In this document: in pieces, positions 1-64,000 of the stretch | Numbering within the stretch: the first letter of the stretch is position 1 | How the letters are laid out: each line of letters begins with the position of its first letter | Virus record (IMG/VR): IMGVR_UViG_3300035661_000042 | Coordinates: 1-64,000 of that record | DNA: 64,000 nt | Origin: a virus | Strand: one strand, 5' to 3' | The notes under the pieces: model-generated | Databases searched by the model: none | What the model was told of the DNA's origin: nothing | Seen by the model: the letters and a program-made list of their open reading frames with translations, nothing else | Position numbers and translations under genes: made by a program

Positions 1-190
1 CATCGCTCCTAATCTGAATACGTTCAAGTGTATTTGAAGCAATCGATACTCGATTCGCAGCGGACAAATATAATCCATTAACAGGCAGCGTTGATGACGT
101 AGGAATAAAGGCAGCAGCAGTCACAGCTCCTGTCAAAGTCAGCGTACCAGATGTGTCAATTGCGGTGAATTTAATTTTTGGTTGTGCCAT
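1..190 (-). CDS. Putative tail-fibre protein, N-terminal part (runs off the window)
   Basis: Sixty-three codons from an ATG at 190 remain open to the window edge, so the C-terminus is missing. The start MAQPKIKFTAIDTSGTLTL is followed by small-residue, Thr/Ala/Leu-rich sequence typical of phage fibre shafts or tips. It resembles the opening of the 290-aa protein immediately upstream (MSQPTIKSSAL), which suggests related fibre subunits. Only six bases separate the two genes, so they are probably cotranscribed. The fibre assignment rests on composition and neighbourhood. Confidence 0.6.
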   Translation of the reverse strand, partial: MAQPKIKFTAIDTSGTLTLTGAVTAAAFIPTSSTLPVNGLYLSAANRVSIASNTLERIQIRSD

Positions 191-196
191 GATTGA

Positions 197-1069
197 TTAA
201 GAGAACGGATAGTTCTTGTTTTTTGTAGTACGGTCCAATGTGGACTGATAGTGAAGATCAACTTCAAACCCAAATGCGCCAGCAGTATATGTATCATTGA
301 CGTGACTTCCATCACGATAAGCTCTAACCAAAATCAACGAGTCTGGTTCAAGATTTGTTGACGGAATAGCATTACCAAGCGTTGTTTCAATAATTTGGTG
401 TTGTAATACCGTTCCTGACCCGGCCTGTTCAAGAAATGTTGTGGTAGTTGCAGGGAATACACCTTGGCTATATCCTTTTGCTACCGAATACTCAATCCCC
501 CACCGCACTACTCCTGTATTTGTAGTGGTAGGTGCCCAGTGCATGTGTATGTATATTACCGTTCCTGGCACATAATCGTGTGGGATATGAAATGTCACCC
601 AAATTTCATCTGATCCTGTTGCTCCAAACGTATATCCATATATCCCCCCAACAACGTTCGTCCATGATGGGGCATTGGCACCAGTTCCCAGTCGCGATCC
701 AATAAAATTACCACGCAGGTCTTGCCATCCATACTGGCCGTCAAAACTATTGACAACTGTATCAGTTCTTATAACGTTTGTCCCGTCACACACCAAATCC
801 GTACTCATTCCTTGCTGCAAGAAATATCCTGTGCCAGCCGCCGTCTTTACCCGAAGCGTAAATGCACCTGTCGTATTGTTGCTCATTGTGTACGCTTTTG
901 CAGCAGTAGGAACGATGACGTCAATGTTTCCCGTCAGTGCGCCTGTGAGTGCAATTACCCCGTTTTGGGCTTCCACTGCTGTTAGTGTTACGTTAGTAGC
1001 GCCTGCAACAGATTTTGACAAATATTGATCTACTGCAAGAGCTGACGATTTAATTGTTGGCTGCGACAT
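197..1069 (-). CDS. Putative tail-fibre / virion surface protein
   Basis: This 290-aa protein is rich in Thr, Gly, Ala and Val. Residues about 25-105 alternate short beta segments (LTAVEAQNGVIALTGALTG, then FTLRVKTAAGTGYFLQQG), resembling modules in other fibres of this window. The C-terminal half has aromatic beta-sandwich-like sequence (EIWVTFHIPHDYVPGTVIYI), as in fibre tip or lectin-like domains. It sits 13 bp after the 613-aa fibre gene and six bases before the next fibre-like gene. No catalytic motif is seen. The receptor-binding or decoration role is inferred from context. Confidence 0.6.
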   Translation of the reverse strand: MSQPTIKSSALAVDQYLSKSVAGATNVTLTAVEAQNGVIALTGALTGNIDVIVPTAAKAYTMSNNTTGAFTLRVKTAAGTGYFLQQGMSTDLVCDGTNVIRTDTVVNSFDGQYGWQDLRGNFIGSRLGTGANAPSWTNVVGGIYGYTFGATGSDEIWVTFHIPHDYVPGTVIYIHMHWAPTTTNTGVVRWGIEYSVAKGYSQGVFPATTTTFLEQAGSGTVLQHQIIETTLGNAIPSTNLEPDSLILVRAYRDGSHVNDTYTAGAFGFEVDLHYQSTLDRTTKNKNYPFS

Positions 1070-1082
1070 TTATGCAATCACC

Positions 1083-2924
1083 TTACAACGGCAGCAGCAG
1101 GAATTCGAGAACAGAACCCACTGGTGGTGCTGTAAAAAATACGACGTTTGTGGAAGTAATTGATGATACTCCTGTTTCTTTGTATGCCAGGTCTGTTGTA
1201 ATGCTTGTGTTTACGGGAGCAGAACTGGTTGGCATTGATTGGAAATAAGTACCAACACCGTATGAGATCGTTACATTCGATCCGTTGCCTGACGTATTGG
1301 ATTGAATTATCAAATCCATAGTATCATAACGTTGATCGAGGTTGACTGTTGCTGGAATTGTAAGCGTCGTAAATGCGGACGTCAAGCTTGCAACCATTTG
1401 AAGATACGTATACGAAGCTCCAACAACAATTGTTACACTTGAATATAGCGTTCCATCAACAGTAATATTGAACGCATATACTCCGTTAGGGATTCCAATC
1501 ACGCTCTTTGGACTAATTGGCGTATCTGTGAATGTGATTCTACTCATACCACGTTCGCAACAATATTGCTTAACACCGTCCATTGATATTGATAGACGAT
1601 TCTCGCTAACTTGGTATCCCATAAAAGCTGAAAGATTGAATGACGTAGTTGTTCCGTCACCAATCACAATCTGTCGTTCAATACGTTGCGTTAGACCAAT
1701 CAACGTTTGATCTAATGATCGAATTGCATTAGATGTAGGAATAACCGGGTATCCACCCGTCGCCACTTCTGAAATTATCAGAACACTTCGGCTGTACAGA
1801 GGAGATGCCAGATCGTACGTGATAGCGCCAGTTGTGTGCCCGTGGTTAAACGGTGCCATTGTGCCGGTTACTGTAACGTCAGGTAATCCGAGAGTACGCT
1901 GTAATGTCAGAACACCTGTTGAACTGGTGAACACACCACCATAAACCACACCGTCGCTGACCGCGGAAGGTGGTAGTCCTGCGATTGCGGTTAAAATTGC
2001 GGTATCTACATACAACTTGGTTGTAGCATCATTGTTGAGAGACGGAGCACCCAATTGCTGGATGCGAACAAGACCGAGGTTAATTGAACTCGAACCGCCG
2101 CCAACAAACGTGATAGAACCAGTCGACGAGAACGCCAAGTTCCCTGTCATTGTATCGCCAGTTGTCACAATAAAATTGGGCAGTTGGCTGTTAATGGTAG
2201 CAATATCACCCGTTAACACTGTGTCCGCATTACCACGTGTTATTGCCTCTGCATTAACCAATCCAGTTACAACCGCGTCTCTTGCATCAACGTATGATTT
2301 GTTTGCAACGTGCAATGCAGATGAAGGAGTATCAGTAACAGATACTGCAACACCGGCATTATATACGACCGTACCACCTGTAAATGTTGTTGCTCCCGCA
2401 GTAAACGCAACACCACCAGTAAGAGTTCCGCCCGCCAGCTGCAAGTACCGACCATCGGCCGTATTGCGATTGAGAGCATCTGTTCCGGATACTGCATTTC
2501 CAAGACTTGTGATCAGCGCGCCGCCCAAGTCAACATTACCAAAAATGTTAGCAGCAAGAACTGGGGTCCAAGCTGTTCCGCTGTATACAAATAGACCAGC
2601 TACCGTAGGGTCTGACGGAAACGAAGGATCGGTATAGTTTGCATTCTTGTACCAAATTTGGCCTTGAACGGGTGTAAGAGGCCGACTTTTATACGCAAAA
2701 TGCTCCATCAAGTAGACCAGATCATTCTGAACCAATTCACCGTAGTCGGTGATGCCTCGACCTGCAAGAACCAGCGAAGAGTTAGACGATAGTGCTGTTA
2801 ATCCTGATACAGGATTAACGTATAGTCCAGCAGACCACGGACGAGTTGTACCATCAATCTGATCAGATTGAACGAGAAACGACCCATTCGCTGGATCGGA
2901 GCGCTTTATGACGTAGTTGGACAT
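1083..2924 (-). CDS. Tail-fibre protein, paralogue of the 444-aa fibre
   Basis: The 613-aa protein opens with a domain (about residues 1-100) also found in the 444-aa protein at 10747-12081. Shared features are SDPxxGSF near the start, then LxGRG, GExVxxDLVxLxExFA and GQxW. The middle has fibre repeats with KSYVDARD and KLYVDTAIL segments that usually mark trimeric coiled or beta-helical fibre shafts, and an HGH motif (PFNHGHTTG). The C-terminal 200 residues are a different Thr/Ser-rich beta region. It has its own late promoter and follows the radical-SAM operon directly, so it would be made at the same stage of infection. Fibre role by homology; receptor unknown. Confidence 0.75.
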   Translation of the reverse strand: MSNYVIKRSDPANGSFLVQSDQIDGTTRPWSAGLYVNPVSGLTALSSNSSLVLAGRGITDYGELVQNDLVYLMEHFAYKSRPLTPVQGQIWYKNANYTDPSFPSDPTVAGLFVYSGTAWTPVLAANIFGNVDLGGALITSLGNAVSGTDALNRNTADGRYLQLAGGTLTGGVAFTAGATTFTGGTVVYNAGVAVSVTDTPSSALHVANKSYVDARDAVVTGLVNAEAITRGNADTVLTGDIATINSQLPNFIVTTGDTMTGNLAFSSTGSITFVGGGSSSINLGLVRIQQLGAPSLNNDATTKLYVDTAILTAIAGLPPSAVSDGVVYGGVFTSSTGVLTLQRTLGLPDVTVTGTMAPFNHGHTTGAITYDLASPLYSRSVLIISEVATGGYPVIPTSNAIRSLDQTLIGLTQRIERQIVIGDGTTTSFNLSAFMGYQVSENRLSISMDGVKQYCCERGMSRITFTDTPISPKSVIGIPNGVYAFNITVDGTLYSSVTIVVGASYTYLQMVASLTSAFTTLTIPATVNLDQRYDTMDLIIQSNTSGNGSNVTISYGVGTYFQSMPTSSAPVNTSITTDLAYKETGVSSITSTNVVFFTAPPVGSVLEFLLLPL

Positions 2925-2925
2925 T

Positions 2926-2996
2926 GTAGATCTGGCTCCGTGATGTGCATATGTGGGTATTTATGCCTCCACACTTCACATCCCAACCAGATCTAC
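2926..2996. repeat. 10-bp inverted repeat around a late promoter
   Basis: GTAGATCTGG (2926-2935) is matched by CCAGATCTAC (2987-2996), with 51 bp between that contain the late promoter. One arm lies just after the stop codon of the last radical-SAM gene and the other covers the ribosome-binding region of the fibre gene. A readthrough transcript could pair the arms; a transcript begun at the promoter would carry only one. Confidence 0.6.
2958..2964 (-). promoter_or_regulatory. T4-type late promoter core
   Basis: Reads ATAAATA on the minus strand, 34 bp upstream of the 613-aa fibre start. It lies inside the loop of a 10-bp inverted repeat (2926-2935 / 2987-2996). Confidence 0.7.
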
Positions 2997-2998
2997 TC

Positions 2999-4279
2999 TT
3001 AAACCATACGAATGTCGCTATTGAACAACAACTTGAAAGCAGCAAGTTGAATTGCGCGGTAGTGAGTCTTCTCAACTGCACAGTTGGTATAGTGCACTGC
3101 TTGACCCAAATCCAGCGGGCACGAACTCTTGCACAGCCGACGAACTTCACACGTTCCACAGTGATAATCACGATTTAGGTTGACTTGTTGAATCTTGATA
3201 CCTTTGAGGTACATCAAGTTCCCACCGTTGTAAGATTCGTCAACGTTTTGGCACGTCCGCACGTTACCAAGCAAATCCATTGTCAGCAGCCTGCTGTCGT
3301 CAACTCCGCAGTTGGATTTAAGCAGTGGAACCTTTTGTTCTTGGAGAGTGCGAGCAAACGGCAACACACCCAACCCCGTTTGGAATAGATTGTTCGCTAA
3401 CATATCGCCCTGTGTTGTTTCACCAAGGCGTCGGAACTGCTCAATATGCGAGTCCAAATAGCGAGTCAGGATCTCCTTATACAACGGGATATGTTCACCG
3501 CTAATAACATGGTGAGTTGAGTTTTCTGCCATCTCTTTGTCATATACTCTGCCCAGCTCATAACTCAACTGCTTATGTTTGAGGTTGTTCTGTTGGAAGA
3601 AGTCAAGAAAGAAGTCGTTAATTTTGAACAAATCGTAGTTTGTGCGACTAATCACAGGGTTGAAGCTATACTGGATCTTTTGACCACCCTCTTCTTCGAT
3701 CCGCTGAAAGATCTCAACCTTCTTGTGGATGAACTCTTTACCACGAAGCGTTTCATGACCGGGGCCGTCGTGTGAGATGCCCATTGCAACATTGCCCTTC
3801 AATTGTTTGAAGAAGTCGATGTGCTTGTGCATCAACGGCGTTCCGTTTGTCGGGACATACCACGTGATTCCTTCGCGGTCAAACTCTTCCATCAAAGGAA
3901 CCATATCCTTCCAGTACAGCAAGGTTTCACCGCCCCACAGCTCAAACCGGAGTAGTTCTGATAGGTCGAGGTGACGCTTGATCTTCTGGATTAGCATTGG
4001 GGTTAGCCCGTTCTCTGGCCTTTCGTTTGGATTACCGATGTCTTTTTGCATGCAGTATCCACAGCTATAATTACATCCTTGGCCAAGAGAAATTTTGATT
4101 GTTTCGGGGTTCTTTACAACATGTGTTGCGCCAAAGCGATCTTTCAGCTGATTCCACTCTGCTGGTTCTACAAATGGTTTGCTCAACGGGGCACCTGCAT
4201 CTGTGTACAACCCATTATTAGCGTTGTCATACAAGAAGTGTTCGCCAGTGCGAAGGATTTCAAATTTAGTTACACTCAT
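2999..4279 (-). CDS. Radical-SAM/SPASM peptide-modifying enzyme (rSAM-D)
   Basis: The 426-aa protein carries the radical-SAM motif CxxxCxxC as C69-C73-C76 (GQGCNYSCGYC), which binds the [4Fe-4S] cluster that cleaves S-adenosylmethionine. A GGE motif follows (LWGGETLLYW). The C-terminus is a SPASM-type auxiliary cluster domain: NCG, then LTMDLLGNVRTC, then CGTCEVRRLCKSSC (CX2CX5CX3C), and a last Cys in HYTNC. SPASM proteins typically modify ribosomal peptides through thioether or carbon-carbon links. About 60 residues precede the core and could bind a substrate leader. It is the last of four radical-SAM genes; its ATG overlaps the previous stop by 4 bp (ATGA). The substrate is inferred to be the 67-aa peptide. 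Confidence 0.88.
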   Translation of the reverse strand: MSVTKFEILRTGEHFLYDNANNGLYTDAGAPLSKPFVEPAEWNQLKDRFGATHVVKNPETIKISLGQGCNYSCGYCMQKDIGNPNERPENGLTPMLIQKIKRHLDLSELLRFELWGGETLLYWKDMVPLMEEFDREGITWYVPTNGTPLMHKHIDFFKQLKGNVAMGISHDGPGHETLRGKEFIHKKVEIFQRIEEEGGQKIQYSFNPVISRTNYDLFKINDFFLDFFQQNNLKHKQLSYELGRVYDKEMAENSTHHVISGEHIPLYKEILTRYLDSHIEQFRRLGETTQGDMLANNLFQTGLGVLPFARTLQEQKVPLLKSNCGVDDSRLLTMDLLGNVRTCQNVDESYNGGNLMYLKGIKIQQVNLNRDYHCGTCEVRRLCKSSCPLDLGQAVHYTNCAVEKTHYRAIQLAAFKLLFNSDIRMV

Positions 4280-5460
4280 GATGTGCTTTCAACGATGGGA
4301 ATATGTAGTGGAGGGCGCAGCGGAACAGGAGAAAACATAAAGAGTGGTCTCACAGCACCAGACGTACAGTTAGGATCAAACAATCCATATTGCGTTTCAA
4401 TCCATCCCTGTTCTTGCAGTTTACGGTACAACCGCACCCACGGTTTGAGTATGATGCGAGGCACAAAGTTGTAGTGTTGGTCAACGACTAAGGTTGACGA
4501 CAAGTATGAAAAGTACTCATAGTGCGGATTGTTTGTCTTATTGGTAATTTCCCGTGCATATCGCGCATACAAATCCAACTTTGCTTGAAGGCTCTTTGCA
4601 ATGAAATGATCTATGTCGATAATCCCGTCACGCATGATATCGTAGTAAGGAACACTCGATGCAGCGGTGGCGTCACTCAACGTGAGAAGAAGCGAAGTGT
4701 ATTGTAGATACACAACTTCGCTGATTACTTGCATTGGTTCCGATCCCTGTGCGTAGTAATTTAGCTCTTGGTAATCAACAGAATCAAGATTCAGACGTAA
4801 GTTTTGACCTTGGGTAATGTCATCATGCACCCCAACATATATTCCAAGCGAGTGTGCAAACTCGACAAATCGCACGACGGGCTCTGATTGTTCGCCATTA
4901 GCAGTGCGAACAATCACTTTCAGCTTTGAGATAGGAGAGCGTGCGTGAAGAAGTTTCAACTTTTCTATTACGTCATCAACCATTCGACCTTGTTTCTTTC
5001 CAAGAAACACATCACTAAATGAGATCTCGTACACGGTTTTGAATTGGACGTCTTCCATCATGATTTTGTACTGCTGTACGAACGCATTATCTGTCATCTG
5101 CGTTGAAGCCATGCGATGAGCGTTTCGTTTGTAAAAATCAAACAAATGTGGATAGTTGTTCTTGATGTAGTACAGGTCATCAATCGTGCTAATTGTGTCA
5201 AAGCAGTCGAAAAATTCAAGAATGCGCTTCTCTGTCGCCTCGCCAATCACATGAGGAACATATGCGTCAAACTTGTCATCTGGCATCCAAGCATCACGCA
5301 AGTAACACATCTTGCAGCCGGCCTTACACATATACTTGACGAAAATTGAGAACACAAGTTCACGAGAGATGTTTTCCAATGCATCCCACTTCAAGAAGTA
5401 TTCCTTGAAGTTAGTGCTATTTTCAACGCCCGGTGTTACCTGCTTTTCTGCTTCAATCAT
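4276..5460 (-). CDS. Divergent radical-SAM protein (rSAM-C)
   Basis: The ATG at 5460 is preferred because it forms an ATGA overlap with the upstream stop; an upstream start at 5550 would lie inside the neighbouring gene. The 394-aa product has C45-x3-C49-x2-C52 (MCKAGCKMCYLRD), the radical-SAM cluster motif. No GGEP motif and no Cys-rich SPASM domain are apparent. The region after the motif is Asp/Tyr-rich and unlike the other three enzymes. It may be a non-SPASM radical-SAM enzyme or a partner of the flanking ones. The third of four coupled genes, it is presumably made in step with the others. The call rests on the cluster motif plus context. Confidence 0.7.
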   Translation of the reverse strand: MIEAEKQVTPGVENSTNFKEYFLKWDALENISRELVFSIFVKYMCKAGCKMCYLRDAWMPDDKFDAYVPHVIGEATEKRILEFFDCFDTISTIDDLYYIKNNYPHLFDFYKRNAHRMASTQMTDNAFVQQYKIMMEDVQFKTVYEISFSDVFLGKKQGRMVDDVIEKLKLLHARSPISKLKVIVRTANGEQSEPVVRFVEFAHSLGIYVGVHDDITQGQNLRLNLDSVDYQELNYYAQGSEPMQVISEVVYLQYTSLLLTLSDATAASSVPYYDIMRDGIIDIDHFIAKSLQAKLDLYARYAREITNKTNNPHYEYFSYLSSTLVVDQHYNFVPRIILKPWVRLYRKLQEQGWIETQYGLFDPNCTSGAVRPLFMFSPVPLRPPLHIPIVESTS

Positions 5461-6536
5461 ATTCCTACCCAGTGGAAAAATGTTGGTTGTTGTTTGAGTT
5501 TTTGTGCGTGTTGTATTACTACCATCAACATCTGATAGAATTGAGCACATTTATCAGTTTCGGGGTCAGTTTCAAAGATTCCGTGCAGGTATTTCAATCC
5601 ACACAGATCCCTTGACGGACACACTTGACACTTTGGACGGAGCATCTGGTCTTCTTGCTCTTTTGTTTTGATTCGTTCAACAGATACAGGATCTCTCCAT
5701 CTGCCAACAGTAGTTTCTGTTCGTTTGTATTCAAGGAAATCAAACTCCGGATACAGGTATCCATCAGGTGACAGCACCAGTTGTTTGTGGTCGTTAAAGT
5801 AATGCTTGTCAAATCCGTTTCCGTGCCCGTCAATTACAACATCGATTCCCATCAGATATAGCATCTGAACAAACTTCAAAAAAGCATCAAAGAATTGTGG
5901 TAGATTGAGTTCATCGATAATAACACGAAACTTGTCCTTGCCACGAATGTGGCGCAGAGGAATCAATACAATTCGCCGCACATCGTTCTTGTGACAAATA
6001 TCAGTGATCGACTTTATTGCTGCGAGGCTGAATACTTTTGGATCCGTTACAGGCATTACGTACTGAAATTGCCTTCCACGTACTCCCGTTTCAGCCATCA
6101 TTTTCAGCGTTGGATTGATCTCAAACAGCGAGCGATTTAGGTCCTGATACATGAAGTCATAGCTGATGCTAATTTCCAACCGAGGACCCCACTTTTCAAA
6201 GAACCAACGGTGCTGCAAAATCTGACTTCCATTGGTTTGGATGTAGAATGGATAATCACCAGGCACAGATTGAACAATTGCATCCATCATTTTGTCCATA
6301 ATCTTCACATACGAGAATGGTTCACCACCGTGGAATGTGAACATTCCAGGAGGAGACGCAGCAATTCCTGACTTCTTGAAGAAGTCAATGATATACGGAA
6401 GATCGTCGAGCGTCATATGTTGCCCACCGATAGAATCTTTGATGTAATCTCGATCGCAATATGTGCAATTGAAGTTGCACACGTTTCCAAGATATATCGT
6501 AATCGTTCGGCACCCCGCAAGAGAGGTAGGAGACAT
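5457..6536 (-). CDS. Radical-SAM enzyme with C-terminal twitch/SPASM-like Cys cluster (rSAM-B)
   Basis: The 359-aa protein has C20-x3-C24-x2-C27 (VCNFNCTYC) near the N-terminus and a GGEP-type motif (FTFHGGEPF) about 40 residues later, both hallmarks of radical-SAM enzymes. Near the C-terminus lies KCQVCPSRDLC (CX2CX5C), then a distal Cys in TDKC, resembling a short SPASM or twitch auxiliary cluster. A beta strand with VLSPDGYLYPEFD precedes it, as in SPASM domains. The gene starts one base inside the stop of the 572-aa enzyme (TAATG) and ends in an ATGA overlap with the next. Activity on a peptide is inferred from family and operon. Confidence 0.87.
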   Translation of the reverse strand: MSPTSLAGCRTITIYLGNVCNFNCTYCDRDYIKDSIGGQHMTLDDLPYIIDFFKKSGIAASPPGMFTFHGGEPFSYVKIMDKMMDAIVQSVPGDYPFYIQTNGSQILQHRWFFEKWGPRLEISISYDFMYQDLNRSLFEINPTLKMMAETGVRGRQFQYVMPVTDPKVFSLAAIKSITDICHKNDVRRIVLIPLRHIRGKDKFRVIIDELNLPQFFDAFLKFVQMLYLMGIDVVIDGHGNGFDKHYFNDHKQLVLSPDGYLYPEFDFLEYKRTETTVGRWRDPVSVERIKTKEQEDQMLRPKCQVCPSRDLCGLKYLHGIFETDPETDKCAQFYQMLMVVIQHAQKLKQQPTFFHWVGI

Positions 6537-8254
6537 TACAGCTTGACTATTTTGTGCGGTTTCGATAAGCCATCACCCTTCTGGTTCAACAGAACCATAT
6601 GAACCAACGCAAGATAAAATGTGCGCTTGTTCACATCATTGATATCACCTTCTGAAACACTTGCTGTTACAGGCTTGCCCGCGGCAGTAAGGAGATATTC
6701 ATACAGGGCTTTGATATCAATAGGCCATGCAGTGATGGTAGGAACGTAATCATCAGCATCATCCAGTGCAGTGACCTTGTTTTCCATTAGACCAATAAAT
6801 TGACCAATGATTTGTTCATATGGTGGTAACTTATCAGCAAATTGATCGACTTCATCAATAGCCAAATGTACACGATTGATCTTGTTATACATCAAGTGTG
6901 TCAATGCCTTGGCAAACGTATACTGCTCACCCTTTGTTGCGACGGATTCAACCAGTTGTTGGAATTTTTGGTTGAACGTCTTACGCACAATGTCGTTTTG
7001 TAGTTCAAGGAATAGTCGAACAATGCTTTGACACATGGCATCAGGACGGAACAATCCACGACCCGTATCAGCTTGCCCTGCTGGACACTGATAACAGAAT
7101 CCCTTCAAGTCACAGGCTTGGCACTGTGGTTCCTTGATGAACATTTCGTTGTAAATGTCTTGGAAGCTTGCGTAGCGATCAACATATACCGCATCATGCA
7201 AGAGGTTTCCAAGGATTGTATGTGGGACAGACTCTTTGAGATTGGTGAAGAAGTGGCATCCAGAGAAATCGCCCGACGCATCGACAGCAATCATGTCAGA
7301 TCCAACCATGCAGTTGTTTCCACCCTTCGCGCCAACTCCCTCGGAAAACTGAACCTCAAAGTTTGGAAGTGTGTTGATTACTGTTAGCACACTTTGGTGC
7401 AAAGCTTCCCATCGTTCAGCATCCCACGTCAAGTGTCCGTCAACGGAACTGTTTGTAAGCGGGTGAATCACGATTGCACGGAGTCCCTTATCGTATAGCC
7501 GAGTGCAGAACTCTACAAGACGTGGAGCGTTCTCAATTGCGATTGTGCAACGCACGCTGACCATGTGATTATTTTTGTGGTATTCAGGAATCAACCCGAT
7601 CATGTCAATGATGCGGTCGATGCGGTCTTGCCCAATTTCACGGTGGTCGATTTCAGCAATGTCGGTGTCCAAACTAACGCTCATACACACGTGCTTGCTT
7701 TGAAAATATTCGTCAATGAACTGCGGCGTTAGCAGGATACCGTTGGTAATGATGCCAACAGCGGTTGTCGCAGAGTTCTTCTTTAATTCTGCGTCGTACG
7801 TACGGAGGAAATCAAGAATCAACTGCTTGTGAATCAACGGTTCACCACCAAAAAACTGAAACAGCTTACCAGTCTTTGGATTACAAGCGACGAGGAAATC
7901 ATACAGTTGCTTCAAGCTTTCAGGGGTAAATCGGCCGTAATCCTTATCGTGCTGTTCATAGCAATACGAACAGCTTAGGTTGCAAGCGTTGGTGACAATC
8001 AAGTTCATGTGTTGGAGGTCTTCAAACAACTCGTACACTGCTCCCGTCTTCATCACTCGTTCGGCTTGGTCAGGACGAATGGATTTATATGCAACTTCCT
8101 TTACGTCACCCCGCGGTGTAATAATCGTACGAACCGATGTGTCAAGTGTTCCATCAGCATTGACTTTGACAGAGGCTTGGTGTGAGTCAATTCGTTGCTG
8201 TTGAGCCTCCGTTAGCGCGCGCTTTGGATAGAATTTAACTTCTGTTGTTTTCAT
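6536..8254 (-). CDS. Radical-SAM/SPASM peptide maturase (rSAM-A)
   Basis: Start chosen at ATG 8254; an in-frame ATG at 8338 would overlap the preceding gene by about 100 bp. The 572-aa product has about 85 N-terminal residues that could bind a substrate leader, then C91-x3-C95-x2-C98 (ACNLSCSYCYE) and FFGGEPL. A complete SPASM domain follows: NNCMVGSDMIAVDASG with a later Cys (SGCHFF), then CQACDLKGFCYQC and a final Cys in DAMCQ. About 150 further residues form a helical extension. This architecture matches maturases of sactipeptides, ranthipeptides and related RiPPs. First and largest of four tandem radical-SAM genes, so it may be the main enzyme; the actual chemistry is unknown. Confidence 0.9.
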   Translation of the reverse strand: MKTTEVKFYPKRALTEAQQQRIDSHQASVKVNADGTLDTSVRTIITPRGDVKEVAYKSIRPDQAERVMKTGAVYELFEDLQHMNLIVTNACNLSCSYCYEQHDKDYGRFTPESLKQLYDFLVACNPKTGKLFQFFGGEPLIHKQLILDFLRTYDAELKKNSATTAVGIITNGILLTPQFIDEYFQSKHVCMSVSLDTDIAEIDHREIGQDRIDRIIDMIGLIPEYHKNNHMVSVRCTIAIENAPRLVEFCTRLYDKGLRAIVIHPLTNSSVDGHLTWDAERWEALHQSVLTVINTLPNFEVQFSEGVGAKGGNNCMVGSDMIAVDASGDFSGCHFFTNLKESVPHTILGNLLHDAVYVDRYASFQDIYNEMFIKEPQCQACDLKGFCYQCPAGQADTGRGLFRPDAMCQSIVRLFLELQNDIVRKTFNQKFQQLVESVATKGEQYTFAKALTHLMYNKINRVHLAIDEVDQFADKLPPYEQIIGQFIGLMENKVTALDDADDYVPTITAWPIDIKALYEYLLTAAGKPVTASVSEGDINDVNKRTFYLALVHMVLLNQKGDGLSKPHKIVKL

Positions 8255-9149
8255 TGTTGAGTACCACGTACTTGAATGTTGGGTGTTCGGTTGGGCGAGC
8301 TTGATCAAAAAGCAACCCACAGTGAAATTGTATTTCAAAGTATCCTATACCATGCGCAGGAGTAGCAACAACAAATGACCCATTTACTGTGGTGTATTGC
8401 AGATTAGTATCAACCGTCCACTGTGCATTCGCCAGTATATTAGCGGGATCTTCTCGTTTGAGAATTGAAATAGGGCTGGTGAGAAACGATAAGGTAAATG
8501 TTGGTTGTGTTGTGATAATTACGTTACCAATCACCCGGGCTGGATCTTCGATAGTTGGAATGAGAAAGTGTTGGCACAGGGGACCATCTTTTTCAGACAA
8601 CAAGAACCACATCGCTTGTGCAGGCACATCATAGAAATCAAATCCATCTGTTGCATGGACAAGATCAGAATTTAGAATCAAGCTGTATACGGGGAACCCT
8701 GCGAACCGAACTGCTCCAAAAAATGCCGTAATCATTGTACCAAACTTTGACTCAATTGGGAGATTAGTTTCAATATCGATTACAACTCCGTCTGCCGTTC
8801 GAGCGAAGTATTGGGCTTTTTCAATTGCTTCTGTGTCTTTGGTTATGTGGTGCGAAGCAAGTACACCAAAAATGACGTACTCATACTTATCAAGCGCCGT
8901 AGTTATGAGATCAAGATCAATTGGGCGAAAATATGATGGATGCTGTACGCGGAGAGACGGATCTGTTTGGTAGTGCGCAATAGCAAAAGCACTGGTTCCG
9001 TTTCGTGTGTTGTTGCGTACTAAACGCAACCCTGGTTCTACCCTGTGATAGAATCCAATTTGAGGTAACTCGTCGGGGTTTACAACAGTGGTGAAATCCC
9101 CAAAAAGAGACGGAGTTCTATCCCCTTCTCTGACCAGAATGTACTTCAT
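8235..9149 (-). CDS. Unknown 304-aa protein of the radical-SAM operon
   Basis: No family is recognised. The N-terminal part (MKYILVREGDRTPSLFGD) and the middle look alpha/beta (KYEYVIFGVLASHHI; ADGVVIDIETNLP), and the last 80 residues look beta-rich. There is one Cys near residue 212 (GPLCQHF) and one near the end (FHCGLL), and no signal peptide or membrane segment. Its ATG lies three bases after the stop of the 67-aa peptide gene, with no clear Shine-Dalgarno sequence, so translation is probably coupled to the peptide. Its 3' end overlaps the first radical-SAM gene by 20 bp. The position suggests a dedicated chaperone, leader-binding partner or structural acceptor. It could also be an ordinary fibre-associated protein. 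Confidence 0.75.
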   Translation of the reverse strand: MKYILVREGDRTPSLFGDFTTVVNPDELPQIGFYHRVEPGLRLVRNNTRNGTSAFAIAHYQTDPSLRVQHPSYFRPIDLDLITTALDKYEYVIFGVLASHHITKDTEAIEKAQYFARTADGVVIDIETNLPIESKFGTMITAFFGAVRFAGFPVYSLILNSDLVHATDGFDFYDVPAQAMWFLLSEKDGPLCQHFLIPTIEDPARVIGNVIITTQPTFTLSFLTSPISILKREDPANILANAQWTVDTNLQYTTVNGSFVVATPAHGIGYFEIQFHCGLLFDQARPTEHPTFKYVVLNNENNRS

Positions 9150-9152
9150 AGG

Positions 9153-9356
9153 TTACAGAATACCACGGGAGCAATTGCAGTTACAATTGCAATTGCAGGC
9201 GGTACTATAATCGTCATAGAAGATATGTGTGTGAGACACTAATTCATTCAAAATGCTAAGCATATTTTGAAATGTAGCAGCATTCACTTCATTACCTGCG
9301 GTAACAGTAGCAACTGTACCAGCAGCAGTTGTCTTTGTACTTGTGGATTCAGACAT
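9153..9356 (-). CDS. 67-aa Cys-Asn repeat peptide, candidate radical-SAM substrate
   Basis: A good ribosome-binding site (AAGGAAATACA before ATG) supports this small gene. Residues 1-20 are Ser/Thr-rich. Residues 25-50 (NAATFQNMLSILNELVSHTH then IFYDDY) contain H42-T-H44 and resemble the segment AADINVLIAMIN...VHSHT of the Hint protein encoded upstream. The C-terminus is ACNCNCNCNCSRGIL: five Cys (54, 56, 58, 60, 62) alternating with four Asn. Codons vary within the repeat (TGC/TGT, AAT/AAC), so it is not a simple recent expansion. With four radical-SAM genes directly downstream it fits a RiPP precursor whose core is the CN repeat. Unmodified metal binding by the Cys and HxH residues is the main alternative. 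Confidence 0.8.
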   Translation of the reverse strand: MSESTSTKTTAAGTVATVTAGNEVNAATFQNMLSILNELVSHTHIFYDDYSTACNCNCNCNCSRGIL

Positions 9357-9378
9357 TGTATTTCCTTTTTACTGTATG

Positions 9379-10737
9379 TTACAACACGGGAAGGGGTTGG
9401 ACAACAGGTAATTGAGGAATTACACTATCCCAGTCGAGCGTAGTATAGTCAAAGCCTGCTTGGTTGACACCGGCACCAACTACATATCCATTGACAATAA
9501 TTGGTGAACCGTTTGTGCGTGGAAGGTACAGTCGTGTGTTTGGATCAATAACTGATCCTGTACTTACTGTGTTAGTTTTCCATCCGTCTACGTGAGCCCA
9601 ATCAACAGCCTGATTGCCACCACGCATTGATTGATTATCTAACAGACCACCAATTTCCCCCGATGCTGCTTCTGCTTTCCACATTACTGGATTAGCTGAC
9701 CACCACCACTGTGATTGATTGGCATCACGTGTCCACATTGCGTGTTCTTCGGACCAGCTCAATGAATTGTCTTGGAATGTTTTCATACGGCGGCCGCCCA
9801 GGAACGGGCGGTCCATTGATATGACAGGTTCGGGATGACCCATTCCCATGATCATATCTCCCACATCAACGTCTTCAATCAATTTCCACGTTCCGTCTGC
9901 CATTAACACAAAACTACCGGCAGGAAAACAAGTGAGAACTGGTGGAACATATGTATATTCTGTACATTGAAGTGTGATTGAGGCAGTATCAAGTACTGCC
10001 AACGTCGAAGCGCTGCGAATTTGGACAGTTAATACTGATGTGATTGTGGTGTCTACTGCACCACTTGCAAGTGTCCACGAACGTGTAGTTCCAAGATTTA
10101 ACCACGTTCCAAGCGGAGATCCTGTCACAGATGATCCGCTTGATACTGTAACATACACATCGTAAGACGCTGCTGTCGTTAAGTCCACTGGCGCCATCGT
10201 ATTCCACTCAGCTCCTGTTGCTCCACCAGTATATGATAGTTGTCCATCATTAGCAAGGACGAGAGTAACAGAAGTTGGAGCAGAATCAGACCAACTATAC
10301 GTTTGAGCAGTTATGCTCGCCGTTTGACCCGTCACCCCAACACCGTCAGTAATCGTGTGTGAGTGAACCCGCATATTGTTGATCATGGCAATCAACACGT
10401 TAATGTCAGCAGCAGTAATTTGTGCATCAGTTGCAATTCCACCAGGCGTAGTAACAGCCCCGTATGCAGGCGTTGTTGCAAATGTTGTTTGTGATAGTAC
10501 TGTTCCACCTACCCCGTATGTTGTAACATTACCAAACGTATCAATTCCTTGAATATCTGTTGCACTGTGCGTATGACTGCGCCAGAGATTGTATACAGAG
10601 CTGTTGAGGCTGGCGAGATCAGACGCATATACAGACTTGCCCGCTGCCATCGCCACAATCAAGGCATTAACCACCGCTTGCATTGTTGCAATTGTGTATC
10701 CCAGAGGTGTAGAAGTTGTCGTTGAAACTTGTGGCAT
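9379..10737 (-). CDS. Tail-fibre protein with C-terminal Hint (hedgehog/intein-type) domain
   Basis: The 452-aa protein has two N-terminal helical segments, each ending in a His-x-His motif (LWRSHTHSATD near 52-61; VHSHTITDG near 124-132), followed by beta-sandwich-like sequence to about 265. A Hint domain begins at C270 (TCFPAGSFVLMADGTWKLI), with SWSEEHAMW as the conserved His block and SPIIVNGYVVGAG as the closing strand. Hint domains make an N-to-S acyl shift at the first Cys, which can cleave or ligate the protein. There is no C-terminal Asn-Cys splice junction, so splicing is not expected. A clear ribosome-binding site (AAGGACGGATC) precedes the ATG. It lies between a fibre gene and the Cys-Asn peptide gene. 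Function inferred as a virion tip protein. Confidence 0.8.
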   Translation of the reverse strand: MPQVSTTTSTPLGYTIATMQAVVNALIVAMAAGKSVYASDLASLNSSVYNLWRSHTHSATDIQGIDTFGNVTTYGVGGTVLSQTTFATTPAYGAVTTPGGIATDAQITAADINVLIAMINNMRVHSHTITDGVGVTGQTASITAQTYSWSDSAPTSVTLVLANDGQLSYTGGATGAEWNTMAPVDLTTAASYDVYVTVSSGSSVTGSPLGTWLNLGTTRSWTLASGAVDTTITSVLTVQIRSASTLAVLDTASITLQCTEYTYVPPVLTCFPAGSFVLMADGTWKLIEDVDVGDMIMGMGHPEPVISMDRPFLGGRRMKTFQDNSLSWSEEHAMWTRDANQSQWWWSANPVMWKAEAASGEIGGLLDNQSMRGGNQAVDWAHVDGWKTNTVSTGSVIDPNTRLYLPRTNGSPIIVNGYVVGAGVNQAGFDYTTLDWDSVIPQLPVVQPLPVL

Positions 10738-10746
10738 GATCCGTCC

Positions 10747-12081
10747 TTATGCGTACACAGCTGGATATACTTGCTTCCAGTTGCCGCCAGGAGGGCCGCC
10801 TGATCCACCGGCATTTGCGATATAGATTTTTCCCGAATCAATTGCAATGTCACCAGCTTTGTATACGCCAGACGTCCAGATGATAGGAACACCTGCGCCA
10901 ACACCTGCGCCAGCAATTGCTGCTGTCATTTGCGAAACGTTTACTGCATCGTTGGCATTTGTTCCAGTAGCAAGATTAACGATCTTGCTACTGTTCATGC
11001 TCAACTGTCCGCCGTTAATGTTGGCAGCACCACTAACGGTTAGTGTGCTACCAATCGATGCGGTTGTTCCAACAACCAAAGCACCACTTGCTGTTAGCGT
11101 GCCTCCTGATGTAATTGCACCCGCCGTTGAGATGGAGTTCAACGACGCCAACCCTGACGAAGATAGTGTTGTGAACGTGGAGTTCACGCTGTGTATGACA
11201 GTTCCAGCGCTGAACGTCACAGAACCTATTAGTGTACCACCAGATAATGGGAGGAACACGCCGGCGCCGCCACCTGATACCAAACTGGTTACTTGTGCCA
11301 GCGTTGTTGCATCTTGTGCACCAACGGCATTTGCCATTCCAGTAATTCTAAACGAACCCATTTCCAGATTACCGCTGGCCGTTGAAAGAGCCGCTCCTGT
11401 TGGACCAAGAATTTCCTGCCACGCAGCACCAGTGTATACAAGCAGATTACCTGTCGCTGTATTGTACCACAACATACCAGTAAGTGGTAGACTTGGAGTT
11501 GTGCCAGAGACGATAGTTCCTGACGGCGTATCCCACGTCGCTGTTGCTGCATTATAGACGTGAACGTTAATCTGGGGTGTAACTGCTGGGGAGATTGGTA
11601 CTGCACCCCCGATGATATAGGAACGTGGCAACCATGCAGCTGGTTCATACTTGCCAAGCGAATAGTAACCAAATAGAGTAACACCGTTGCTGTAATACTC
11701 ACCTTCAATTGGAGATACTGATGCAGTTCCTGATACAATGCCTGTGCCGTTGAGAAGTTTCCATTTGTTTGGAGCAACTTCCTTGATATCGTAGTAGTAC
11801 CACCCTTGCAGTACGTTACCGATCAAGGTATTACGATAGTACAGCGTTTGCTCTACCCACGTTTGACCGGTGATTGCGTAGCTTGGTGATGAAGCACTTG
11901 CAAAGTTTTCTGTCAAACGGACCAAGTCTTCGTCGACAGCCTCGCCCCATTCAAGTGCTCCGCGACCATACAACCGAAGAGATGTGTTGGCAGACGAACC
12001 ACCTGGGCCGTTGAAGCCGCCGGCTGGAATGCTAAAACTACCTTTTAGCGGGTCGGAAAAGTCGATTGCATATGCTGACAT
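10747..12081 (-). CDS. Tail-fibre protein, paralogue of the 613-aa fibre
   Basis: The 444-aa protein shares its N-terminal 90 residues in pattern with the protein at 1083-2924 (SDPLKGSF, LRLYGRG, GEAVDEDLVRLTENFA, GQTWVEQ). The rest is Gly/Ser/Thr-rich shaft sequence with GSVTFSAGTVIHS and STAGAITSGGTLTASGAL repeats. Its C-terminus (SGKIYIANAGGSGGPPGG) resembles carbohydrate-binding or tip modules that end in a Gly-rich stretch. It is first in the operon that continues into the Hint protein, the Cys-Asn peptide and the radical-SAM enzymes, behind a late promoter. Confidence 0.75.
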   Translation of the reverse strand: MSAYAIDFSDPLKGSFSIPAGGFNGPGGSSANTSLRLYGRGALEWGEAVDEDLVRLTENFASASSPSYAITGQTWVEQTLYYRNTLIGNVLQGWYYYDIKEVAPNKWKLLNGTGIVSGTASVSPIEGEYYSNGVTLFGYYSLGKYEPAAWLPRSYIIGGAVPISPAVTPQINVHVYNAATATWDTPSGTIVSGTTPSLPLTGMLWYNTATGNLLVYTGAAWQEILGPTGAALSTASGNLEMGSFRITGMANAVGAQDATTLAQVTSLVSGGGAGVFLPLSGGTLIGSVTFSAGTVIHSVNSTFTTLSSSGLASLNSISTAGAITSGGTLTASGALVVGTTASIGSTLTVSGAANINGGQLSMNSSKIVNLATGTNANDAVNVSQMTAAIAGAGVGAGVPIIWTSGVYKAGDIAIDSGKIYIANAGGSGGPPGGNWKQVYPAVYA

Positions 12082-12116
12082 GGGATATTCCTCAAAATAA
12101 GGCGTGGTGTACGCTT

Positions 12117-12123
12117 TATTTAT
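12117..12123 (-). promoter_or_regulatory. T4-type late promoter core for the fibre/radical-SAM operon
   Basis: ATAAATA on the minus strand, 36 bp upstream of the 444-aa fibre start. No other late core is seen before 2964, so the whole set from the fibre to the fourth radical-SAM gene could be read from it. Confidence 0.7.
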
Positions 12124-12144
12124 GTCAACGTGCCTACTTGTGGT

Positions 12145-12897
12145 TTAGATCCCCATTTCACCAACCAACATTTTGATCTTTGCAACTTCGTCGGGGTGTT
12201 GCGCGAACTTGTCTGGCCAATAGCTCGGTCTGATTAGATTTTCGAGGATGATTTTTTGCTCTGCGTTTGTGCGATGAACAAATGCATCTTTGAACGTTTT
12301 GCTGAACAACAGCAGCCACGGAGATAACTTCCGTACGTGTAAAAGGTGAATAATCGCCTGTATTGGCATATGATTGAACACTTCGGGAATTGCAATTTCG
12401 TGCTTGTCGCTGTATGCCATCACTGTTTCAATCGACAAGGTTGCGCTCTCCATTCCCGATGTCTTACGGTCGAGGAATTCAAGGTAGATTGAGTACACGT
12501 CGTCATTCATCCACATTGTAGGTGAATAATCCTTTGTTACCATCAGCCAAATGAACTTCTCCACTCTTGGCAACTCTACGCGTTTGGAAAAGTTGACAAA
12601 GTTGATGAACGTACGGAAGTATTTTGACGATAAGAAAGCAGGGCCCGGTGGTGGCATGCGCTTCATTGCACGCATCCACAGTTGATAGTAGTGCCACGCA
12701 ACTTGGCCTGTGGGTGAGCGAAACTCCTCCTCACGTTTCATTTGCTTACACTGATGCGCGAGGTAACGCCCCTCCAACACAAACACTTTATGGCATGACT
12801 TACAAGTGAAGCGTGATTGAATAGATGAGCGTCGGTCCTGCATATGTTCTATGGTTGTTCTCAACACAGGTGGCTCTCTTAATTTGAAATAATCCAC
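12145..12897 (-). CDS. Hypothetical protein with N-terminal zinc-finger-like Cys/His motif
   Basis: The longest version starts with GTG at 12897 and overlaps the MazG-like gene by 19 bp. A GTG at 12867 has a better ribosome-binding site (AAGAGAG), and an ATG at 12843 is also possible. In the 250-aa form, C32-x2-C35-x12-H48-x-C50 looks like a single zinc finger (FTCKSCHKVF...HQC). The remainder is helical with many aromatic residues and no recognised domain. It lies downstream of the clamp loader and MazG-like genes, suggesting DNA or nucleotide metabolism or its regulation; the role is unknown. Confidence 0.65.
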   Translation of the reverse strand: MDYFKLREPPVLRTTIEHMQDRRSSIQSRFTCKSCHKVFVLEGRYLAHQCKQMKREEEFRSPTGQVAWHYYQLWMRAMKRMPPPGPAFLSSKYFRTFINFVNFSKRVELPRVEKFIWLMVTKDYSPTMWMNDDVYSIYLEFLDRKTSGMESATLSIETVMAYSDKHEIAIPEVFNHMPIQAIIHLLHVRKLSPWLLLFSKTFKDAFVHRTNAEQKIILENLIRPSYWPDKFAQHPDEVAKIKMLVGEMGI

Positions 12898-13844
12898 GCA
12901 TTATCGTGTGAAACCTTTGTATCGTAAACAGAGAACTCTGCGTGAACATTGCCAACCGTCCACTTGGTCTTCAAGTTATCAACTGTGAATTCAAGCATTC
13001 CTGCGAAAATTTCATATGTTCCAGTCTTCTCACGCAGGGTAACCATGAGAACGACAGATCCATCTGCGTTCTTCTTGAACAGGTTTTGTGATGCGTGGAG
13101 ATTGATACCATTCATCTTGTATTCTGCAATCATTGCCCGCAGTGCTGGTAGATCTGGCTCTTTGAGAGTGACAGGGATGTGAGCTTCAAAGTAGCAATTT
13201 GTTGGCATTGGTTGGTTATCAACAGGAGCTGCCGGATGCCAGGGGACGGTTTCAATTTTGATACGAACAACGCTCAAATCACACTGTGCAAGTGATGCAG
13301 CGAGATTTTGAGCGTAGATATACGCTGTGCGGTTGGTTCCAAAGTGCTTTGACGACGTCATTGCGTCTGTCATTGCTGTTGTGCCGTTGGGGGTTTGGAG
13401 ATCGAGAATGATTGGTTTGCAATGTAGTTGCTTGCATATATCACGAAACATCTCAATATATGTGTGAGGGAAATCTTGCGTAACAGGGACGGGCAGCGCC
13501 ACTGTGATGTGAATCTCATACGGAAGTGGGTACTTGATCTCGTGTTCTTTGCTTTGCAACAGCGCCCACTTCTCTGCCTTTCGACTGAACATCTCATCGA
13601 CTTCATCGTCAGTAAAATCAAGGTCATACGCAACGGACAGAGCGCACAACACAGTATCAACAGCCTCTTCGAGAATCTGTTCGCGCTCGACAAATCGGTG
13701 AGTTGTCGCGTATGCGTTGTCAAAAGGCAGGGCAGCCTTCGCAAGCTCGCCAAATTCTTCACCAACTTTTAGTGTCTTTTGTGAGAGAGTTTTGCGGTCT
13801 TGCTTCGACAAGTACCGGACGTATTTGAGAAATTCAGGAGTCAT
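12879..13844 (-). CDS. MazG-like nucleotide pyrophosphohydrolase fused to an unknown domain
   Basis: Residues 1-95 form an all-alpha NTP pyrophosphatase-like domain: GEEFGELAKAA at 28-38 and EEAVDTVLCALS at 59-70 give the ExxE...ExxD metal-binding pattern. MazG-type phage enzymes hydrolyse nucleotides such as (d)NTPs or (p)ppGpp. Residues 105-321 are a separate domain with two similar openings, YEIHITVALPV and CYFEAHIPVTL, which suggests an internal duplication. The second half includes NLHASQNLF and MVTLREKTG. I do not recognise this domain. The ATG overlaps the gp62 stop (ATGA). MazG call is good; the C-terminal role is unknown. Confidence 0.75.
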   Translation of the reverse strand: MTPEFLKYVRYLSKQDRKTLSQKTLKVGEEFGELAKAALPFDNAYATTHRFVEREQILEEAVDTVLCALSVAYDLDFTDDEVDEMFSRKAEKWALLQSKEHEIKYPLPYEIHITVALPVPVTQDFPHTYIEMFRDICKQLHCKPIILDLQTPNGTTAMTDAMTSSKHFGTNRTAYIYAQNLAASLAQCDLSVVRIKIETVPWHPAAPVDNQPMPTNCYFEAHIPVTLKEPDLPALRAMIAEYKMNGINLHASQNLFKKNADGSVVLMVTLREKTGTYEIFAGMLEFTVDNLKTKWTVGNVHAEFSVYDTKVSHDNAWIISN

Positions 13845-14386
13845 CAGTATTCCAGTAATTGATCTACCAGTTTGGGTTTTTTACCTTTGACAGGCTTCTC
13901 AGGAGTATCCTCCTTTTCCTTGTCAACCTTCAACTCACGCCGGATCTTCGCAATCTCGTCTGGTTGCCAGCCGAGCTGTTCTGCCAAGCCAATAATATCA
14001 TCTCGCGACAGGATGTCAAGTACGTCAACAGCTTCTTTGGTACTGTACTTGAAGAATTGACGAATTACCTTGATCGTTGTTGGCTTTCCCGATTCACGCT
14101 TTGCTGGGAGTTTATTCCATACATATCGCTGCTTTCTACCGGAGTTACACACTGTTAGCAATTGCCAAAGCAACTGCTTGTGGGATGTTAGGGAAAACAT
14201 GTACGGATTGGCAAATTCGTTGATCAACACAATCTGACCAGGATCTTGTGTTCCAGACATCCAGCGCGTAACGAGGAACGGAAGAAAAGTCTTCCGTTCC
14301 TCATCAGTTAGCTTTTCGTAGAAATCTTCCTGCTTGGCATCAGCTGCACCAAGCACTCGGAAGATATCAAGTCTTTCTGTTGCCAT
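13844..14386 (-). CDS. 62: Clamp loader small subunit, gp62-like
   Basis: The 180-aa length matches T4 gp62 (about 187 aa). The sequence follows the gp62 pattern: INEFANPYMFSLTSHKQLLW, then GRKQRYVWNKLPAKRE, then IRQFFKYSTKEAVDVLDILS. These correspond to the conserved RxKRYxKW and helical SxxxAxxxxxIL blocks of T4 and cyanophage proteins. Gp62 joins four gp44 subunits to load the sliding clamp during DNA replication. The C-terminus is Lys/Pro-rich. The gp44 gene is close upstream, as expected. Identified by pattern only. Confidence 0.72.
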   Translation of the reverse strand: MATERLDIFRVLGAADAKQEDFYEKLTDEERKTFLPFLVTRWMSGTQDPGQIVLINEFANPYMFSLTSHKQLLWQLLTVCNSGRKQRYVWNKLPAKRESGKPTTIKVIRQFFKYSTKEAVDVLDILSRDDIIGLAEQLGWQPDEIAKIRRELKVDKEKEDTPEKPVKGKKPKLVDQLLEY

Positions 14387-14515
14387 TTTTGTTGGTTCAA
14401 AGAGTAAAAGGTATATAGTTGTTGCATTTCTTGTATCGTCGCATCGCTTTTTAGTCGGTTAGCACGCTCACCCTCATGAAGACTGCTGCAACATCGTTTT
14501 GTCGACATGTGTAAA

Positions 14516-14863
14516 TTACACCGTTTTTCTTGCTACTTGGTGAGCAGAAAATCTACGAGCACAAAACTTGCACTCCACAATCTCACCCTTATGGGCAAGC
14601 ATTTGGTATGGATGAACACAATCACGAACCATATCACGCCGCAGCGTAGAAATATCGTCAATGATTGGAGTCTTCGTTGCCATCAGGTCGAGGATCTGTT
14701 CTTCAATTGGACGTAGTTTTGCAATCAGCGAAACCATATTATCCATCTTGCGGTCCCACGATACCTTTTCACTGCGTGTTGCGTTGTCTGCGATAACTTC
14801 CAACACCCGACGTTCTTCTGTTTGTTGTGTTGTCTCGCCTTCTGGGCGCTTCCTGCGCGCCAT
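14516..14863 (-). CDS. Small hypothetical protein with Cys/His zinc-ribbon-like C-terminus
   Basis: The 115-aa protein has a basic, helical N-terminus (MARRKRPEGETTQQTEERRV) and a C-terminal set C82-V-H84 ... C98-K-F-C101 that could hold a zinc ion. No family recognised. Start and upstream stop share one base (TAATG) with the 210-aa gene, so the two are cotranslated. Its position between gp44 and gp62 suggests a replication or transcription accessory role, unproven. Confidence 0.7.
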   Translation of the reverse strand: MARRKRPEGETTQQTEERRVLEVIADNATRSEKVSWDRKMDNMVSLIAKLRPIEEQILDLMATKTPIIDDISTLRRDMVRDCVHPYQMLAHKGEIVECKFCARRFSAHQVARKTV

Positions 14864-15495
14864 TATCCCACCACCTTCATTGCGTGTTCGTAAGCAGTTG
14901 CAGCCAGTCTTTCAGCACGTTCGGCTCGGACCTCTTCGATGTACTTAACAGCACGACTATTTGGTGCGTATGCGCCTCCAAAATAGTAATCTTCTGTGAT
15001 AGCCTTTGGATCGTACGTTTCAGCAGCTTCGCCTGTTGCAAGATTGAAGGTGAAACTTGGCCCGGCCACAGGATTGACACCATCAATCGTAGAGTACCCA
15101 ATTGAACTGTTCTTTAGCATCATGTGCTCGGCAGTAAACGAAGCTTCACCGAGCGTAAGACGATCATCACGATCAGCTTCTGCGGCAGCCTGCAATTCCC
15201 GGTTCATTTCAGCAAGGGTAATTGCTGCTGATTTCCACATATCCATTGCTGACTCCAACTTCTGAACGCGCTGTTGTAGGTCAGCAAGTTGATCAACAGG
15301 ACTGTATGGAGTGCCAGTGAACGTAATTCCTTGGCCTGCTCCAACAATGTTGCCAACAAAATATGGTGACGAAGAGCCAACGGAACCTTCGAGATGTGAA
15401 AGTAAAGTAACGGCGCCATCAGGGTACGGTTCTGTTGGTAATGTAATTGAGTTGGCGTATTCGTATATACCGAACGTTGTCTTCTTATCAGTCAT
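14863..15495 (-). CDS. Hypothetical protein with central coiled coil
   Basis: Start set at ATG 15495, preceded by a strong ribosome-binding site (AAGGAGAACAAC); a longer open frame to 15726 overlaps gp44. The 210-aa product has a Gly/Pro-rich N-terminal third, a predicted coiled coil (DQLADLQQRVQKLESAMDMW to LQAAAEADRDDR) and a charged helical C-terminus. No motif identifies a function. It lies 10 bp after gp44. Confidence 0.7.
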   Translation of the reverse strand: MTDKKTTFGIYEYANSITLPTEPYPDGAVTLLSHLEGSVGSSSPYFVGNIVGAGQGITFTGTPYSPVDQLADLQQRVQKLESAMDMWKSAAITLAEMNRELQAAAEADRDDRLTLGEASFTAEHMMLKNSSIGYSTIDGVNPVAGPSFTFNLATGEAAETYDPKAITEDYYFGGAYAPNSRAVKYIEEVRAERAERLAATAYEHAMKVVG

Positions 15496-15505
15496 GTTGT
15501 TCTCC

Positions 15506-16441
15506 TTATAGTTGACCGAGGCGTATAAACAATGCTGCTGCGTTGATCTCTGGATCTGCAACAATTGTGTTTTTATAGAGGTGTTCAGCAATTGCAAGAA
15601 TTGCTTCTTCCCACTTTTCGTTGTTACTAAATTTTGGAGCACGTGAAATGTTCTCATACAAGAACCGATACACGCTCTCCCATTCGTCTGATGTAACACT
15701 TGAACACACAAGCTTACGGGCTTCAACCCACTTGTTTGATTCTATCAGATCAATCAGTTTGAATTTATAATCGCCCGTTTCTCCGGATAACGTTGGAGCT
15801 TGCAGTTCTTTATCGACTGTATTTTGTTGTAGCAGATTTACCATCTTGCGTACATCAGGATATCCGTAAGCAAGGTACTTGTCAAGTAGATCAAGGTCGA
15901 ACTTAACACCCTCTGTTGCTAAAATTCGAATCAAGTATTCAGCAATGTCATTCGAATCCGCTGCGCGGAAGAAGAACTCTTGGCACCTTGATCGAATTGG
16001 CGCGATGATCTTATTAACGTGGTTGCACGTCAAAATAAACCGGACAAACTCGCTCGTCTCTTCCATGAACCTCTTCAATGCAGCCTGTGCTTGTGGCGTA
16101 AGCATGTCTGCTTCTTCAAGGTGGACAATCTTGAACCGCCCCATAGCCATCGACATGGCAAAGTTTTTAATCTGGTTACGAAACGTGTCAATTCCGCGCT
16201 CATCTGACGCATTGATTGTTAGTACGTCCGTGTCATCTAACTCCATCGATCGTATCAAAATCTGGGCCAATGTTGTCTTACCGCTACCTTGTACGCCTGA
16301 CAACAGTAGCTGTGGAATTGATTTGTCGTTAATCATACGCATTACAGCAGCCTTCTGCTGTGCGTCATGAAAGATGTAATCAGTTACAGACTGCGGCCTG
16401 TATTTTTCTACCCACAACAAGTGGTTGTTATTCTGTGCCAT
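15506..16441 (-). CDS. 44: Sliding clamp loader large subunit, gp44-like AAA+ ATPase
   Basis: The ATG at 16441 (MAQNNNHLLWVEKYRP) is chosen over an upstream in-frame ATG because it follows a ribosome-binding site AAGGAGA. The 311-aa protein has the WVEKYRP opening of clamp loaders, Walker A GVQGSGKT at 49-56, Walker B VHLEEAD near 106-112, and the SRC arginine-finger motif at 151-153 (IRSRCQ). Gp44 forms the ATPase of the clamp loader with gp62. The ribosome-binding site lies in one arm of a perfect 12-bp inverted repeat, suggesting translational control. Confidence 0.95.
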   Translation of the reverse strand: MAQNNNHLLWVEKYRPQSVTDYIFHDAQQKAAVMRMINDKSIPQLLLSGVQGSGKTTLAQILIRSMELDDTDVLTINASDERGIDTFRNQIKNFAMSMAMGRFKIVHLEEADMLTPQAQAALKRFMEETSEFVRFILTCNHVNKIIAPIRSRCQEFFFRAADSNDIAEYLIRILATEGVKFDLDLLDKYLAYGYPDVRKMVNLLQQNTVDKELQAPTLSGETGDYKFKLIDLIESNKWVEARKLVCSSVTSDEWESVYRFLYENISRAPKFSNNEKWEEAILAIAEHLYKNTIVADPEINAAALFIRLGQL

Positions 16442-16448
16442 CAAAGGG

Positions 16449-16490
16449 TCTCCTTGGCTTATCTTATAATTATACAACAAGCCAAGGAGA
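16449..16490 (-). promoter_or_regulatory. 12-bp stem-loop masking the gp44 ribosome-binding site
   Basis: TCTCCTTGGCTT (16449-16460) pairs exactly with AAGCCAAGGAGA (16479-16490), leaving an 18-nt A/T-rich loop. In the mRNA the 3' arm is AAGCCAAGGAGA, followed by CCCUUUG and the gp44 AUG, so the Shine-Dalgarno sequence is inside the stem. No U-run follows, so it is not a standard terminator. Confidence 0.75.
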
Positions 16491-16499
16491 AATCAACGG

Positions 16500-17963
16500 T
16501 TACAAATACATCTCTACACCATTGCGGCGCAGGACTTCCTCAATTGCGTGCAATTCCCATATTTCATCTTTTGAAAGAGTATCGCCGTTATCTTGCTTCG
16601 CTTTGAGAAACTTGTGGTGATTGATTAGCTCACGAACCTTGTCTGGCGTTTCTGTGCCTGACCACTTTGGTGGATATGGACGGAATCGACGAGCCCCACC
16701 TTCGTAGTTAGGATCTACAATCGGGGCCAGTTCTGGAAGGATCTCCACTGGTTCTACCACTGGTTCTGGCTCTACAACTGGTTCTGGCTCTACCACTGGT
16801 TCTGGCTCTACAACTGGCTCTACCACTGGTTCTACCACTGGTTCTACCACTGGTTCTACCACTGGTTCTGGCTCTACCACTGGTTCTGGCTCTACCACTG
16901 GTTCTGGCTCTACCACTGGTTCTACCACTGGTTCTGGCTCTACCACTGGTTCTGGCTCTACCACTGGTTCTACCACTGGTTCTGGCTCTACCACTGGTTC
17001 TGGCTCTACAACTGGTTCTGGCTCTACAACTGGCTCTACCACTGGCTCTACAACTGGCTCTACAACTGGCTCTACAACTGGCTCTACAACTGGCTCTACC
17101 ACTGGTTCTGGCGGAGGAGCTGGTGCGGGAGGCATAGGCTCTGGCGGAGTAAATCCGTTGACGACAGGTGATGCCACATTGTCAAAATATGCGTTTTCTT
17201 CTGCCTCTTTGGCCGCCAGTTCTTCTCGGCGTAGCCGAAGCGCAATATTGACTGCAAGTGTAAGTGCAATTGCCATTGGATCAAAAGCAAAGATGATCAA
17301 GAAGATCAAGTACTTTGTTGCATTGTCAGTATCAAGTCCAAACGCCTTGGCGATATAGGTAATTGGACCAATGTGGGCTTCGGTCTTAATTGTTTCTTGT
17401 CTCAATGCAAGTAGTTGCGTGTCCAGTTCTGTTACTCGTTTAGTAACGGATTCTTGTTCAGCTTTGTACTGCTTAACGATAGACTCGCGTGATCGGGTTG
17501 TTTCGCGTAATGCACGAGTTGCGTTTGGATCAACATTGCCATCTTTTTTGTTGACAGAACCAACGGTAGGCCCCCCTGCGATTAGGTCGTCAATCTGTTT
17601 CTTACGAGCAAGACTTCGTACCTTCTCTTCATCAAGAAGTGAAATTTGTTCTTGCTTCTGTTTGAGAGGCAAAATATCCTGTTGATATCCAGACGACAAG
17701 TATCCAAAAATACCAAGCGAAGTCAGCATCGAGAGCACTGTAACGCCTGCAATTAAGTAGACTTTCAGTGCTAAATTGGTCTTAACCCAGTATCTGTACA
17801 GGTACGATACTGCCATCAACTTGCCAGCGCCAAGCGAGCCACCCATAATGATCACTGACCAAAATACGCCGCTGAATGTTGCAGCCAAGCCGATGACGCT
17901 GAAATATTCAGCGGACAAAGCAATCGCTGCTGTTGATAGAATCAACAAGAAGATGAAAAGCAT
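16500..17963 (-). CDS. Membrane protein with coiled coil and long VEP repeat
   Basis: The 487-aa protein begins with hydrophobic segments (about 2-21, 23-50 and 64-90), then a charged coiled-coil region (about 95-210: [36 protein letters not shown]) and another hydrophobic pair near 217-247 ([20 protein letters not shown]). From about 285 to 410 it is built of VEPVVEPEP-type repeats, an extended Pro/Glu rod like the periplasm-spanning part of TonB. About 75 C-terminal residues follow. A ribosome-binding site GGAGAATAGT precedes the ATG. It probably sits in the host inner membrane; function unknown. Confidence 0.75.
16745..17112. repeat. Tandem 6/12/18-bp coding repeat (VEP region)
   Basis: The stretch is made of GGTTCTACCACT and GGTTCTGGCTCTACCACT units (plus-strand reading), with CCACT/CAACT and GGTTCT/GGCTCT variants. 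All units are multiples of three bases, so copy number can change without breaking the reading frame. It encodes the Val-Glu-Pro rod of the membrane protein. Confidence 0.9.
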
Positions 17964-17974
17964 ACTATTCTCCG

Positions 17975-18544
17975 TTATGCATATGCCAAGATACTGTCAT
18001 CCTTGATGAAAGACATTGTTACCCCAGCATGCCTAAATGTATCTGTGAAATTGGTGTCGTTGTAATAGATAGTTGTACCAACTACCAGTTCTGGTGAAAC
18101 TTTTGGTCCCAAGTGCAACACAACACCCGTTGGTGTTTCGTCGGATCCACCAATCACAACGATAATGCCACTGGTTGATTTGAGATCAGCCTTTGGATTT
18201 TGTTTGAATAGCACAACATTGGTAAGCGGTTCAATCGGTGCGAATGGAGTGTCACGCACAGCAACAGCTTGGGATTCGTCAGACATCCATACACGAACGC
18301 CTTCAAACTTCAACCCCGACGTCCAGCGCAAGTTGGGGAGAAGTACTTGTTGACCGACCTTTATTGTGCAACTGGGGCCAACAGCAATAACTTTGACCCA
18401 CCGTGGTTCTTTAGCGCTGTCATCAAAGCTGGCTTTCAGCACAATCCCTGATGCGGTTGATTCTTTCTCAAACTCCCCCTTGGAATTAACGCGGTCGATA
18501 AATTCAAATGCGATTCCATTGCTCTTGACTGGTACGATGTTCAT
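17975..18544 (-). CDS. Tandem GroES-like co-chaperonin
   Basis: The 189-aa protein is about twice the length of GroES and appears to hold two GroES folds. Domain 1 (about 1-96) has SGIVLKASF as the mobile loop region, [18 protein letters not shown] and a closing ESQAVAV. Domain 2 (about 97-189) has [30 protein letters not shown] and the closing [11 protein letters not shown]. These match the GroES order of roof, turn and terminal strand. T4 encodes a single-domain analogue (gp31) needed for capsid protein folding by host GroEL. A similar role is inferred. Confidence 0.78.
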
Positions 18545-18570
18545 ATGGTTTTATGCTTTCTGTATGTTTG

Positions 18571-18789
18571 TTATTCTTGTGGTGGATCCGAAGGATCCTC
18601 AATTACGGGAGCAGTGAGATCAACAGTATCACGCTTCAACTTTTTGATCCGACGCTTGAACTTCTGATCAATAAAAGCTTCCCGTGCTTGTACGTTTGTT
18701 GGTTTTGGTGCAGACGCAATCTGCTGTTTGATTTTGAGCAAGTCAAAATCAACCAACTGTCCTTTTGCGCTCTTCACTGGCTTTGCCAT
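18571..18789 (-). CDS. Small basic hypothetical protein
   Basis: The 72-aa protein has a strong ribosome-binding site (AGGAGACATAT). It is Lys/Gln-rich and helical (FDLLKIKQQIASAPKP; FKRRIKKLKRD) with an acidic Pro-rich tail. No family can be named. It sits between the co-chaperonin and the DNA polymerase III-like fragment in one tightly packed run. Confidence 0.65.
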   Translation of the reverse strand: MAKPVKSAKGQLVDFDLLKIKQQIASAPKPTNVQAREAFIDQKFKRRIKKLKRDTVDLTAPVIEDPSDPPQE

Positions 18790-18798
18790 ATATGTCTC

Positions 18799-19353
18799 CT
18801 ATTCGTGCAAAAAATCATCGATATCCAAATCGTACTTAAACGAATCTACGTCGTGCACTCCGATGATGTACAACACGTATGACGATACGCTACTCCCTCT
18901 ACCAACACCCCAGACGGTATTGGTAGCGGTTAGTGTATTTATGATCCAAATTATAGTGCGAATCACGTCAAACAGTTGATATTTGTTGTATATGACAAGT
19001 TCCTCTGCCAATCTACGCTCTCGCAGCGCAATTTCCGCAGGTGGTTCCCCTTCAAATAAAACACTGTGTGCCTTAAAGAGGTACTCAATCACATCCAACT
19101 TTTTGAATGAATCAGGAATCGTCCAATCATATGTCAGAGGATTACAGGTGTCCTTAACTTCGATCTGCTGGGCAACCGACGCGTGTCGATTGAATTCTTC
19201 TACTAATGGAGAGGGCTGCGTTACAAACCGGATGTCATGAAACTTGACCATACGCAGCAGAGCTGCTGGATCAAACGAAGATACACCATCGTACCACAAC
19301 ACTCTATCGTTGAGGTGGGTGTTAAGCAAATGGGGTTTTGTAACTATTTCCAT
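18799..19353 (-). CDS. DNA polymerase III alpha-like fragment
   Basis: The 184-aa protein ends with VWGVGRGSSVSSYVLYIIGV, then HDVDSFKYDLDIDDFLHE. This corresponds to the DnaE palm segment GPGRGSxxxSLVxYxLGIT ... FERFLNPER. The preceding region (ALRERRLAEELVIYNKYQLF) also fits DnaE just before that block. It stops before the catalytic PDIDxD aspartates, and the PHP, fingers and tau-binding parts are absent. It is therefore unlikely to polymerise DNA alone; it may bind nucleotide or decoy the host replisome. It overlaps the preceding 124-aa gene by 32 bp. Confidence 0.7.
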   Translation of the reverse strand: MEIVTKPHLLNTHLNDRVLWYDGVSSFDPAALLRMVKFHDIRFVTQPSPLVEEFNRHASVAQQIEVKDTCNPLTYDWTIPDSFKKLDVIEYLFKAHSVLFEGEPPAEIALRERRLAEELVIYNKYQLFDVIRTIIWIINTLTATNTVWGVGRGSSVSSYVLYIIGVHDVDSFKYDLDIDDFLHE

Positions 19354-19696
19354 TGGATGTATCTACGTCAGGAGCTCGTACCGGCTGCGCTCCACCAGTG
19401 GCGAATGGACCAGCTAATCCTTGTGGAGAAGAAGCAAGGCCGCCACTTGACATTCGAAGTTGTCCTGGATCACCAGGCATTGGTAGGGGCATTGGCATAT
19501 TTTCGGCCGCTTGTCGGAAGTGCTGCTGTTGTTGTGGTTGTGGTGGAGCTGATTCTTGCAGCCGTTCAATCATTGAACGAATACGAGTCCATTGACGAAC
19601 GCTCGGCACCCACTCCTCAACGTCTGCTGCAAATTCAACAGCTTCGATGAATGTTTTCAGTTCTGTTACTGTAACTGGTTTTGTGATGTCTGCCAT
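19322..19696 (-). CDS. Hypothetical protein with Pro/Gln-rich tail
   Basis: In this 124-aa protein residues 1-50 are helical (VTELKTFIEAVEFAADVEEW, then RIRSMIERL). The rest is low-complexity Pro/Gln/Met/Gly (PPQPQQQQHF; MPMPLPMPGDPGQ) and probably disordered. No function recognised. Its 3' end overlaps the DNA polymerase III-like gene by 32 bp in another frame; both frames look coding. Confidence 0.65.
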   Translation of the reverse strand: MADITKPVTVTELKTFIEAVEFAADVEEWVPSVRQWTRIRSMIERLQESAPPQPQQQQHFRQAAENMPMPLPMPGDPGQLRMSSGGLASSPQGLAGPFATGGAQPVRAPDVDTSNGNSYKTPFA

Positions 19697-19721
19697 GGTA
19701 TGTCCTTTGTTTATCCTTTGT

Positions 19722-20447
19722 TTATCCGATTAGGCCGTGCAAAGATCGTTCAATTATTTGAATATCAACATTCAGTACTTCTGACCACCCAGAAAATGGT
19801 AATCGTTCTGATTGTCGATAGGTTGCAAACGTGCTTAACATTTGCTGTTCTGCTGACCACGCTTTTAGCAAAGTTGTGTTGTGACTAATGATGATCTCGT
19901 GGTCAACTCCACCATATCGTAATCGAAGTGAGCGCTTTGTTATACCTACTTTGTTGTATGTTCTACTATTTACGTTCAATTTTACAAGGTAGATCAAAGC
20001 TGATTGGCTGGCAAGGTTTTGATCAGCATCAAACATCCATTGTTTATATTTTCCAGCTGAAAAATGACACTTTGGACATCCTTGACGAGCACTTACGTGC
20101 ATGTTAGGGGTTTGCAAGAATGGTCCGTGGGTTTTACACCCTATTAGTACCTTTTGTCGATTATGAACGTAGTTTACTTCGTTATATGTGTAGGTATTTC
20201 CGTGAACCACTTGTGCTCGTTGCACAAATTCTGGTTTGGTCAAAAACTGCGATTGTTTTCGACAGTTAATGCATCCCAACACTTGCAGGTGTGAGTATGA
20301 ACGTTGGGTAAATATTCCATGAGTCGGGCAAAGAATTTCAATTTTATCATGGACTCTATGTTCACCAACCGCATCATATTGATACTTGTTGCCATGAACT
20401 TTCAGAGCGCGAATCTTGAATGTATCGTTATCCAATGAGATCACCAA
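19722..20447 (-). CDS. Putative homing endonuclease, zinc-repeat plus GIY-YIG/T5orf172-like
   Basis: No ATG is available near the 5' end; a GTG at 20447 or TTG at 20435 next to the upstream stop is the likely start (the open frame itself runs to 20516 inside the previous gene). Two repeats of about 60 aa follow the pattern F..RA..VHG..Y.Y...C..HG.F......H....GC..C (ILCPTHGIF...GCINC; IGCKTHGPF...GCPKC), as in DUF723-type DNA-binding modules. The C-terminal part (SALIYLVKLNVNSRTYNKVG, then ITKRSLRLRYGG) resembles GIY-YIG or T5orf172 nuclease domains. Free-standing homing endonucleases of this kind are common in T4-like phages. Confidence 0.75.
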   Translation of the reverse strand: MVISLDNDTFKIRALKVHGNKYQYDAVGEHRVHDKIEILCPTHGIFTQRSYSHLQVLGCINCRKQSQFLTKPEFVQRAQVVHGNTYTYNEVNYVHNRQKVLIGCKTHGPFLQTPNMHVSARQGCPKCHFSAGKYKQWMFDADQNLASQSALIYLVKLNVNSRTYNKVGITKRSLRLRYGGVDHEIIISHNTTLLKAWSAEQQMLSTFATYRQSERLPFSGWSEVLNVDIQIIERSLHGLIG

Positions 20448-20916
20448 CAATGATATCTTTGAGGTATTTGTTGTACGTATCGGAGGGGGATACGCAGATC
20501 CACTCGTCAGGTCCAATAGGATGGCACAACATTTGATGTTTGTTCAATGATGGGCCAACATTTTTGTGTTCAATGTAGTAGTTGGTTACTGTAATGATTT
20601 CTGGCGAGACGGCAGATTTCTTTGGTCCATATGTCAGCGCAGTGAACTGTCTACCAGCTGTTTCAGCAAGTTCAACGACATCCAGCTGGGCTGTCTCTCG
20701 ATCGTAAACAAGCACATTCCAATTTGCTGGAAGGGTAAACTGGAAACCCTTAATCAACACCTGAATTGAAGGACAAACAACTTCCTCCAACATCAACAAA
20801 GGTGCAAGGGTAAAGTCGAGCATTGACAGGTCCAGTACCCACATATGTTCTGTCATAGTGGGTCCGTGAATACTGTCAAGAATGATTGGTTGGGATTCGC
20901 CGTCAAATATAAGCAT
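20428..20916 (-). CDS. Hypothetical protein next to uvsW
   Basis: The 162-aa protein is beta-rich (MWVLDLSMLDFTLAPLLML; NWNVLVYDRETAQLDVVEL) and ends ICVSPSDTYNKYLKDIIVGD. No recognised motif. It lies 18 bp after uvsW on the same strand and is followed by the homing endonuclease gene, which starts at or just before its stop codon. The endonuclease may have inserted at its 3' end. Confidence 0.65.
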   Translation of the reverse strand: MLIFDGESQPIILDSIHGPTMTEHMWVLDLSMLDFTLAPLLMLEEVVCPSIQVLIKGFQFTLPANWNVLVYDRETAQLDVVELAETAGRQFTALTYGPKKSAVSPEIITVTNYYIEHKNVGPSLNKHQMLCHPIGPDEWICVSPSDTYNKYLKDIIVGDLIG

Positions 20917-20934
20917 GATATGAGTGTACCTTGG

Positions 20935-22467
20935 TTACTCGGGTAAGTCAAGCAATGTCATTTGCTTAACGTAATCGATTTTGTGTTTCTTAAAGGGGTA
21001 TTGAGCTTCTTCGTAGTAGTTGGTTCGATGTTTCAAGTGCTTCTTGCTATACTTCAAGTCGCCACATATATCAGTGACTACAACAGAATCCTTGTCTGCT
21101 GCCTTACGAAGTCCTCGACCAATTCCCTGAATAACTCGAATGAATGACTTACCAACATCAACAAATACAAGGTTAAATATTCGGTTGATGTTCAATCCCG
21201 TTCCTGCAATGTGTACCGTTGCTATAACGACTAAATCATCGCGTGTCTTGAAAAGATCATAAATTTTAGTGCGTTCTGATACCTTCTTGACGTCCTGACC
21301 ATTGACAAACATAGCACCGGGAATGTAGGAGGCGAGTTTGCGTCCAAGGGGAATGCTGTCTACCAAACACATCACATTTCCCTTCTTTGAATCTTGCTTT
21401 GCAAGCAAGAACTCTGCAATCCACTCAATGCGCAGTTCGTTTCTGTGCAAGTATGACTTTTCCGATGCGAAGTCGGGGAAATATCCGTCCTTGAACTGAA
21501 TGTATGTCGGTGGCTTGCTTCCCGGAACGTCTTCATTGCAGAATGTGGCATATTCTGTCCGGAGATCCTCTTCCAGTTGAATGACATCAATGTGGATAGT
21601 TGACAACACTCCCATCTCTATCAACGTATGGGCAGGCATAGTAAATCTAACAGGGCCAACAGCAACGTGAACAGCCATCCGTTCAGCTTCATCTTTCGGC
21701 AACGTACCTGTAAATCCAAACCGGTACGGAAGACGCGATGCGTGATCACAAATGATTTTTGTCAGCACATTTCCACGTAGTCCATGACATTCGTCAACGA
21801 TTACCATTTGAAACATTTCGACAATCTTTGGATTGTTTTTCAGTGCTTGCCACGTAGAGACAACGTGCTTGTGATCTAACGTTTTAACAGCTCCACTGTA
21901 TTCGCCCGTATCAAGCCCGCAATTGATATATTCTGCCTTGGTCTGACGGATCAATCCTTGGTCAGGTACAATTGTCAGCGACTTTACACCAAGGTTGTCG
22001 TATGATTTAACCAGTGCTGAACACATCAATGTTTTCCCAGCACCAGTGCCCGCAAGACAAATTCCACTGCCAGCCTCAATCAATGAATTGACCCCTTCTA
22101 CTTGGTCTGCACGAAGGATTGTTGGCTTCCCCGTGTCAAGGTGAAGTATGTGGGAAAACACTCCATTATCGATTAAGTCAGGTGCTTGGGCTTGTGTTGT
22201 ACGTAAATCCTCAATGACAACGTTATATCCAAACTTCACCAATCTGGGAAGGATATCTTCTAACAAGTAAACAAATGTTTTTCCCGTCTTGTGAAAATAC
22301 CGAATCTTTCCGTCCCACTGTCCAAGTTTGAACCGAGGGTTGAAGAAATAGTTCGCAGCAGGCACAGCATACTTGTTGTACAGTTGTGTCAGATGATCTT
22401 CGTGAAGACCAACTAAAACTGCGGATACTTCGTCGAGGAGACGAATTTTACAATCAGTCTTTGCCAT
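20935..22467 (-). CDS. uvsW: UvsW-like superfamily 2 DNA helicase
   Basis: The 510-aa protein matches T4 UvsW in length and motifs. The N-terminal part (NPRFKLGQWDGKIRYF near 43-58) is the substrate-recognition region. Then come Walker A AGTGAGKT at 139-146, the DECH box at 225-228, motif III FGFTGTLP, and motif VI near IQGIGRGLRKA. UvsW unwinds branched DNA and R-loops, and drives the switch from origin to recombination-dependent replication. Its ATG overlaps the uvsY-like stop (TAATG). Confidence 0.93.
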   Translation of the reverse strand: MAKTDCKIRLLDEVSAVLVGLHEDHLTQLYNKYAVPAANYFFNPRFKLGQWDGKIRYFHKTGKTFVYLLEDILPRLVKFGYNVVIEDLRTTQAQAPDLIDNGVFSHILHLDTGKPTILRADQVEGVNSLIEAGSGICLAGTGAGKTLMCSALVKSYDNLGVKSLTIVPDQGLIRQTKAEYINCGLDTGEYSGAVKTLDHKHVVSTWQALKNNPKIVEMFQMVIVDECHGLRGNVLTKIICDHASRLPYRFGFTGTLPKDEAERMAVHVAVGPVRFTMPAHTLIEMGVLSTIHIDVIQLEEDLRTEYATFCNEDVPGSKPPTYIQFKDGYFPDFASEKSYLHRNELRIEWIAEFLLAKQDSKKGNVMCLVDSIPLGRKLASYIPGAMFVNGQDVKKVSERTKIYDLFKTRDDLVVIATVHIAGTGLNINRIFNLVFVDVGKSFIRVIQGIGRGLRKAADKDSVVVTDICGDLKYSKKHLKHRTNYYEEAQYPFKKHKIDYVKQMTLLDLPE

Positions 22468-22925
22468 TATAGAGTTGCATTTTGGATTGTTGCGATTCGA
22501 GCAGCTGTTAGGTCACGCAGCGCAAATCCTCGCTTGTCAAATGCGCTAACAGCATCGTCAAACTTATCGTGTAGTTCTGCAATTTCAAGGTACAGTTCAT
22601 TGATTTTGAGATACTCGTCTTCTGAATCAATAAAACTGTTCATTACCCGCTCACCAAGAGTCCGAGAGTAATTTTCAACATAGCGACGAGCAAGTCGCCC
22701 CCGGGCAGCAGACACCTGGGCGTCAAGGTACTTCATAATTGTTTTTAGTTCAGCTCTGCGCTGTGCATAAAAAATTGGCCACGTGCTTTGTTCGTTCAAA
22801 GCCTTATCGAGCGCCTTACCTGATAACCGAAGGTTCTCTTCAATCCCCTCGAAAGCTTCTTCAAATTCGACAATTAGTGTGGGAAGATTGGAGAATTTAT
22901 CTCCGAGGTCAGCAAGTCGGCTCAT
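22467..22925 (-). CDS. uvsY: UvsY-like recombination mediator
   Basis: The 152-aa all-helical protein is close to T4 UvsY in size (137 aa) and shares its C-terminal signature (AFDKRGFALRDLTAARIATI, compare RGFAIKHIQDMRAF). UvsY helps UvsX displace gp32 from single-stranded DNA. It lies directly upstream of uvsW with a 1-bp overlap, as uvsY and uvsW are neighbours in related phages. Confidence 0.75.
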   Translation of the reverse strand: MSRLADLGDKFSNLPTLIVEFEEAFEGIEENLRLSGKALDKALNEQSTWPIFYAQRRAELKTIMKYLDAQVSAARGRLARRYVENYSRTLGERVMNSFIDSEDEYLKINELYLEIAELHDKFDDAVSAFDKRGFALRDLTAARIATIQNATL

Positions 22926-23434
22926 TGTGATGTCCCTTTGGTCAGTTGCTGAAAATACAGCAACTGCGTCATTTGTTCTTTTGTTAGTTCTGCAATGTTA
23001 AAATACTGTGGAATCTGCTTTTGCTCGGCCGTGAGAGGCTCTTCTGTCTTATTCCCCATTGCAACACTCATTAACCAACCCTTGATCGTTTCTTTTTCTT
23101 GAAATACAACTGTCAAAGGAATGCCAAGTGTGATCGTTCGTTGAATTTGGACAGGGTTTTCTCCTTGCACAGACGGCATCACCAACGTAAGAAATTGTGA
23201 CATCTCTTTTGCTGGACTATACGTGATTTCAGCACGTATTACCAATATGGATTGAACGACATCCATATCTTCCCACACAATTGCGTCGGTTGGCACATTA
23301 ACCAACTCAAATATTGCTGAAAGGACAGAAGGCGTCAATGTTTCAGCAATCTCTCGATTGCAAGCATTTCTGGCCTTCTGTCTCTTATCGAATAACCCCA
23401 ACAAGTGTTCGATTTGTTCTAAGTCTTTGCCCAC
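22922..23434 (-). CDS. Hypothetical protein in the recombination gene cluster
   Basis: The 170-aa product starts with GTG at 23434, behind AGGA at suitable spacing. It overlaps the nucleotidyltransferase stop by 16 bp and the uvsY start by 4 bp. The N-terminus is helical (DLEQIEHLLGLFDKRQKARN) and the middle is beta-rich (DVVQSILVIRAEITY; RTITLGIPLTVVFQEKE). No motif recognised. Tight packing between the RlaP-like and uvsY genes suggests a linked function in DNA or RNA metabolism. Confidence 0.68.
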   Translation of the reverse strand: MGKDLEQIEHLLGLFDKRQKARNACNREIAETLTPSVLSAIFELVNVPTDAIVWEDMDVVQSILVIRAEITYSPAKEMSQFLTLVMPSVQGENPVQIQRTITLGIPLTVVFQEKETIKGWLMSVAMGNKTEEPLTAEQKQIPQYFNIAELTKEQMTQLLYFQQLTKGTSQ

Positions 23435-24483
23435 ATTGCGTCCTGAATGTCAAGCACAAGTTGTGCTGCAAATTTGATGTTCGGTTTCTTTGGAAGTGAT
23501 GTCTTTGCGTACAAATTGACACGTACGTCATTATCCATCATTTCAGCGTATTCCACTACTTGCTCGTACGTCCAAGCACCATTTCGGATCGACAACAGTT
23601 CCTCTGCATCGGGACGCTTGACAAGCAGTTGTCCGGTTTGCAGTGCTTCTGCACCCATTCGAAGCAGACGAACCAAATGCATTGCATGCTTGGTATCGTA
23701 CCCAAATTGTTCTTCCAACGAACTACGCTTTTCATTGCGGTTCTTTTTCCACGTCCAGTAGTTCTCCCACGTTTCCTTCGCTGCAACATAGACAGAACGG
23801 TTGAACTTGACGATGAACAACGGTGTTCCGAGGGCGTGACTATCGCCTTCGTAATCGTCATTTAGTGCACCCGTCTCTTTGTTGAACGGACTGTACTTGT
23901 CCGCAGGATATACACCGTACGTATCACCACTAAACGGAACGAGACGGTGACCCCGTTCGTAATCCCGGAGACTGACCTTGAACGTCTTTGGACCTGTAAA
24001 ATTGTGGACGAGAGAGACAAAATCCACTTGCTGTGGACGTTGTTCAGATTGGGGCTGATTGATCCACTTATTGTGCCCTTTGATCCGTTTCAGTTGAGCA
24101 AGTGCATATCCACTCGTTGTGAATGCGATCTTGCTTGACAAGAGTTGTGGAGCGGCAGCACGCAGGATTTCATACGCAGGCGTGGTGTGTACGATGTCTT
24201 GACGATCAACCCACAACGATTCAACAACGTTTGGATTGCAGTCAAGTGCAAGCTTCATGAAGTTGGCAAGTTCGTAGATTACCGTATCCTCTTCCGACGT
24301 GTCATTGACTTCATTCAGGGGATAGAACGGCGTGCGTACATTAACTGGGTCAGCGCAGAAAATACCACGAAAATCAACATCAGACATGGGCAAGTTGGTT
24401 CCATACGAGATTGAACCTGCATAGTGCTTGACGATCAGATTATCTGTCATCAGTTGTTGTGCTGTTTTGAGTGTGAATGTCAT
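23419..24483 (-). CDS. RlaP-like predicted nucleotidyltransferase
   Basis: ATG at 24483 follows a good ribosome-binding site (GGGAGAATCATA). The 354-aa protein has the polymerase-beta-type motif GSISYGTN at 23-30 followed by SDVDFRG, giving catalytic Asp35 and Asp37. Later, IKGHNKWINQPQ and DTKHAMHLVRLLRMGAEAL match the helical part of the COG3541/RlaP family, linked to RNA repair. Such proteins transfer nucleotides to nucleic acid ends or targets; the substrate here is unknown. A polynucleotide kinase-like gene is encoded at 56.8-57.3 kb. Confidence 0.8.
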   Translation of the reverse strand: MTFTLKTAQQLMTDNLIVKHYAGSISYGTNLPMSDVDFRGIFCADPVNVRTPFYPLNEVNDTSEEDTVIYELANFMKLALDCNPNVVESLWVDRQDIVHTTPAYEILRAAAPQLLSSKIAFTTSGYALAQLKRIKGHNKWINQPQSEQRPQQVDFVSLVHNFTGPKTFKVSLRDYERGHRLVPFSGDTYGVYPADKYSPFNKETGALNDDYEGDSHALGTPLFIVKFNRSVYVAAKETWENYWTWKKNRNEKRSSLEEQFGYDTKHAMHLVRLLRMGAEALQTGQLLVKRPDAEELLSIRNGAWTYEQVVEYAEMMDNDVRVNLYAKTSLPKKPNIKFAAQLVLDIQDAMWAKT

Positions 24484-24502
24484 TATGATTCTCCCAACGG
24501 GG

Positions 24503-24539
24503 AACGAGAGTAGAATACATATTGTACTCCACTCTCGTT
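24503..24539. repeat. 9-bp inverted repeat between uvsX and the nucleotidyltransferase gene
   Basis: AACGAGAGT (24503-24511) and ACTCTCGTT (24531-24539) flank a 19-nt A/T-rich loop. It lies between the uvsX stop and the ribosome-binding site of the nucleotidyltransferase gene. No U-run follows on the minus strand, so an RNA-processing or translational role is as likely as termination. Confidence 0.6.
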
Positions 24540-24555
24540 GATACATCAACAGATA

Positions 24556-25680
24556 TTACTCTGCTGTTGCCTTCTTTTTCCGCCTTGCTTTTGCAGTTCC
24601 TTCTTCGCCGTGTTCTGATTCATCCACTTCGAGATCAGATTCAGCCGTTCCTGCCTTTGTAGACAAGAACATTTGAGCCTTTGCCTCGGCTTTGATGAGC
24701 AGAGCTTCTGCGAACGGTCCAATGTCTGATTCGAAGAACCATTGACCGTCTTCGAGATAGTACCGTCCAGACTTCTTCTCGATAATTCCCAACGTTGTGA
24801 GAACATCTGCAAGACCTGAATAAGGATCCATTCCTGCTTCGTATGGAACTTCAACAGTAACCACCTGGAACGGCTTGGTGAACCGGGTCTTGTACCCTTC
24901 GCACTTCATATTGATACCAGTGATTTCCTTGGTGGCCTGTCCCTTGACAGCTTCACGCAGCTTCAACTTCGACAGCATAACGATTTGTGAGCATGCGTAC
25001 TTGACAGCATCGCTAACAATCCACACACCTTCGCCGTTGAGAACGTCTTGGTTCTTGTACACTTGTGACGTACATACCATTGCAACGTTCAGTGTCTTGA
25101 TGTCTTGAACAAACCCACGGAGCATCGCTTTCAATTGCTTATTGCGTTGTCCTTGATCGCCCTTTTGCACACCCTTTTCGTAGTTCTCTTGTTCCGTTTC
25201 TGTCATCAGCATATCGAGGCTGTCGATCAGGATTAGGACCTGTTCAGAGTCAGCATCTTCACCGCAAGCAGCACGGTATCCTTTGAGGAACTTTGAAATC
25301 ACATTCGTAACCTGGGCAATCGTTGTTACTTCGGCGTACATGTACTTGCCGTTGTTGACATCAACACCAATTTTACCCATGAAATCGTCGTCAAGAGCGT
25401 TTTCACTATCAACAACGAGAACCGTTGCACCAGATGCTTGCGCAGCCTTGACAAGGTTCGCTGCCAAGAAACTCTTACCAGCTCCGGATGCTCCTGCCAG
25501 GTCAGTAATACGACCTTGTGGAATACCCTTGAAGAAGCTGCCAGAAATGATCTTGTTCAGCACGTAGTTACCGGTAGAATACCAATAACGCGGAGGGAGA
25601 GCAGATGTGCCAACTCCTTCCATTTTTTCCAAATCCTTCTCGAACGCCTTCAAGAAGTCTGGTGTTACAGACTTTGCCAT
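24556..25680 (-). CDS. uvsX: UvsX, RecA-family recombinase
   Basis: The 374-aa protein has Walker A GASGAGKS at 63-70, a Walker B strand VLILIDSLDML, and a RecA-type loop region around EKGVQKGDQGQRNKQLKAML. The C-terminus is acidic then basic. It catalyses strand exchange in recombination-dependent replication and repair, with UvsY and gp32 encoded nearby. Ribosome-binding site GGAGTAAACAT precedes the ATG. Confidence 0.95.
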   Translation of the reverse strand: MAKSVTPDFLKAFEKDLEKMEGVGTSALPPRYWYSTGNYVLNKIISGSFFKGIPQGRITDLAGASGAGKSFLAANLVKAAQASGATVLVVDSENALDDDFMGKIGVDVNNGKYMYAEVTTIAQVTNVISKFLKGYRAACGEDADSEQVLILIDSLDMLMTETEQENYEKGVQKGDQGQRNKQLKAMLRGFVQDIKTLNVAMVCTSQVYKNQDVLNGEGVWIVSDAVKYACSQIVMLSKLKLREAVKGQATKEITGINMKCEGYKTRFTKPFQVVTVEVPYEAGMDPYSGLADVLTTLGIIEKKSGRYYLEDGQWFFESDIGPFAEALLIKAEAKAQMFLSTKAGTAESDLEVDESEHGEEGTAKARRKKKATAE

Positions 25681-25702
25681 ATGTTTACTCCGTTAAATGA
25701 AG

Positions 25703-25724
25703 GGAGGTAGCCGAAGCTACCTCC
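25703..25724 (-). terminator. 9-bp UUCG hairpin between gp32 and uvsX
   Basis: GGAGGTAGC / GCTACCTCC with a CGAA loop (UUCG in the minus-strand RNA), a very stable fold, 11 bp after the gp32 stop. The following sequence (CUUCAUUUAACGG) lacks a strong U-run. It may be a partial terminator, or may protect the 3' end of an abundant gp32 message. Confidence 0.6.
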
Positions 25725-25734
25725 AAAGCCAGAA

Positions 25735-26688
25735 TTACTTGGCTGCGCGGCGTGCACGGATTTGTGCAAGCATTGCGTCAACGTCACTCGAACCCTCTTC
25801 TGTGACTGCTGCCTTGACAGCTTTCACAGGCTTTGGATCCGGTTCAAACGGAGGATCATCGTCTTCATCTGCTGGTGCAGCGGCACGAGCTGGTGCAGGA
25901 CGAGCTGCGACACGTGGTGCCGGTTCGCTATCACCAGACGATTCCTTGCGGCCTTCGTCTTGGTAATCTTCACCGTTCAGGTCAGCGTTCAGCATTGCAC
26001 GAACCTTCTCAACGCCAGGGTTCTTTGGCAGCAGAGTTTTCAGTTCGATCATCCCTTCCTCAACCACAACGAGCTCATCTTCCGATAATGAACGTTGCTT
26101 CGAGTGGAACTTCGTTCCCATTGTGTACGTTGAGTACTCACCCTGTTCCGTCTTCTTGATGATGAAGTCGTAACCATCTGCAAAGTCATCAGGTGATGCG
26201 TCCAGTGGATCATCTTCCGAAGCAAACGCTTCCTTGATGATGTTGTACAGCTGGTAGCCGAGGGCAATGTGCCGAACTTCACCTTGGTGAGTCAACCCAG
26301 TATCCTTATCAGCTGGCAGCGGATCTTCCAGTACAAGTGCTTGCGCAATGTACTGCTTCTTACGCCAGTACTTCTTGCCGTTGATCTTGTCATTGACCTT
26401 GTAATAGTCCTGTGACACCTTGCAGATCGGGCAGTCTTCACCGTACATGCTCAGGCATGCAACAGTCTTTTTCTGTCCATTGATCAAAAGGTTGTGGGAC
26501 ACCTTCTCTACCAAGAAGCCGCGAGAATTGCTCTCGTCCTTATCCGGCAGGAAACGAATGACGGCACGTTGTCCGGCCTTCATGTTCCAAAACGGGTAGT
26601 ACTTGTTGGTGAATTGTTCGCGAGGGCCAGATTGCTGATCGCCGAATTGGGCGCGAATGGCTGCGAGTTTTTCTTTTGCTGTTGACAT
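25735..26688 (-). CDS. 32: gp32-like single-stranded DNA-binding protein
   Basis: The 317-aa protein follows T4 gp32 organisation: a short basic N-terminal cooperativity region (STAKEKLAAIRAQF), an OB-type core with a zinc site H65-x12-C78-x7-C86-x2-C89 (T4 has H-x12-C-x9-C-x2-C), and an acidic low-complexity C-terminal tail (ADEDDDPPFEPDP) ending in a helical tip. It coats single-stranded DNA in replication and recombination. A strong ribosome-binding site AGGAGA precedes the ATG. Its leader holds two hairpins and a 10-bp direct repeat. Confidence 0.93.
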   Translation of the reverse strand: MSTAKEKLAAIRAQFGDQQSGPREQFTNKYYPFWNMKAGQRAVIRFLPDKDESNSRGFLVEKVSHNLLINGQKKTVACLSMYGEDCPICKVSQDYYKVNDKINGKKYWRKKQYIAQALVLEDPLPADKDTGLTHQGEVRHIALGYQLYNIIKEAFASEDDPLDASPDDFADGYDFIIKKTEQGEYSTYTMGTKFHSKQRSLSEDELVVVEEGMIELKTLLPKNPGVEKVRAMLNADLNGEDYQDEGRKESSGDSEPAPRVAARPAPARAAAPADEDDDPPFEPDPKPVKAVKAAVTEEGSSDVDAMLAQIRARRAAK

Positions 26689-26752
26689 AATTTTTCTCCT
26701 ATTTCTGTTCTAGTTGTTGTTTGACTTCTCTTCTGTGAATCGATATGTCTAC

Positions 26753-26783
26753 GTTCACATCTGCATACTATCTGTTCACATCT
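26753..26783. repeat. Direct repeat in the gp32 leader, possible operator
   Basis: GTTCACATCT occurs at 26753-26762 and 26774-26783, 21 bp apart start to start, i.e. two helical turns. Seen once in this leader only; a protein-binding site is possible but unproven. Confidence 0.45.
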
Positions 26784-26800
26784 AATAAAAGTCAAGAAGG

Positions 26801-26836
26801 TTTGGGACCTCCCAAATTAAGGGTGCTTCTCACCCT
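26801..26836 (-). promoter_or_regulatory. Two adjacent hairpins in the gp32 leader
   Basis: TTTGGG/CCCAAA with a 4-nt loop (26801-26816) and AGGGTG/CACCCT with a 5-nt loop (26820-26836) lie between the late promoter and the gp32 start. They could be a terminator for the fibre gene upstream or structured leader RNA. T4 gp32 represses its own translation through a leader pseudoknot. Confidence 0.55.
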
Positions 26837-26851
26837 ATCTTTCGATGCTTG

Positions 26852-26858
26852 TATTTAT
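26852..26858 (-). promoter_or_regulatory. T4-type late promoter core upstream of gp32
   Basis: ATAAATA on the minus strand, 164 bp before the gp32 ATG, giving a leader of about 150 nt. Confidence 0.65.
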
Positions 26859-26886
26859 GATTGTTGTTGTAAAAGTAACCAATACT

Positions 26887-28116
26887 TTAAGCAACACCCA
26901 CAACTGCCGTTGCGATCAAAATGTCGAGAGTAGCATCATAGTATGCACGGATAAAGTTTGTTGCATTAGGTGTTGTAACAAACGTGGGCGGTGTGCCGCT
27001 GCCCCATTTCCACTTTGTACCAAAGGTGACTGCTCGGCCACCGCCGCCGTCTTGCCGAATGCGGATTTTCAACTCTTGACCATCCACCAAATTGATTGGG
27101 TTAGCAAGTTGCCGCGTCGCGCCCGCAACGTCAAGCACAACCTGAAAATTGTTGCTTATTCGTCCGTTGATTGTTATCGGTGATGCGTCGGTTAGCGTAA
27201 ACGGCATGACCGTCTGTCGTGTCCCCACAGTATCAACTGTGTACCACTGATTACTAGGGAAGTTCATTATGGATACACAGCCGCCGACTGGCAATATAAC
27301 TTCGCCGTTTAACACACCATCAAGATATTGACCAACAGGTGGGATAATTCTAATAACGTATTGGTTGAGAATGTCTGCTCGCACAAATGTGTAATTGAAC
27401 ACAAACGACCGGGCAAACTCGTCTACAAAAGTATTTGCGCCAGCCGGTAAGGTATATGTAGGATCTGAATTAACTGCGGAACATACTGTGAGATAATGAC
27501 CAAGACCTACAGGATTTGGAAAACTTGAGCCGGTAAAACTAAATCCAACACCGCTATGAGTCGTAATTATTGATTCCGCAGTGTTTTCCCTTTCACGGTA
27601 CCAGTCAAACGATCCACCATCGAGTGCATTTTGTGCTCTTGTAGTAGGTGCCCATGGCGCGTCCTGTGGTAAGATTTCTCTCAAAATATATGCATATTTT
27701 TGCTGGCTTGCCCACACACGGTCACCAGCAGTCCAGAGGGTACCTACTGGCGAATCAGCACGACGAGTGACGGTTGCTGTATCTGCGCCGCCGTTTATCG
27801 ACGCAATCACCCAGATTCCTTCGTCTGCCACTACACCATAGACGTATGTCATTAGAATTGATTCACCAACAGAGACGTTTGCAGCCCCAAAGAAGGGGGC
27901 GCCAGCAACACTAATTGTTCCTGTGCTAGGGGAAATCTGATTACCACTTGGAGCGGAAGCCCAGCTAACAGGTTCTCGTTGCTTTGGGTATTGATTAGAC
28001 CAAGTTCCACTTTGGTAAGTTAGTACTTGATTGGTTGCGGGTGCGGCAAGCGTTACCCCGCCAATGTCAGCCAGGTCTACGTCAACTTGCGATCCAGATA
28101 CTTTTTGTTGTGCCAT
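26887..28116 (-). CDS. Putative tail-fibre / virion protein
   Basis: This 409-aa protein is beta-rich with Thr, Ser and Gly. The N-terminal region (VDLADIGGVTLAAPATNQVL and TYQSGTWSNQ) resembles fibre heads that attach by an extended strand. The middle has DRVWASQQKYAYILREILPQ and the C-terminal 100 residues are repetitive beta strands (FTLTDASPITINGRISNNFQ). It has its own late promoter and follows the 225-aa gene. Role assigned from composition and cluster. Confidence 0.62.
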   Translation of the reverse strand: MAQQKVSGSQVDVDLADIGGVTLAAPATNQVLTYQSGTWSNQYPKQREPVSWASAPSGNQISPSTGTISVAGAPFFGAANVSVGESILMTYVYGVVADEGIWVIASINGGADTATVTRRADSPVGTLWTAGDRVWASQQKYAYILREILPQDAPWAPTTRAQNALDGGSFDWYRERENTAESIITTHSGVGFSFTGSSFPNPVGLGHYLTVCSAVNSDPTYTLPAGANTFVDEFARSFVFNYTFVRADILNQYVIRIIPPVGQYLDGVLNGEVILPVGGCVSIMNFPSNQWYTVDTVGTRQTVMPFTLTDASPITINGRISNNFQVVLDVAGATRQLANPINLVDGQELKIRIRQDGGGGRAVTFGTKWKWGSGTPPTFVTTPNATNFIRAYYDATLDILIATAVVGVA

Positions 28117-28135
28117 GAATTACTCCGGTGTTGGA

Positions 28136-28142
28136 TATTTAT
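28136..28142 (-). promoter_or_regulatory. T4-type late promoter core
   Basis: ATAAATA on the minus strand, 20 bp before the 409-aa gene start; it overlaps the stop codon of the 225-aa gene. Confidence 0.7.
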
Positions 28143-28816
28143 ATTACACCAAACTGAACACGGCTCAGATTTGTTGTTACTGCTGGTACGTTATCGGGGA
28201 TATCAATTGTTAGTTCGTTGATGACAGGCATACCACCAACTACAAGAGTATCCTGTAACACTGCGTTGACGTAGATCGCCATTGTTGTCTTATCAGCATT
28301 GAACTCAAATCGCAGCGTAACAGGAACGTTTGCCGTCACCGCACCAACGTCACCAGTAAATTGATCCGAAACATTACTACCGCCACTGAGATTGTTATCG
28401 CCGTACACATACAAGTTCCACTGACCAGCATTCACTGAAACCTCAAAATACCATCCAGTCCATAGAGTGTAGTTATTTTCACGGATATTGACCGTGATAC
28501 TTCCACCAAATACAAGAGTAGACGATTCAACATCCACTTCAAGAAACGAAGGAACAGTGGTTGGCATTGTCCATATTGACGGCACAATAGAGAGTTGTCC
28601 TGAAGTGCGGGTCGACGAAAGAAGTCCTCCAGACACCACGCCCTGCGTTAATGCTCGGCCGTCAGTATTATTGATAGGATGCAGCGCCCATGCGTGTAAA
28701 CTATCAGTGATGCGCCCGTCTAATGAACCAGAGCCAGTGAACGTGTCAAGAAACGACACTGGTACGGGAGCTATCCTAGGTGACCACAACGGGGCCATTA
28801 GTGCAATGTTGATCAC
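28139..28816 (-). CDS. Putative lectin-like virion protein
   Basis: The start is probably GTG at 28816, overlapping the previous stop; an ATG at 28798 is possible. The 225-aa protein has FLDTFTGSGSLDGRITD near its start, a motif repeated in the C-terminal domain of the 597-aa protein at 54994-56787 (ILQDTFTGSGYL...GEIG). The rest (SFLEVDVESSTLVFGGSITV; GWYFEVSVNAGQWNLYVYGD) looks like a concanavalin-type beta sandwich. Such folds bind sugars in phage tips. Binding is inferred. Confidence 0.65.
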   Translation of the reverse strand: MINIALMAPLWSPRIAPVPVSFLDTFTGSGSLDGRITDSLHAWALHPINNTDGRALTQGVVSGGLLSSTRTSGQLSIVPSIWTMPTTVPSFLEVDVESSTLVFGGSITVNIRENNYTLWTGWYFEVSVNAGQWNLYVYGDNNLSGGSNVSDQFTGDVGAVTANVPVTLRFEFNADKTTMAIYVNAVLQDTLVVGGMPVINELTIDIPDNVPAVTTNLSRVQFGVI

Positions 28817-28817
28817 A

Positions 28818-29159
28818 TTATGCTGCCGTTAGATTACCTTCAACATCCCACCGGTCTGTACCAGTTTTCATCAACGTAATCTTACCGTTCAGCTTACGAA
28901 TTGATAGTGTTTCAGGTGTTCGGAATGTTACACCAGCTCCGTCGACCGTTACTGTGCCATCACCCGCTTGTCCAAGCACAACAGTAGTGCCAATGTCACA
29001 AGGTAGTACAGCATTCGTTGGAATAGTGTATGTTGTTGCCCCTGCATTAGCGATCAACACAACGTTACCGAAGTGTGTATCAAGCATTGCTTGTGAAGCA
29101 ACATACTCAAATACTGTTACTACCGGCAGTTGCGAAGGGTGGAGACGTGATTGTGACAT
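28818..29159 (-). CDS. Stand-alone fibre beta module
   Basis: The 113-aa protein, with a clear ribosome-binding site (AAGGACCCTAAT), matches an internal module of the 723-aa fibre: IGTTVVLGQAGDGTVTVDG, then FRTPETLSIRKLNGKITLMK and RWDVEGNL. The 723-aa protein has IGAEVILSSSDFGTVTVRG, RSPQSLTIERKYGRVIAIK and WEIDGQL. It therefore looks like a single copy of a fibre domain encoded as its own gene. Confidence 0.65.
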   Translation of the reverse strand: MSQSRLHPSQLPVVTVFEYVASQAMLDTHFGNVVLIANAGATTYTIPTNAVLPCDIGTTVVLGQAGDGTVTVDGAGVTFRTPETLSIRKLNGKITLMKTGTDRWDVEGNLTAA

Positions 29160-29178
29160 ATTAGGGTCCTTAGATTAG

Positions 29179-30384
29179 TTAGGCGTAAGCAAATACTGCA
29201 ATATCGTCGTTGAGAGCCAACCCAGAAGCAAATGTGATCTGACTTGCACCTGTTACTGTAAATGCCTTTGACGAACCCTCTTGTTGCAGAACACCATTGC
29301 GGTATACTTGGATATACGCAGTAGTAGCTGTTTTTGCAGTAGTAAGCAACGGCGAGGTGTTAACTACTGTTTGAGCTGCGGTCGCAACAAGCTGGATGTG
29401 GTGTGGAACACCAACCGACGGAGCAGGAGCAGCAACTGTGGTAATAGCTGAACGAAGCAGAATGGTGTTGATATCAACAACCGTAGCCACTACTACTGGG
29501 TTTGGTGGTGGAGTTGGTGTTAGGTCACCAGTCAAGCTGACATACAGAGGTGCATTTACACCTGCAACTGTCCAATTCCACAAAGGATTAGTGATCAAGC
29601 CTTCCATCGCAACATTGACTACTTCACCAATAACAACCCCAATGTCAATCATACCATATGCACCATTCGTTGTTGTAACGTTTGTTGCAAGGGTGATCTT
29701 GTTGAAATCAACGAAGTGAACAATGCTGTATGCAGGAATGTTGGCAGTCGCAACAGCTTCAATGTTGATTGCGGCAATCTTTAATTGGCCGGCCGAAGCA
29801 GCACCAGTAACAACAACATCTTCTGTTGTGAAGAAGTATCCACCAAGGCGCTTGATTGCGTCTCCGTTGATGTCGTACAAGATTGGACCAACCATCGTAG
29901 GAATTGCAGTCAGTGTGCTGATCTGCGATCCTTCGTATGCTGGGTTGGCGACGCCAACGCTTTGCAGAACGGATCCGTTATCCAGCTTTGCAGCAAATAC
30001 ACGAATCTTTTTCAACCAACGACCAGTGCCAGTAAACACCTTCATTACATTGTTTGTCGTGTCAAACCAATGTTGGTCAACTGCTGGTGCAGAAGGTGCA
30101 ACAGGAGAATCAACAGGGGCGATCAACGTATGACCAAACGTGCGTAGTCCTGTCAACGGGTCAAGATCCCAGTACAACCAATAATCTTGTACCCCTGATG
30201 CAAATGGGCCAGTCCAAGCACTTACGACAGAAACACGCTCTGTATGCAAGTAATCCGTTGGTCCATCCGCCAGAGCCACCGAAACGTACGCAGGAGCTGC
30301 GACATTAAGATTGACCGTAGCACCATTTAGTTGAAGAAACCCAGGAGGCGCGATTACGATGCCTTGGCGAAAATTGATACGCAT
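29179..30384 (-). CDS. Tail-fibre protein, family B (401 aa)
   Basis: The N-terminal 170 residues are shared with the 723-aa and 658-aa proteins: start MRINFRQGIV, DYLHTERVSVVSAWTGPFA, WLYWDLDPLTGLRTFGHT and VDQHWFDTTNNVMKVFTG. The middle has TEDVVVTGAASAGQLKIAAI, also shared with the 723-aa protein. The C-terminus is a separate tip (TTAKTATTAYIQVYRNGVLQ). The common N-terminal part probably attaches these alternative fibres to the same site. It has its own late promoter. Confidence 0.75.
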   Translation of the reverse strand: MRINFRQGIVIAPPGFLQLNGATVNLNVAAPAYVSVALADGPTDYLHTERVSVVSAWTGPFASGVQDYWLYWDLDPLTGLRTFGHTLIAPVDSPVAPSAPAVDQHWFDTTNNVMKVFTGTGRWLKKIRVFAAKLDNGSVLQSVGVANPAYEGSQISTLTAIPTMVGPILYDINGDAIKRLGGYFFTTEDVVVTGAASAGQLKIAAINIEAVATANIPAYSIVHFVDFNKITLATNVTTTNGAYGMIDIGVVIGEVVNVAMEGLITNPLWNWTVAGVNAPLYVSLTGDLTPTPPPNPVVVATVVDINTILLRSAITTVAAPAPSVGVPHHIQLVATAAQTVVNTSPLLTTAKTATTAYIQVYRNGVLQQEGSSKAFTVTGASQITFASGLALNDDIAVFAYA

Positions 30385-30411
30385 GATGTTGTTCCTTAGT
30401 AGAGGGTACAG

Positions 30412-30418
30412 TATTTAT
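30412..30418 (-). promoter_or_regulatory. T4-type late promoter core
   Basis: ATAAATA on the minus strand, 28 bp before the 401-aa fibre start. Confidence 0.7.
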
Positions 30419-30442
30419 ATTTGATACGGTTGTTTTGTGGTA

Positions 30443-32614
30443 TTACACGCCTGGCCACGAAAGATTCAACACACCCGTTGTTACGGTTTGTACAGAGCCT
30501 GTGTAGTCAGATGTAATAGTAACGAGGAATGAACCAGCCTTCGCTGCTCCGGTATCAGCGTATCCCCACCGCAAAGAGCCAAATGCATATGTGGTATATT
30601 GCGCACCCAATGTGCCAACCGCTCCACCTTGTGCGCCGGCATATGTCATTACATCGCCACTCAATTGTGTTACTGTGATCAGCAACGTATCACCACCTGG
30701 GATTACTGTACAAGGGTTTGACAAATAACTTGACAAAGTAACGTTGTTGATATCAGTAACCACACCAATACTGTTAATCAGAACAGCATTGACGCCTGTC
30801 ATATCAACACCGTTCATGAAATTTTGTTTGAAAATCAAAACATTTGGTATAGTACATCCTGTCGTAAATGACCCAAGAATCGGTCCGCCTGATGACTCTG
30901 AAAATTCAATCAACATCGTAAACGCTGCAAGACTTGAATGTGACCGTGTAACGTACCACGATGGTTCTTCCGGGGCAGTTGGTCCAAACTGGGTCCATAC
31001 GCCCTCCGCAGTTCCCACTCTACCGTACGGAATTGGAGTGGTAACAAGCGTAACTCCACCAGTTAGAACGGTTGCGCGAGCCCATTGAAATGTTGGTAAA
31101 GCTGTACACCACACTTGTAATACTGAAAATTGGTAGTTATTGAAGACTGATGTAAATGCGTCTTCTAATGTTCCTGTGGTGCTTGCAAGGATGTTGGTAG
31201 TAATTTGCGAGAGATATACGCCGTATGTTAATGTTTCTGGCCCTGCTGGCTGTACAGTCAGGCTTGGATACAAAACATTGAACGTACATTGTGCATTGAT
31301 TGGAAGCACAGTAAATTGTGTTTGTGCACGCAACTGGCCGTCAATTTCCCACGTATTTGCAGCAACCTTAATGGCAATTACACGCCCGTATTTGCGTTCA
31401 ATCGTCAAGCTTTGTGGGCTACGTACCACTACTCCACTCGAACCACGCACAGTGACTGTACCAAAATCAGAAGAGGACAGAATCACTTCTGCACCAATTG
31501 GAATTGCAACAGCGGCATCAGTTGGTAGATATACATATCCGTCTGTTCCAAAAGGAACACTAACCCGAACCATGGTTGAAATTCCGTCTGCTAATACCAA
31601 GACGTAGTTGTTGGATACTTCTTTGATTGTCAAGTTTTGTGGAGCGGCAGGGCCTGCGGTTCCACCATTGACCACAACAATCGAAGCTCGCAATAGAATT
31701 GTGTTAGTATCAACCACTGTTGCAACAACTGTTGCTTGTGGGGGCTGAACTGTCGTCAGTTCACCCGTCATACTAACGTACAGAGGCGCATTTACGCCTG
31801 CTGACACCCAGTTCCACAACGGATTTGTTACCAATCCTTCAACAGAAACGTTGACAACAGCTCCTGCCGACGCAGCCCCTTCAATTAACCCATAAGCACC
31901 AGAAGTTGTCAGGTTGGTAGCAAGGTCAATTTGATTAAAATCTGTGAAATGAACAATGCTGTAAGCAGGAATGTTTGCCACGGCAACTGCTTGAATGGCG
32001 ATTGCTCCAATTTTTAGTTGAGCTGCTGATGCAACCCCTGTAACAACAACATCTTCTGTTGTGAAGAAGAATCCATTTCGCTTAACTGCATCACCGTTGA
32101 CGTCAAATACCAATGCTCCAACACTTGTTGGAACGGCTTCAAGTGTACTGACTTGTGAACCTGTAAACGCTGGATTATCAGCACCAACACTTTGTAGAAT
32201 GGATCCGTTGTCCAGCTTTGCAGCAAACACACGAATTTTGTTGACCCAGCGACCAGTACCAGTAAACACTTTCATTCTGTTGGTAGACGTATCAAACCAA
32301 TGCTGGTCAACTGCTGGTGTAGGTGGGGCAGTGGAAGATGCGACAGGTGCAAGCAGGGTATGTCCAAACGTGCGTTGTCCTGTTAGGGTATTGATGTCCC
32401 AGAACAACCAATAAGATTGTGGGCCAGCGGCAAACGGACCAGTCCAAGCGCTTGTAATTGGCAACCGTTCAGTGTGAAGGTAATCTGTTATCCCGTCAGC
32501 AAAAGCAACATTGACTTGATCAAGTGGAGCAAGAGCGAGGTTAACAGTTGTTCCGTTCAGTTGTAGAAAGCTGGGTGGTGCTGTGACAATACCTTGTCTA
32601 AATTGGATGCGCAT
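30443..32614 (-). CDS. Tail-fibre protein, family B (723 aa)
   Basis: It shares its N-terminal half with the 401-aa fibre (MRIQFRQGIVTAPPSFLQLN; WLFWDINTLTGQRTFGHTLL; VVVTGVASAAQLKIGAI). Residues about 340-435 hold the module that also exists alone as the 113-aa protein. The C-terminal 290 residues are a distinct domain with LTYGVYLSQITTNILAST and SLRWGYADTGAAKAGSFLVT. Its ATG shares one base with the preceding stop (TAATG), so it is translated with the 658-aa fibre. Confidence 0.75.
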   Translation of the reverse strand: MRIQFRQGIVTAPPSFLQLNGTTVNLALAPLDQVNVAFADGITDYLHTERLPITSAWTGPFAAGPQSYWLFWDINTLTGQRTFGHTLLAPVASSTAPPTPAVDQHWFDTSTNRMKVFTGTGRWVNKIRVFAAKLDNGSILQSVGADNPAFTGSQVSTLEAVPTSVGALVFDVNGDAVKRNGFFFTTEDVVVTGVASAAQLKIGAIAIQAVAVANIPAYSIVHFTDFNQIDLATNLTTSGAYGLIEGAASAGAVVNVSVEGLVTNPLWNWVSAGVNAPLYVSMTGELTTVQPPQATVVATVVDTNTILLRASIVVVNGGTAGPAAPQNLTIKEVSNNYVLVLADGISTMVRVSVPFGTDGYVYLPTDAAVAIPIGAEVILSSSDFGTVTVRGSSGVVVRSPQSLTIERKYGRVIAIKVAANTWEIDGQLRAQTQFTVLPINAQCTFNVLYPSLTVQPAGPETLTYGVYLSQITTNILASTTGTLEDAFTSVFNNYQFSVLQVWCTALPTFQWARATVLTGGVTLVTTPIPYGRVGTAEGVWTQFGPTAPEEPSWYVTRSHSSLAAFTMLIEFSESSGGPILGSFTTGCTIPNVLIFKQNFMNGVDMTGVNAVLINSIGVVTDINNVTLSSYLSNPCTVIPGGDTLLITVTQLSGDVMTYAGAQGGAVGTLGAQYTTYAFGSLRWGYADTGAAKAGSFLVTITSDYTGSVQTVTTGVLNLSWPGV

Positions 32615-34590
32615 TATATTGTTCCTACTATTGTAATAATCAAACCGACTGCGCCTGTGCCAGCACTGGTTATGTTGACAGTGATTCGATCACCATACGC
32701 AAACGTTGTAATATTTGCTGCTAATCCTTGCGTTGAACCAGACGTAATCGTTGTTGTGTGTATCACACTGCCGTTTTTCGATATTGTTGCCACAACGCTG
32801 CCAGAAGAACTTGCTGTCAACAAATCACCACGAATTGTAGTTGATGTAAAGTCACGAGGTGCAACTGCAATCGCTGCGTTAGTCTTAATTGCAACTGCGT
32901 TTGTTGTATCAGAGCACGCCAACGTCAAGTCGTACGGAATTGTGACAATAGCTGGCGGCGGACCACCAACCAAGTATCCAACGTGTACCACATCAGAATA
33001 TCCCGGAGGTGGATTGTTGGTAACATCGGTTACAATAAACGTGTGGTTGAAATAATCAAAAAACACGGTAATGTCGTGCGTATGTGCAAGGATACTGCCG
33101 TTAGATGAAGATGTAATTACCACACTTGGTTGTGATATATCTGCAACGTTGTTTGCTGGATTGGTCGTTTGTATCAACATTTCTGCCTGGGCCATTGTCA
33201 TCAATGCCCAGTGATAGTGAGTGGGATTTGCAGTTGGTGGTACACCAACTTGAAACAAGAATCCTCCACCCTGAATTGTACCTGGCAGCCAATTTGCTCC
33301 ATTATATACCAGCGCGTCGTTGAGAACTGCACCTGCTGTATTGACATCTGTTAGGCTATCTAACGTATACGCTTTTGTGTCAACGTACTGTTTTGTAGCA
33401 GCCCCGAGATTAGTAACGGGGTTTGCACTCAACACCAACGGACCAGTCATCGTATCACCGGCCTTCAATACCTTATTGTTCAGTCGTGGATCGTTGTCGC
33501 CGACAACGATTGGTGCATCTACATCAGCAGCGTTGACAGACAAGCGCGAAATACCGTACGTTGATGCAGTAGCCAATTGTACGCCACCCGCAAGGCCAGG
33601 CTCACCACGATCACCCTTACCACCAAGCCCTTGGTCAAACAAAATGCTGGTAGGAGTAACAACACGTGCAACGGGAACTTGGCTGTTTGGATACACAAAT
33701 GCGTTGGCAACGTGTGGATCAACATTTGTCAATACGCCGGCTTCTGAAATCCACAACTTTGCGCCGACTGTTTGCCAATTCCAGCTTGGATTTGTTACGT
33801 GGCCTTGTACGCAAATTGTGCCAACTTCTTGGCCGTCGAGGTCTTCCATTGCCATTGCAATTGTCGTATTACCCGTATCATTGTAGCCTGCCAAACTGAT
33901 AAGTCCGAATGCACTGAACTTGACAACTTGGAACTTCGCTATCGGCTCATACGCGGTGGCAGTAAGTATGTTTGCTTCAAGTCTGATTACGTTGACAGGC
34001 GAACCATTGACAAAGAACGTATCTTCTGATGTGAAGAATTTTCCATCAGAGCGTCGCACAGGAAGTCCTGTATCTCCAACGATGATTCGACCAGCTGATT
34101 TGTTCGGTGTTGTTAATCCAGCTTGTGTTCCGGCAAATGGACGACCAGCATATCCAGTTCCAAGGGGAGTAAACGTTGAATTGTTTGCTTGTGCAGCAAA
34201 TACACGCAATGCTTCTCGAAAAATTCCAGACGTGTACACATACATTTTTCGTTCAAACGTGTTGAACCAATGTTGGTTTTCCACAGGGGAGGATGGAGGT
34301 GCAGTGGAATAAACAGGCGCCAATGTTGTGAATCCAAATGTGCGGACGCCTGTTTGTAGGTTGATATCCCAGTACAACCAGCAATCAGTGCTTGATGGAA
34401 GCGGACCCCAGGCGTTTGTTACGTTGGAAGACTCTGACAGTAGGTAGTTTTCAGATCCGTATGCAAGTGTAATGTCTGTGCGCCCATTGGCTGTTGTCAG
34501 GGAGACAAATCCACCCGAATACGACAGGAACGATTGCAGTCCGCTGTCAATCGGATATGTGATTACGCCCTGTTGGAAGTCTAAATTCAT
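32614..34590 (-). CDS. Tail-fibre protein, family B (658 aa)
   Basis: The N-terminal domain is the more distant member of the family B head (MNLDFQQGVITYPIDSGLQ; ENYLLSESSNVTNAWGPLP; WLYWDINLQTGVRTFGFTTL). A short collagen-like GxxGxxG stretch (GGKGDRGEPGLAGG near 325-338) is followed by LNNKVLKAGDTMTGPLVLS and ATKQYVDTKAYTLDSLTD, typical trimeric shaft modules. The C-terminal 200 residues are a beta-rich tip with AHTHDITVFFDYFNHTFIVT, carrying His-x-His. First gene of this group after a late promoter. Confidence 0.78.
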   Translation of the reverse strand: MNLDFQQGVITYPIDSGLQSFLSYSGGFVSLTTANGRTDITLAYGSENYLLSESSNVTNAWGPLPSSTDCWLYWDINLQTGVRTFGFTTLAPVYSTAPPSSPVENQHWFNTFERKMYVYTSGIFREALRVFAAQANNSTFTPLGTGYAGRPFAGTQAGLTTPNKSAGRIIVGDTGLPVRRSDGKFFTSEDTFFVNGSPVNVIRLEANILTATAYEPIAKFQVVKFSAFGLISLAGYNDTGNTTIAMAMEDLDGQEVGTICVQGHVTNPSWNWQTVGAKLWISEAGVLTNVDPHVANAFVYPNSQVPVARVVTPTSILFDQGLGGKGDRGEPGLAGGVQLATASTYGISRLSVNAADVDAPIVVGDNDPRLNNKVLKAGDTMTGPLVLSANPVTNLGAATKQYVDTKAYTLDSLTDVNTAGAVLNDALVYNGANWLPGTIQGGGFLFQVGVPPTANPTHYHWALMTMAQAEMLIQTTNPANNVADISQPSVVITSSSNGSILAHTHDITVFFDYFNHTFIVTDVTNNPPPGYSDVVHVGYLVGGPPPAIVTIPYDLTLACSDTTNAVAIKTNAAIAVAPRDFTSTTIRGDLLTASSSGSVVATISKNGSVIHTTTITSGSTQGLAANITTFAYGDRITVNITSAGTGAVGLIITIVGTI

Positions 34591-34615
34591 ACGGGATACC
34601 TCGAAAGTTGTCCCG

Positions 34616-34622
34616 TATTTAT
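34616..34622 (-). promoter_or_regulatory. T4-type late promoter core
   Basis: ATAAATA on the minus strand, 26 bp before the 658-aa fibre start. Confidence 0.7.
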
Positions 34623-34650
34623 CAGTTGCCTACATCACCAGCGATAGCTA

Positions 34651-37600
34651 TCAGATTCTCGATACTATCACAGACTGGAACGTATTTGTCGTTGTAGTAG
34701 CAGCAGTTACGTGTGATAGTCCAAGAATCAGTGCACCAGTGGTGTTGATTGTTGTTGCACCACCAGCGTTCACAACATTACCAGTTGCAGCAGATGTAAT
34801 ACCGGTTGCGCCGTTATTCATCAGGTTACCGTAACAATATACTGATCCTGATGCACCAATTGCACGAACAACGAAGAACAATGTCACAACAAACGGAACT
34901 GTTGTACCAGACGTCGCCGCCGTTGCTGTCAGTGTTGTCAGTGCAGTATCTGCGGTTGTACCAGCAGCACCGAGCCTTGGTGTAAATGTTGTTACGTTGG
35001 CAACCGTCGAAGTACAAGTGCCGTATGCAGTGATACGGAATGTATCACCAACTGCCAATGTATTGGCAGCAATGCTGAATGTTGTTGGTGCAATATATGT
35101 TGCCGTTGTGTTCAACGCAGCTGACGCAGCTGTTGTTGCTTTTGTAGGCAGGGTAAAGCTTGCCGTAACAGCGCCAGTAGCAGCAGACATTGTAATTTGG
35201 TTTGCTGTACCAGCAATAGAAGTAACAACTGACGCCCAAACAGGAGCTGTTGTTGCTCCTTGGGAGGTTAGGGCTTGTCCAGAGGTACCAGCACTACTAT
35301 TAAGTTGCAGTGATCCGTTTGTTGGAATTATGAGGTTAATGACACCCGGGGTGCCTGATCCAGTTCTGGCGCCAGCAGTTAATGTAACACTACCGCCAGC
35401 ACTATTACCCGCACCCGACGCAGAAGTTCCTGTTATTGCAACACTACCGCCAGGGCCACCAATAATGTACGAATCTCCACCCTTAACAGTTACAGTTCCT
35501 GGTAGAGGAGACCCTGTATCAATATTTGGAGCACCACCTGCAATGTTGACCGCACCGCCAGCTCCGCCTGAAGTGCCACCCGTGCCACCAGAGATTGTAA
35601 TTGTGCCGCCAGCTTGCGTTCCGCCGCCGCCCGATCCAGCAGTGGCGGATATACTTCCACCTGTTGTTGTACCACTACCAGAGCCAGCCGTCAGGGAAAC
35701 ACCTCCTGCAAAACTGCCTGATGCGTTAGCACCCGTCAACGATATGCTGCCAGCAGTACCGTTTGTTGGAACTCCACCGTTAATCGCAATATTACCGCCG
35801 CTACCTGATGTACTACCGCCTGGGCCACCAGTAATTGTCAAAGCATTACCGGATGCAGTTGCATTTGCAGCATCGCCAGGAATAACATTGAGGGCTGTTC
35901 CAGTTGTTGTTGTAATGCTGTTTGTTGCTGTTCCTGCAATGATGCTACCTGTTGCTTGTACGGAGCCAGGTGCAATCAACGTAGACGGCAGAGAAACAAC
36001 AACTGCACCTGTTGTTGGAGTGGAAGTTACTTGGTTTGCTGTGCCAGTGACGGAAGACACAGCGCCACCACCACCAACAACAGTATTCGATACAATATAC
36101 CATTGTGTTGCACTGATTGCTGTTACTTCCAACGTACCGTTGGCGATTATGGTGACAGCAACGTTAGCACCGAGTGCATCAATTTGAGCTCCTGATGCCG
36201 GATAAGCCAACAGTGCATTTGCACCGCGATTCGTAACCCGGACAGTTCTACCAGCCAACCCAGCAGGCAATACGACACCTGTACCCGATGCAGTTGTTGT
36301 TACAACTGCATAATCGGTAGTTAGTACTGTGCCGGTGCCTTGTGTCGTACCAGCAGCAGTAATGCTGTTCGTTGCAGACGACTGCAACGATGTAGTGATT
36401 TGTAATGAGCCAGGGGCTACCAACGTTGACGAAAGACCAACAGTAACTGCACCAGTTGCGGCGGAAACTGTTGTTTGATTTGCTGTTGCAACATTCGACG
36501 TAACACCGGTGTTATTGATAGTTAATGTGCCGGCGCCAGCTGTGATGGAGATGCCAGTAGAGACACCTAGCGTAGCTACTGTATAGGTTGTACCATTACC
36601 AACCAATAGCTGGCCGTTGGTTGGGGTTGTTGTTACACCGGTACCGCCGTTACCAACACCAACCGTACCCGAAAGAGCGATGGATGGAGCACCAGCTACG
36701 CCGTCAGCATTAGTAACAGTGATATTTGTGCCTGAGCCAAGTGTGCGCGTAGTCCACGTATCTGCTGCTGTGCGAACAGCTATACCAGTTGTAGCCAACC
36801 CTTCAACTGCTGCCAAGTCGTTTGCAAGCGCAATCGTTGATGTTGCAGCAGGTGTTTGTGCTACACCACTGTTTGTAACTGTAATGCCTGCGCCTGGTTG
36901 TGTCACTGTAACAGATGTGACAGTTCCTGAACCACCAGCAGAAGTATTTGATACAGTATACCACTGTGTTGCACTGATTGCGTTTATTTGTAACGTACCG
37001 TTGACAATCACAGAAATTGCAACGTTTGAACCAAGTGCATCAATTTGAGCACCAGATGCTGGGTATACTAACAGTGCATTTGCACCGCGATTCGTAACCC
37101 GGACAGTTCTACCAGCCAACCCAGCAGGCAATACGACACCTGTACCCGATGCAGTTGTTGTTACAACTGCATAATCGGTAGTTAGTACTGTGCCGGTGCC
37201 TTGTGTCGTACCAGCAGCAGTAATGCTGTTCGTTGCAGACGTCTGCAACGATGTGGTGATTTGTAATGAGCCTGGTGCAATTAACACTGATGCAAGGCCG
37301 ATTGTGACAGCACCGGTTGCACCGGATACTGTCGTCTGGTTTGCTGTTGCGACGTTTGATGTCACACTAACTGCTGGTGATTGCCACGTCGGCGCTGTTG
37401 TAGCACCTGTTGAGGTTAACAGTTGTCCCGACGTACCAGTTGCTGCACCACCGGTTCCAATTGACCACGCTCCGTTTGCAAGAATTCGAAGACGTTCTGT
37501 CAATGACGTCGCGCCCGTGCTTAATACAACATATCCACCACTACCTGATGTTGTCAATCCACCGTTGATAGAGACATTACCACCAGAAGTACCGCCTGTA

Positions 37601-39690
37601 ACCGAACTACCAGCAGTGATAGTTACGTTACCACCACTACCTGATGTTGAACCGTTAGTTGAATTACCACCCAGCAATGAAAGATTTGCGCCAGCAATGC
37701 TATTGCCAGCGCTATTTCCTCCACGAATTGTAACGCCCCCGCCTCTGTATATTGAATCAGCGTGAATAGTTACAACACCCGCATTGCCAGTAGATGACGT
37801 ATCCCCTGACCGTAATGTTAGAGATCCTCCGATATTTGCGCCACCGGCTGTACCACCTGCAATAGTCGTGTTTCCTGCATCACCACCAGAAGTACCGCCA
37901 GCTGTCAGGGTAATATCATTTCCTGTGCCGCTTGATGAAAATCCTGCACTGATTGTCATCGGTGCTGAACTCAATGTTCCAGTTATTCCTGTAAACGTGA
38001 CAGCAGAATTTGCAGTGACCCCGAGTGTAGTTGCATTAGGCAGTGACGAGGATGCAGGTGGGGTTGTCCACGTACCGTTTCCACACCAGAATGTTGTACC
38101 TGATGCAGATGTTCCGCTATTCAGGTTAGTAACTGGTAGATTACCCGACACGTGTGTTGTTAAGTCAACTTTACCCCAGGCAGATACGGTCGTGACACCA
38201 CCAGAAATCAACACGTTACCAGTAGCAACCGACGACAACTTGCCCAATACGTTTGATGCAGTACCTTGTAGTAAGTCACCAACAGCATATGTTGTGATAT
38301 TGGTGCCACCGTTACCAATTTGGAGAGTACCAGTTACATCAGACGTAGAAATGTCAACGTTTGTCCACGTAGTTGTGCCGTTTCCCGCTGCATTGTGGAG
38401 GAATGAGTTTGTTCCACCATTATTCAATGGGAGAGTTAAGTTCCAGTTGGCGCTCGAAGCGCCTGATTGAATTCTTGTGTAATTAACAGTTGATGCGTTT
38501 CTGAATGTAATTTGACCGAGTGCTGTTGAACTTTGACCAAGCTCCAACGAATCCGTTGCAAGAATCGTCAGCTTACCATTCATTGTATCACCGTTGACAG
38601 ACACGCTGTCATATGCAGAAATACGAAGAATCGTTGCTGTTTCAATAACAATAAAGTAAAGGTTACCAGCAATGATACCACCAATAGGAACTGTTGTAAT
38701 TCCCATTGATATTATGATAGCGCCTTGACCAGAAATGTTCATCGTCGGGCTTGTTGCGCTTGAATTGCTGGCAGCCTTAAACACAAACTGTTGTCCAATT
38801 GCTGATGCATACGATGCAATTGCAGGCGACGGAGTAATTGTCAGTGCATTAGCTGTACCACCTGCCGTGCCGCACCATATTAACGGTGAAACACTACCAC
38901 CCGCCGCTGCCCACGTTGGTGTTGCACCTGCACCAGCTGATGACAAAACTTGTCCAGCCGTACCAACACTGCCATTGAGTGTGATTGGTGATGATGCACC
39001 TGACAAAGATAAACCGGCGGCTGCGATTAGTTGACCAGTTCCTGTATTGACAGTTAGGTTTGCACTACCAGCAAGACTTCCACTGCTGTTGAACTGAACT
39101 TGTGTTGTTGAGCCACCAGCCGCCGGCACTGAATTACCATTGAACAAAATAGTAATTGCAATGTTTTTATTGTTACCAAACGTGCCTGAGCCGTCAACGA
39201 ACGTAACGTTGAATGTAAACCATCCTGTATTATCAACTTTTGAAGCTACTGTCCAGCGCTGGAATATAGATGCATCATCCAAATCCTGAATGTACAGCGT
39301 TGATGGAAAGTTTAAGTTATTGAAGTACGTAGTTGCATCGAAGCCACCGCTTGTTAGTGAATCAATATAGATTGCAGTGCTACTTGATAATGTAGCATTA
39401 TTCCATTTCAAATTTCCGGAGCCAGGATCAGTTGCAGCTTGGTTATTAGTTACGCTTTTGTATTTGCCGAGTTGGCTAATACCAGAAGGAAACTGGCTCG
39501 CCCAGACGTTGGAGCTGTTGTATACTTCTAATGAACTTGTGTCAGTATTCCAGCGAATGGATGCAAGGACGGGAGAGCCTGGCCGTTGTGCCGTTGTGCC
39601 AACTGGAAATACAATTGACCCCGTTCCACCAAATGTTACAAATGCTTGGTCGTCAGGGGATATTGTGTCTGTACTGTGGTCAAATTCCAT
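34651..39690 (-). CDS. Very large repetitive tail-fibre protein (1679 aa)
   Basis: The start resembles the 802-aa fibre (MEFDHSTDTISPDDQAFVTF...RPGSPVLASIRWNTDTSSLEVY against MNFNHDTGF...RPANAAGQIRFNTTSSLVEY). Long Gly/Ser/Thr arrays (TGGTSGGNVSINGGLTTSGS; GSGSGTTTGGSISATAGSGG) probably form triple beta-helix shafts. A module of about 280 residues containing LTTDYAVVTTTASGTGVVLP and AGRTVRVTNRGANALL occurs twice, with 172 bp identical at DNA level. The C-terminal 140 residues (FTPRLGAAGTTADTALTTLT) look like a globular head. Host range role inferred. Confidence 0.78.
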   Translation of the reverse strand: MEFDHSTDTISPDDQAFVTFGGTGSIVFPVGTTAQRPGSPVLASIRWNTDTSSLEVYNSSNVWASQFPSGISQLGKYKSVTNNQAATDPGSGNLKWNNATLSSSTAIYIDSLTSGGFDATTYFNNLNFPSTLYIQDLDDASIFQRWTVASKVDNTGWFTFNVTFVDGSGTFGNNKNIAITILFNGNSVPAAGGSTTQVQFNSSGSLAGSANLTVNTGTGQLIAAAGLSLSGASSPITLNGSVGTAGQVLSSAGAGATPTWAAAGGSVSPLIWCGTAGGTANALTITPSPAIASYASAIGQQFVFKAASNSSATSPTMNISGQGAIIISMGITTVPIGGIIAGNLYFIVIETATILRISAYDSVSVNGDTMNGKLTILATDSLELGQSSTALGQITFRNASTVNYTRIQSGASSANWNLTLPLNNGGTNSFLHNAAGNGTTTWTNVDISTSDVTGTLQIGNGGTNITTYAVGDLLQGTASNVLGKLSSVATGNVLISGGVTTVSAWGKVDLTTHVSGNLPVTNLNSGTSASGTTFWCGNGTWTTPPASSSLPNATTLGVTANSAVTFTGITGTLSSAPMTISAGFSSSGTGNDITLTAGGTSGGDAGNTTIAGGTAGGANIGGSLTLRSGDTSSTGNAGVVTIHADSIYRGGGVTIRGGNSAGNSIAGANLSLLGGNSTNGSTSGSGGNVTITAGSSVTGGTSGGNVSINGGLTTSGSGGYVVLSTGATSLTERLRILANGAWSIGTGGAATGTSGQLLTSTGATTAPTWQSPAVSVTSNVATANQTTVSGATGAVTIGLASVLIAPGSLQITTSLQTSATNSITAAGTTQGTGTVLTTDYAVVTTTASGTGVVLPAGLAGRTVRVTNRGANALLVYPASGAQIDALGSNVAISVIVNGTLQINAISATQWYTVSNTSAGGSGTVTSVTVTQPGAGITVTNSGVAQTPAATSTIALANDLAAVEGLATTGIAVRTAADTWTTRTLGSGTNITVTNADGVAGAPSIALSGTVGVGNGGTGVTTTPTNGQLLVGNGTTYTVATLGVSTGISITAGAGTLTINNTGVTSNVATANQTTVSAATGAVTVGLSSTLVAPGSLQITTSLQSSATNSITAAGTTQGTGTVLTTDYAVVTTTASGTGVVLPAGLAGRTVRVTNRGANALLAYPASGAQIDALGANVAVTIIANGTLEVTAISATQWYIVSNTVVGGGGAVSSVTGTANQVTSTPTTGAVVVSLPSTLIAPGSVQATGSIIAGTATNSITTTTGTALNVIPGDAANATASGNALTITGGPGGSTSGSGGNIAINGGVPTNGTAGSISLTGANASGSFAGGVSLTAGSGSGTTTGGSISATAGSGGGGTQAGGTITISGGTGGTSGGAGGAVNIAGGAPNIDTGSPLPGTVTVKGGDSYIIGGPGGSVAITGTSASGAGNSAGGSVTLTAGARTGSGTPGVINLIIPTNGSLQLNSSAGTSGQALTSQGATTAPVWASVVTSIAGTANQITMSAATGAVTASFTLPTKATTAASAALNTTATYIAPTTFSIAANTLAVGDTFRITAYGTCTSTVANVTTFTPRLGAAGTTADTALTTLTATAATSGTTVPFVVTLFFVVRAIGASGSVYCYGNLMNNGATGITSAATGNVVNAGGATTINTTGALILGLSHVTAATTTTNTFQSVIVSRI
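36209..36380. repeat. 172-bp perfect direct repeat, copy 1
   Basis: Identical by eye to 37070-37241, 861 bp (287 codons) away and in the same reading frame of the 1679-aa fibre gene; flanking bases differ. Confidence 0.85.
37070..37241. repeat. 172-bp perfect direct repeat, copy 2
   Basis: Second copy of 36209-36380. The first mismatch after the repeat is A at 36381 against T at 37242. Confidence 0.85.
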
Positions 39691-39702
39691 TATCAGTACT
39701 CA

Positions 39703-42111
39703 TTAGTTCGTGACTTGTGCAGTATCAATTGTTGCAATCCAGCGAATCGTCTTTGCAGCTTCACCAGTTACACGAATTCGCAATGAGCCGTTTGTTGTAT
39801 CAGCGTCAACCACAACGTCCCATGCCGCGTTAGTTTCACCAAGAATTGACTTGACTACTGCGCCGACCAATGTTGTAGAACCAGCTGTTGTATCCTTACG
39901 AATTACACCGTCAAACCTGTAACCAGCGCCACCACCAACCGCATCCGTGCGGCGGGCTGCAACCAACATAGAGAACGTCCACAACGAGTTGTTAGGTATT
40001 ACAACTCGTGTTGCAGAACCATCAAGGAATAGTTCTGTTTGTGTAGCGTTGACCGTAGAATTACGAGCAACAAGCATTAGACGTTGCGCGTCGCCGAGCG
40101 TACCAAATTGACCGTTTGCAAATGCCTTTGCACCGTACAATGATGCAGAAGCACCTGTGCTAACAGCAAATCCGTCAGTCACAGTTGCGGAAGACCCAGA
40201 TCCAAGTGCCACTGTGTTAGTACCTGATGCAACAGGTGCTGTTGGTGTTGATGGGCTTTCGTTGTACAGCTTCAACGCTGTTGCCTGCAAGTCAGCCAGT
40301 ACAAGTTGGCGGAACGTTGGTGCGCCAGTTGAGCCGTTTGGAGCGATGAATACAGTATTTGTCGTCTGCGTAGCCAATGTACCCGTCAGTGTACCGGTGG
40401 TTGTTACTGGTGAACCAGAAACAGTGATAAACGATGGCAGAGACAGGGCGACGGACGTTACCCCAGTATTGGCAATAGAGATTGTGCCGGCACCTGGCGT
40501 TACAGAAATACCTGTACCAGCACTAATTGATGCACGTACTGGTACAGCGCCTGTTGAACCAATCAAAATTTGACCGTCTGTCGCAGCTGCTGTTGAAGAT
40601 ACAAGACCAGCAGCTCCTGAATAGATGAACGAATTTGGAGTCAAGTTATCGACTGTCAACGACGTTGTAACACGAAGTGTACCAGGAGCAATCAACGTCG
40701 AAGACAAACCAATCGTAACAGCGCCAGTTGCGGCAGAAACCGTCGTCTGGTTTGCCGTTGCAACATTTGATGTGACACCAGTGTTGTTGACCTGCAACGT
40801 GCCGGAGCCAGCCGTAATAGAAATACCAGTTCCTGTGCCAAGCGTTGCAACTGTGTAGTTTGTACCGTTACCAACGAGCAATTGACCGTTTGTTGGTGTT
40901 GTTGTTACACCAGTACCGCCAAGCGATACAGCAATAGGAGAGGTGATAGAGAATGTTGTACCAGTCAGTGTCAATCCTGTGCCTGCGCTGTATGTACCAG
41001 CACCAGAGAATTGAACAAAGTTGATTGCTGTTGAGTTGAGTGTACCACCTTGGTCAGATGTACATACCCATCCTGTATCTGCAAACGTTGAACCGCTGGT
41101 TTCCACAAATACGAACGCGTTTGGTACTTCTGTCCACGAATCCATATCTACTGCACGAGTAGGTGCACCTGATGCGTTGACCGTGTAGATACCGTTTTCA
41201 GATGCTGTACCTTGATTCTTGATAAGGATACGATCACCAGTTACCAACGTAATGCCGTCAATCACAGAACCGTTGGCAAATGATGATGCAAGCGTACCGG
41301 ACGCGATTGTCATTGCGCGAACGGATCCCTTTGGATCAAGACCTTGTGCAAGGCTGTCAACGTATGCTTTGGAAGCAGCAGAACCAGCAGTGGTTGGTGT
41401 TGCTGGAAGACCAAGAACTTCACCACCGCCAGAGAACGTCAAGTTCGCAGCGGATGTCATTGAGTCACCAGATACGTTCACATATGTAGAATCAACCAGT
41501 GCTGTAATGTCACCAGCAACAACTGCTGTGTTGTTAATTACACGACCTTTGGTATCGAGTTGAATCTTGACAAACGACGTACCAGTGGCACCCTGTGTAA
41601 CCGTTACAAGGTCGATAGTCGGTGCGCCGGCAACACCGTCGCCGTTCGTGACAGCAATATTTGAACCTGTACCTGTAATCGTGCGGCCAGTATATGTACC
41701 AACAGCTGTGCGGGCAACCATTCCTGTTGTTGCAAGGTTTGATACACCAACCAGTTCAGCGCCAAGCGTTAGTGCAAATGTACCGGTGTTTGTGATCGTC
41801 TGCGTTGTTCCAGCAGATACCAACAATCCAGGGCTGACGGTTGTTACAGTGACTGATGATACAGCGGCACCACCAGTTGCCAGCGTATTCCATCCAGATC
41901 CGTTGTTGTATTCAACAAGGCTTGATGTTGTGTTGAAACGAATTTGACCAGCAGCGTTTGCAGGACGAGCAGCATCTGCACCAAGTGGCAAATACAACGA
42001 ACCCGTACCAGTAATTACCAGCGATTGTGTTCCGCCACCGAGAGGAGGTGCAACAGAAGTATCGATTGTTAATAGGCTATCAATAAAGCCGGTGTCGTGG
42101 TTGAAATTCAT
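39703..42111 (-). CDS. Tail-fibre protein, family C (802 aa)
   Basis: The N-terminus is related to the 1679-aa fibre. The middle contains KAYVDSLAQGLDPKGSVRAM followed by TLVTGDRILIKNQGTASENG, a module widely seen in phage fibres, and copies of the TTVSAATGAVTIGLSSTLIA shaft repeat. The last 190 residues (LYNESPSTPTAP... IRWIATIDTAQVTN) match nearly the whole 215-aa protein encoded upstream, with a YadA-like head (TNTVALGSGSSATVTDGFAV). Confidence 0.78.
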   Translation of the reverse strand: MNFNHDTGFIDSLLTIDTSVAPPLGGGTQSLVITGTGSLYLPLGADAARPANAAGQIRFNTTSSLVEYNNGSGWNTLATGGAAVSSVTVTTVSPGLLVSAGTTQTITNTGTFALTLGAELVGVSNLATTGMVARTAVGTYTGRTITGTGSNIAVTNGDGVAGAPTIDLVTVTQGATGTSFVKIQLDTKGRVINNTAVVAGDITALVDSTYVNVSGDSMTSAANLTFSGGGEVLGLPATPTTAGSAASKAYVDSLAQGLDPKGSVRAMTIASGTLASSFANGSVIDGITLVTGDRILIKNQGTASENGIYTVNASGAPTRAVDMDSWTEVPNAFVFVETSGSTFADTGWVCTSDQGGTLNSTAINFVQFSGAGTYSAGTGLTLTGTTFSITSPIAVSLGGTGVTTTPTNGQLLVGNGTNYTVATLGTGTGISITAGSGTLQVNNTGVTSNVATANQTTVSAATGAVTIGLSSTLIAPGTLRVTTSLTVDNLTPNSFIYSGAAGLVSSTAAATDGQILIGSTGAVPVRASISAGTGISVTPGAGTISIANTGVTSVALSLPSFITVSGSPVTTTGTLTGTLATQTTNTVFIAPNGSTGAPTFRQLVLADLQATALKLYNESPSTPTAPVASGTNTVALGSGSSATVTDGFAVSTGASASLYGAKAFANGQFGTLGDAQRLMLVARNSTVNATQTELFLDGSATRVVIPNNSLWTFSMLVAARRTDAVGGGAGYRFDGVIRKDTTAGSTTLVGAVVKSILGETNAAWDVVVDADTTNGSLRIRVTGEAAKTIRWIATIDTAQVTN

Positions 42112-42122
42112 TATTGTGCCTT

Positions 42123-42770
42123 TTAATTGGTTACTTCAAGCGTATCTATCAAGACCGCCCATCTGATTGTTTTTCCAGCTTGTCCGGTGACTTTGATGGT
42201 TAAACTACCGTTTGTTGTATCTGCGGTTGTATTTATATCCCAGGCCGTATTACTTTCAGCAAGAACGGTTTTAACTGGTGTACCTTGAAATGCAACTGAT
42301 GATGCACCAGCACCACGGTAAATTACACCTTCGACTTTGTATCCAGCGTGCCCGTCACTAACATCCGTACGGTGGCCTGTAATTGTTGCTGTGAACGTCC
42401 ACGTGCTATCATCTGGAATTACCAACCGCTCACCACCAGCTGTCCCGTTCAAATACACTTCTGTGTCTGTGCCGTTAACGGTTACAGTTCGAAGAAGGTA
42501 TTTTCCTACTTGAATGTCACCAGTTGACCCAAATCGGCCATTAGCAAATACCAAAGCGCCTCTGTGACGGGCAAGAGACTGATTACCAAGTGCAATGCTG
42601 TTTGTAGCGCCTGTTTCTGTGGTGGCGCCAGGACCAATAGCTACGGAATTATCACCCTGGGCCGCTGGCGGCGTGGGTGTAACTGGTTTTTCTTTGTATA
42701 GTTCGAGCGTAGTGCCACTGCCACCACTACCGGGTGTCGTTGCACCAGAGTTGGCTACGATTACACTCAT
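42123..42770 (-). CDS. Fibre tip-like protein (215 aa)
   Basis: It is homologous to the C-terminal part of the 802-aa fibre: LYKEKPVTPTPP, SVAIGPGATTETGATNSIAL, FANGRFGSTGDIQ, HRTDVSDGHAGYKVEGVIYR and IRWAVLIDTLEVTN. The NSVAIG/NSIALG repeats resemble YadA-type head repeats. It may be a free-standing tip or an alternative receptor-binding protein. Ribosome-binding site AAGGATCAATAG, with a late promoter upstream. Confidence 0.72.
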   Translation of the reverse strand: MSVIVANSGATTPGSGGSGTTLELYKEKPVTPTPPAAQGDNSVAIGPGATTETGATNSIALGNQSLARHRGALVFANGRFGSTGDIQVGKYLLRTVTVNGTDTEVYLNGTAGGERLVIPDDSTWTFTATITGHRTDVSDGHAGYKVEGVIYRGAGASSVAFQGTPVKTVLAESNTAWDINTTADTTNGSLTIKVTGQAGKTIRWAVLIDTLEVTN

Positions 42771-42793
42771 CTATTGATCCTTCCGTATTGGGA

Positions 42794-42800
42794 TATTTAT
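42794..42800 (-). promoter_or_regulatory. T4-type late promoter core (divergent pair, minus)
   Basis: ATAAATA on the minus strand, 24 bp before the 215-aa gene start; one of two back-to-back late promoters in the 97-bp strand-switch region. Confidence 0.7.
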
Positions 42801-42839
42801 GTACTTTGTATTTGACGGTGTTGTGGGTTTTGGGTTAGC

Positions 42840-42846
42840 ATAAATA
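42840..42846 (+). promoter_or_regulatory. T4-type late promoter core (divergent pair, plus)
   Basis: ATAAATA on the plus strand, 22 bp before the 195-aa gene start. Confidence 0.7.
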
Positions 42847-42867
42847 TCCGAAACACAGTGGACCCCT

Positions 42868-43455
42868 ATGGCTATCAAGATTCTTACAGTTCATTTCACA
42901 AATAACGGCAGTCCTGTTACTGGATTGTCTCCAACCGTTGACATTTACGAACTCGATCCGGTTACACCTTCAACGAATACGTTAGTTGTTAGTGCTGGTG
43001 CAACAGTTGAGATTGGTAGTGGTTGGTACAGGTATCAATTCACCACATACGACACAGCAAAAAGCTACGTATTCACGTTTGACGGTGGAGCAGGACTTTC
43101 TGCTTATGAGCGGTACAAAGTAGGCGGAAATGAGACGTATTCAGAAGAAGTTGCTAACGGTGTTTGGGATGAAACTGCAAATACACACGTTCAATCAGGG
43201 TCAACAGGGTTGATTTTGCAACAAACAAAGGCAGATACAGCAAGCATTGTTGTTTCAGAGGTGACAATCGTCACGCTACTGAACCTGTTATTGAAGTATC
43301 AACGCAACAGGACAAAGATCGATTTGGTCAATAGCCAATTGATTATCTATGACAATGATTGCACGACACCGTTAACGACTTTCAACTTGCTTGACTTCAA
43401 CGGTATGCCAAATGTGCAAGAAGTATGCGAAAAAATCCCGCTTACCTGCCCATAA
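42868..43455 (+). CDS. Virion protein with conserved trimeric tip domain (195 aa)
   Basis: The N-terminal 95 residues are an immunoglobulin-like beta domain (TVHFTNNGSPVTGLSPTVDI). The C-terminal 100 residues match the end of the 306-aa protein at the far side of this plus-strand island: ANGVWDE, KADTASIVVSEVTIVTLLNL, KYQRNRTKID, IYDNDCTTPLTTFNL. The pattern suggests a coiled-coil trimeriser followed by a small cap. First gene of the plus-strand block. Confidence 0.68.
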   Translation: MAIKILTVHFTNNGSPVTGLSPTVDIYELDPVTPSTNTLVVSAGATVEIGSGWYRYQFTTYDTAKSYVFTFDGGAGLSAYERYKVGGNETYSEEVANGVWDETANTHVQSGSTGLILQQTKADTASIVVSEVTIVTLLNLLLKYQRNRTKIDLVNSQLIIYDNDCTTPLTTFNLLDFNGMPNVQEVCEKIPLTCP

Positions 43456-43458
43456 ATA
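43452..43458 (+). promoter_or_regulatory. T4-type late promoter core
   Basis: ATAAATA on the plus strand, 33 bp before the 1788-aa gene; it overlaps the stop of the 195-aa gene. Confidence 0.7.
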
Positions 43459-43490
43459 TACAACTAATGTCACGGTAGCAAGGACCCTAA

Positions 43491-46400
43491 ATGGCAGCAA
43501 TTACAGTAATTTCCAGCGGAAACATGGATCAATCACAGAATCCTATTTTCATGGCTACTGGAAATACGACAACAGGAAATCAATCATCACCAGACGCTGT
43601 ATCATGGACAGCGAGAACTTTGCCAAGTGCGATTGCATGGACTGGATTGGCGTACGGCTTGGGATTGGGTGTAGCTATTGGAACTGGCGTTGCTGGATGT
43701 GCTACATCACCTGATGGAACTACTTGGACGGCAAGAACAATGCCAAGCGCAGCTGTCTGGTACGGAGTTGCATTTTCAGGAACCAGATTTGTTGCTGTTG
43801 CTAACGGTAGCACAAGTGCTGCGTATTCAGATGACGGATTCAACTGGACAGCATCAACAATGTCGTTGTCAGCGGCTTGGAAATCGATTGCATACGGTAA
43901 TGGAACGTTTGTTGCGCTTGATAACGTTTCAGGATCCAACTCATTACGCACTTGCACATCTACGAATGGTACTACTTGGGCAAACCAAACTGCGACTATT
44001 ACGTCTACCGGTACTTGGACCAGCATTACTTTTGGTAACGGCAAGTTTGTTGCAGTGTGTTCTGGTGGTACTGTTGCAGCAGAATCAACTGATGGTGTGA
44101 GTTGGACAGCAAGAACGTTACCAAGTTCTAAAAACTGGAATAGCGTATGCTACGGACCAGCGGGATTTGTTGCGATTCCTTCTGATGCTGCAAACACAGC
44201 CGCTGCGTTCTCTGCCGATGGAACAACGTGGGTTGCTACGGTACTTCCAGCATCTACAACGTGGGTTGCTGCTGCGTACGGCTACGGTCGATACGGTGCT
44301 GTATCTTTGAGTACAACCAATGCTGCATCCTCGTTTGATGGAAAGATTTGGACAGCCCGCACGCAAGTGTCTAATGCATATGTTGCTTGTCAATTCTTTC
44401 CGTTCACGTGGAATAGTGCTGATACACTAACGATTAACAACGGTGCAACGGTAACTGTTAATACCGACCAACCGAAGTTCTGGAACACGATTGCGATTAC
44501 CAACGGAAGACTTGCAATTGCTAATGCGGGGACAACCCTTGGAAGCGCAATTACATTCAGTATGGGACGTGTAACTGGTGCAACAGCAAACACGATTACT
44601 CCGGGCTCTGGTCTTGGCTCTATTACAATCAATGGCGACTGGATTAGCCTTGCGACTGGTAGCGGAGCTGCAAATCAAAGCGTAACAACGCCGTACACAG
44701 ACTACATTGCTGCTCTATGGATAGAAACTGTGTCAGGTAGTGGTGTATATGAAATGTGGCTGAATGCGACAGGAGCTTATGGCAGCACAACTCCTGTGTT
44801 TAACAACGGATTGAGTGCGGTCAGTACAGGCAACCGAGGAAAGTTCTTCAAGCAAACATCAAATGGAACATCTGGGTTTGATGGTCCTCTTACATTAACA
44901 ACTGCGTCTGGTGTTGCAGCAACGAGAATCATTACAGTAACCAGTACAACAAATCTGATACCTGGTGCATCAGTAACAGGTACTGGTCTTACAGCTAACT
45001 CTGTTGTTCAAAGAATCATTTCAGCAACACAGTTTGAAGTAAATTTAATCACATCTGGCGCTGTTTCTGGCTCATTAACGGCATATAACCCATATAGAAG
45101 CCAACTAACCAATCAAGTAATATTTGGTGATGGTACAAACGGAAACTTGGTTCCAACGGGTGCAAATATCAGAATTCCTAACATTCTGATTACTGATTTG
45201 ACAGCTGGTAACATTCAAACAGCATCTGGTATATTGAGCACCAGCATTGTTATGACGAACGGTGGTACGATTCAAGCAAACATTTGCTTGTTTGATGAAT
45301 CATACAACAACTTTTCCCAGGCAAATAGCGTATCACTGACGAACGTTGGATTTAGTTTGCCGTTTCTGATTTCAGAATGCTATCAGTTTACTGCAACAAA
45401 CCTTGCTTTTGCGTTGACACCAGTGCGCCGGTTTTATCCTGGTACATTTTGGACGCCAAGGGACAACAGAACAGGATATGCGTTAGCGTGGTCGTATATT
45501 TCAAACGCAAATATCCAAACATTCAAAATGGCCAACAATTGTGGGTCGGGATACATTGCTGCCGCTGCATCCGCTACTGCACCTGGTGCTCATATTTCTT
45601 TGTCATATACATCTGCTGCAACGTTCAATAACTGTGATTTGTTCTCGTTTAACGGAGCAAAGGCATCTGGATCAGTTGGCATTTCAGCAACTCTGGGCGT
45701 AATCAATTGCAACTTCACAAATTTTGGTTTGTATGGTTGCCAACCACTAAACTTACAAACATCATCTGGTAACAAAATGACGAATATCAGGCACAGTTCT
45801 GATATGTTCAATGGTGTAACTACGCTGACAACTACACAGTTTAGATTGTACAACGATCCAAGTACTGGTGCAGCACTTGTCGACAATACCACGTACTTTT
45901 TGAAAGTACGTTCGTTTAGAACGTGGAATGATCGGTCGCAATATTTTGAAGGTTCATTGGTGTCATTTGCCACCCAAAACGGCAATAAGTTGCTAAATGT
46001 TCCGAGGGTATCAGCAATCTCAACTGCGGCTAATACTGTTAGACTGGACTGGGAACAGAAAAGCCCAGCAGCCGTTGTTGCAATATATGAGGTATACCGC
46101 GGAACGTCGGCTGGATTTGCAAAATCCGGCGCTGCTCGTCTGACAAATATCGTTGCCGCTGCTACGATTACATACGTAGATGCAACCGCAACTACTGGTA
46201 CGACATACTACTATGCTCTTCGTAAGCATTCCCTCCAATATGCGACAATTGTTGCAAGCGGTGGTGCGTCAGGAGCATTTACGATTACCAGTGCGTCAAA
46301 TATGCGAACGGCTCTTGGAACAACTGGCAACGTTGCAACAGGTAAGACTGGTAGCACAAAGATATTGTTTGCGCCGGGTTACGTAGCAACAACTACGCTT

Positions 46401-48857
46401 GCTGTTGGTATGTACGTTGGTAATGCAAATATTCCTGCGGATACGACGATTGTTAGCATCGATGATGTCAATGAAATCACTATTTCAGCTGCTTGTACAG
46501 CAGATATTGATCGTGGTTCACTAACAATCGGTGCTGGTATTGGTATGGCAGTGTATGGAACTGGTGTTGCTGTTGGTGCTGTTATCACAAACGTTGCCGC
46601 TGGTGGCTTAACGATTACTGTTGATACAGCAAACACAGGTACAGTATCAGGCACACTGACATTTACAAACTTTGAGCAATCAAATGAAATTCAAGTAGTA
46701 TCGCAGGGTGCAAATAAAACTGCTACCAACTTGCTCCTGCAATCGAATACACTTGCTACAACGTGGGTAGCGACAACAATTACGCCATTGGCTGCGGCTG
46801 CAACCGGCGTTCACGATACGAACCTTGGTACAGCTGCAACACTATCTGCTTCAAAGTTGACACTGACCAGTACAACAGGAAACGTAACACAATCACCAGC
46901 AACAGCGATTGCAAGTAACTATACGTTTGGTGTTTGGTTGCGTACAGACTTGACCGCCGTACAAATTGCAGGTATCAGCGGTACAATTGGACTTGGTTCA
47001 AATACAACAGCATTTACTGTGACGGACACGTGGCAATATTTCTCTGTTTCGTTTACTGCTATTGCCACCACTACTGCCGCTACTATTACTGTTAACGGCG
47101 CATCGGGTAACTTCATTTATGTCAGCGGTGCATTTGTATCGATTGCAGCAAGTGCAACGACGTTGGCAGGAATGCCAATTGCAACATTAACAACAGCTGT
47201 TGCATTGAATCCGGCAGCACAGGAAATAACATTTGCATATGCATATTCGAGAAGTGCAAGTCAGTTTACAGGCAACCAAGGTGTTGATATTACACTCGCT
47301 GCTGCGCCAGCAGGCACTTTGTGGAGTGAACTCTACTTGGGTACAACATCAGGATTTACTCCATCGTTTACCAACAGAATTGGTACGACCCTTCCGTGCT
47401 CTGCATCGCTATTCAATTACAACGCTGGTGCGTCTGATAATGTAGTTGATACATTAGTAATCGAAGGGAACGGAGGAATATCAGGTGGTTTGGCTGCGGT
47501 TGTATTAGCAAACGCTTCTTCGCGCAACAAGTTCCTCAATTTCACAATCAATGCACCAACGTGGAATGCTGGTCAAATAGCAAACTTTGCTACGTTGTGT
47601 AACGACAATGTGTTCCATAATTGGAACCTTACGGGAATTAGGTCAAACTCTAACGTTGATTTGTTTACAACAGCTAACAACTGTTCTGGTCAATTTGTTC
47701 AGAACGTCGTAATCAACAGAGCACCAGATTTGCTTTCAAATATGCAGGCATTGAGTACAGAGTTTCGCAACGTAACAAGTGGTTCAAATGCTCCTCTAAC
47801 CACTACGACAACATATGTCCTCGGTGGTACAGACGGCGTTGCTGTGTCAGGTCTTGCACAATATGACTATATGTTCTTGGAACTAAACTTTTCCAGTAAC
47901 GAGGGAGCACTATTCCTGCGATTTAACGCCAGTGCAAAGGCTGTCAAACCATACACTATCACTGGCACTGCGAACTTTGACAACAACGGTAGACTGTATT
48001 TCAACGCAGTCAACGACAGTATTGAGATTGTATGGCCACACAAAATATACGGTGTATCTGGATTTCAAAACCGAAGAATCAAAGCGATTGGGGTTGATTT
48101 GGGATTAAGTGCGGATATATTAGAGTCATTGTACAAAGAGTACGCAATTGATACGGGATCTGGATACGGTGCATATAAGGAAATGACTCCTGCAAATATG
48201 TCGGCTGAAACGGTTTCAGCCAGTACTGGATTCTATTTCAAAGTACGGTTGACAGCTTTGTATGCCTTTAAGTATCCATCATTCACCAATGCGTACGTTG
48301 TTGGTGAAGTGATTAAAGGAGCAACATCACTTGCAACAGCCACAGTTGTACAAGATTACCGAGCAACAGCAACAACTGGTACAGTAATTTTGAGCGGAAT
48401 TACAAACGGTCCGTTTGCTCCTGGTGAAACCCTCGTAAGAAACTCTGATTCACAAGCTCGGAGTCCATCGACAGCTGTGGCGTCGGGCGCTGACTTACGA
48501 TTTAACTACCCATTCTTGGGATCATACATCGCCGGGTTGCAAATTCCTACAACAGTTAACGCATCTGTGCTATATCCGCCATATGAAGTTGCTGTAAACA
48601 TTGTACTCCAAAACGTTGTTGTTGGATCTCGCTACCGGATTGAAGTTGTATCCACAGGAGTGCTGCTGTTTGAAGGTACTGCTGCTGCATCAACCGTGAC
48701 AATTCCATATACGTGGACAGCCAACCTTGCGATCAAAATTCGTGTTCGCAAAGCAAGCACTGCTCCAAAGTATCAACCGTTTGAGACGCTGGGAACAATT
48801 ACAGAACAAGGTGTCATTGTATTTGTGTCACAAGTTCGCGACTTGGTCGTGCAATAA
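43491..48857 (+). CDS. Giant virion protein with seven-bladed Asp-box propeller (1788 aa)
   Basis: Residues about 30-310 contain seven repeats of about 40 aa around S-x-D-G-x-x-W (SPDGTTW, SDDGFNW, STDGVSW, SADGTTW, SFDGKIW and two variants), each followed by a strand such as FVAVANGS. This is the Asp-box pattern of beta propellers in sialidases and related sugar-binding proteins. Residues about 840-915 look like a fibronectin type III domain (AANTVRLDWEQKSPAA...YYYALRKHS), and about 1080-1215 like a jelly-roll carbohydrate-binding module. Ribosome-binding site AAGGACCCTAA and late promoter upstream. Probably a side fibre or host-binding protein; enzymatic activity not shown. Confidence 0.72.
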   Translation: MAAITVISSGNMDQSQNPIFMATGNTTTGNQSSPDAVSWTARTLPSAIAWTGLAYGLGLGVAIGTGVAGCATSPDGTTWTARTMPSAAVWYGVAFSGTRFVAVANGSTSAAYSDDGFNWTASTMSLSAAWKSIAYGNGTFVALDNVSGSNSLRTCTSTNGTTWANQTATITSTGTWTSITFGNGKFVAVCSGGTVAAESTDGVSWTARTLPSSKNWNSVCYGPAGFVAIPSDAANTAAAFSADGTTWVATVLPASTTWVAAAYGYGRYGAVSLSTTNAASSFDGKIWTARTQVSNAYVACQFFPFTWNSADTLTINNGATVTVNTDQPKFWNTIAITNGRLAIANAGTTLGSAITFSMGRVTGATANTITPGSGLGSITINGDWISLATGSGAANQSVTTPYTDYIAALWIETVSGSGVYEMWLNATGAYGSTTPVFNNGLSAVSTGNRGKFFKQTSNGTSGFDGPLTLTTASGVAATRIITVTSTTNLIPGASVTGTGLTANSVVQRIISATQFEVNLITSGAVSGSLTAYNPYRSQLTNQVIFGDGTNGNLVPTGANIRIPNILITDLTAGNIQTASGILSTSIVMTNGGTIQANICLFDESYNNFSQANSVSLTNVGFSLPFLISECYQFTATNLAFALTPVRRFYPGTFWTPRDNRTGYALAWSYISNANIQTFKMANNCGSGYIAAAASATAPGAHISLSYTSAATFNNCDLFSFNGAKASGSVGISATLGVINCNFTNFGLYGCQPLNLQTSSGNKMTNIRHSSDMFNGVTTLTTTQFRLYNDPSTGAALVDNTTYFLKVRSFRTWNDRSQYFEGSLVSFATQNGNKLLNVPRVSAISTAANTVRLDWEQKSPAAVVAIYEVYRGTSAGFAKSGAARLTNIVAAATITYVDATATTGTTYYYALRKHSLQYATIVASGGASGAFTITSASNMRTALGTTGNVATGKTGSTKILFAPGYVATTTLAVGMYVGNANIPADTTIVSIDDVNEITISAACTADIDRGSLTIGAGIGMAVYGTGVAVGAVITNVAAGGLTITVDTANTGTVSGTLTFTNFEQSNEIQVVSQGANKTATNLLLQSNTLATTWVATTITPLAAAATGVHDTNLGTAATLSASKLTLTSTTGNVTQSPATAIASNYTFGVWLRTDLTAVQIAGISGTIGLGSNTTAFTVTDTWQYFSVSFTAIATTTAATITVNGASGNFIYVSGAFVSIAASATTLAGMPIATLTTAVALNPAAQEITFAYAYSRSASQFTGNQGVDITLAAAPAGTLWSELYLGTTSGFTPSFTNRIGTTLPCSASLFNYNAGASDNVVDTLVIEGNGGISGGLAAVVLANASSRNKFLNFTINAPTWNAGQIANFATLCNDNVFHNWNLTGIRSNSNVDLFTTANNCSGQFVQNVVINRAPDLLSNMQALSTEFRNVTSGSNAPLTTTTTYVLGGTDGVAVSGLAQYDYMFLELNFSSNEGALFLRFNASAKAVKPYTITGTANFDNNGRLYFNAVNDSIEIVWPHKIYGVSGFQNRRIKAIGVDLGLSADILESLYKEYAIDTGSGYGAYKEMTPANMSAETVSASTGFYFKVRLTALYAFKYPSFTNAYVVGEVIKGATSLATATVVQDYRATATTGTVILSGITNGPFAPGETLVRNSDSQARSPSTAVASGADLRFNYPFLGSYIAGLQIPTTVNASVLYPPYEVAVNIVLQNVVVGSRYRIEVVSTGVLLFEGTAAASTVTIPYTWTANLAIKIRVRKASTAPKYQPFETLGTITEQGVIVFVSQVRDLVVQ

Positions 48858-48868
48858 TCACACACTAC

Positions 48869-48875
48869 ATAAATA
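48869..48875 (+). promoter_or_regulatory. T4-type late promoter core
   Basis: ATAAATA on the plus strand, 31 bp before the 920-aa gene. Confidence 0.7.
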
Positions 48876-48905
48876 CCCCAACATACACCTTCGAGGACAA
48901 ATAAC

Positions 48906-51668
48906 ATGAGTGACGTAATTCTTTCCGGTGACTTCACAGTCTACTACACAGCAGATAACGCAAGAAAGCAAATCAAGTGGACGGGATCAGCTGCTGGAAC
49001 GAGGTCGTCCAACGAACTGTATTCAGCAATCCAAGACTTGTTTGACGAATTGACACAGTTGGATGACGGTATTCCAATGTCAGCACAAACACCAACAGAA
49101 TATACAATTGGTGCAATTGACGCTTCTGACACTGTGCCTTGGTTTATTGACGACGAAACAATCCAACATATCTACGGTGGTGCTATCAAGACTTCTCTGT
49201 GGACACGGATCACAGGTACACAGGCTGGTCTTGTCAAGGTTTCTGTCAGCGCAAACGCTGCGATTGTATATGCCGACATTGGTAATTCGATTTCAGCAAC
49301 TGCTGGTTCAACCTCGACTGGTGTTCTTGTTGATATGCGTGGATCTGGTGCAACTACTGTGCTGTATATTCGTCCAACGGATGCAACGGTAACACACGAC
49401 TGGACAGGTACAACGAACATCACATGTAACGCTCACGCAACAGGTGCAATGACTTGCACCGTCGCAACTGGTGAAGCACTGTGGGCAAACATTTACTCAC
49501 TGGGATCACTAACTGTTGATACTGGTAAGAACCCAACAGCCGACTTGTATGTGTACAAGAGTGGCACAAAGGTGCAACGACTGAATGCCGGTGCCGCAGC
49601 ATACCAATGGTGGCCAACGGGTCACATTGACATTCTGATGAAGGTGAAAGAGGCTGGTGCTACTCCATTCACTGCTACTACCTCTGCGTCCATCAACGTT
49701 ACTGGTATGTCAATTAACGCAGGTCTTCTTCGTGTTGGACAACCAATTTTTGGTTCTTCAATCCCAGCAGGTACGACGATTGCGTCAATTGTGTCAATCA
49801 ACGCAATCACGCTATCACAGGCAGCGACTGGTGCTTCTACAAACATCTATGTTAATACAATTGACGGTGGCTACGTAACTGTATTTGCACGTGAATACGA
49901 CAATACATATGACTACTTCACAGTGGATTTGAATTCTGGTGGTCGTAACCCAATCCCTCTGGCAACTGGTGACGACTTGAACAACCACACTGGTCTGCGT
50001 ATGTTCGTAGGATCGGCAGGATCAGGAACGTTCTCTGTTGGTGAAATCATCTACACGGGCGCTTCGCTGGCAGCAGCAACAGCGCGTGGTGTTATTACGG
50101 CTGTATCAGGAACAACTCCTACACAAACTGTACGATACTACTTGATTGGTGACTTGACCGAACTAACGGCAACTGTTACAGGCGCCGTATCTACTGCTAC
50201 TGCTACTGCTTTCAGCACTGCACCTATAACTTCAAACGCAACGTTCAACCCAGCAAACTTGACAGGAATGTCAGTATCGTTTGGCGCCTTTACGGACGAC
50301 ATTAACAACGGTAACGGCTCAAAATTGTACGGTATCCGGATTGATCCGGGTGTCAACCTGTATCCATTGGCCAATATGTATGAATGGACGAAGTTCATCA
50401 CACGCCGGGGATCACTCGATACAACCAATAACAACGGTATCAACGGCGAACGGTATATTGGTGCGGAAACGATTCTCACGTACACATCAGCTGGATTTGG
50501 TACATATGCAGCAGGCACAGTAGTATTCCAAGCAGCAACAGGTGCATTTGGTACAGTTGTTGCTCACGACAACGCTAATGCCGTTGCACAAGCTGGTGGC
50601 TTCACCAAGTTTGTTCTGTTGAGAAACGTACGTGGTTCCTTCAACGCATCGTCAATTACTGACGGAACCAATGCATTGGTTCCAACAGGTGTTAACACAT
50701 TTACACCTATCAAGCCAAATCCATATGGTACATTCGCTGGTGGCAAGTTCTTTGCTGCGCCTGGTGTTATGTTCCTACGTGCAAATTTGGCTGCTGGTGA
50801 CATTCAAGCTTATCAGTTGACGGCTCTTGATGCAACAACACAGGTTCCACCAAACATCATTGCAGTGTCGATCACTGGTCTCACTGCTGGTGATGCTGCT
50901 GGTGTATTTGCTACTCGGGCGGTTGTTGGTGTTGTGGATAAGGCATCGTACACAATGCCTTCTGTTGCAGCGTCCGGTGGTACAACAATTGTTGTCACTT
51001 CGGGTACTCGTACAGCTATTGCAACGGATGAACCACAAGTAGGATTCCTGCGTATTGTTAAAACGATTTCTGCTGGTGTCACACAAGAACATCGTTACAG
51101 GTATGCATCGTGGACGGGCACAACGTTCACGTTGTCACCAGTTACAACTGGTCAAGGTGCTGCTCTAACAGCAACTGCCGCTCAATATTGGAACAGCAAG
51201 ACAAACGCAGCCGACACGGGTGGTAATTTGCTTCGTGTAACACTTGGTACTGCAATCTCAACAGCGCAAGTATCTGTTGGTGATATGGTGTTCACAGCCG
51301 CATCTGGCACACCAACCACGACATTGTCAAATGGTTCAATTGTTAAGATTGAAGACACAACTCACATCTGGGTTCGTGTATTTGGTACAGTTACACTTGG
51401 TAACTGGTCTGGTGTGGGCAATGTGATCTCATTCAATACATTGGCAACAACGTATGCAAATACTGACAAGGTGTATGTCCCAATTATTGACTCGTACATT
51501 GCTGCTGGTACATCAATCAGCAATTCACTGATTTACACGTCAGACATCAACGTACTTGTTCGCGTACGGCAGGCTCGAAATATTCTACCTTTTGAACAAA
51601 GTACATCTGTTGGATCAACCGGTCTTACAGTATCAGCGATTAGGTCAACAGACACAATCATCACGTAA
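48906..51668 (+). CDS. Large virion structural protein (920 aa)
   Basis: The protein is beta-rich with no single known domain. The N-terminal part (VILSGDFTVYYTADNARKQI; LYSAIQDLFDELTQLDDGIP) is distinctive and may be the attachment region. Later segments have repeats with FTATTSASINVTGMSINAGL and TTIASIVSINAITLSQAATG, similar to the 1788-aa protein (STTNLIPGASVTGTGLTANS). It is followed by a strong intrinsic terminator. Likely a fibre or baseplate-attached protein. Confidence 0.65.
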   Translation: MSDVILSGDFTVYYTADNARKQIKWTGSAAGTRSSNELYSAIQDLFDELTQLDDGIPMSAQTPTEYTIGAIDASDTVPWFIDDETIQHIYGGAIKTSLWTRITGTQAGLVKVSVSANAAIVYADIGNSISATAGSTSTGVLVDMRGSGATTVLYIRPTDATVTHDWTGTTNITCNAHATGAMTCTVATGEALWANIYSLGSLTVDTGKNPTADLYVYKSGTKVQRLNAGAAAYQWWPTGHIDILMKVKEAGATPFTATTSASINVTGMSINAGLLRVGQPIFGSSIPAGTTIASIVSINAITLSQAATGASTNIYVNTIDGGYVTVFAREYDNTYDYFTVDLNSGGRNPIPLATGDDLNNHTGLRMFVGSAGSGTFSVGEIIYTGASLAAATARGVITAVSGTTPTQTVRYYLIGDLTELTATVTGAVSTATATAFSTAPITSNATFNPANLTGMSVSFGAFTDDINNGNGSKLYGIRIDPGVNLYPLANMYEWTKFITRRGSLDTTNNNGINGERYIGAETILTYTSAGFGTYAAGTVVFQAATGAFGTVVAHDNANAVAQAGGFTKFVLLRNVRGSFNASSITDGTNALVPTGVNTFTPIKPNPYGTFAGGKFFAAPGVMFLRANLAAGDIQAYQLTALDATTQVPPNIIAVSITGLTAGDAAGVFATRAVVGVVDKASYTMPSVAASGGTTIVVTSGTRTAIATDEPQVGFLRIVKTISAGVTQEHRYRYASWTGTTFTLSPVTTGQGAALTATAAQYWNSKTNAADTGGNLLRVTLGTAISTAQVSVGDMVFTAASGTPTTTLSNGSIVKIEDTTHIWVRVFGTVTLGNWSGVGNVISFNTLATTYANTDKVYVPIIDSYIAAGTSISNSLIYTSDINVLVRVRQARNILPFEQSTSVGSTGLTVSAIRSTDTIIT

Positions 51669-51686
51669 GTTTCAAAGTGACCAAAG

Positions 51687-51712
51687 AAAAAAGGGACTTC
51701 GGTCCCTTTTTT
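51687..51712 (+). terminator. Rho-independent terminator
   Basis: A-run, GGGAC, TTCG loop, GTCCC, then TTTTTT. The hairpin lies 19 bp after the stop of the 920-aa gene. Its A/T flanks would also allow function on the minus strand. Confidence 0.92.
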
Positions 51713-51731
51713 GTTACCCCGTACGTTGAAG

Positions 51732-51738
51732 ATAAATA
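51732..51738 (+). promoter_or_regulatory. T4-type late promoter core
   Basis: ATAAATA on the plus strand, 19 bp before the 119-aa gene. Confidence 0.7.
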
Positions 51739-51756
51739 CCCAACAAAGGAAAAAAC

Positions 51757-52116
51757 ATGGCGACTGAATCAGAAATCTTGGGTGATATCCAGCAAATATA
51801 CAGGAAGGTAGATCAATGCTACCGGTCGAAAGAAGATTTGGCAGCGCATATCGCAAAAGAGCAGGCTGGTATTGTTGAGTTGGAGCTGCTGATGAAGGCT
51901 GATGGCGAGCGTGTTGATTCAGGTAAGCGACCACGATATGATTCTGCTTCAATGCTGGCGAATATCGAGCGATTAGTGGACAATATTCACTTGTTTCAAG
52001 CAACAATCAAGCGCGAAGACGAAAACATTGCAACATTTCATAAGGTCGTCAAGGTGTTGCAAGAAGATATGGCTCGTCCAACAGAGCTAATTATTGACGC
52101 ATCGCCTGCACGATAA
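51757..52116 (+). CDS. Hypothetical coiled-coil protein (119 aa)
   Basis: The protein is almost entirely helical and charged (ILGDIQQIYRKVDQCYRSKE; NIERLVDNIHLFQATIKRED). Ribosome-binding site AAGGAAAAAAC. It starts a three-gene set with the 306-aa and 177-aa genes, with gaps of 8 bp each, suggesting a minor virion component or fibre chaperone. Confidence 0.68.
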   Translation: MATESEILGDIQQIYRKVDQCYRSKEDLAAHIAKEQAGIVELELLMKADGERVDSGKRPRYDSASMLANIERLVDNIHLFQATIKREDENIATFHKVVKVLQEDMARPTELIIDASPAR

Positions 52117-52124
52117 GGTAGAGA

Positions 52125-53045
52125 ATGGCTCTAATATCCACCATCACGATTGACTTTGACGCTTCCCCGCGAATCGTGCTAATCCCGCCGCCGCTGGTGT
52201 CAGTGACAGTTCAAGATTTGGTTGATACAATTCGCTATCTTGAAGCGGAAAACATCATATATCCAAAGATTGTAGATACAGCTGGTAAAACGTTCTTGTA
52301 TAACGACGGATTCGCTGACTTCTACACAGGTATCGTTGTAACCCTGCAAAATGCGCAGATTGCTTTTGGAGCACGCCCAGGTCCTGCATATGTTCAGTGT
52401 CAAATCGCGGCTGGCGACATTGTTGCTGTTGATGCAAATTCATTGCCTATTAGTCCTGTGTATCCAACAGCATTCACACAGCTTGTGATTTCTCAATCAA
52501 CATCCCCATCTATCGTTGTTACGTCCGGAGGCGTAGGAACACCGGCTGATGTGGCAAATGCTGTGTGGGATGCATCAATGTCAGCACACTTGGGTGCTGG
52601 GACGACAGGTGAAAAACTGAATTCAGCTGGTTCAGGCGGTGGGTCCAGCGACTGGACATCACCAGAACGTGAACAAATTCGCTTCCGGTTGGGATTAGAC
52701 GGAACACAGGCAACACCTGCAACAACGACAGGAACATTACCAAACGTTGCTTCAAAGGTATGGGAAGAGGTTGCCTTATCTCATATGACATCAGGTACAA
52801 CCGGTGAAAAACTGAACCTCACAAAAGCTGATACGGCAGCAATTGCAGTGTCTGTTGTTAGCATTGAAACGATGGTCAACACGATCTTGAAGTACGATAA
52901 GAACCGTACAAAAATTGACACAACCGCAAAGACATTGATTGTGTACGATAACGACGGTGTCACACCAATCCAAGTATTTAACTTGAAAGATGCCAGCGGA
53001 AACCCAAGTGTTGTAGAAAGCTACGAACGCATCCCAACACTGTGA
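52125..53045 (+). CDS. Virion protein with conserved trimeric tip domain (306 aa)
   Basis: The N-terminal 140 residues are unique. Two short repeats follow (ANAVWDASMSAHLGAGTTGE; SKVWEEVALSHMTSGTTGEK). The last 80 residues match the C-terminus of the 195-aa protein (KADTAAIAVSVVSIETMVNT; YDKNRTKIDTTAKTLIVYDN). The shared end probably forms a trimeric cap. Fibre or tail accessory role inferred. Confidence 0.68.
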   Translation: MALISTITIDFDASPRIVLIPPPLVSVTVQDLVDTIRYLEAENIIYPKIVDTAGKTFLYNDGFADFYTGIVVTLQNAQIAFGARPGPAYVQCQIAAGDIVAVDANSLPISPVYPTAFTQLVISQSTSPSIVVTSGGVGTPADVANAVWDASMSAHLGAGTTGEKLNSAGSGGGSSDWTSPEREQIRFRLGLDGTQATPATTTGTLPNVASKVWEEVALSHMTSGTTGEKLNLTKADTAAIAVSVVSIETMVNTILKYDKNRTKIDTTAKTLIVYDNDGVTPIQVFNLKDASGNPSVVESYERIPTL

Positions 53046-53053
53046 GATAACAT

Positions 53054-53587
53054 ATGTCCATACGCTCAATTATTACCAAGGGATTGGGCGGGCTTGCACG
53101 GTGGTTGGTCAAAGCTCGGTTTGACCTGGCTGATAATGACGGCACTCCACCCGTCATCCCTCCACAAATTCCTGGTAATGGTATATTCACCACAGCTTAC
53201 AGTCCACTAATCACGGGTGGATTGGGGACGTCTGCGTGTTGTGGATTGTTACTTGGTGGTATGGGAGCGTGGCAGTGCTTTGTTGGCATTACTCCACCTC
53301 CAACCGGTGGTGCAGGTGGAGGTGGTGGAAGCTATGCAATTCATCCAGGAATCTATGTTCCTTGGCCCAAAGCACAACTACGCAAGAAGAATACCCGAGC
53401 GATTGTAGTTACAGTGCGAATCAAGGAAAAGAAATGGACAAAGAGCTATCTGATTCCTGAAAAACGTGCAAAGATTGCAGTTCAAGCGATACATTTCATC
53501 AACAAAACAACCGCCGCATTGTCTGTTGGCGTATCAAGTGTCCACCGTGCAGCTCGCAAAGTTACGGCTGTGTTCAACAAAGAATAA
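53054..53587 (+). CDS. Hypothetical protein with Gly/Cys-rich hydrophobic centre (177 aa)
   Basis: The N-terminal 30 residues are basic and helical, followed by Pro-rich sequence. Residues about 52-76 are hydrophobic and small with Cys (TGGLGTSACCGLLLGGMGAW), then GGAGGGGGS. The C-terminal 70 residues are basic (AQLRKKNTRAIVVTVRIKEK). The middle could be a membrane-interacting or surface-exposed loop. No family recognised. Confidence 0.62.
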   Translation: MSIRSIITKGLGGLARWLVKARFDLADNDGTPPVIPPQIPGNGIFTTAYSPLITGGLGTSACCGLLLGGMGAWQCFVGITPPPTGGAGGGGGSYAIHPGIYVPWPKAQLRKKNTRAIVVTVRIKEKKWTKSYLIPEKRAKIAVQAIHFINKTTAALSVGVSSVHRAARKVTAVFNKE

Positions 53588-53590
53588 ATA
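53584..53590 (+). promoter_or_regulatory. T4-type late promoter core
   Basis: ATAAATA on the plus strand, 22 bp before the 278-aa gene; it overlaps the stop codon of the 177-aa gene. Confidence 0.7.
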
Positions 53591-53611
53591 CCTGCTCACG
53601 AGGAAAAATCA

Positions 53612-54448
53612 ATGAGCGAACCAACAATCAAAATCAACCCAGCAAAAGCATGCGAAATCGAGTTCGAAGTATCCGTGCAAGGCTCGGAGGTATCGGAGCC
53701 ACCCATTGTGCGCTTCGTTATGAGCGGATGCGACGAGTACTTATGCACGTTTGAATGTGTAAAAGTCGAAGGGGTTAAGTGGTCTGTAAAGATTCCTCCT
53801 CTGTCACACTTCACAAAGACGACCGTTCCGTTTCACGTTGAAGTCATTGTTGATGGTTACTACTTTGAACCAGCCGAAGGCACAGTTCAATTGATCACAA
53901 ATCCGTCTGTTAAATTCCAACCAGTAGTAAGCGCAAAGCCAACTGTGACAACGTCATTTACTGTAAAGCAGGATGATGAAAAGCCAGCAAAACCTGAAAA
54001 GAAGGTATCAGAGGCGGCAAGTGCTGCAACAATTACTGGACAGTATGCACCAACTAATGGACTATTGAAGCCAGAAGAAGAACCAACACAAAGCAGCGTC
54101 AAGATTGGGAACGCAACGAAGGATGACGAACACATTGATCATACTCGTTTATCAGACATCAGCTCATCGGTTCTTCCTGGGGAAACAACTGATCCTGAAC
54201 CACAGCGTGGAAATAACGAGCCAAGCGGCGAAGAAGGTGATGACGAAGAGTTTGATCCAAAGCGCGTTGCAGAAGGCATCGTCAGCCGCACGATTGGTGG
54301 ATCCGCTCAAAAACCAACAACACAAGGCACCTTGTTCAAGCGTGGCAAAGACGGTAAGGCAGTGATTGAAGGTATCGATTCGCCTGCTGCAAAGGCTGAA
54401 AAAGCATCAAAAGCAGCCAAGGTGAAAGAAATCCTATCAGGTCAGTAA
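53612..54448 (+). CDS. Conserved T4-like virion or scaffold-type protein (278 aa)
   Basis: The N-terminal 110 residues form a beta domain opening TIKINPAKACEIEFEVSVQG and ending FHVEVIVDGYYFEPAEGTVQ, an arrangement seen in cyanophage T4-like proteins of uncertain structural role. The rest is charged and low complexity (KPAKPEKKVSEAASAATITG; NEPSGEEGDDEEFDPKR) with a Lys/Ala-rich end. The acidic extended tail fits a scaffold or assembly factor. The last gene of the plus-strand block converges on the SWIM gene with no gap. Confidence 0.6.
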   Translation: MSEPTIKINPAKACEIEFEVSVQGSEVSEPPIVRFVMSGCDEYLCTFECVKVEGVKWSVKIPPLSHFTKTTVPFHVEVIVDGYYFEPAEGTVQLITNPSVKFQPVVSAKPTVTTSFTVKQDDEKPAKPEKKVSEAASAATITGQYAPTNGLLKPEEEPTQSSVKIGNATKDDEHIDHTRLSDISSSVLPGETTDPEPQRGNNEPSGEEGDDEEFDPKRVAEGIVSRTIGGSAQKPTTQGTLFKRGKDGKAVIEGIDSPAAKAEKASKAAKVKEILSGQ

Positions 54449-54997
54449 TTACTGAACAAGTCCGTACCGGCGAAGCATTTCAACCAGCTTCAAAAGGTGC
54501 TTACACATTCCAGGAACTTGGTCTGGATTGACTGGTGGACGATTTGTCTTGCGTTGATACAATGGCGGCGGTTTCCCGACAAGTGATTTATCCTGTGCAT
54601 TGTAGTTTGCAAAGCGGTAGTGGAAGTCCAAACAGTTACAACGCACCTTGACTGTATGTCCGGTAAGTGCAAGCGGCTGGACGTGATAATCCTCTCCATC
54701 ACTCGCTTGGAACGTTGCATTAGATTCGGTATCTTCCGGTTCGAACTGAACCTTCATAAACTGCAACGCTTGTTGGTACTGATGGCCGTTACTGGCTGAC
54801 AAAGACTTGACGTGCAACATCTTCATACCAATGTACGGCATATACTGCACATTAGACACAACAACTTCACCGGTTGCATGCTGGCGCTTGCGGGTGTTAG
54901 GGAACGCTTGAACAATGTTTTGTTCCAAATCAGGAACGGAAGAAGCCTCTTCCAATTGTTGAAGGATACGTTCCCCACGAAGTAAAAAGAAGGTCAT
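54449..54997 (-). CDS. SWIM-type zinc-finger protein
   Basis: The 182-aa protein has C120-x-C122 (VKVRCNCLDFHYRF) and, about 42 residues later, C165-x-H167 (PGMCKHLLKLVEMLRRYG), the CxC...CxH pattern of SWIM zinc fingers that bind DNA or proteins. Its start overlaps the stop of the 597-aa gene (ATGA). Exact function unknown. Confidence 0.75.
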   Translation of the reverse strand: MTFFLLRGERILQQLEEASSVPDLEQNIVQAFPNTRKRQHATGEVVVSNVQYMPYIGMKMLHVKSLSASNGHQYQQALQFMKVQFEPEDTESNATFQASDGEDYHVQPLALTGHTVKVRCNCLDFHYRFANYNAQDKSLVGKPPPLYQRKTNRPPVNPDQVPGMCKHLLKLVEMLRRYGLVQ

Positions 54998-56787
54998 GAT
55001 AGAGTTGGCCTTGCTGTGATTAAGTCAAACTGCGTTGTAGGTCCATTAGTTACGCCCTCTGCACGAACATTGATTGTACGTCCCGAGTTATTCGTGCTGG
55101 TTGCGTTACCAAAGTACTTAATCCCGTCGATCGACACCTGAACGCCTGCGGGTCCAGACCGAATGCGCAATGTGCGAGCAACGGAAGATACAGCAGCAGG
55201 AATCGCAACAGTAGTTACGCTTGCACCAGTGTATGGCTTAACTTCTATGCGGCTGTTTATTGCATTAGTTGTATTTACCACCCGAACAGTCGTTCCTGTG
55301 CGCAGTGAATCATCGTACAAGTTTCCTGTCAATACGGGTGATGTTGTTACAACAAATGCGCCATCATTTGCTGTTTGGAGATTGAACACAACAATAATTT
55401 CAACGCCCGCACCAGGAATAACACCCGACGAGTGATATGACCATGAATCATATCCATCAAATACCACCGTACCCCCAGAGAGGGTTGTTGGATAAAAGTT
55501 GGAATCGCCAGATAGGGCAGGAACACCTGCCCCTGTGTATCCAACCCACACTGCCCCAATTTCGCCTGTATGAGAACCTGAGAATGGGTAGGCAAGATAT
55601 CCAGATCCTGTAAATGTGTCTTGAAGAATTAACGGTGCACTCACATTAACTGGGGTGTATGTAAGTTCCGCAGGAGGACACGGAACAGCCCAACCAGGAT
55701 GAGTAAACATACATGGCATACGGGCGCCGATTGGGTTGTTGACATCAGGAACGCCAGCACCAAGACCGTTATCGTAATCAACATACCACGCCCATTTTGT
55801 ACGCCACGCGTCAAAGAAATCAATATTCTCAGCAGTAGCTGAAGCATGGTATAAAGACCCAGAGCCACCGCCTGACCATCCAACATCAATTTCATTGATC
55901 GTACCGGCCAGCAAACCTGCAACGGCAGGTGTGTAACTACCGCCCGCTGTTTCTACAAATCCGGTGACACTTGTAGCTGTCCCGGTGAACGTTTCCGTCG
56001 CCACAACCACTCGGTTAAATACAATCTCCACAATGATTTCAGCAGAGTTTAGAGGATTGATGCCAAACAGAGCACCCGCAAGTGTATCAGCAGCTGTGGC
56101 GGTTGCCACATCAGTCGTTACGTCAAATATTCCAAAGTTGAACCGACGAACTGATACACCTCCGGAAATATATGGGACTACATTTGGTTGATCATTCCAT
56201 AGCGTGTAGTTGCTATACGCTATCAATGGATTTGCACGGGTTGGATTGTTATCAAACCACTGTTCATATAAGATCGGTAGATTATTGTTAATTGCTTGAA
56301 TGTACGGAGATTTAGACCACGCTGCCGTAGCAGCCATGCCTGGGAACGTAGACAGGCCTGGCGGCATCAGAATCGTTCCAGCACCATTTCCACCTTTGCC
56401 TGCATACCAAGCACCAACCACAGGATTTGTCAGTTGATAGAGGGCAACATAGTTAGTTGTTACAAGATTAGAGCCTGGGGAGTATATCCCGTAGTCGAGA
56501 GAAAACCCCGTATATGGCCCTGACACACCCAAGTCGGTAAATACGCCGAGGTTCGTGGCTGGTAATACTGGCGGATTAGTCCACACACTTGGATCACCAC
56601 CCAAATTGACATTCATGCTTACACCATCAAGCGTGTCGTCATCGAAAAATGTGGGGACGCCTGGTACAGGGGTGAATGGAAGAAATACACCCGTTGTCCA
56701 CGGGAACGGTGACAGGTAATATGGTGGACACGGACCAGCAACAGTCCGTATGGCCCAATACGGACCGAATGTAGCTTGTGATAGCAT
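54994..56787 (-). CDS. Virion protein with lectin-like C-terminal domain (597 aa)
   Basis: The ATG at 56787 follows AAAGGTCACAT; the open frame extends to a TTG at 56805. The N-terminus (LSQATFGPYWAIRTVAGPCP) is unusual, with many Pro, Trp and Tyr. Residues about 395-590 start with LILQDTFTGSGYLAYPFSGS and match the 225-aa lectin-like protein. The central part (WAWYVDYDNGLGAGVPDVNN) is unassigned. A late promoter lies upstream. Probably a surface-exposed adhesin. Confidence 0.65.
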   Translation of the reverse strand: MLSQATFGPYWAIRTVAGPCPPYYLSPFPWTTGVFLPFTPVPGVPTFFDDDTLDGVSMNVNLGGDPSVWTNPPVLPATNLGVFTDLGVSGPYTGFSLDYGIYSPGSNLVTTNYVALYQLTNPVVGAWYAGKGGNGAGTILMPPGLSTFPGMAATAAWSKSPYIQAINNNLPILYEQWFDNNPTRANPLIAYSNYTLWNDQPNVVPYISGGVSVRRFNFGIFDVTTDVATATAADTLAGALFGINPLNSAEIIVEIVFNRVVVATETFTGTATSVTGFVETAGGSYTPAVAGLLAGTINEIDVGWSGGGSGSLYHASATAENIDFFDAWRTKWAWYVDYDNGLGAGVPDVNNPIGARMPCMFTHPGWAVPCPPAELTYTPVNVSAPLILQDTFTGSGYLAYPFSGSHTGEIGAVWVGYTGAGVPALSGDSNFYPTTLSGGTVVFDGYDSWSYHSSGVIPGAGVEIIVVFNLQTANDGAFVVTTSPVLTGNLYDDSLRTGTTVRVVNTTNAINSRIEVKPYTGASVTTVAIPAAVSSVARTLRIRSGPAGVQVSIDGIKYFGNATSTNNSGRTINVRAEGVTNGPTTQFDLITARPTLS

Positions 56788-56810
56788 ATGTGACCTTTGT
56801 ATCAATCACA

Positions 56811-56817
56811 TATTTAT
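56811..56817 (-). promoter_or_regulatory. T4-type late promoter core
   Basis: ATAAATA on the minus strand, 24 bp before the 597-aa gene start. Confidence 0.7.
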
Positions 56818-56836
56818 GCAGCTACACATAAGTCCT

Positions 56837-57340
56837 TTACTTGACAAGGTTATGGTCAGACACGATGATCTCGTGGAACTCACCAAGCATCGGAGCTTGC
56901 AGCGCATTGTAGTGCTGACGAACAGCCGATTCAGGCACGACCTTATCACCGCGAGTAGTGCGGCGCTTCAACAGTACATCCAGGCTGATTGGCATCAGCA
57001 CAGCAACCGTCTTGTAGCCGTTCTTACGAGCACCTTCCAAGTACATCTTACGGCGGCGAGCCGACAGATTCGTATTGTCGATATACATCGTACGACGTTC
57101 CTTGACCTGGGAATGAAACCGGGCATTCGCCTTTGCTTCAAATCCCTTATCGGCAACAGAGCCTTCGTACGCCTTGTGGTAGTCATCAGTATCGTACCAT
57201 TCGTGACGCAGCGCGTCCAGAGAGAACACGTTGATATCAGGAATGGTTTCGCGCAACTTTGCCAAGTACGTGCTTTTGCCACATCCGCTTGGACCCACGG
57301 GCATATACATAACAGGAACTGACATGTGGTCATTACTCAT
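56837..57340 (-). CDS. Polynucleotide kinase-like P-loop protein
   Basis: ATG at 57340 follows GGAAGGAAAAGCGAA; a longer frame to 57436 overlaps the HNH gene. The 167-aa product has Walker A GPSGCGKS at 16-23, SLDALRHEW as the substrate Asp/Arg region, and TNLSARRRKMYLEGARKNGY. This matches the kinase half of T4 Pnk (AAA_33 type). The phosphatase half is absent. It phosphorylates 5' ends of DNA or RNA in the known family; the substrate here is not shown. Confidence 0.8.
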   Translation of the reverse strand: MSNDHMSVPVMYMPVGPSGCGKSTYLAKLRETIPDINVFSLDALRHEWYDTDDYHKAYEGSVADKGFEAKANARFHSQVKERRTMYIDNTNLSARRRKMYLEGARKNGYKTVAVLMPISLDVLLKRRTTRGDKVVPESAVRQHYNALQAPMLGEFHEIIVSDHNLVK

Positions 57341-57824
57341 TTCGCTTTTCCTTCCACCATAGGTAGATTTGTTCAAACTCGTCAAAAGTAGCGTCCGTTT
57401 TGATATTATTTGCTCGAAAGGAGATGTAATGGACATTGCCCTTCACGTATCCTCTTGAACTATCAAGTCGGTCCAGGCTTCCTTGATGAAGTTCCGATAT
57501 TGTCCCAGTTTCTTGACCCAGAGACAACGGAACATTCAAAATCGGACATATCCCTGTCCAAATATCTTGAAGGTAGACTAGGTCAAGGTCAAACTCCCAC
57601 CCATTTTCCTTGGCTCGTTGACGTGCCTTTTGCAGAGAAAACTTTAGCGAACCGGACCGTCGACTGGCAACAGTTCTCGCCTTTTCACGTTGCTTGTATT
57701 CATCAGTGTGACGAAGGGCTCTATGCGTTGATAGGAATCGTTCTCGGTTATTCTCACGCCATTGTTTGGCGGCAGCGTTTAGACGTTCTTTGTGTTTCTC
57801 ACGATAGCGTTGACTTGGTGTCAT
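57333..57824 (-). CDS. HNH-type endonuclease, probable homing endonuclease
   Basis: The 163-aa protein has a basic N-terminus (TPSQRYREKHKERLNAAAKQ) and, at 116-135, SLDRLDSSRGYVKGNVHYIS followed by RANNIKTDAT. This is the signature of a phage HNH-like family (SLDRID..GY..GNV). A single Cys at 93 replaces the usual Cys pair. It has its own late promoter and a strong ribosome-binding site (GGAGGAATACATT), and overlaps the kinase gene by 8 bp. Confidence 0.75.
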   Translation of the reverse strand: MTPSQRYREKHKERLNAAAKQWRENNRERFLSTHRALRHTDEYKQREKARTVASRRSGSLKFSLQKARQRAKENGWEFDLDLVYLQDIWTGICPILNVPLSLGQETGTISELHQGSLDRLDSSRGYVKGNVHYISFRANNIKTDATFDEFEQIYLWWKEKRNE

Positions 57825-57845
57825 AATGTATTCCTCCGATAGACG

Positions 57846-57852
57846 TATTTAT
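57846..57852 (-). promoter_or_regulatory. T4-type late promoter core
   Basis: ATAAATA on the minus strand, 22 bp before the HNH gene start. Confidence 0.65.
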
Positions 57853-57869
57853 CGGGAAGTACATCCACC

Positions 57870-58511
57870 TTACCTTTCGCCATTATCTGGCATGCGTACC
57901 GTAGCTGCTAACTCCATAAATTTAGATACCCAATCATCAGCCATTTTGACTTTCGCAGGCTGGTCATCAGAAAACCGGCCGTATTGATCAGCAAGCAAGT
58001 GACGAACAAACACTTCTGCACCACAGTAGTGGTTCGCAGTCAGTGCAAGATTGCGACGCTTTTCCTTGTCTTCAACAGACCAAGGCATGTGATGTTCAAT
58101 GATGAACGACACAGTTACGATGTCTTGTGCGGAGAACAGCGGAAAACGAGCAGCAGCATACGTCTCAAACAGCCGTGCAGACAACAGTTCATGACCGTGG
58201 TAAGCACGGTAATCGCCACGGGCTTCGCTGTGCTTCTTGATTTCAGCTGCCGGCTTGCCCGTATCGTGAAACAGTGCTGCCATTGCGCCGAGGTAGTCAA
58301 GGCGCGACCACGGTTCAGAGTAGTGTTCGCAGTTTGCATCAACCATGCGAACATACTGGTCAACAACCATCATCGTATGAACGAATACGTTCTCTTCGCG
58401 ATGCCAAGGACTATCCTCAACGGTGCGCTTCATCCGCTCGAACATAGGAAATTGTGCCAAGGCATCGCGCTGGCCGAGGAAAGTTGAGCGGTAATCGATC
58501 TGGTGTTCCAT
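57870..58511 (-). CDS. HD-domain phosphohydrolase
   Basis: ATG at 58511 (MEHQIDYRST) has AGGGATACATGT before it; an upstream ATG at 58538 lacks a ribosome-binding site. The 213-aa protein has the HD metal site H45 (FVHTMMVVDQ) and H82-D83 (ALFHDTGKP), with later His in SFIIEHHMPW. HD enzymes hydrolyse nucleotides or phosphoesters; T4-like phages use them in nucleotide or signal metabolism. The substrate is unknown. Confidence 0.82.
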   Translation of the reverse strand: MEHQIDYRSTFLGQRDALAQFPMFERMKRTVEDSPWHREENVFVHTMMVVDQYVRMVDANCEHYSEPWSRLDYLGAMAALFHDTGKPAAEIKKHSEARGDYRAYHGHELLSARLFETYAAARFPLFSAQDIVTVSFIIEHHMPWSVEDKEKRRNLALTANHYCGAEVFVRHLLADQYGRFSDDQPAKVKMADDWVSKFMELAATVRMPDNGER

Positions 58512-58561
58512 ACATGTATCCCTAAAAGTTACCCTCATAGTAACCGAAACACATTAAAAAG

Positions 58562-60124
58562 TCAACCCATTACAATACCGTATCCGTTGTCCCTGTCGTC
58601 GTACTCACTTGGTGCCTCGGTAATGTATGCGTGTGAGTACAGTTTGTCGTACGCGTCTTGGTCAAATGTTGAAATCTCTTCAAGCAGACGGACAACGATC
58701 AATGAAGCCATGATCAAGTCGTCTGTACTACCAGTCTTTGCAGCATAAGAACCCTTTGAACGAACAAAGTGCTTCATCTCTGCAATCAGTGCTTTTGACC
58801 TGATCTTGATGCTGTCACGCTCAACCATTTCCTTGAATGTCATACATGCTTTGATCTTTGACTTGCCAGTCGTCGTCATTCCCTTGCGCTTCTGACCTGT
58901 TTCAGAGACAAATTCTGCTGTTTCAGGTGGATTTTCATCTGCTTCATACAGCGCCATGATTCCTTCGCCGACCCCGTTGTTTTCAACGGAGAAGTACACC
59001 GTTCCCTTTGCTTTCTCAAAGATGCGCAGTAGCTTTTTGAGCATGTGGTAGCCAGTAACGGATGACATTGTGTTGGAGCGGAACTCTGCAATCTGCTCCA
59101 ATGCAGGGAAGTCGTACACAACTATTGTCGTAAAGTCGCTCCCTGACCCCGTAGCAACGTCCATTCCAATCAGGTACACAGTATTCGCAACAGGTTCTTT
59201 GTAGAATACAATCTCTCCTGATACGCCGATCGGTTTGATCCGGTCTACAATGCCTGTTAGGTTTGCCAGGACAACGGTGTCTACCAGCAACGGATCGCTT
59301 GATAGGAATTGACATTCATATTCCTGCTTCCAGCGAATTTCACCAATCTTTGCAGTTTCAGCATCCTTAAACTTTTGATCACGGCCTGGTGGCTCATTCC
59401 ACATGATTTCAATGGGAGCAAAGTTGTTGACACCAATCTTTGGATTTTCTGTCGAAGGAATGTTCGCACCACGCCACAACTGCGCAAATCTGTTCGTATC
59501 GCCGTTTGGCGTAGAACAGATGATACATCGTCCACCGGTTGCAAGTGTAGGTGAAACAGAACCCCAAAACTCTTCCGCAACGCTGTCTCGTACGAATGCA
59601 AATTCGTCCAGGAACAGCAGTGAAATTGCAAGACCACGACCAGTATTAACAGACGTTGCTTGCGAGATGATACGGCTTCCGTTATCAAACCCTACACTGT
59701 GCTTGTTCCATCCGTCTTCCATCAGGCCTGGCTTTAACCAGTGTGGAAGACGCTCGTAGATGAACCGGACGCGGTGGATCATTTCCATTGCGTTGTCGTT
59801 CTTGTTTGACGCAATCACCACCGTTTGTTCAAACTTAAACATTGCAAACCAAAGCAGGAACGCACCTGCAATCCACGACTTACCAATCTGCCGTGGTGCT
59901 AATGCAATCGAGAGTCGGTTGTCAGCAAACGTGCGGACAATATTTCGCTGGTACGGACGCAAAGAGAACGGAATTGAGCCTTCCGTTGCTGTTTGAATCT
60001 GGCAGTACTTGTCAATGAAGTACTCTGGATCTTCCATGCATTTGGAAAGCTCCATAACCTGCTCAGCAGTATATTCATACTGCTCGTTCGCACGTTTAAG
60101 AAATGGGTTTTTGGATTTGGCCAT
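58562..60124 (-). CDS. 17: Terminase large subunit gp17
   Basis: The 520-aa version starts at ATG 60124 ([15 protein letters not shown]); an ATG at 60142 adds six residues. The ATPase has Walker A APRQIGKS at 76-83 and Walker [16 protein letters not shown] is the coupling motif. The RNase H-like nuclease has [25 protein letters not shown] and [11 protein letters not shown] as acidic metal sites. It packages DNA into the prohead and makes the terminal cut. It lies 30 bp after the gp16 stop. Confidence 0.95.
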
Positions 60125-60129
60125 GCAGG

Positions 60130-60136
60130 TATTTAC
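60130..60136 (-). promoter_or_regulatory. Weak late-promoter-like core near gp17
   Basis: GTAAATA on the minus strand, one base off the consensus and only 6 bp before the favoured gp17 start. The transcript would be nearly leaderless, so this may be chance. Confidence 0.25.
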
Positions 60137-60153
60137 CCGCATAAAAGGTAGGG

Positions 60154-60588
60154 TTACCTTTTGGTCTTATCGAGGAGTGCCCGGAGGATCTCGTTCCGGT
60201 CAGCAACAATCAGGTTATTGTTGGTTGTATGTGTAGCAGTTCCAGGAATTGGAGTTAGCTTATCTTTGTGCATTTTTAGCACAGACTTTTCACGAACAGC
60301 ACCAAGAGCTACGTTCAACATTGTTGCTGTCACTTCACCCATTCGTGCTTTGAACTTACCTTCAACGCGTTCGAGTTCATCGCTGATAACGCTGACTTGT
60401 CCCATTGCAACAGTATAAATCTCTTCCAATTTGACTTCAATCTCGTCATCTTTCGCATCGTACGTAGGCATTGACACAACTTCTGCTGGGAGTACTTCTT
60501 TGTACTCAACCATTGTTGTACCCGACTCAATGTCAAAGATATCTTCCAGAGGATGATCGACGAGCTTTTGTTGTGTGGTAATGTTCAT
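60154..60588 (-). CDS. 16: Terminase small subunit gp16-like
   Basis: The 144-aa helical protein ends with [18 protein letters not shown], the conserved end of T4-like gp16, and has a central coiled coil ([20 protein letters not shown]). It recognises DNA and stimulates the gp17 ATPase. Position directly before gp17 supports it. The ATG overlaps the gp4 stop (ATGA). Confidence 0.85.
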
Positions 60589-61022
60589 TTGAAAATCGTC
60601 TTCTCTGTGATGATTCGAAACGATATATTTCGAGCCTTACAAAACGACTGGGCCGCTTGCCACTTTGCAACATTAACAGCAAACATCAGTTGTTCATACA
60701 GAGCATGTTTGTGGTTTTTGCGCGGTGCTTGTGTTTGAGCTGCTGGCTTAACCTCAATGATTTCCTGTATGATTACGCCATCTTTGTTGATGTATTCTAC
60801 CCAGTAATCCGGATAGTATTTATGCACACGATTGTCAGTGGGTTTCAAGTATGGAATTGCTATTTCTTCGCTTGACCAGCGAAGGACTCGTTCGTTTCCA
60901 TCAAAAAACTTGTGTGTTGCAAGTTCATACGACGACATAAACCGAATCTTATCCACATCACCAACATACTTGTGTGGATTGATTGGAGTATATTTTCCTT
61001 GGGAAAACCTACTGCCAGCCAT
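60585..61022 (-). CDS. 4: Head completion protein gp4-like
   Basis: The 145-aa protein follows T4 gp4: start SRFSQGKYTPINPHKYVGD, then FMSSYELATHKFFDGN, RWSSEEIAIPYLKP and KYYPDYWVEY. The PD...E-type residues and IIEVKP strand resemble a restriction-like nuclease fold. In T4 it is needed to finish filled heads before tail joining. It sits between the tube initiator and gp16 genes. Confidence 0.82.
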   Translation of the reverse strand: MAGSRFSQGKYTPINPHKYVGDVDKIRFMSSYELATHKFFDGNERVLRWSSEEIAIPYLKPTDNRVHKYYPDYWVEYINKDGVIIQEIIEVKPAAQTQAPRKNHKHALYEQLMFAVNVAKWQAAQSFCKARNISFRIITEKTIFK

Positions 61023-61024
61023 GA

Positions 61025-62467
61025 TTAACCACTACCACCAAACGGAAGGCTCGTAATCGCTTTACTGAATTTCGTTCCAAGATCAGCAACAGATGCAACA
61101 GCGGATTTACCCAAGCTGGCAACTTGATTAGATGCATTTTTAAGAGGTCCAAGCAAGTCTGCTGCTGATCCACTTGAACCAATGTTAGTAACTGCGTCAA
61201 TTGGACTATTACCCTTCGTTGCATTCCCGTTGTAGCGAAGAGGATACACTCCACCACGTTGTGTTTGTTTGAGGTTATACTTATTGGCAGATGCAAGGGA
61301 TACATCTGGATCAAGGAATACGCTGTCATAGTTGAACGTGAGAGATAATTCTGACCCTTCGTTGCCAACAGACATGTCCAATTCATCCAAATTTAGCGCA
61401 GAGATTCGTGGGTTGAAAAAACGCCAAACATTCATCCGATTGCCGTTGTCGAATAGGTGATAGATACGAATTTCACTGAATACTTGCTTACGATCATTAA
61501 CCAACGTTCCTGATGAGGCTGCATACTTACTTGCTGCAATTTGGTTAATGATTTGATTAGCGCTTAATGTATTGTCAACGAAATCCATACCTCCCTGTTC
61601 CAGCATATCTGACTGGGCTCCTGACGCTTCAATTCCAGTGATTGGTGACATTGCTCGCATGTATGAGTGATAGAACCGTGTACCAACATTCATTGTATCA
61701 TCGTGAAATGACATGTTCATTTCATCAAACTCTGTCTTTGTAACCACCTTGGTGCGGAAGTTGTAATAGTTCACATCTTCGTGGTGAAACTTGATATTTG
61801 GACGTGACGATCGCTTGACAGTAAATGCCATATCAAGTGGACCAAAGTCTTGATCGCCAAGTGGGCCGTATCCTGCATCGGGAATAAATTGGACAACAAA
61901 CAAGAACTTGAATTTAGGAGCACGTGCAATCAGGTCAACTGCGTATGGAGAAGCCTCGCAATGTTCACCAAGTGCTGTTTGTGCATCACCTGCGCCGGGG
62001 GTAAAAATATTGCGCCCTAACCGCTCTAAATTTTGAAAGTCTTGTAGTGCAGAAGGAATATCAGTGGTCTTGAAATTTCCCGCCTTAACTTTGGAGTATA
62101 CTTGTTTTGCCTGTCCATATGCTTGATTTGCAATCGCTGGATTCAAAGGACGCAACATATTAACCACTGTTGGTGCAATTCCTGTTTGTTGCAGGACCCA
62201 GTTTGCACCTGTGTCAATTGATGTTCCGATAGATGTTGGAAGGGCGCCGGTTCCAACACGAATTGAGTTTGAAATGCTGTTAAGATTACGCAGTCCCTTG
62301 CCTATATTCCCGCCGCCAATGCTATTCAACACTTGCAGGTCACCAATCTTCCCTATGGAGTTGAAGAAGTCGCGACGGTCAGCAGTCGAACCTGCAATTC
62401 CTGCTCCACTCTTTTGTAGATAAGCAGGTTCGCATTGTTTGACAGTATAGGTACGTGGATCAGCCAT
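61025..62467 (-). CDS. Baseplate tail-tube initiator, gp54/gp48-like
   Basis: The 480-aa protein has a Gly/Ala/Ile-rich N-terminal region and, at about 185-390, a tail-tube-like domain (PKFKFLFVVQFIPDAGYGPL; DMAFTVKRSSRPNIKFHHED; LSLTFNYDSVF). This arrangement fits the T4 gp54 or gp48 class that starts tube polymerisation at the baseplate. The C-terminus is Gly/Ser/Ala-rich. It lies just downstream of gp19. Which of the two it is cannot be decided from the sequence. Confidence 0.65.
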   Translation of the reverse strand: MADPRTYTVKQCEPAYLQKSGAGIAGSTADRRDFFNSIGKIGDLQVLNSIGGGNIGKGLRNLNSISNSIRVGTGALPTSIGTSIDTGANWVLQQTGIAPTVVNMLRPLNPAIANQAYGQAKQVYSKVKAGNFKTTDIPSALQDFQNLERLGRNIFTPGAGDAQTALGEHCEASPYAVDLIARAPKFKFLFVVQFIPDAGYGPLGDQDFGPLDMAFTVKRSSRPNIKFHHEDVNYYNFRTKVVTKTEFDEMNMSFHDDTMNVGTRFYHSYMRAMSPITGIEASGAQSDMLEQGGMDFVDNTLSANQIINQIAASKYAASSGTLVNDRKQVFSEIRIYHLFDNGNRMNVWRFFNPRISALNLDELDMSVGNEGSELSLTFNYDSVFLDPDVSLASANKYNLKQTQRGGVYPLRYNGNATKGNSPIDAVTNIGSSGSAADLLGPLKNASNQVASLGKSAVASVADLGTKFSKAITSLPFGGSG

Positions 62468-62491
62468 GTTAATTCCTCTGGGTAACGTACT

Positions 62492-62498
62492 TATTTAT
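62492..62498 (-). promoter_or_regulatory. T4-type late promoter core
   Basis: ATAAATA on the minus strand, 25 bp before the tube-initiator gene; it sits just after the terminator of the tube gene. Confidence 0.7.
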
Positions 62499-62516
62499 GC
62501 ACAGCAAACACTAAAA

Positions 62517-62542
62517 GAAAAGCACGCCGAAGCGTGCTTTTC
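62517..62542 (-). terminator. Intrinsic terminator after the tail-tube gene
   Basis: An 11-bp stem GAAAAGCACGC / GCGTGCTTTTC with a 4-nt loop (UUCG in the minus-strand RNA), followed on the minus strand by TTTTAG. It lies 18 bp beyond the gp19 stop. Confidence 0.88.
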
Positions 62543-62559
62543 TACAATCGTGATCAGGC

Positions 62560-63150
62560 TTAACCGATCTTACCAGCACCACCAGAAGCGATGCCTTGAC
62601 CTTGCGCATATCCACCAATATTCTGGCGTGCGTGATCATAGCTGATTGACATAACAATTGTTACTGGGTCAGCTGTTGAGTAGTCAAGTTCTGTCCAGTC
62701 AACGTTTTCAAACCAGCAGCCTTCCATTGTCCAGCGCTCGGTAACTTGATCGTTGCCGTCAAGCATTTCGAGATATGTAACAAACTTGTAGATTGAACCT
62801 TCACCAGCTGCTGCAAGCCATTGGCCTTCTGCACCAATCAACCACTGTTGCTTTTGCAGTTGTGCTTGAATTACTTGTGAAGCTGAACCTGTGACGTCGT
62901 CCTGAACTGTGAGAGCCATTGGATCCCACGAGTGCTTTCCTGCAACATACGACACAGAGTTGTAACGGTGAAGTTCAACTTTTGCGAATGTCAACTTTGG
63001 ACGATTGATGTTAATCGCTTGCATTGATACAGGTTGGCTGTCAGTGCCGCCGCCCATATTAGCAAACGTTACACGCCAGCGGTTTTTTTGCTTTGGATGT
63101 AGGATACCTGAACCTACGCCTGGGATGCCGATATCGTTGATTGTGCTCAC
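62560..63150 (-). CDS. 19: Tail tube protein gp19
   Basis: The 196-aa protein starts with GTG at 63150 behind a strong ribosome-binding site (AAGGAGATAAGT). It has the tube fold strands of T4 gp19: NRWRVTFANMGGG, VSMQAININRPKLTFAKVEL, KHSWDPMALTVQDDV and RWTMEGCWFENVDWTELDYS. The C-terminal Gly-rich tail (AQGQGIASGGAGKIG) is short. It forms the inner tube of the contractile tail. Confidence 0.9.
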   Translation of the reverse strand: MSTINDIGIPGVGSGILHPKQKNRWRVTFANMGGGTDSQPVSMQAININRPKLTFAKVELHRYNSVSYVAGKHSWDPMALTVQDDVTGSASQVIQAQLQKQQWLIGAEGQWLAAAGEGSIYKFVTYLEMLDGNDQVTERWTMEGCWFENVDWTELDYSTADPVTIVMSISYDHARQNIGGYAQGQGIASGGAGKIG

Positions 63151-63169
63151 ACTTATCTCCTTGTATGGC

Positions 63170-63176
63170 TATTTAG
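63170..63176 (-). promoter_or_regulatory. Variant late promoter core before gp19
   Basis: CTAAATA on the minus strand, one base from the consensus, 20 bp before the gp19 GTG. Confidence 0.5.
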
Positions 63177-63177
63177 A

Positions 63178-64000
63178 TTAGATTTGTGCGCCGGTCGCAA
63201 CAATGCGGATTGGGATGTACAAGAATTCAGCTGCACGAACAGGCTTCAAAGCGATGTCGATGTACAGTTCATTCCGGTCAATCCGATCAGGCGTGTTATT
63301 GGACTCATCGCAGACCGTAGCAAAGTCATACAGACCGCGCTTGACAATCAAATCTCCGAGGAAGCCATCAACTGTTGCTTTCAGGTTATCACGTGTTAGT
63401 TGGTCGTTCGGTTCAAAGATGAACGACATTGTGTTCTTACGTAGTTGACGACGGATGTAACCAATCAAACGCTCTACGTTGATACGGTCACGTGCCGAAG
63501 CATCAGGCGCAGAAGTCTTTTGACCCCACACAATAATGCCGCGTCCTGGGAAGAACACGATTGGGTTGATATTTGTGAAGTACTTGTACAAGTTATCACG
63601 TTGACCTTGGTTAAGAGCAACTTCATTAAACGTTGTTGCTGTGCCAAGTGTACCTGTCACATAACCAATGTTTGAAGCACCAGATACCAAGCCACGACGT
63701 GTACCAGCTGGGGCGAACCACAGCTCGGATACTTCATCGCTGTATGCCATTGTGCGCAGAGCGATACCAGATGCGGCAACAAATACGTCTGTTCCGTCGA
63801 GGTTTGAAGCAAACCCGTGTGGGTAGTAGTATGCCAAGCCTGGTGAAGTACGGCGTGATACAGTAGCTGCCCAAAGTGCAACGTCTTCTGGTGTCTTGTC
63901 GAATGGAACATCACCAATTACGAATGCTTCGTCTTGAATGTCTACACGCAAGTTGATCATTTCGTCAACGAGCTCTGGGAAACCAGGGCACAGAATCAAG
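63178..64000 (-). CDS. 18: Tail sheath protein gp18, C-terminal part (runs off the window)
   Basis: At least 273 codons are open from the right edge, so the N-terminus is missing. The sequence has sheath features: VPFDKTPEDVALWAATVSRR, SPGLAYYYPHG, RTMAYSDEVSELWFAPAGTR, FFPGRGIIVWGQKTS, INVERLIGYIRRQLRKNTM and FLYIPIRIVATG. These match the conserved C-terminal domain of T4-like gp18, the contractile sheath. It lies directly upstream of gp19. Confidence 0.93.
   Translation of the reverse strand, partial: LILCPGFPELVDEMINLRVDIQDEAFVIGDVPFDKTPEDVALWAATVSRRTSPGLAYYYPHGFASNLDGTDVFVAASGIALRTMAYSDEVSELWFAPAGTRRGLVSGASNIGYVTGTLGTATTFNEVALNQGQRDNLYKYFTNINPIVFFPGRGIIVWGQKTSAPDASARDRINVERLIGYIRRQLRKNTMSFIFEPNDQLTRDNLKATVDGFLGDLIVKRGLYDFATVCDESNNTPDRIDRNELYIDIALKPVRAAEFLYIPIRIVATGAQI

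Follow-up and report, generated by a model that had tools for sequence, protein, structure and literature searches.

Radical-SAM enzymes encoded behind alternating-cysteine phage proteins: a candidate finishing module for tail tips

Why would a phage keep several radical-SAM (rSAM) genes in its tail locus, directly behind a short peptide ending in alternating cysteines? The question is raised by the window examined here, i.e., a whole stretch of 64,000 nucleotides (positions 1 to 64,000 of IMG/VR record IMGVR_UViG_3300035661_000042) lying within an 81,132-base virus record. The record is that of a T4-like phage, whose genes for replication and packaging are of T4 type (clamp loader, helicase, UvsX-like recombinase, single-strand binding protein, and terminase). 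An earlier note on this DNA had read the locus as a RiPP-like operon, in which four tandem rSAM enzymes would act on a Cys–Asn peptide.

Layout of the operon and its enzymes

Along the minus strand, a fibre-like 444-aa gene is followed by genes for a 452-aa protein with a Hint match, the 67-aa peptide, a 304-aa protein, and four CxxxCxxC proteins (Table 1). All seven ORFs described earlier were recovered at their positions, including the peptide with its five Cys and four Asn, the 304-aa protein, and the four CxxxCxxC genes. The start of the 600-aa enzyme was moved to the ATG at 8254, from alignment with relatives, and that of the 424-aa gene to the ATG at 5460, near which its relative L018 starts. 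With these starts, the tight one-strand spacing reported before (overlaps of 1–20 bp or a 3-bp gap) holds: 3 bp separate the peptide gene from the 304-aa gene, the latter shares 20 bp with the 600-aa enzyme gene, and the other overlaps are 1–4 bp given the 424-aa start at 5460. As for the late promoter of the earlier note, the nearest element, CATAAATA, is one mismatch away from the T4-type consensus and precedes the 444-aa gene; exact TATAAATA elsewhere in the window occurs at about chance frequency. Farther along, the window encodes a 189-aa protein with a GroES co-chaperonin match (phrog_3188) in its C-terminal half (17975–18544), and two very large proteins of 1679 and 1788 aa without PHROG match (34651–39690 and 43491–48857).

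Table 1 Features of the cysteine-tail locus in the window.
Feature	Position	Strand	Remarks
67-aa carrier peptide	9153..9356	-	HTHIFYDDYSTA motif, then alternating-Cys tail CNCNCNCNC, RG-type end
Alternating-Cys tail (five Cys, four Asn), proposed substrate	9171..9197	-	sequence
304-aa partner protein	8235..9149	-	beta-rich; 58 homologous ORFs in related operons
rSAM/SPASM accessory enzyme 1 (600 aa as listed)	6536..8254	-	ORF listed to 8338
rSAM accessory enzyme 2, 359 aa	5457..6536	-	partial SPASM/twitch cysteines
CxxxCxxC protein (424 aa as listed), phrog_36229	4276..5460	-	ORF listed to 5550
Core rSAM/SPASM enzyme, 426 aa	2999..4279	-	groups with single enzyme of simple tail loci
452-aa tail protein, C-terminal Hom_end-type Hint domain	9379..10737	-	Hint match just below Pfam cut-off
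444-aa tail-fibre-like protein, upstream	10747..12081	-	Pfam YadA_stalk and T7 tail-fibre N-terminal matches
CATAAATA, one mismatch from T4-type late promoter element TATAAATA	12117..12124	-	precedes 444-aa fibre gene

The 67-aa ORF ends in YSTACNCNCNCNCSRGIL, i.e., CNCNCNCNC-SRGIL. It weakly matches phrog_31780, as does the upstream 452-aa protein, whose N-terminal HxH segments are related to the peptide. The window's carrier is small and paralogous to a tail protein, and its place in the virion is read from context only.

Three of the four CxxxCxxC proteins match Pfam Radical_SAM (PF04055) above cut-off, namely the 600-aa (6536–8338, E 3e-14), 359-aa (5457–6536, E 2.5e-8), and 426-aa (2999–4279, E 3e-9) enzymes. 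The 424-aa product (4276–5550) has no Pfam match, and its CxxxCxxC is invariant among its relatives in alignment; we class it as a divergent rSAM-like protein by motif only, so that the earlier count of four tandem rSAM enzymes stands for three by Pfam and for the fourth by motif. The seven-Cys SPASM set is complete in the 600-aa and 426-aa enzymes and partial in the 359-aa one, as noted before (at least two full sets and one shorter), and none was seen in the 424-aa protein; the SPASM cysteine spacing is kept across the core enzymes. In a tree of 47 enzymes, the 426-aa enzyme of the window and the single enzymes of simple loci, including gp030 of Achromobacter phage JWF, form one clade (support 99/92), and the 600-aa and 359-aa enzymes form separate accessory clades. 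One rSAM/SPASM enzyme, of the type at 2999–4279, is universal, and the other enzymes are accessories.

The same gene order (peptide, partner, rSAM 1, rSAM 2, CxxxCxxC protein, core rSAM) recurs in L018, L357, and L476, and is kept in L265 and L294 as far as their sequence extends. Conservation of the operon in such diverged contigs is more than chance. The earlier view of peptide plus enzymes as a single unit within a tail locus is supported. The four enzymes do not, as first supposed, define the system: by tree and gene order a single core rSAM/SPASM suffices in general loci, and the four-enzyme operon is an elaborate version found in the window's own clade. Two further viral contigs carry eight Radical_SAM matches each (the records of L025 and L115, G010 and G045), and in L463 a 255-aa protein (5471–6238) follows the rSAM cluster.

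Association of the cysteine tail with rSAM genes

IMG/VR was scanned twice for DNA encoding CNCNCNC and CNCDCNC. Among the matches listed, 105 of 130 in-frame ORFs (≥55 aa) have the tail ≤30 residues from their C-terminus, and 55 of 58 distinct C-terminal (CN/D)n carriers with ≥3 kb downstream have a same-strand rSAM gene within 3 kb. The exceptions are L275, with an rSAM gene at 3.1 kb, and L111 and L319, short ORFs which we judged to be noise. PF04055 was detected in 42 of 49 tail records vs 1 of 50 records with the same DNA word out of frame or not C-terminal, again among the matches listed (Fisher p about 2e-19, a value inflated by shared ancestry among contigs); in L026, the one control record with a match, the rSAM gene overlaps the tail ORF. 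A looser control was less clean: 15 of the 127 loci outside the C-terminal carrier count have an rSAM gene, and those among the 15 that were inspected are Cys-tail loci too (double tails, read-through ORFs, Hint carriers, and contig ends). The carrier bodies form nine components without BLAST similarity to one another, all sharing the tail.

The reverse search, with a profile of the core enzyme, yielded at least 593 confirmed relatives, the best 80 loci of which were examined. A CxCxCxC C-terminus lies upstream in 64 of the 74 with ≥2.5 kb upstream. As for the remaining ten, the tail stands immediately ahead of a Hint cysteine in L406 and L407, that of L408 is shorter, and a CxCxC end of L383 lies farther than the search distance. 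Extra genes occur in L397, L411, L418, L429, and L432, where the flank stops short of the carrier position; in L387 no CxCxCxC end was seen in the flank examined. Relatives of the enzyme thus almost always come with a Cys tail, contrary to the pattern of homologous rSAM loci devoid of such a peptide that the earlier note had named as a refutation. The system reaches far beyond the window. A search with the 600-aa enzyme gave 62 loci, the last of them weak matches, and one with the 67-aa peptide found no match in cultured phage records. In bacterial genomes scanned for CNCNCNCNC, an in-frame tail with an rSAM neighbour in the stretch retrieved was found only in L227 and L238 among the matches listed, many of which resembled simple repeats.

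Tail sequences vary within a fixed frame. Thirty-three distinct peptides (≤110 aa) from the 600-aa enzyme loci share HxH...DDY/DNY, then C(xC)n, then RGxx, with spacers N (41), Q (38), A (20), E (15), and D (9). A (CT)n variant occurs in L492–L499, where ORFs of ~190 aa end in a HTHIVCCECECTCTCTC-type tail directly before the rSAM match; weak rSAM matches taken for comparison with these loci (H1–H11) are records from human faecal samples. Judging from these sequences, the invariant is the alternating Cys and not Asn, with N, Q, A, E, D, or T as possible spacers. Finding Q, A, E, D, and T spacers led us to drop both the Cys–Asn repeat as the defining feature and Asn as a necessary chemical partner.

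Some loci encode further candidate modifying genes. The 2OG-Fe(II) oxygenase family PF13759 was detected in 19 of 49 tail records vs 1 of 49 controls, and in the inspected loci the oxygenases sit between carrier and core rSAM. Oxygenase-like genes of this kind, sometimes several in tandem, were also observed within the simple Cys-tail operons of L007, L253, L408, and others. Hydroxylation of Asn or Asp in the tail is a possibility; the window's own record has no PF13640 2OG oxygenase, and hydroxylation is therefore not claimed for it. A Hint domain follows in Achromobacter phages JWF and 2-1, its first Cys directly abutting the tail (JWF: ...CNCDCNCNCS|CFPAGT...), and Hint cleavage would therefore make the tail the C-terminus. 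The 452-aa Hint protein of the window has no Cys tail ahead of its Hint cysteine, in contrast to JWF gp028.

The genomic context of carriers points to the virion. Carriers match tail-fibre and structural PHROGs, the genes preceding them match central tail fibre J, host specificity, and baseplate proteins, and the proteins that bear the tail are in most loci larger, tail-fibre-like, and as long as about 650 aa. By these matches and positions, the carrier appears related to tail or structural proteins and sited in a tail locus. Since the tail mostly sits on such larger proteins, the RiPP label is misleading, and ‘modified virion protein’ fits better. Phages JWF and 2-1 are cultured carriers, and Ralstonia phage RP12 probably is another: L476, taken to be RP12, carries the entire operon. 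Virion proteomics exists for the phage RP31 (PMC5468394).

Proposed chemistry and competing explanations

We propose, with a probability of about 0.6, that the cassette is a module by which the phage finishes a tail protein, giving a covalently finished tip and not a secreted RiPP. The carrier, 67 aa long in the window and mostly tail-fibre-like elsewhere, would present its C-terminal (Cys-X)n tail to the core rSAM/SPASM enzyme, which would modify it ahead of assembly; two further rSAM enzymes and the CxxxCxxC protein would assist in the window clade, and 2OG-Fe(II) oxygenases in other clades. The modification would most likely consist of bonds from Cys sulfur to carbon (thioether), resulting in a rigid, reduction-resistant C-terminal tip, and in Hint-ended carriers self-cleavage would bare the finished tail. 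The sequences show the anatomy, its conservation, and the pairing of tail with enzyme. The further parts of this proposal differ in strength: we strongly infer that the tail is the enzyme substrate, the presence of the product in the virion appears well supported by context, and thioether chemistry is plausible.

The nearest known enzymes bear on this chemistry. Among curated models, the 600-aa enzyme comes closest to PapB (NCBIfam NF047865, E 4.5e-36, 124.7 bits vs a cut-off of 340), followed by QhpD (TIGR03906, 74 vs 453 bits), and it scores 63 vs 425 bits against the SCIFF maturase family. The profile comparison envisaged in the earlier note hence singles out PapB and QhpD as nearest, but no family cut-off was reached. 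The nearest solved structure to the 600-aa family, 5wgg (E 1e-19), which is also among the nearest to the core enzyme, is the SCIFF maturase CteB. CteB is a thioether former, as proposed here, but the SCIFF peptides of clostridia are secreted and have six Cys, with no tail protein involved. QhpD, which matures quinohemoprotein amine dehydrogenase, is an rSAM/SPASM enzyme that introduces thioether links into a subunit of a protein and not into a free peptide; it differs in its unrelated substrate and function, besides the sub-threshold score. PapB is likewise an rSAM/SPASM enzyme acting on Cys, with CX3D-type motifs as substrates. It joins Cys to Asp or Glu (PMC9413430). The CX3D/E spacing misfits the present tails because alternation puts another Cys four residues after each one. 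Since a CX3D-type link would hit Cys, and Ala occurs as spacer, we regard a backbone (Cα) thioether, or some other modification, as likelier than a side-chain link of the PapB type. Against our preferred reading stands Ala at some spacer positions, which is hard to reconcile with a side-chain crosslink, and also the lack of sequence homology among the partner proteins of the three locus types.

The alternative that survives best, although we consider it unlikely, is a metal-binding needle, in which three chains would stack their alternating Cys and hold iron, zinc, or an Fe-S cluster, with the rSAM enzymes performing a reaction other than crosslinking, e.g., epimerisation or sulfur insertion. 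The strict i, i+2 spacing would suit a beta strand that turns all its Cys to one side, spacer identity varies, and HxH motifs stand just ahead of the tail in the window clade. A comparable design exists in the tip of the T4 long fibre, gp37, an HxH needle whose alternating His holds metal: like the Cys tail, it has alternating ligand residues at a fibre tip, but it uses His and metal and no rSAM enzyme. A needle by itself gives no reason for an obligatory rSAM/SPASM enzyme, and the nearest curated and structural relatives of the enzymes mature peptides or proteins, several of them by forming thioethers.

Another tail protein encoded in the operon (e.g., the 304-aa partner) could be what the enzymes modify, with the Cys tail only recruiting them, but this is improbable. 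The usual plan of the loci is carrier, partner of 230–320 aa, and rSAM/SPASM, which puts the partner gene between the other two, as this explanation would have it; however, profile comparison found no homology among the partners of three locus types, and no partner lies there in L034, L036, L042, L082, and L117, whereas the Cys tail occurs in nearly all loci. The 304-aa protein itself has no significant Pfam, PHROG, NCBIfam, or PDB match. Its AlphaFold2 model from a deeper alignment (pLDDT 87.4; an earlier one from three sequences, pLDDT 44, was discarded) has no fold match in the PDB at E ≤ 0.001, and its sole strong fold match is a protein of phage RP12.

We likewise give little credence to a RiPP of sactipeptide or ranthipeptide kind that the phage would produce and secrete in the course of infection, for instance to kill competitors or to signal, and that would be unrelated to the virion. 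The short Cys-ended precursor beside rSAM/SPASM enzymes in the window clade does resemble such a system, but most carriers beyond this clade are larger and tail-fibre-like, baseplate or fibre genes precede the locus in related phages, and none of ten scanned locus proteins matches a transporter or peptidase in Pfam. The Pfam models gave no match to an RRE domain in the locus proteins, although one may still lie in the N-terminal region of the enzymes.

Finally, the rSAM genes could be auxiliary metabolic genes for the host with the Cys tail a chance neighbour, a role of that kind having been suggested for those of Campylobacter phages, and tail-less phages with many rSAM genes do exist (CP220 has 11 and no CxCxCxCxC; PMC2853527), but the two-way association and the fixed order and strand make this extremely improbable. 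CP220 was rejected as a relative, as it has no tail.

Precedents and significance

rSAM genes have been met in phage tail regions before. Pelagimyophages carry them as variable cassettes among tail-fibre genes, in a host-recognition cluster, and the accessible part of that report describes no Cys tail, substrate, or function for them (PMC7029224). For RP12 and RP31, a radical SAM protein, an Fe-S oxidoreductase, and a MoaA-like protein are listed separately (RP12 ORF76, ORF77, and ORF79), with the MgoB-like ORF80 adjoining the rSAM genes in RP12; as far as its accessible text goes, the paper ties neither peptide nor tail to them (PMC5468394). In the open PMC literature (bioRxiv and most subscription journals lying outside the search), we found no report of rSAM maturation of phage tail proteins. 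The superfamily of the enzymes is known; it is for the whole system of tail-protein substrate, alternating-Cys tail, and dedicated enzyme cassette that a described counterpart is lacking.

Taken broadly, the odds seem slightly in favour of a swappable rSAM module that covalently finishes (Cys-X)n tips of tail fibre or baseplate proteins, sometimes with hydroxylation and Hint cleavage, and is shared by phages of unrelated tail types, namely T4-like, phiKZ-like jumbo, and siphovirus-type phages (such as JWF), i.e., a new class of virion-protein modification. If true, this would explain the rSAM genes strewn among the tail-fibre genes of environmental phages, and would hint at new chemistry on alternating-Cys sequences and at a covalent fibre tip to study. 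It would also add a chemical finishing step, apparently undescribed, for the very part of the virus that meets the host.

Follow-up and report, generated by a model that had tools for sequence, protein, structure and literature searches.

Why should a small viral open reading frame end in a strict alternation of cysteine with a second residue, beside four genes of the radical SAM (rSAM) superfamily? We addressed this question for a 67-aa ORF in a 64,000-nt stretch of viral DNA (positions 1 to 64,000 of IMG/VR record IMGVR_UViG_3300035661_000042; hereafter the window), whose full translation is MSESTSTKTTAAGTVATVTAGNEVNAATFQNMLSILNELVSHTHIFYDDYSTACNCNCNCNCSRGIL and whose C terminus reads HTHIFYDDYSTACNCNCNCNCSRGIL (also given as ...NELVSHTHIFYDDYSTACNCNCNCNCSRGIL). 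A first-pass annotation had reported a Cys/Asn alternation at residues 54-62 followed by SRGIL, which was confirmed in the minus-strand translation; the core codons are non-identical (TGC AAT TGC AAT TGT AAC TGC AAT TGC). Downstream of this precursor-like ORF, on the same strand, lie ORF X, which starts 3 nt past its stop, and the rSAM genes A, B, C, and D, with overlaps of a few bases at the last three junctions (Table 1).

Table 1. Features of the window around the Cys-X tail.
Feature	Position (nt)	Strand	Remarks
Virion structural/fibre-like protein	1083..2924	minus	Downstream of the enzymes
rSAM D, radical SAM + SPASM-like Cys array	2999..4279	minus	Of the four, the only one closely related to enzymes next to siphophage CXC fibres
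rSAM C, divergent radical SAM (CKAGCKMC)	4276..5460	minus	No Pfam match; start from alignment, frame open to 5550
rSAM B, radical SAM + C-terminal Cys array	5457..6536	minus	
rSAM A, radical SAM/SPASM	6536..8254	minus	ATG chosen as common to homologues; frame open to 8338
ORF X, 304 aa	8235..9149	minus	In nearly every related locus; AlphaFold2 model pLDDT 90 (confident)
Precursor-like ORF, 67 aa	9153..9356	minus	Fibre-module 'leader' + C-terminal CNCNCNCNC-SRGIL tail
CNCNCNCNC core, residues 54-62	9171..9197	minus	Followed by SRGIL and stop
HTH of HxH motif in precursor	9225..9233	minus	H-x-H invariant in 27 aligned family members
AAGGA, ribosome-binding-site-like	9363..9367	minus	6 nt 5' of precursor ATG; read from sequence
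Upstream protein, 452 aa	9379..10737	minus	HxH fibre modules + C-terminal Hint domain (Pfam)
Hint domain (CFPAGSFVLMADGTWK...)	9379..9930	minus	Part of the 452-aa upstream protein
Tail-fibre-like protein	10747..12081	minus	YadA stalk and T7 tail fibre N-terminal matches

The Hint domain of the upstream protein shares 48.5% identity with the one that follows CNCDCNCSC in a fibre of Achromobacter phage 2-1. The one strong structural match of ORF X was to an uncharacterised Ralstonia phage RP12 protein, and its comparison with solved structures gave no confident match, the best (Z of about 6) covering the C-terminal Ig-like part only. Elsewhere in the window (16500-17963, minus strand), a 487-aa ORF carries a long repeat tract following apparent membrane segments.

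The association of tail and enzymes is conserved. An enzyme-first scan with a profile of rSAM B, built without precursor information, returned 47 IMG/VR loci; the strong matches were L011-L052 and the already known L005, and Cys-X tails were sought in the 42 loci L011-L052 (31 clusters at 95% identity of B). A Cys-X tail ORF with 3-6 Cys was found in 38/42, which is 38/38 of those whose contig reaches far enough; in the remaining four the contig edge cuts into the cassette, and for each of them a relative at ≥95% in B carries the tail. All four rSAM genes are present in 37 of the 38 tailed loci, the other (L047) being cut by the contig end, so that the proposed precursor-like ORF beside four rSAM genes proves to be a conserved unit, and four enzymes without a repeat, the finding that would have told against it, occurred in none of the covered loci. 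Gene order is P-A-B-C-D in 34 loci and A-B-C-D-P in 3, with the tail gene twice on the opposite strand. A tail-first scan, using a precursor profile and a pattern that included the first Cys and otherwise no part of the repeat, found 41 loci; the seven on new contigs all carry rSAM genes as far as the contig extends (7/7), with all four present in L126 and L127. Searches of INPHARED by tblastn with the window's precursor and enzymes B and C gave no convincing relative, and short matches in Acinetobacter, Pseudomonas, and Erwinia phages were dropped as antisense to annotated genes.

From the differing codons it had been argued that the repeat is maintained rather than newly expanded, and the family agrees: the alternation is kept in homologues of other phages, whose Cys codons show synonymous differences in 649 of 1,298 pairwise comparisons, and the Cys-X tail is thus not due to chance. 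A chance low-complexity ORF, for which small size is the one favourable point, is refuted by this persistence across divergent phages despite heavy synonymous change, and its likelihood is close to nil. The description of the repeat as Cys-Asn needs amendment: Cys alternation holds across the family, Asn does not, and since the intervening residue may be N, D, Q, E, or A, the conserved feature is a Cys-X alternation near the C terminus. Cores include CNCNCNCNC, CNCNCNCAC, CNCNCACAC, CNCNCNCNCNC, CDCNCNCDC, CDCNCDCNC, CECQCQCAC, and CECQCACAC, and further CDCQCQCDC, CECQCQC, CECQC, CQCQC, CDCNCNC, CNCNCAC, CQCQCACNCQC, and others. X1 is E, N, D, or Q, X2 is Q or N only, X3 is Q, A, N, or D, and X4 is A, N, or D; the RG right after the core is invariant (27/27 aligned members). 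When the identity of X2 (N or Q) is mapped onto the rSAM B tree, which has 31 rows and two weakly joined long branches, 2 changes suffice; shuffling requires 9.8 on average and never so few (0/500), a statistic inflated by near relatives. Cys number, in turn, varies inside the clades of that tree, with 4 Cys in L029 and 6 in its supported sister L032. Enzyme lineage and X type thus travel together and repeat number is freer; the first-pass annotation had proposed to look for unit numbers that vary while the alternation is kept, and this is the pattern seen, from 3 to 6 Cys and even between sister enzymes.

All four enzymes belong to the radical SAM superfamily. The CxxxCxxC motif is invariant in the alignments of A, B, C, and D (for C, seven sequences first aligned), and Pfam PF04055 matches A, B, and D above cut-off. 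Enzyme C has no match to it; by hhalign it aligns with A (E 9.5e-5), and the top 15 VIA-align rows of its model, of moderate quality (pLDDT 66), consist of radical SAM chains throughout (Z 8.5 to 6.6). Conserved Cys arrays are seen in the alignments of A, B, and D, and none is apparent in that of C. With the SPASM model TIGR04085, D scores 19.3 bits, below the cut-off of 27, and a siphophage relative of D 34.7, above it. The suggested link to thioether-forming enzymes is borne out by enzyme A, for which PapB is the nearest among NCBIfam models (124.7 bits, far below the cut-off of 340) and CteB the nearest solved structure, in a match spanning rSAM and SPASM (E 3.4e-20). Scores of A against the SCIFF maturase TIGR03974 (63.1 bits, cut-off 425), HxsB (57.7 bits, cut-off 370), and HxsC (40 bits, cut-off 267.9) all lie below threshold. 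We rejected a viperin-type (pVip defence) reading, as the NCBIfam viperin model gives D 43.4 bits against a cut-off of 180 and the PADLOC matches span the rSAM core only. In one locus (L013, 8399-9691) a fifth rSAM gene, A-like at 265 bits, is inserted between C and D.

A precursor-leader HMM run over 12,124 ORFs had as its best non-precursor matches the HxH protein adjoining the precursor, with E values of 2.5e-9 in L029, 1.8e-6 in L043, and 2.6e-5 in L017, and weaker ones elsewhere; the window's own HxH neighbour reaches E 2.9 only, and precursor and neighbour in the window both match phrog_31780 (E 0.0045 and 7e-11). The leader, called fibre-like from the start, is hence paralogous to the HxH fibre-module protein next to it, and the ORF looks like a short fibre-end protein with a RiPP-like core. 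Synteny and homology would place it on the virion. In the Ewingella contig the precursor is longer, at 123 aa, with an extra HxH module. The Hint domain was discarded as a required part, the upstream proteins of, e.g., L002 and L006 being shorter and without such a segment.

A second arrangement, in siphophages, brings tail and fibre together in a single protein. A locus with a weak rSAM B match (L053) encodes a 323-aa fibre-like protein ending in LGINCNCLCNCGG, followed by a 261-aa ORF and a D-like rSAM enzyme. By tblastn this enzyme led to the cultured Achromobacter phages 2-1 and JWF, in which a fibre CNCDCNC(NC)SC runs directly into a Hint domain, with the rSAM gene two genes further; siphophage fibre proteins either end in NCNCDCNC(C) or have the repeat run into Hint. 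The DNA pattern CXCXCXC-F-x-AG selected 16 IMG/VR stretches, all 16 with such proteins; 11 carry a D-like rSAM gene in the stretch, and for 4 of the other 5 one lies elsewhere in the record. A profile of D-like enzymes (A12) found at least 588 related viral stretches, of which the best 80 were examined. In 62/80 a same-strand protein ends in CXCXCXC or longer, or meets Hint; among these best 80, loci with at least 3.5 kb upstream have a CXC-tailed fibre, with the D-related gene lying shortly downstream of it, in 61/66 cases (37/40 clusters at 90%) and none by the strict pattern in 5/66, a proportion that may fail for distant members because the 80 are the most similar of at least 588. The same CXC-tail test on the opposite strand of these 80 gave 0/80. 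The D profile was the best of the four in all of the 80 best loci (median 136.5 bits for D, 43.7 for B, 25.6 for A, and 0 for C), and a single control, a Providencia phage fibre with Hint but no CXC tail, had no nearby open frame with an rSAM motif. In L088 (8459-9430), a D-like rSAM gene adjoins a Hint protein in which CPNCNCVCNCNYCNCNYNNCNCNCDCSC, a Cys/Asn-rich stretch of unusual length, precedes Hint.

A conserved Cys-X tail at the C terminus of fibre or fibre-module proteins goes with rSAM enzymes in each of two separate arrangements among phages. Our main reading is that the tail is modified by the adjacent rSAM enzymes and belongs to the fibre end, to which we assign a probability of about 0.62. 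A small ORF laid out as leader and core, next to several maturases and often to a DUF3050 protein, could also call to mind an ordinary secreted RiPP, an antibacterial or a signal, located among fibre genes by happenstance. We consider this highly improbable, given that the leader is a fibre-module paralogue, that the leader of L093 is fused to a further HxH module, and that siphophage tails, in the best 80 of at least 588 stretches, terminate fibre-like proteins of 110-690 aa. Nor was a transporter or peptidase noticed among the cassette genes.

If the tail is modified at the fibre end, as we favour, the N-terminal fibre module would serve as the docking part to the fibre, as the handle recognised by the enzymes, or probably as both, with the C-terminal (Cys-X)n tail as the likely substrate of the adjoining enzymes. 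Most likely these would take hydrogen from X (or a neighbour) and couple it to the adjacent cysteine sulfur, yielding a run of small thioether rings; a tip ringed in this way would be rigid, free of disulfide scrambling, and protease-resistant. The tail would be retained on the virion, where fibre homology suggests a role in host-surface contact. Enzyme D is the likeliest core enzyme, since its relatives appear to act alone beside siphophage fibres, with A-C adding or extending modifications; a counterpoint is that a single short tail has four enzymes, a number that points to more than a single reaction.

Thioether chemistry in the tail is the leading proposal, although we hold it tentatively and at somewhat under even odds. 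It leads because the Cys is invariant, because A is nearest to the PapB profile and the CteB structure, because PapB cross-links Cys-X0-Asp, if incompletely (PMC9413430), and because enteropeptins, with a six-membered thiomorpholine made of Cys and N-methylornithine, demonstrate that Cys can form a small ring with another residue (PMC12395415). Under mild CID, thioethers to an alpha carbon open, and those to beta or gamma carbons stay closed (PMC9413430). PapB has been described as requiring a thiol and a carboxylate. In the phage tails X2 is always an amide; Ala is frequent at X positions 3-4, which excludes a uniform Cys-to-carboxylate/amide bond at every step, and any thioethers formed would thus not all be of the PapB type. 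Taken as a whole, the interpretation offered by the first-pass annotation is partly, and in its main idea largely, supported.

Two other fates of the tail deserve weighing. Alternate residues point to one side of a beta strand, and some fibre tips hold iron through HxH motifs, so an unmodified tip in which a trimeric fibre stacks CXCXC thiolates from three chains around metal, with the enzymes acting on another target, would be compatible with HxH and CXC ligands at a fibre C terminus and with an X that tolerates N, D, Q, E, and A, a tolerance that marks Cys as the selected residue. The tight rSAM linkage in two different phage arrangements and the thioether-enzyme relatives of A would go unexplained, however, and we regard such a metal-binding tip as unlikely. 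Proteusin cores have a two-residue periodicity and frequent alternating Asn, a likeness to the strict periodicity of the tail that we take as a lead only. Epimerisation of alternate residues, as in polytheonamide-type proteusins, would yield an L-Cys/D-X tail folding as a beta-helix, and YydG, an rSAM peptide enzyme, is among the weak solved-structure matches of B and D; yet no proteusin epimerase model is among the NCBIfam matches listed and the invariance of Cys would be left without a reason, so that epimerisation, a shade ahead of the metal-binding tip, also seems a doubtful account.

Modification of fibre-end tails by their adjacent enzymes would concern cultured phages and, possibly, bacteria. 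Ralstonia phage PhiRP12 (L029, 279,845 bp) carries the whole cassette: ORF76, ORF77, ORF79, and ORF80, annotated as radical SAM, Fe-S oxidoreductase, MoaA, and MgoB in its published description (PMC5468394), correspond to A, B, D, and the locus's own DUF3050 gene. This DUF3050 gene, with a predicted di-iron heme-oxygenase-like fold (PMC4520260), is a frequent further partner of the cassette in many loci (e.g., L002 12747-13574, L095 8565-9359). A search for it in the window's 81-kb record, possibly a fragment, found none, and a control search likewise matched nowhere. GTDB genomes yielded nothing with the first small precursor profile and three loci with a broad rSAM B profile; contigs carrying the cassette belong to Ewingella americana E4, an Alteromonadales MAG, and a Bdellovibrio MAG. 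In the last, the cassette (L095 / L129) lies, by eye, among histidine-kinase-, FabH-, and FabG-like bacterial genes and adjoins three Peptidase_S74 proteins, of which one carries a methylation motif of pilin type (pseudopilin-like); one subfamily of Bdellovibrio MAT fibres ends in S74 domains (PMC10769870). The cassette is known there from one MAG contig only, which calls for caution. A second copy of rSAM C is found on the same contig.

The phage tail system falls outside the PapB, SCIFF, and HxsA-D families by their cut-offs. Ranthipeptides (PapA/PapB, SCIFF/CteB) are alike in placing a Cys-rich peptide beside an rSAM/SPASM enzyme to which A is nearest by profile, and differ from the four rSAM enzymes, the alternating C-X without spacer residues, the phage fibre-module leader, and the scores far below cut-offs found here. 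Sactipeptides, and enteropeptins especially, would share the rSAM thioether chemistry that we propose, but they are free antimicrobial peptides, whereas the phage tails are on fibre-end proteins. The His-Xaa-Ser system (HxsA-D) likewise combines a periodic repeat at the C terminus with at least two rSAM enzymes; here the repeat is Cys-X, the carriers are mainly phages, and HxsB/HxsC scores are far below cut-off. In Achromobacter phage JWF, a 'Hom_end-associated Hint family protein' has CNCDCNCNCSC before Hint and an rSAM gene two genes on; unlike in the window, there is one rSAM gene and the tail is fused to a full fibre, and the record annotation does not connect the two. The available part of the PhiRP12/PhiRP31 paper puts the ORFs under 'other genes' and mentions no Cys-X protein or fibre link (PMC5468394). 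The gene layout is that of a RiPP in the wide sense, with a leader and core precursor next to maturase genes and the modification itself predicted, and we propose by analogy that it works like a RiPP system on a structural protein.

The conserved tails beside rSAM enzymes suggest that phages chemically remodel fibre tips in an undescribed way; in the open-access literature, most subscription papers being outside the search, we found no description of such tips. In its broadest form, the proposal is that Cys-X fibre tips of many tailed phages and at least one Bdellovibrio lineage are covalently remodelled by dedicated radical SAM enzymes, an undescribed maturation of virion proteins with a one-enzyme form (fibre-fused, sometimes Hint-processed) and a four-enzyme form (separate tip protein), and we see the chances of this as evenly balanced. 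Fibre tips determine which bacterium a phage binds; if the proposal is true, sequence-based or recombinant views of them miss part of the real binding surface. RiPP-type chemistry would then extend from small secreted peptides to virion structural proteins, and phrog_1802, a large rSAM family of phages (D-like relatives in at least 588 viral stretches) currently labelled just 'radical SAM domain-containing protein', would gain a function. The model is directly testable in the cultured phages JWF, 2-1, and PhiRP12.

A possible further cassette came to light in Erwinia phage vB_EamM_Caitlin (L075 6906-10269, gp174-gp171), where a 68-aa protein ending in SHYNCGGSCSWTCSGGCSHGAGNR is followed by a 295-aa ORF and two rSAM genes. 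One of these is PapB-like by profile at 129.5 bits, below cut-off; overall this appears to be a Cys-rich rSAM cassette built to another plan.
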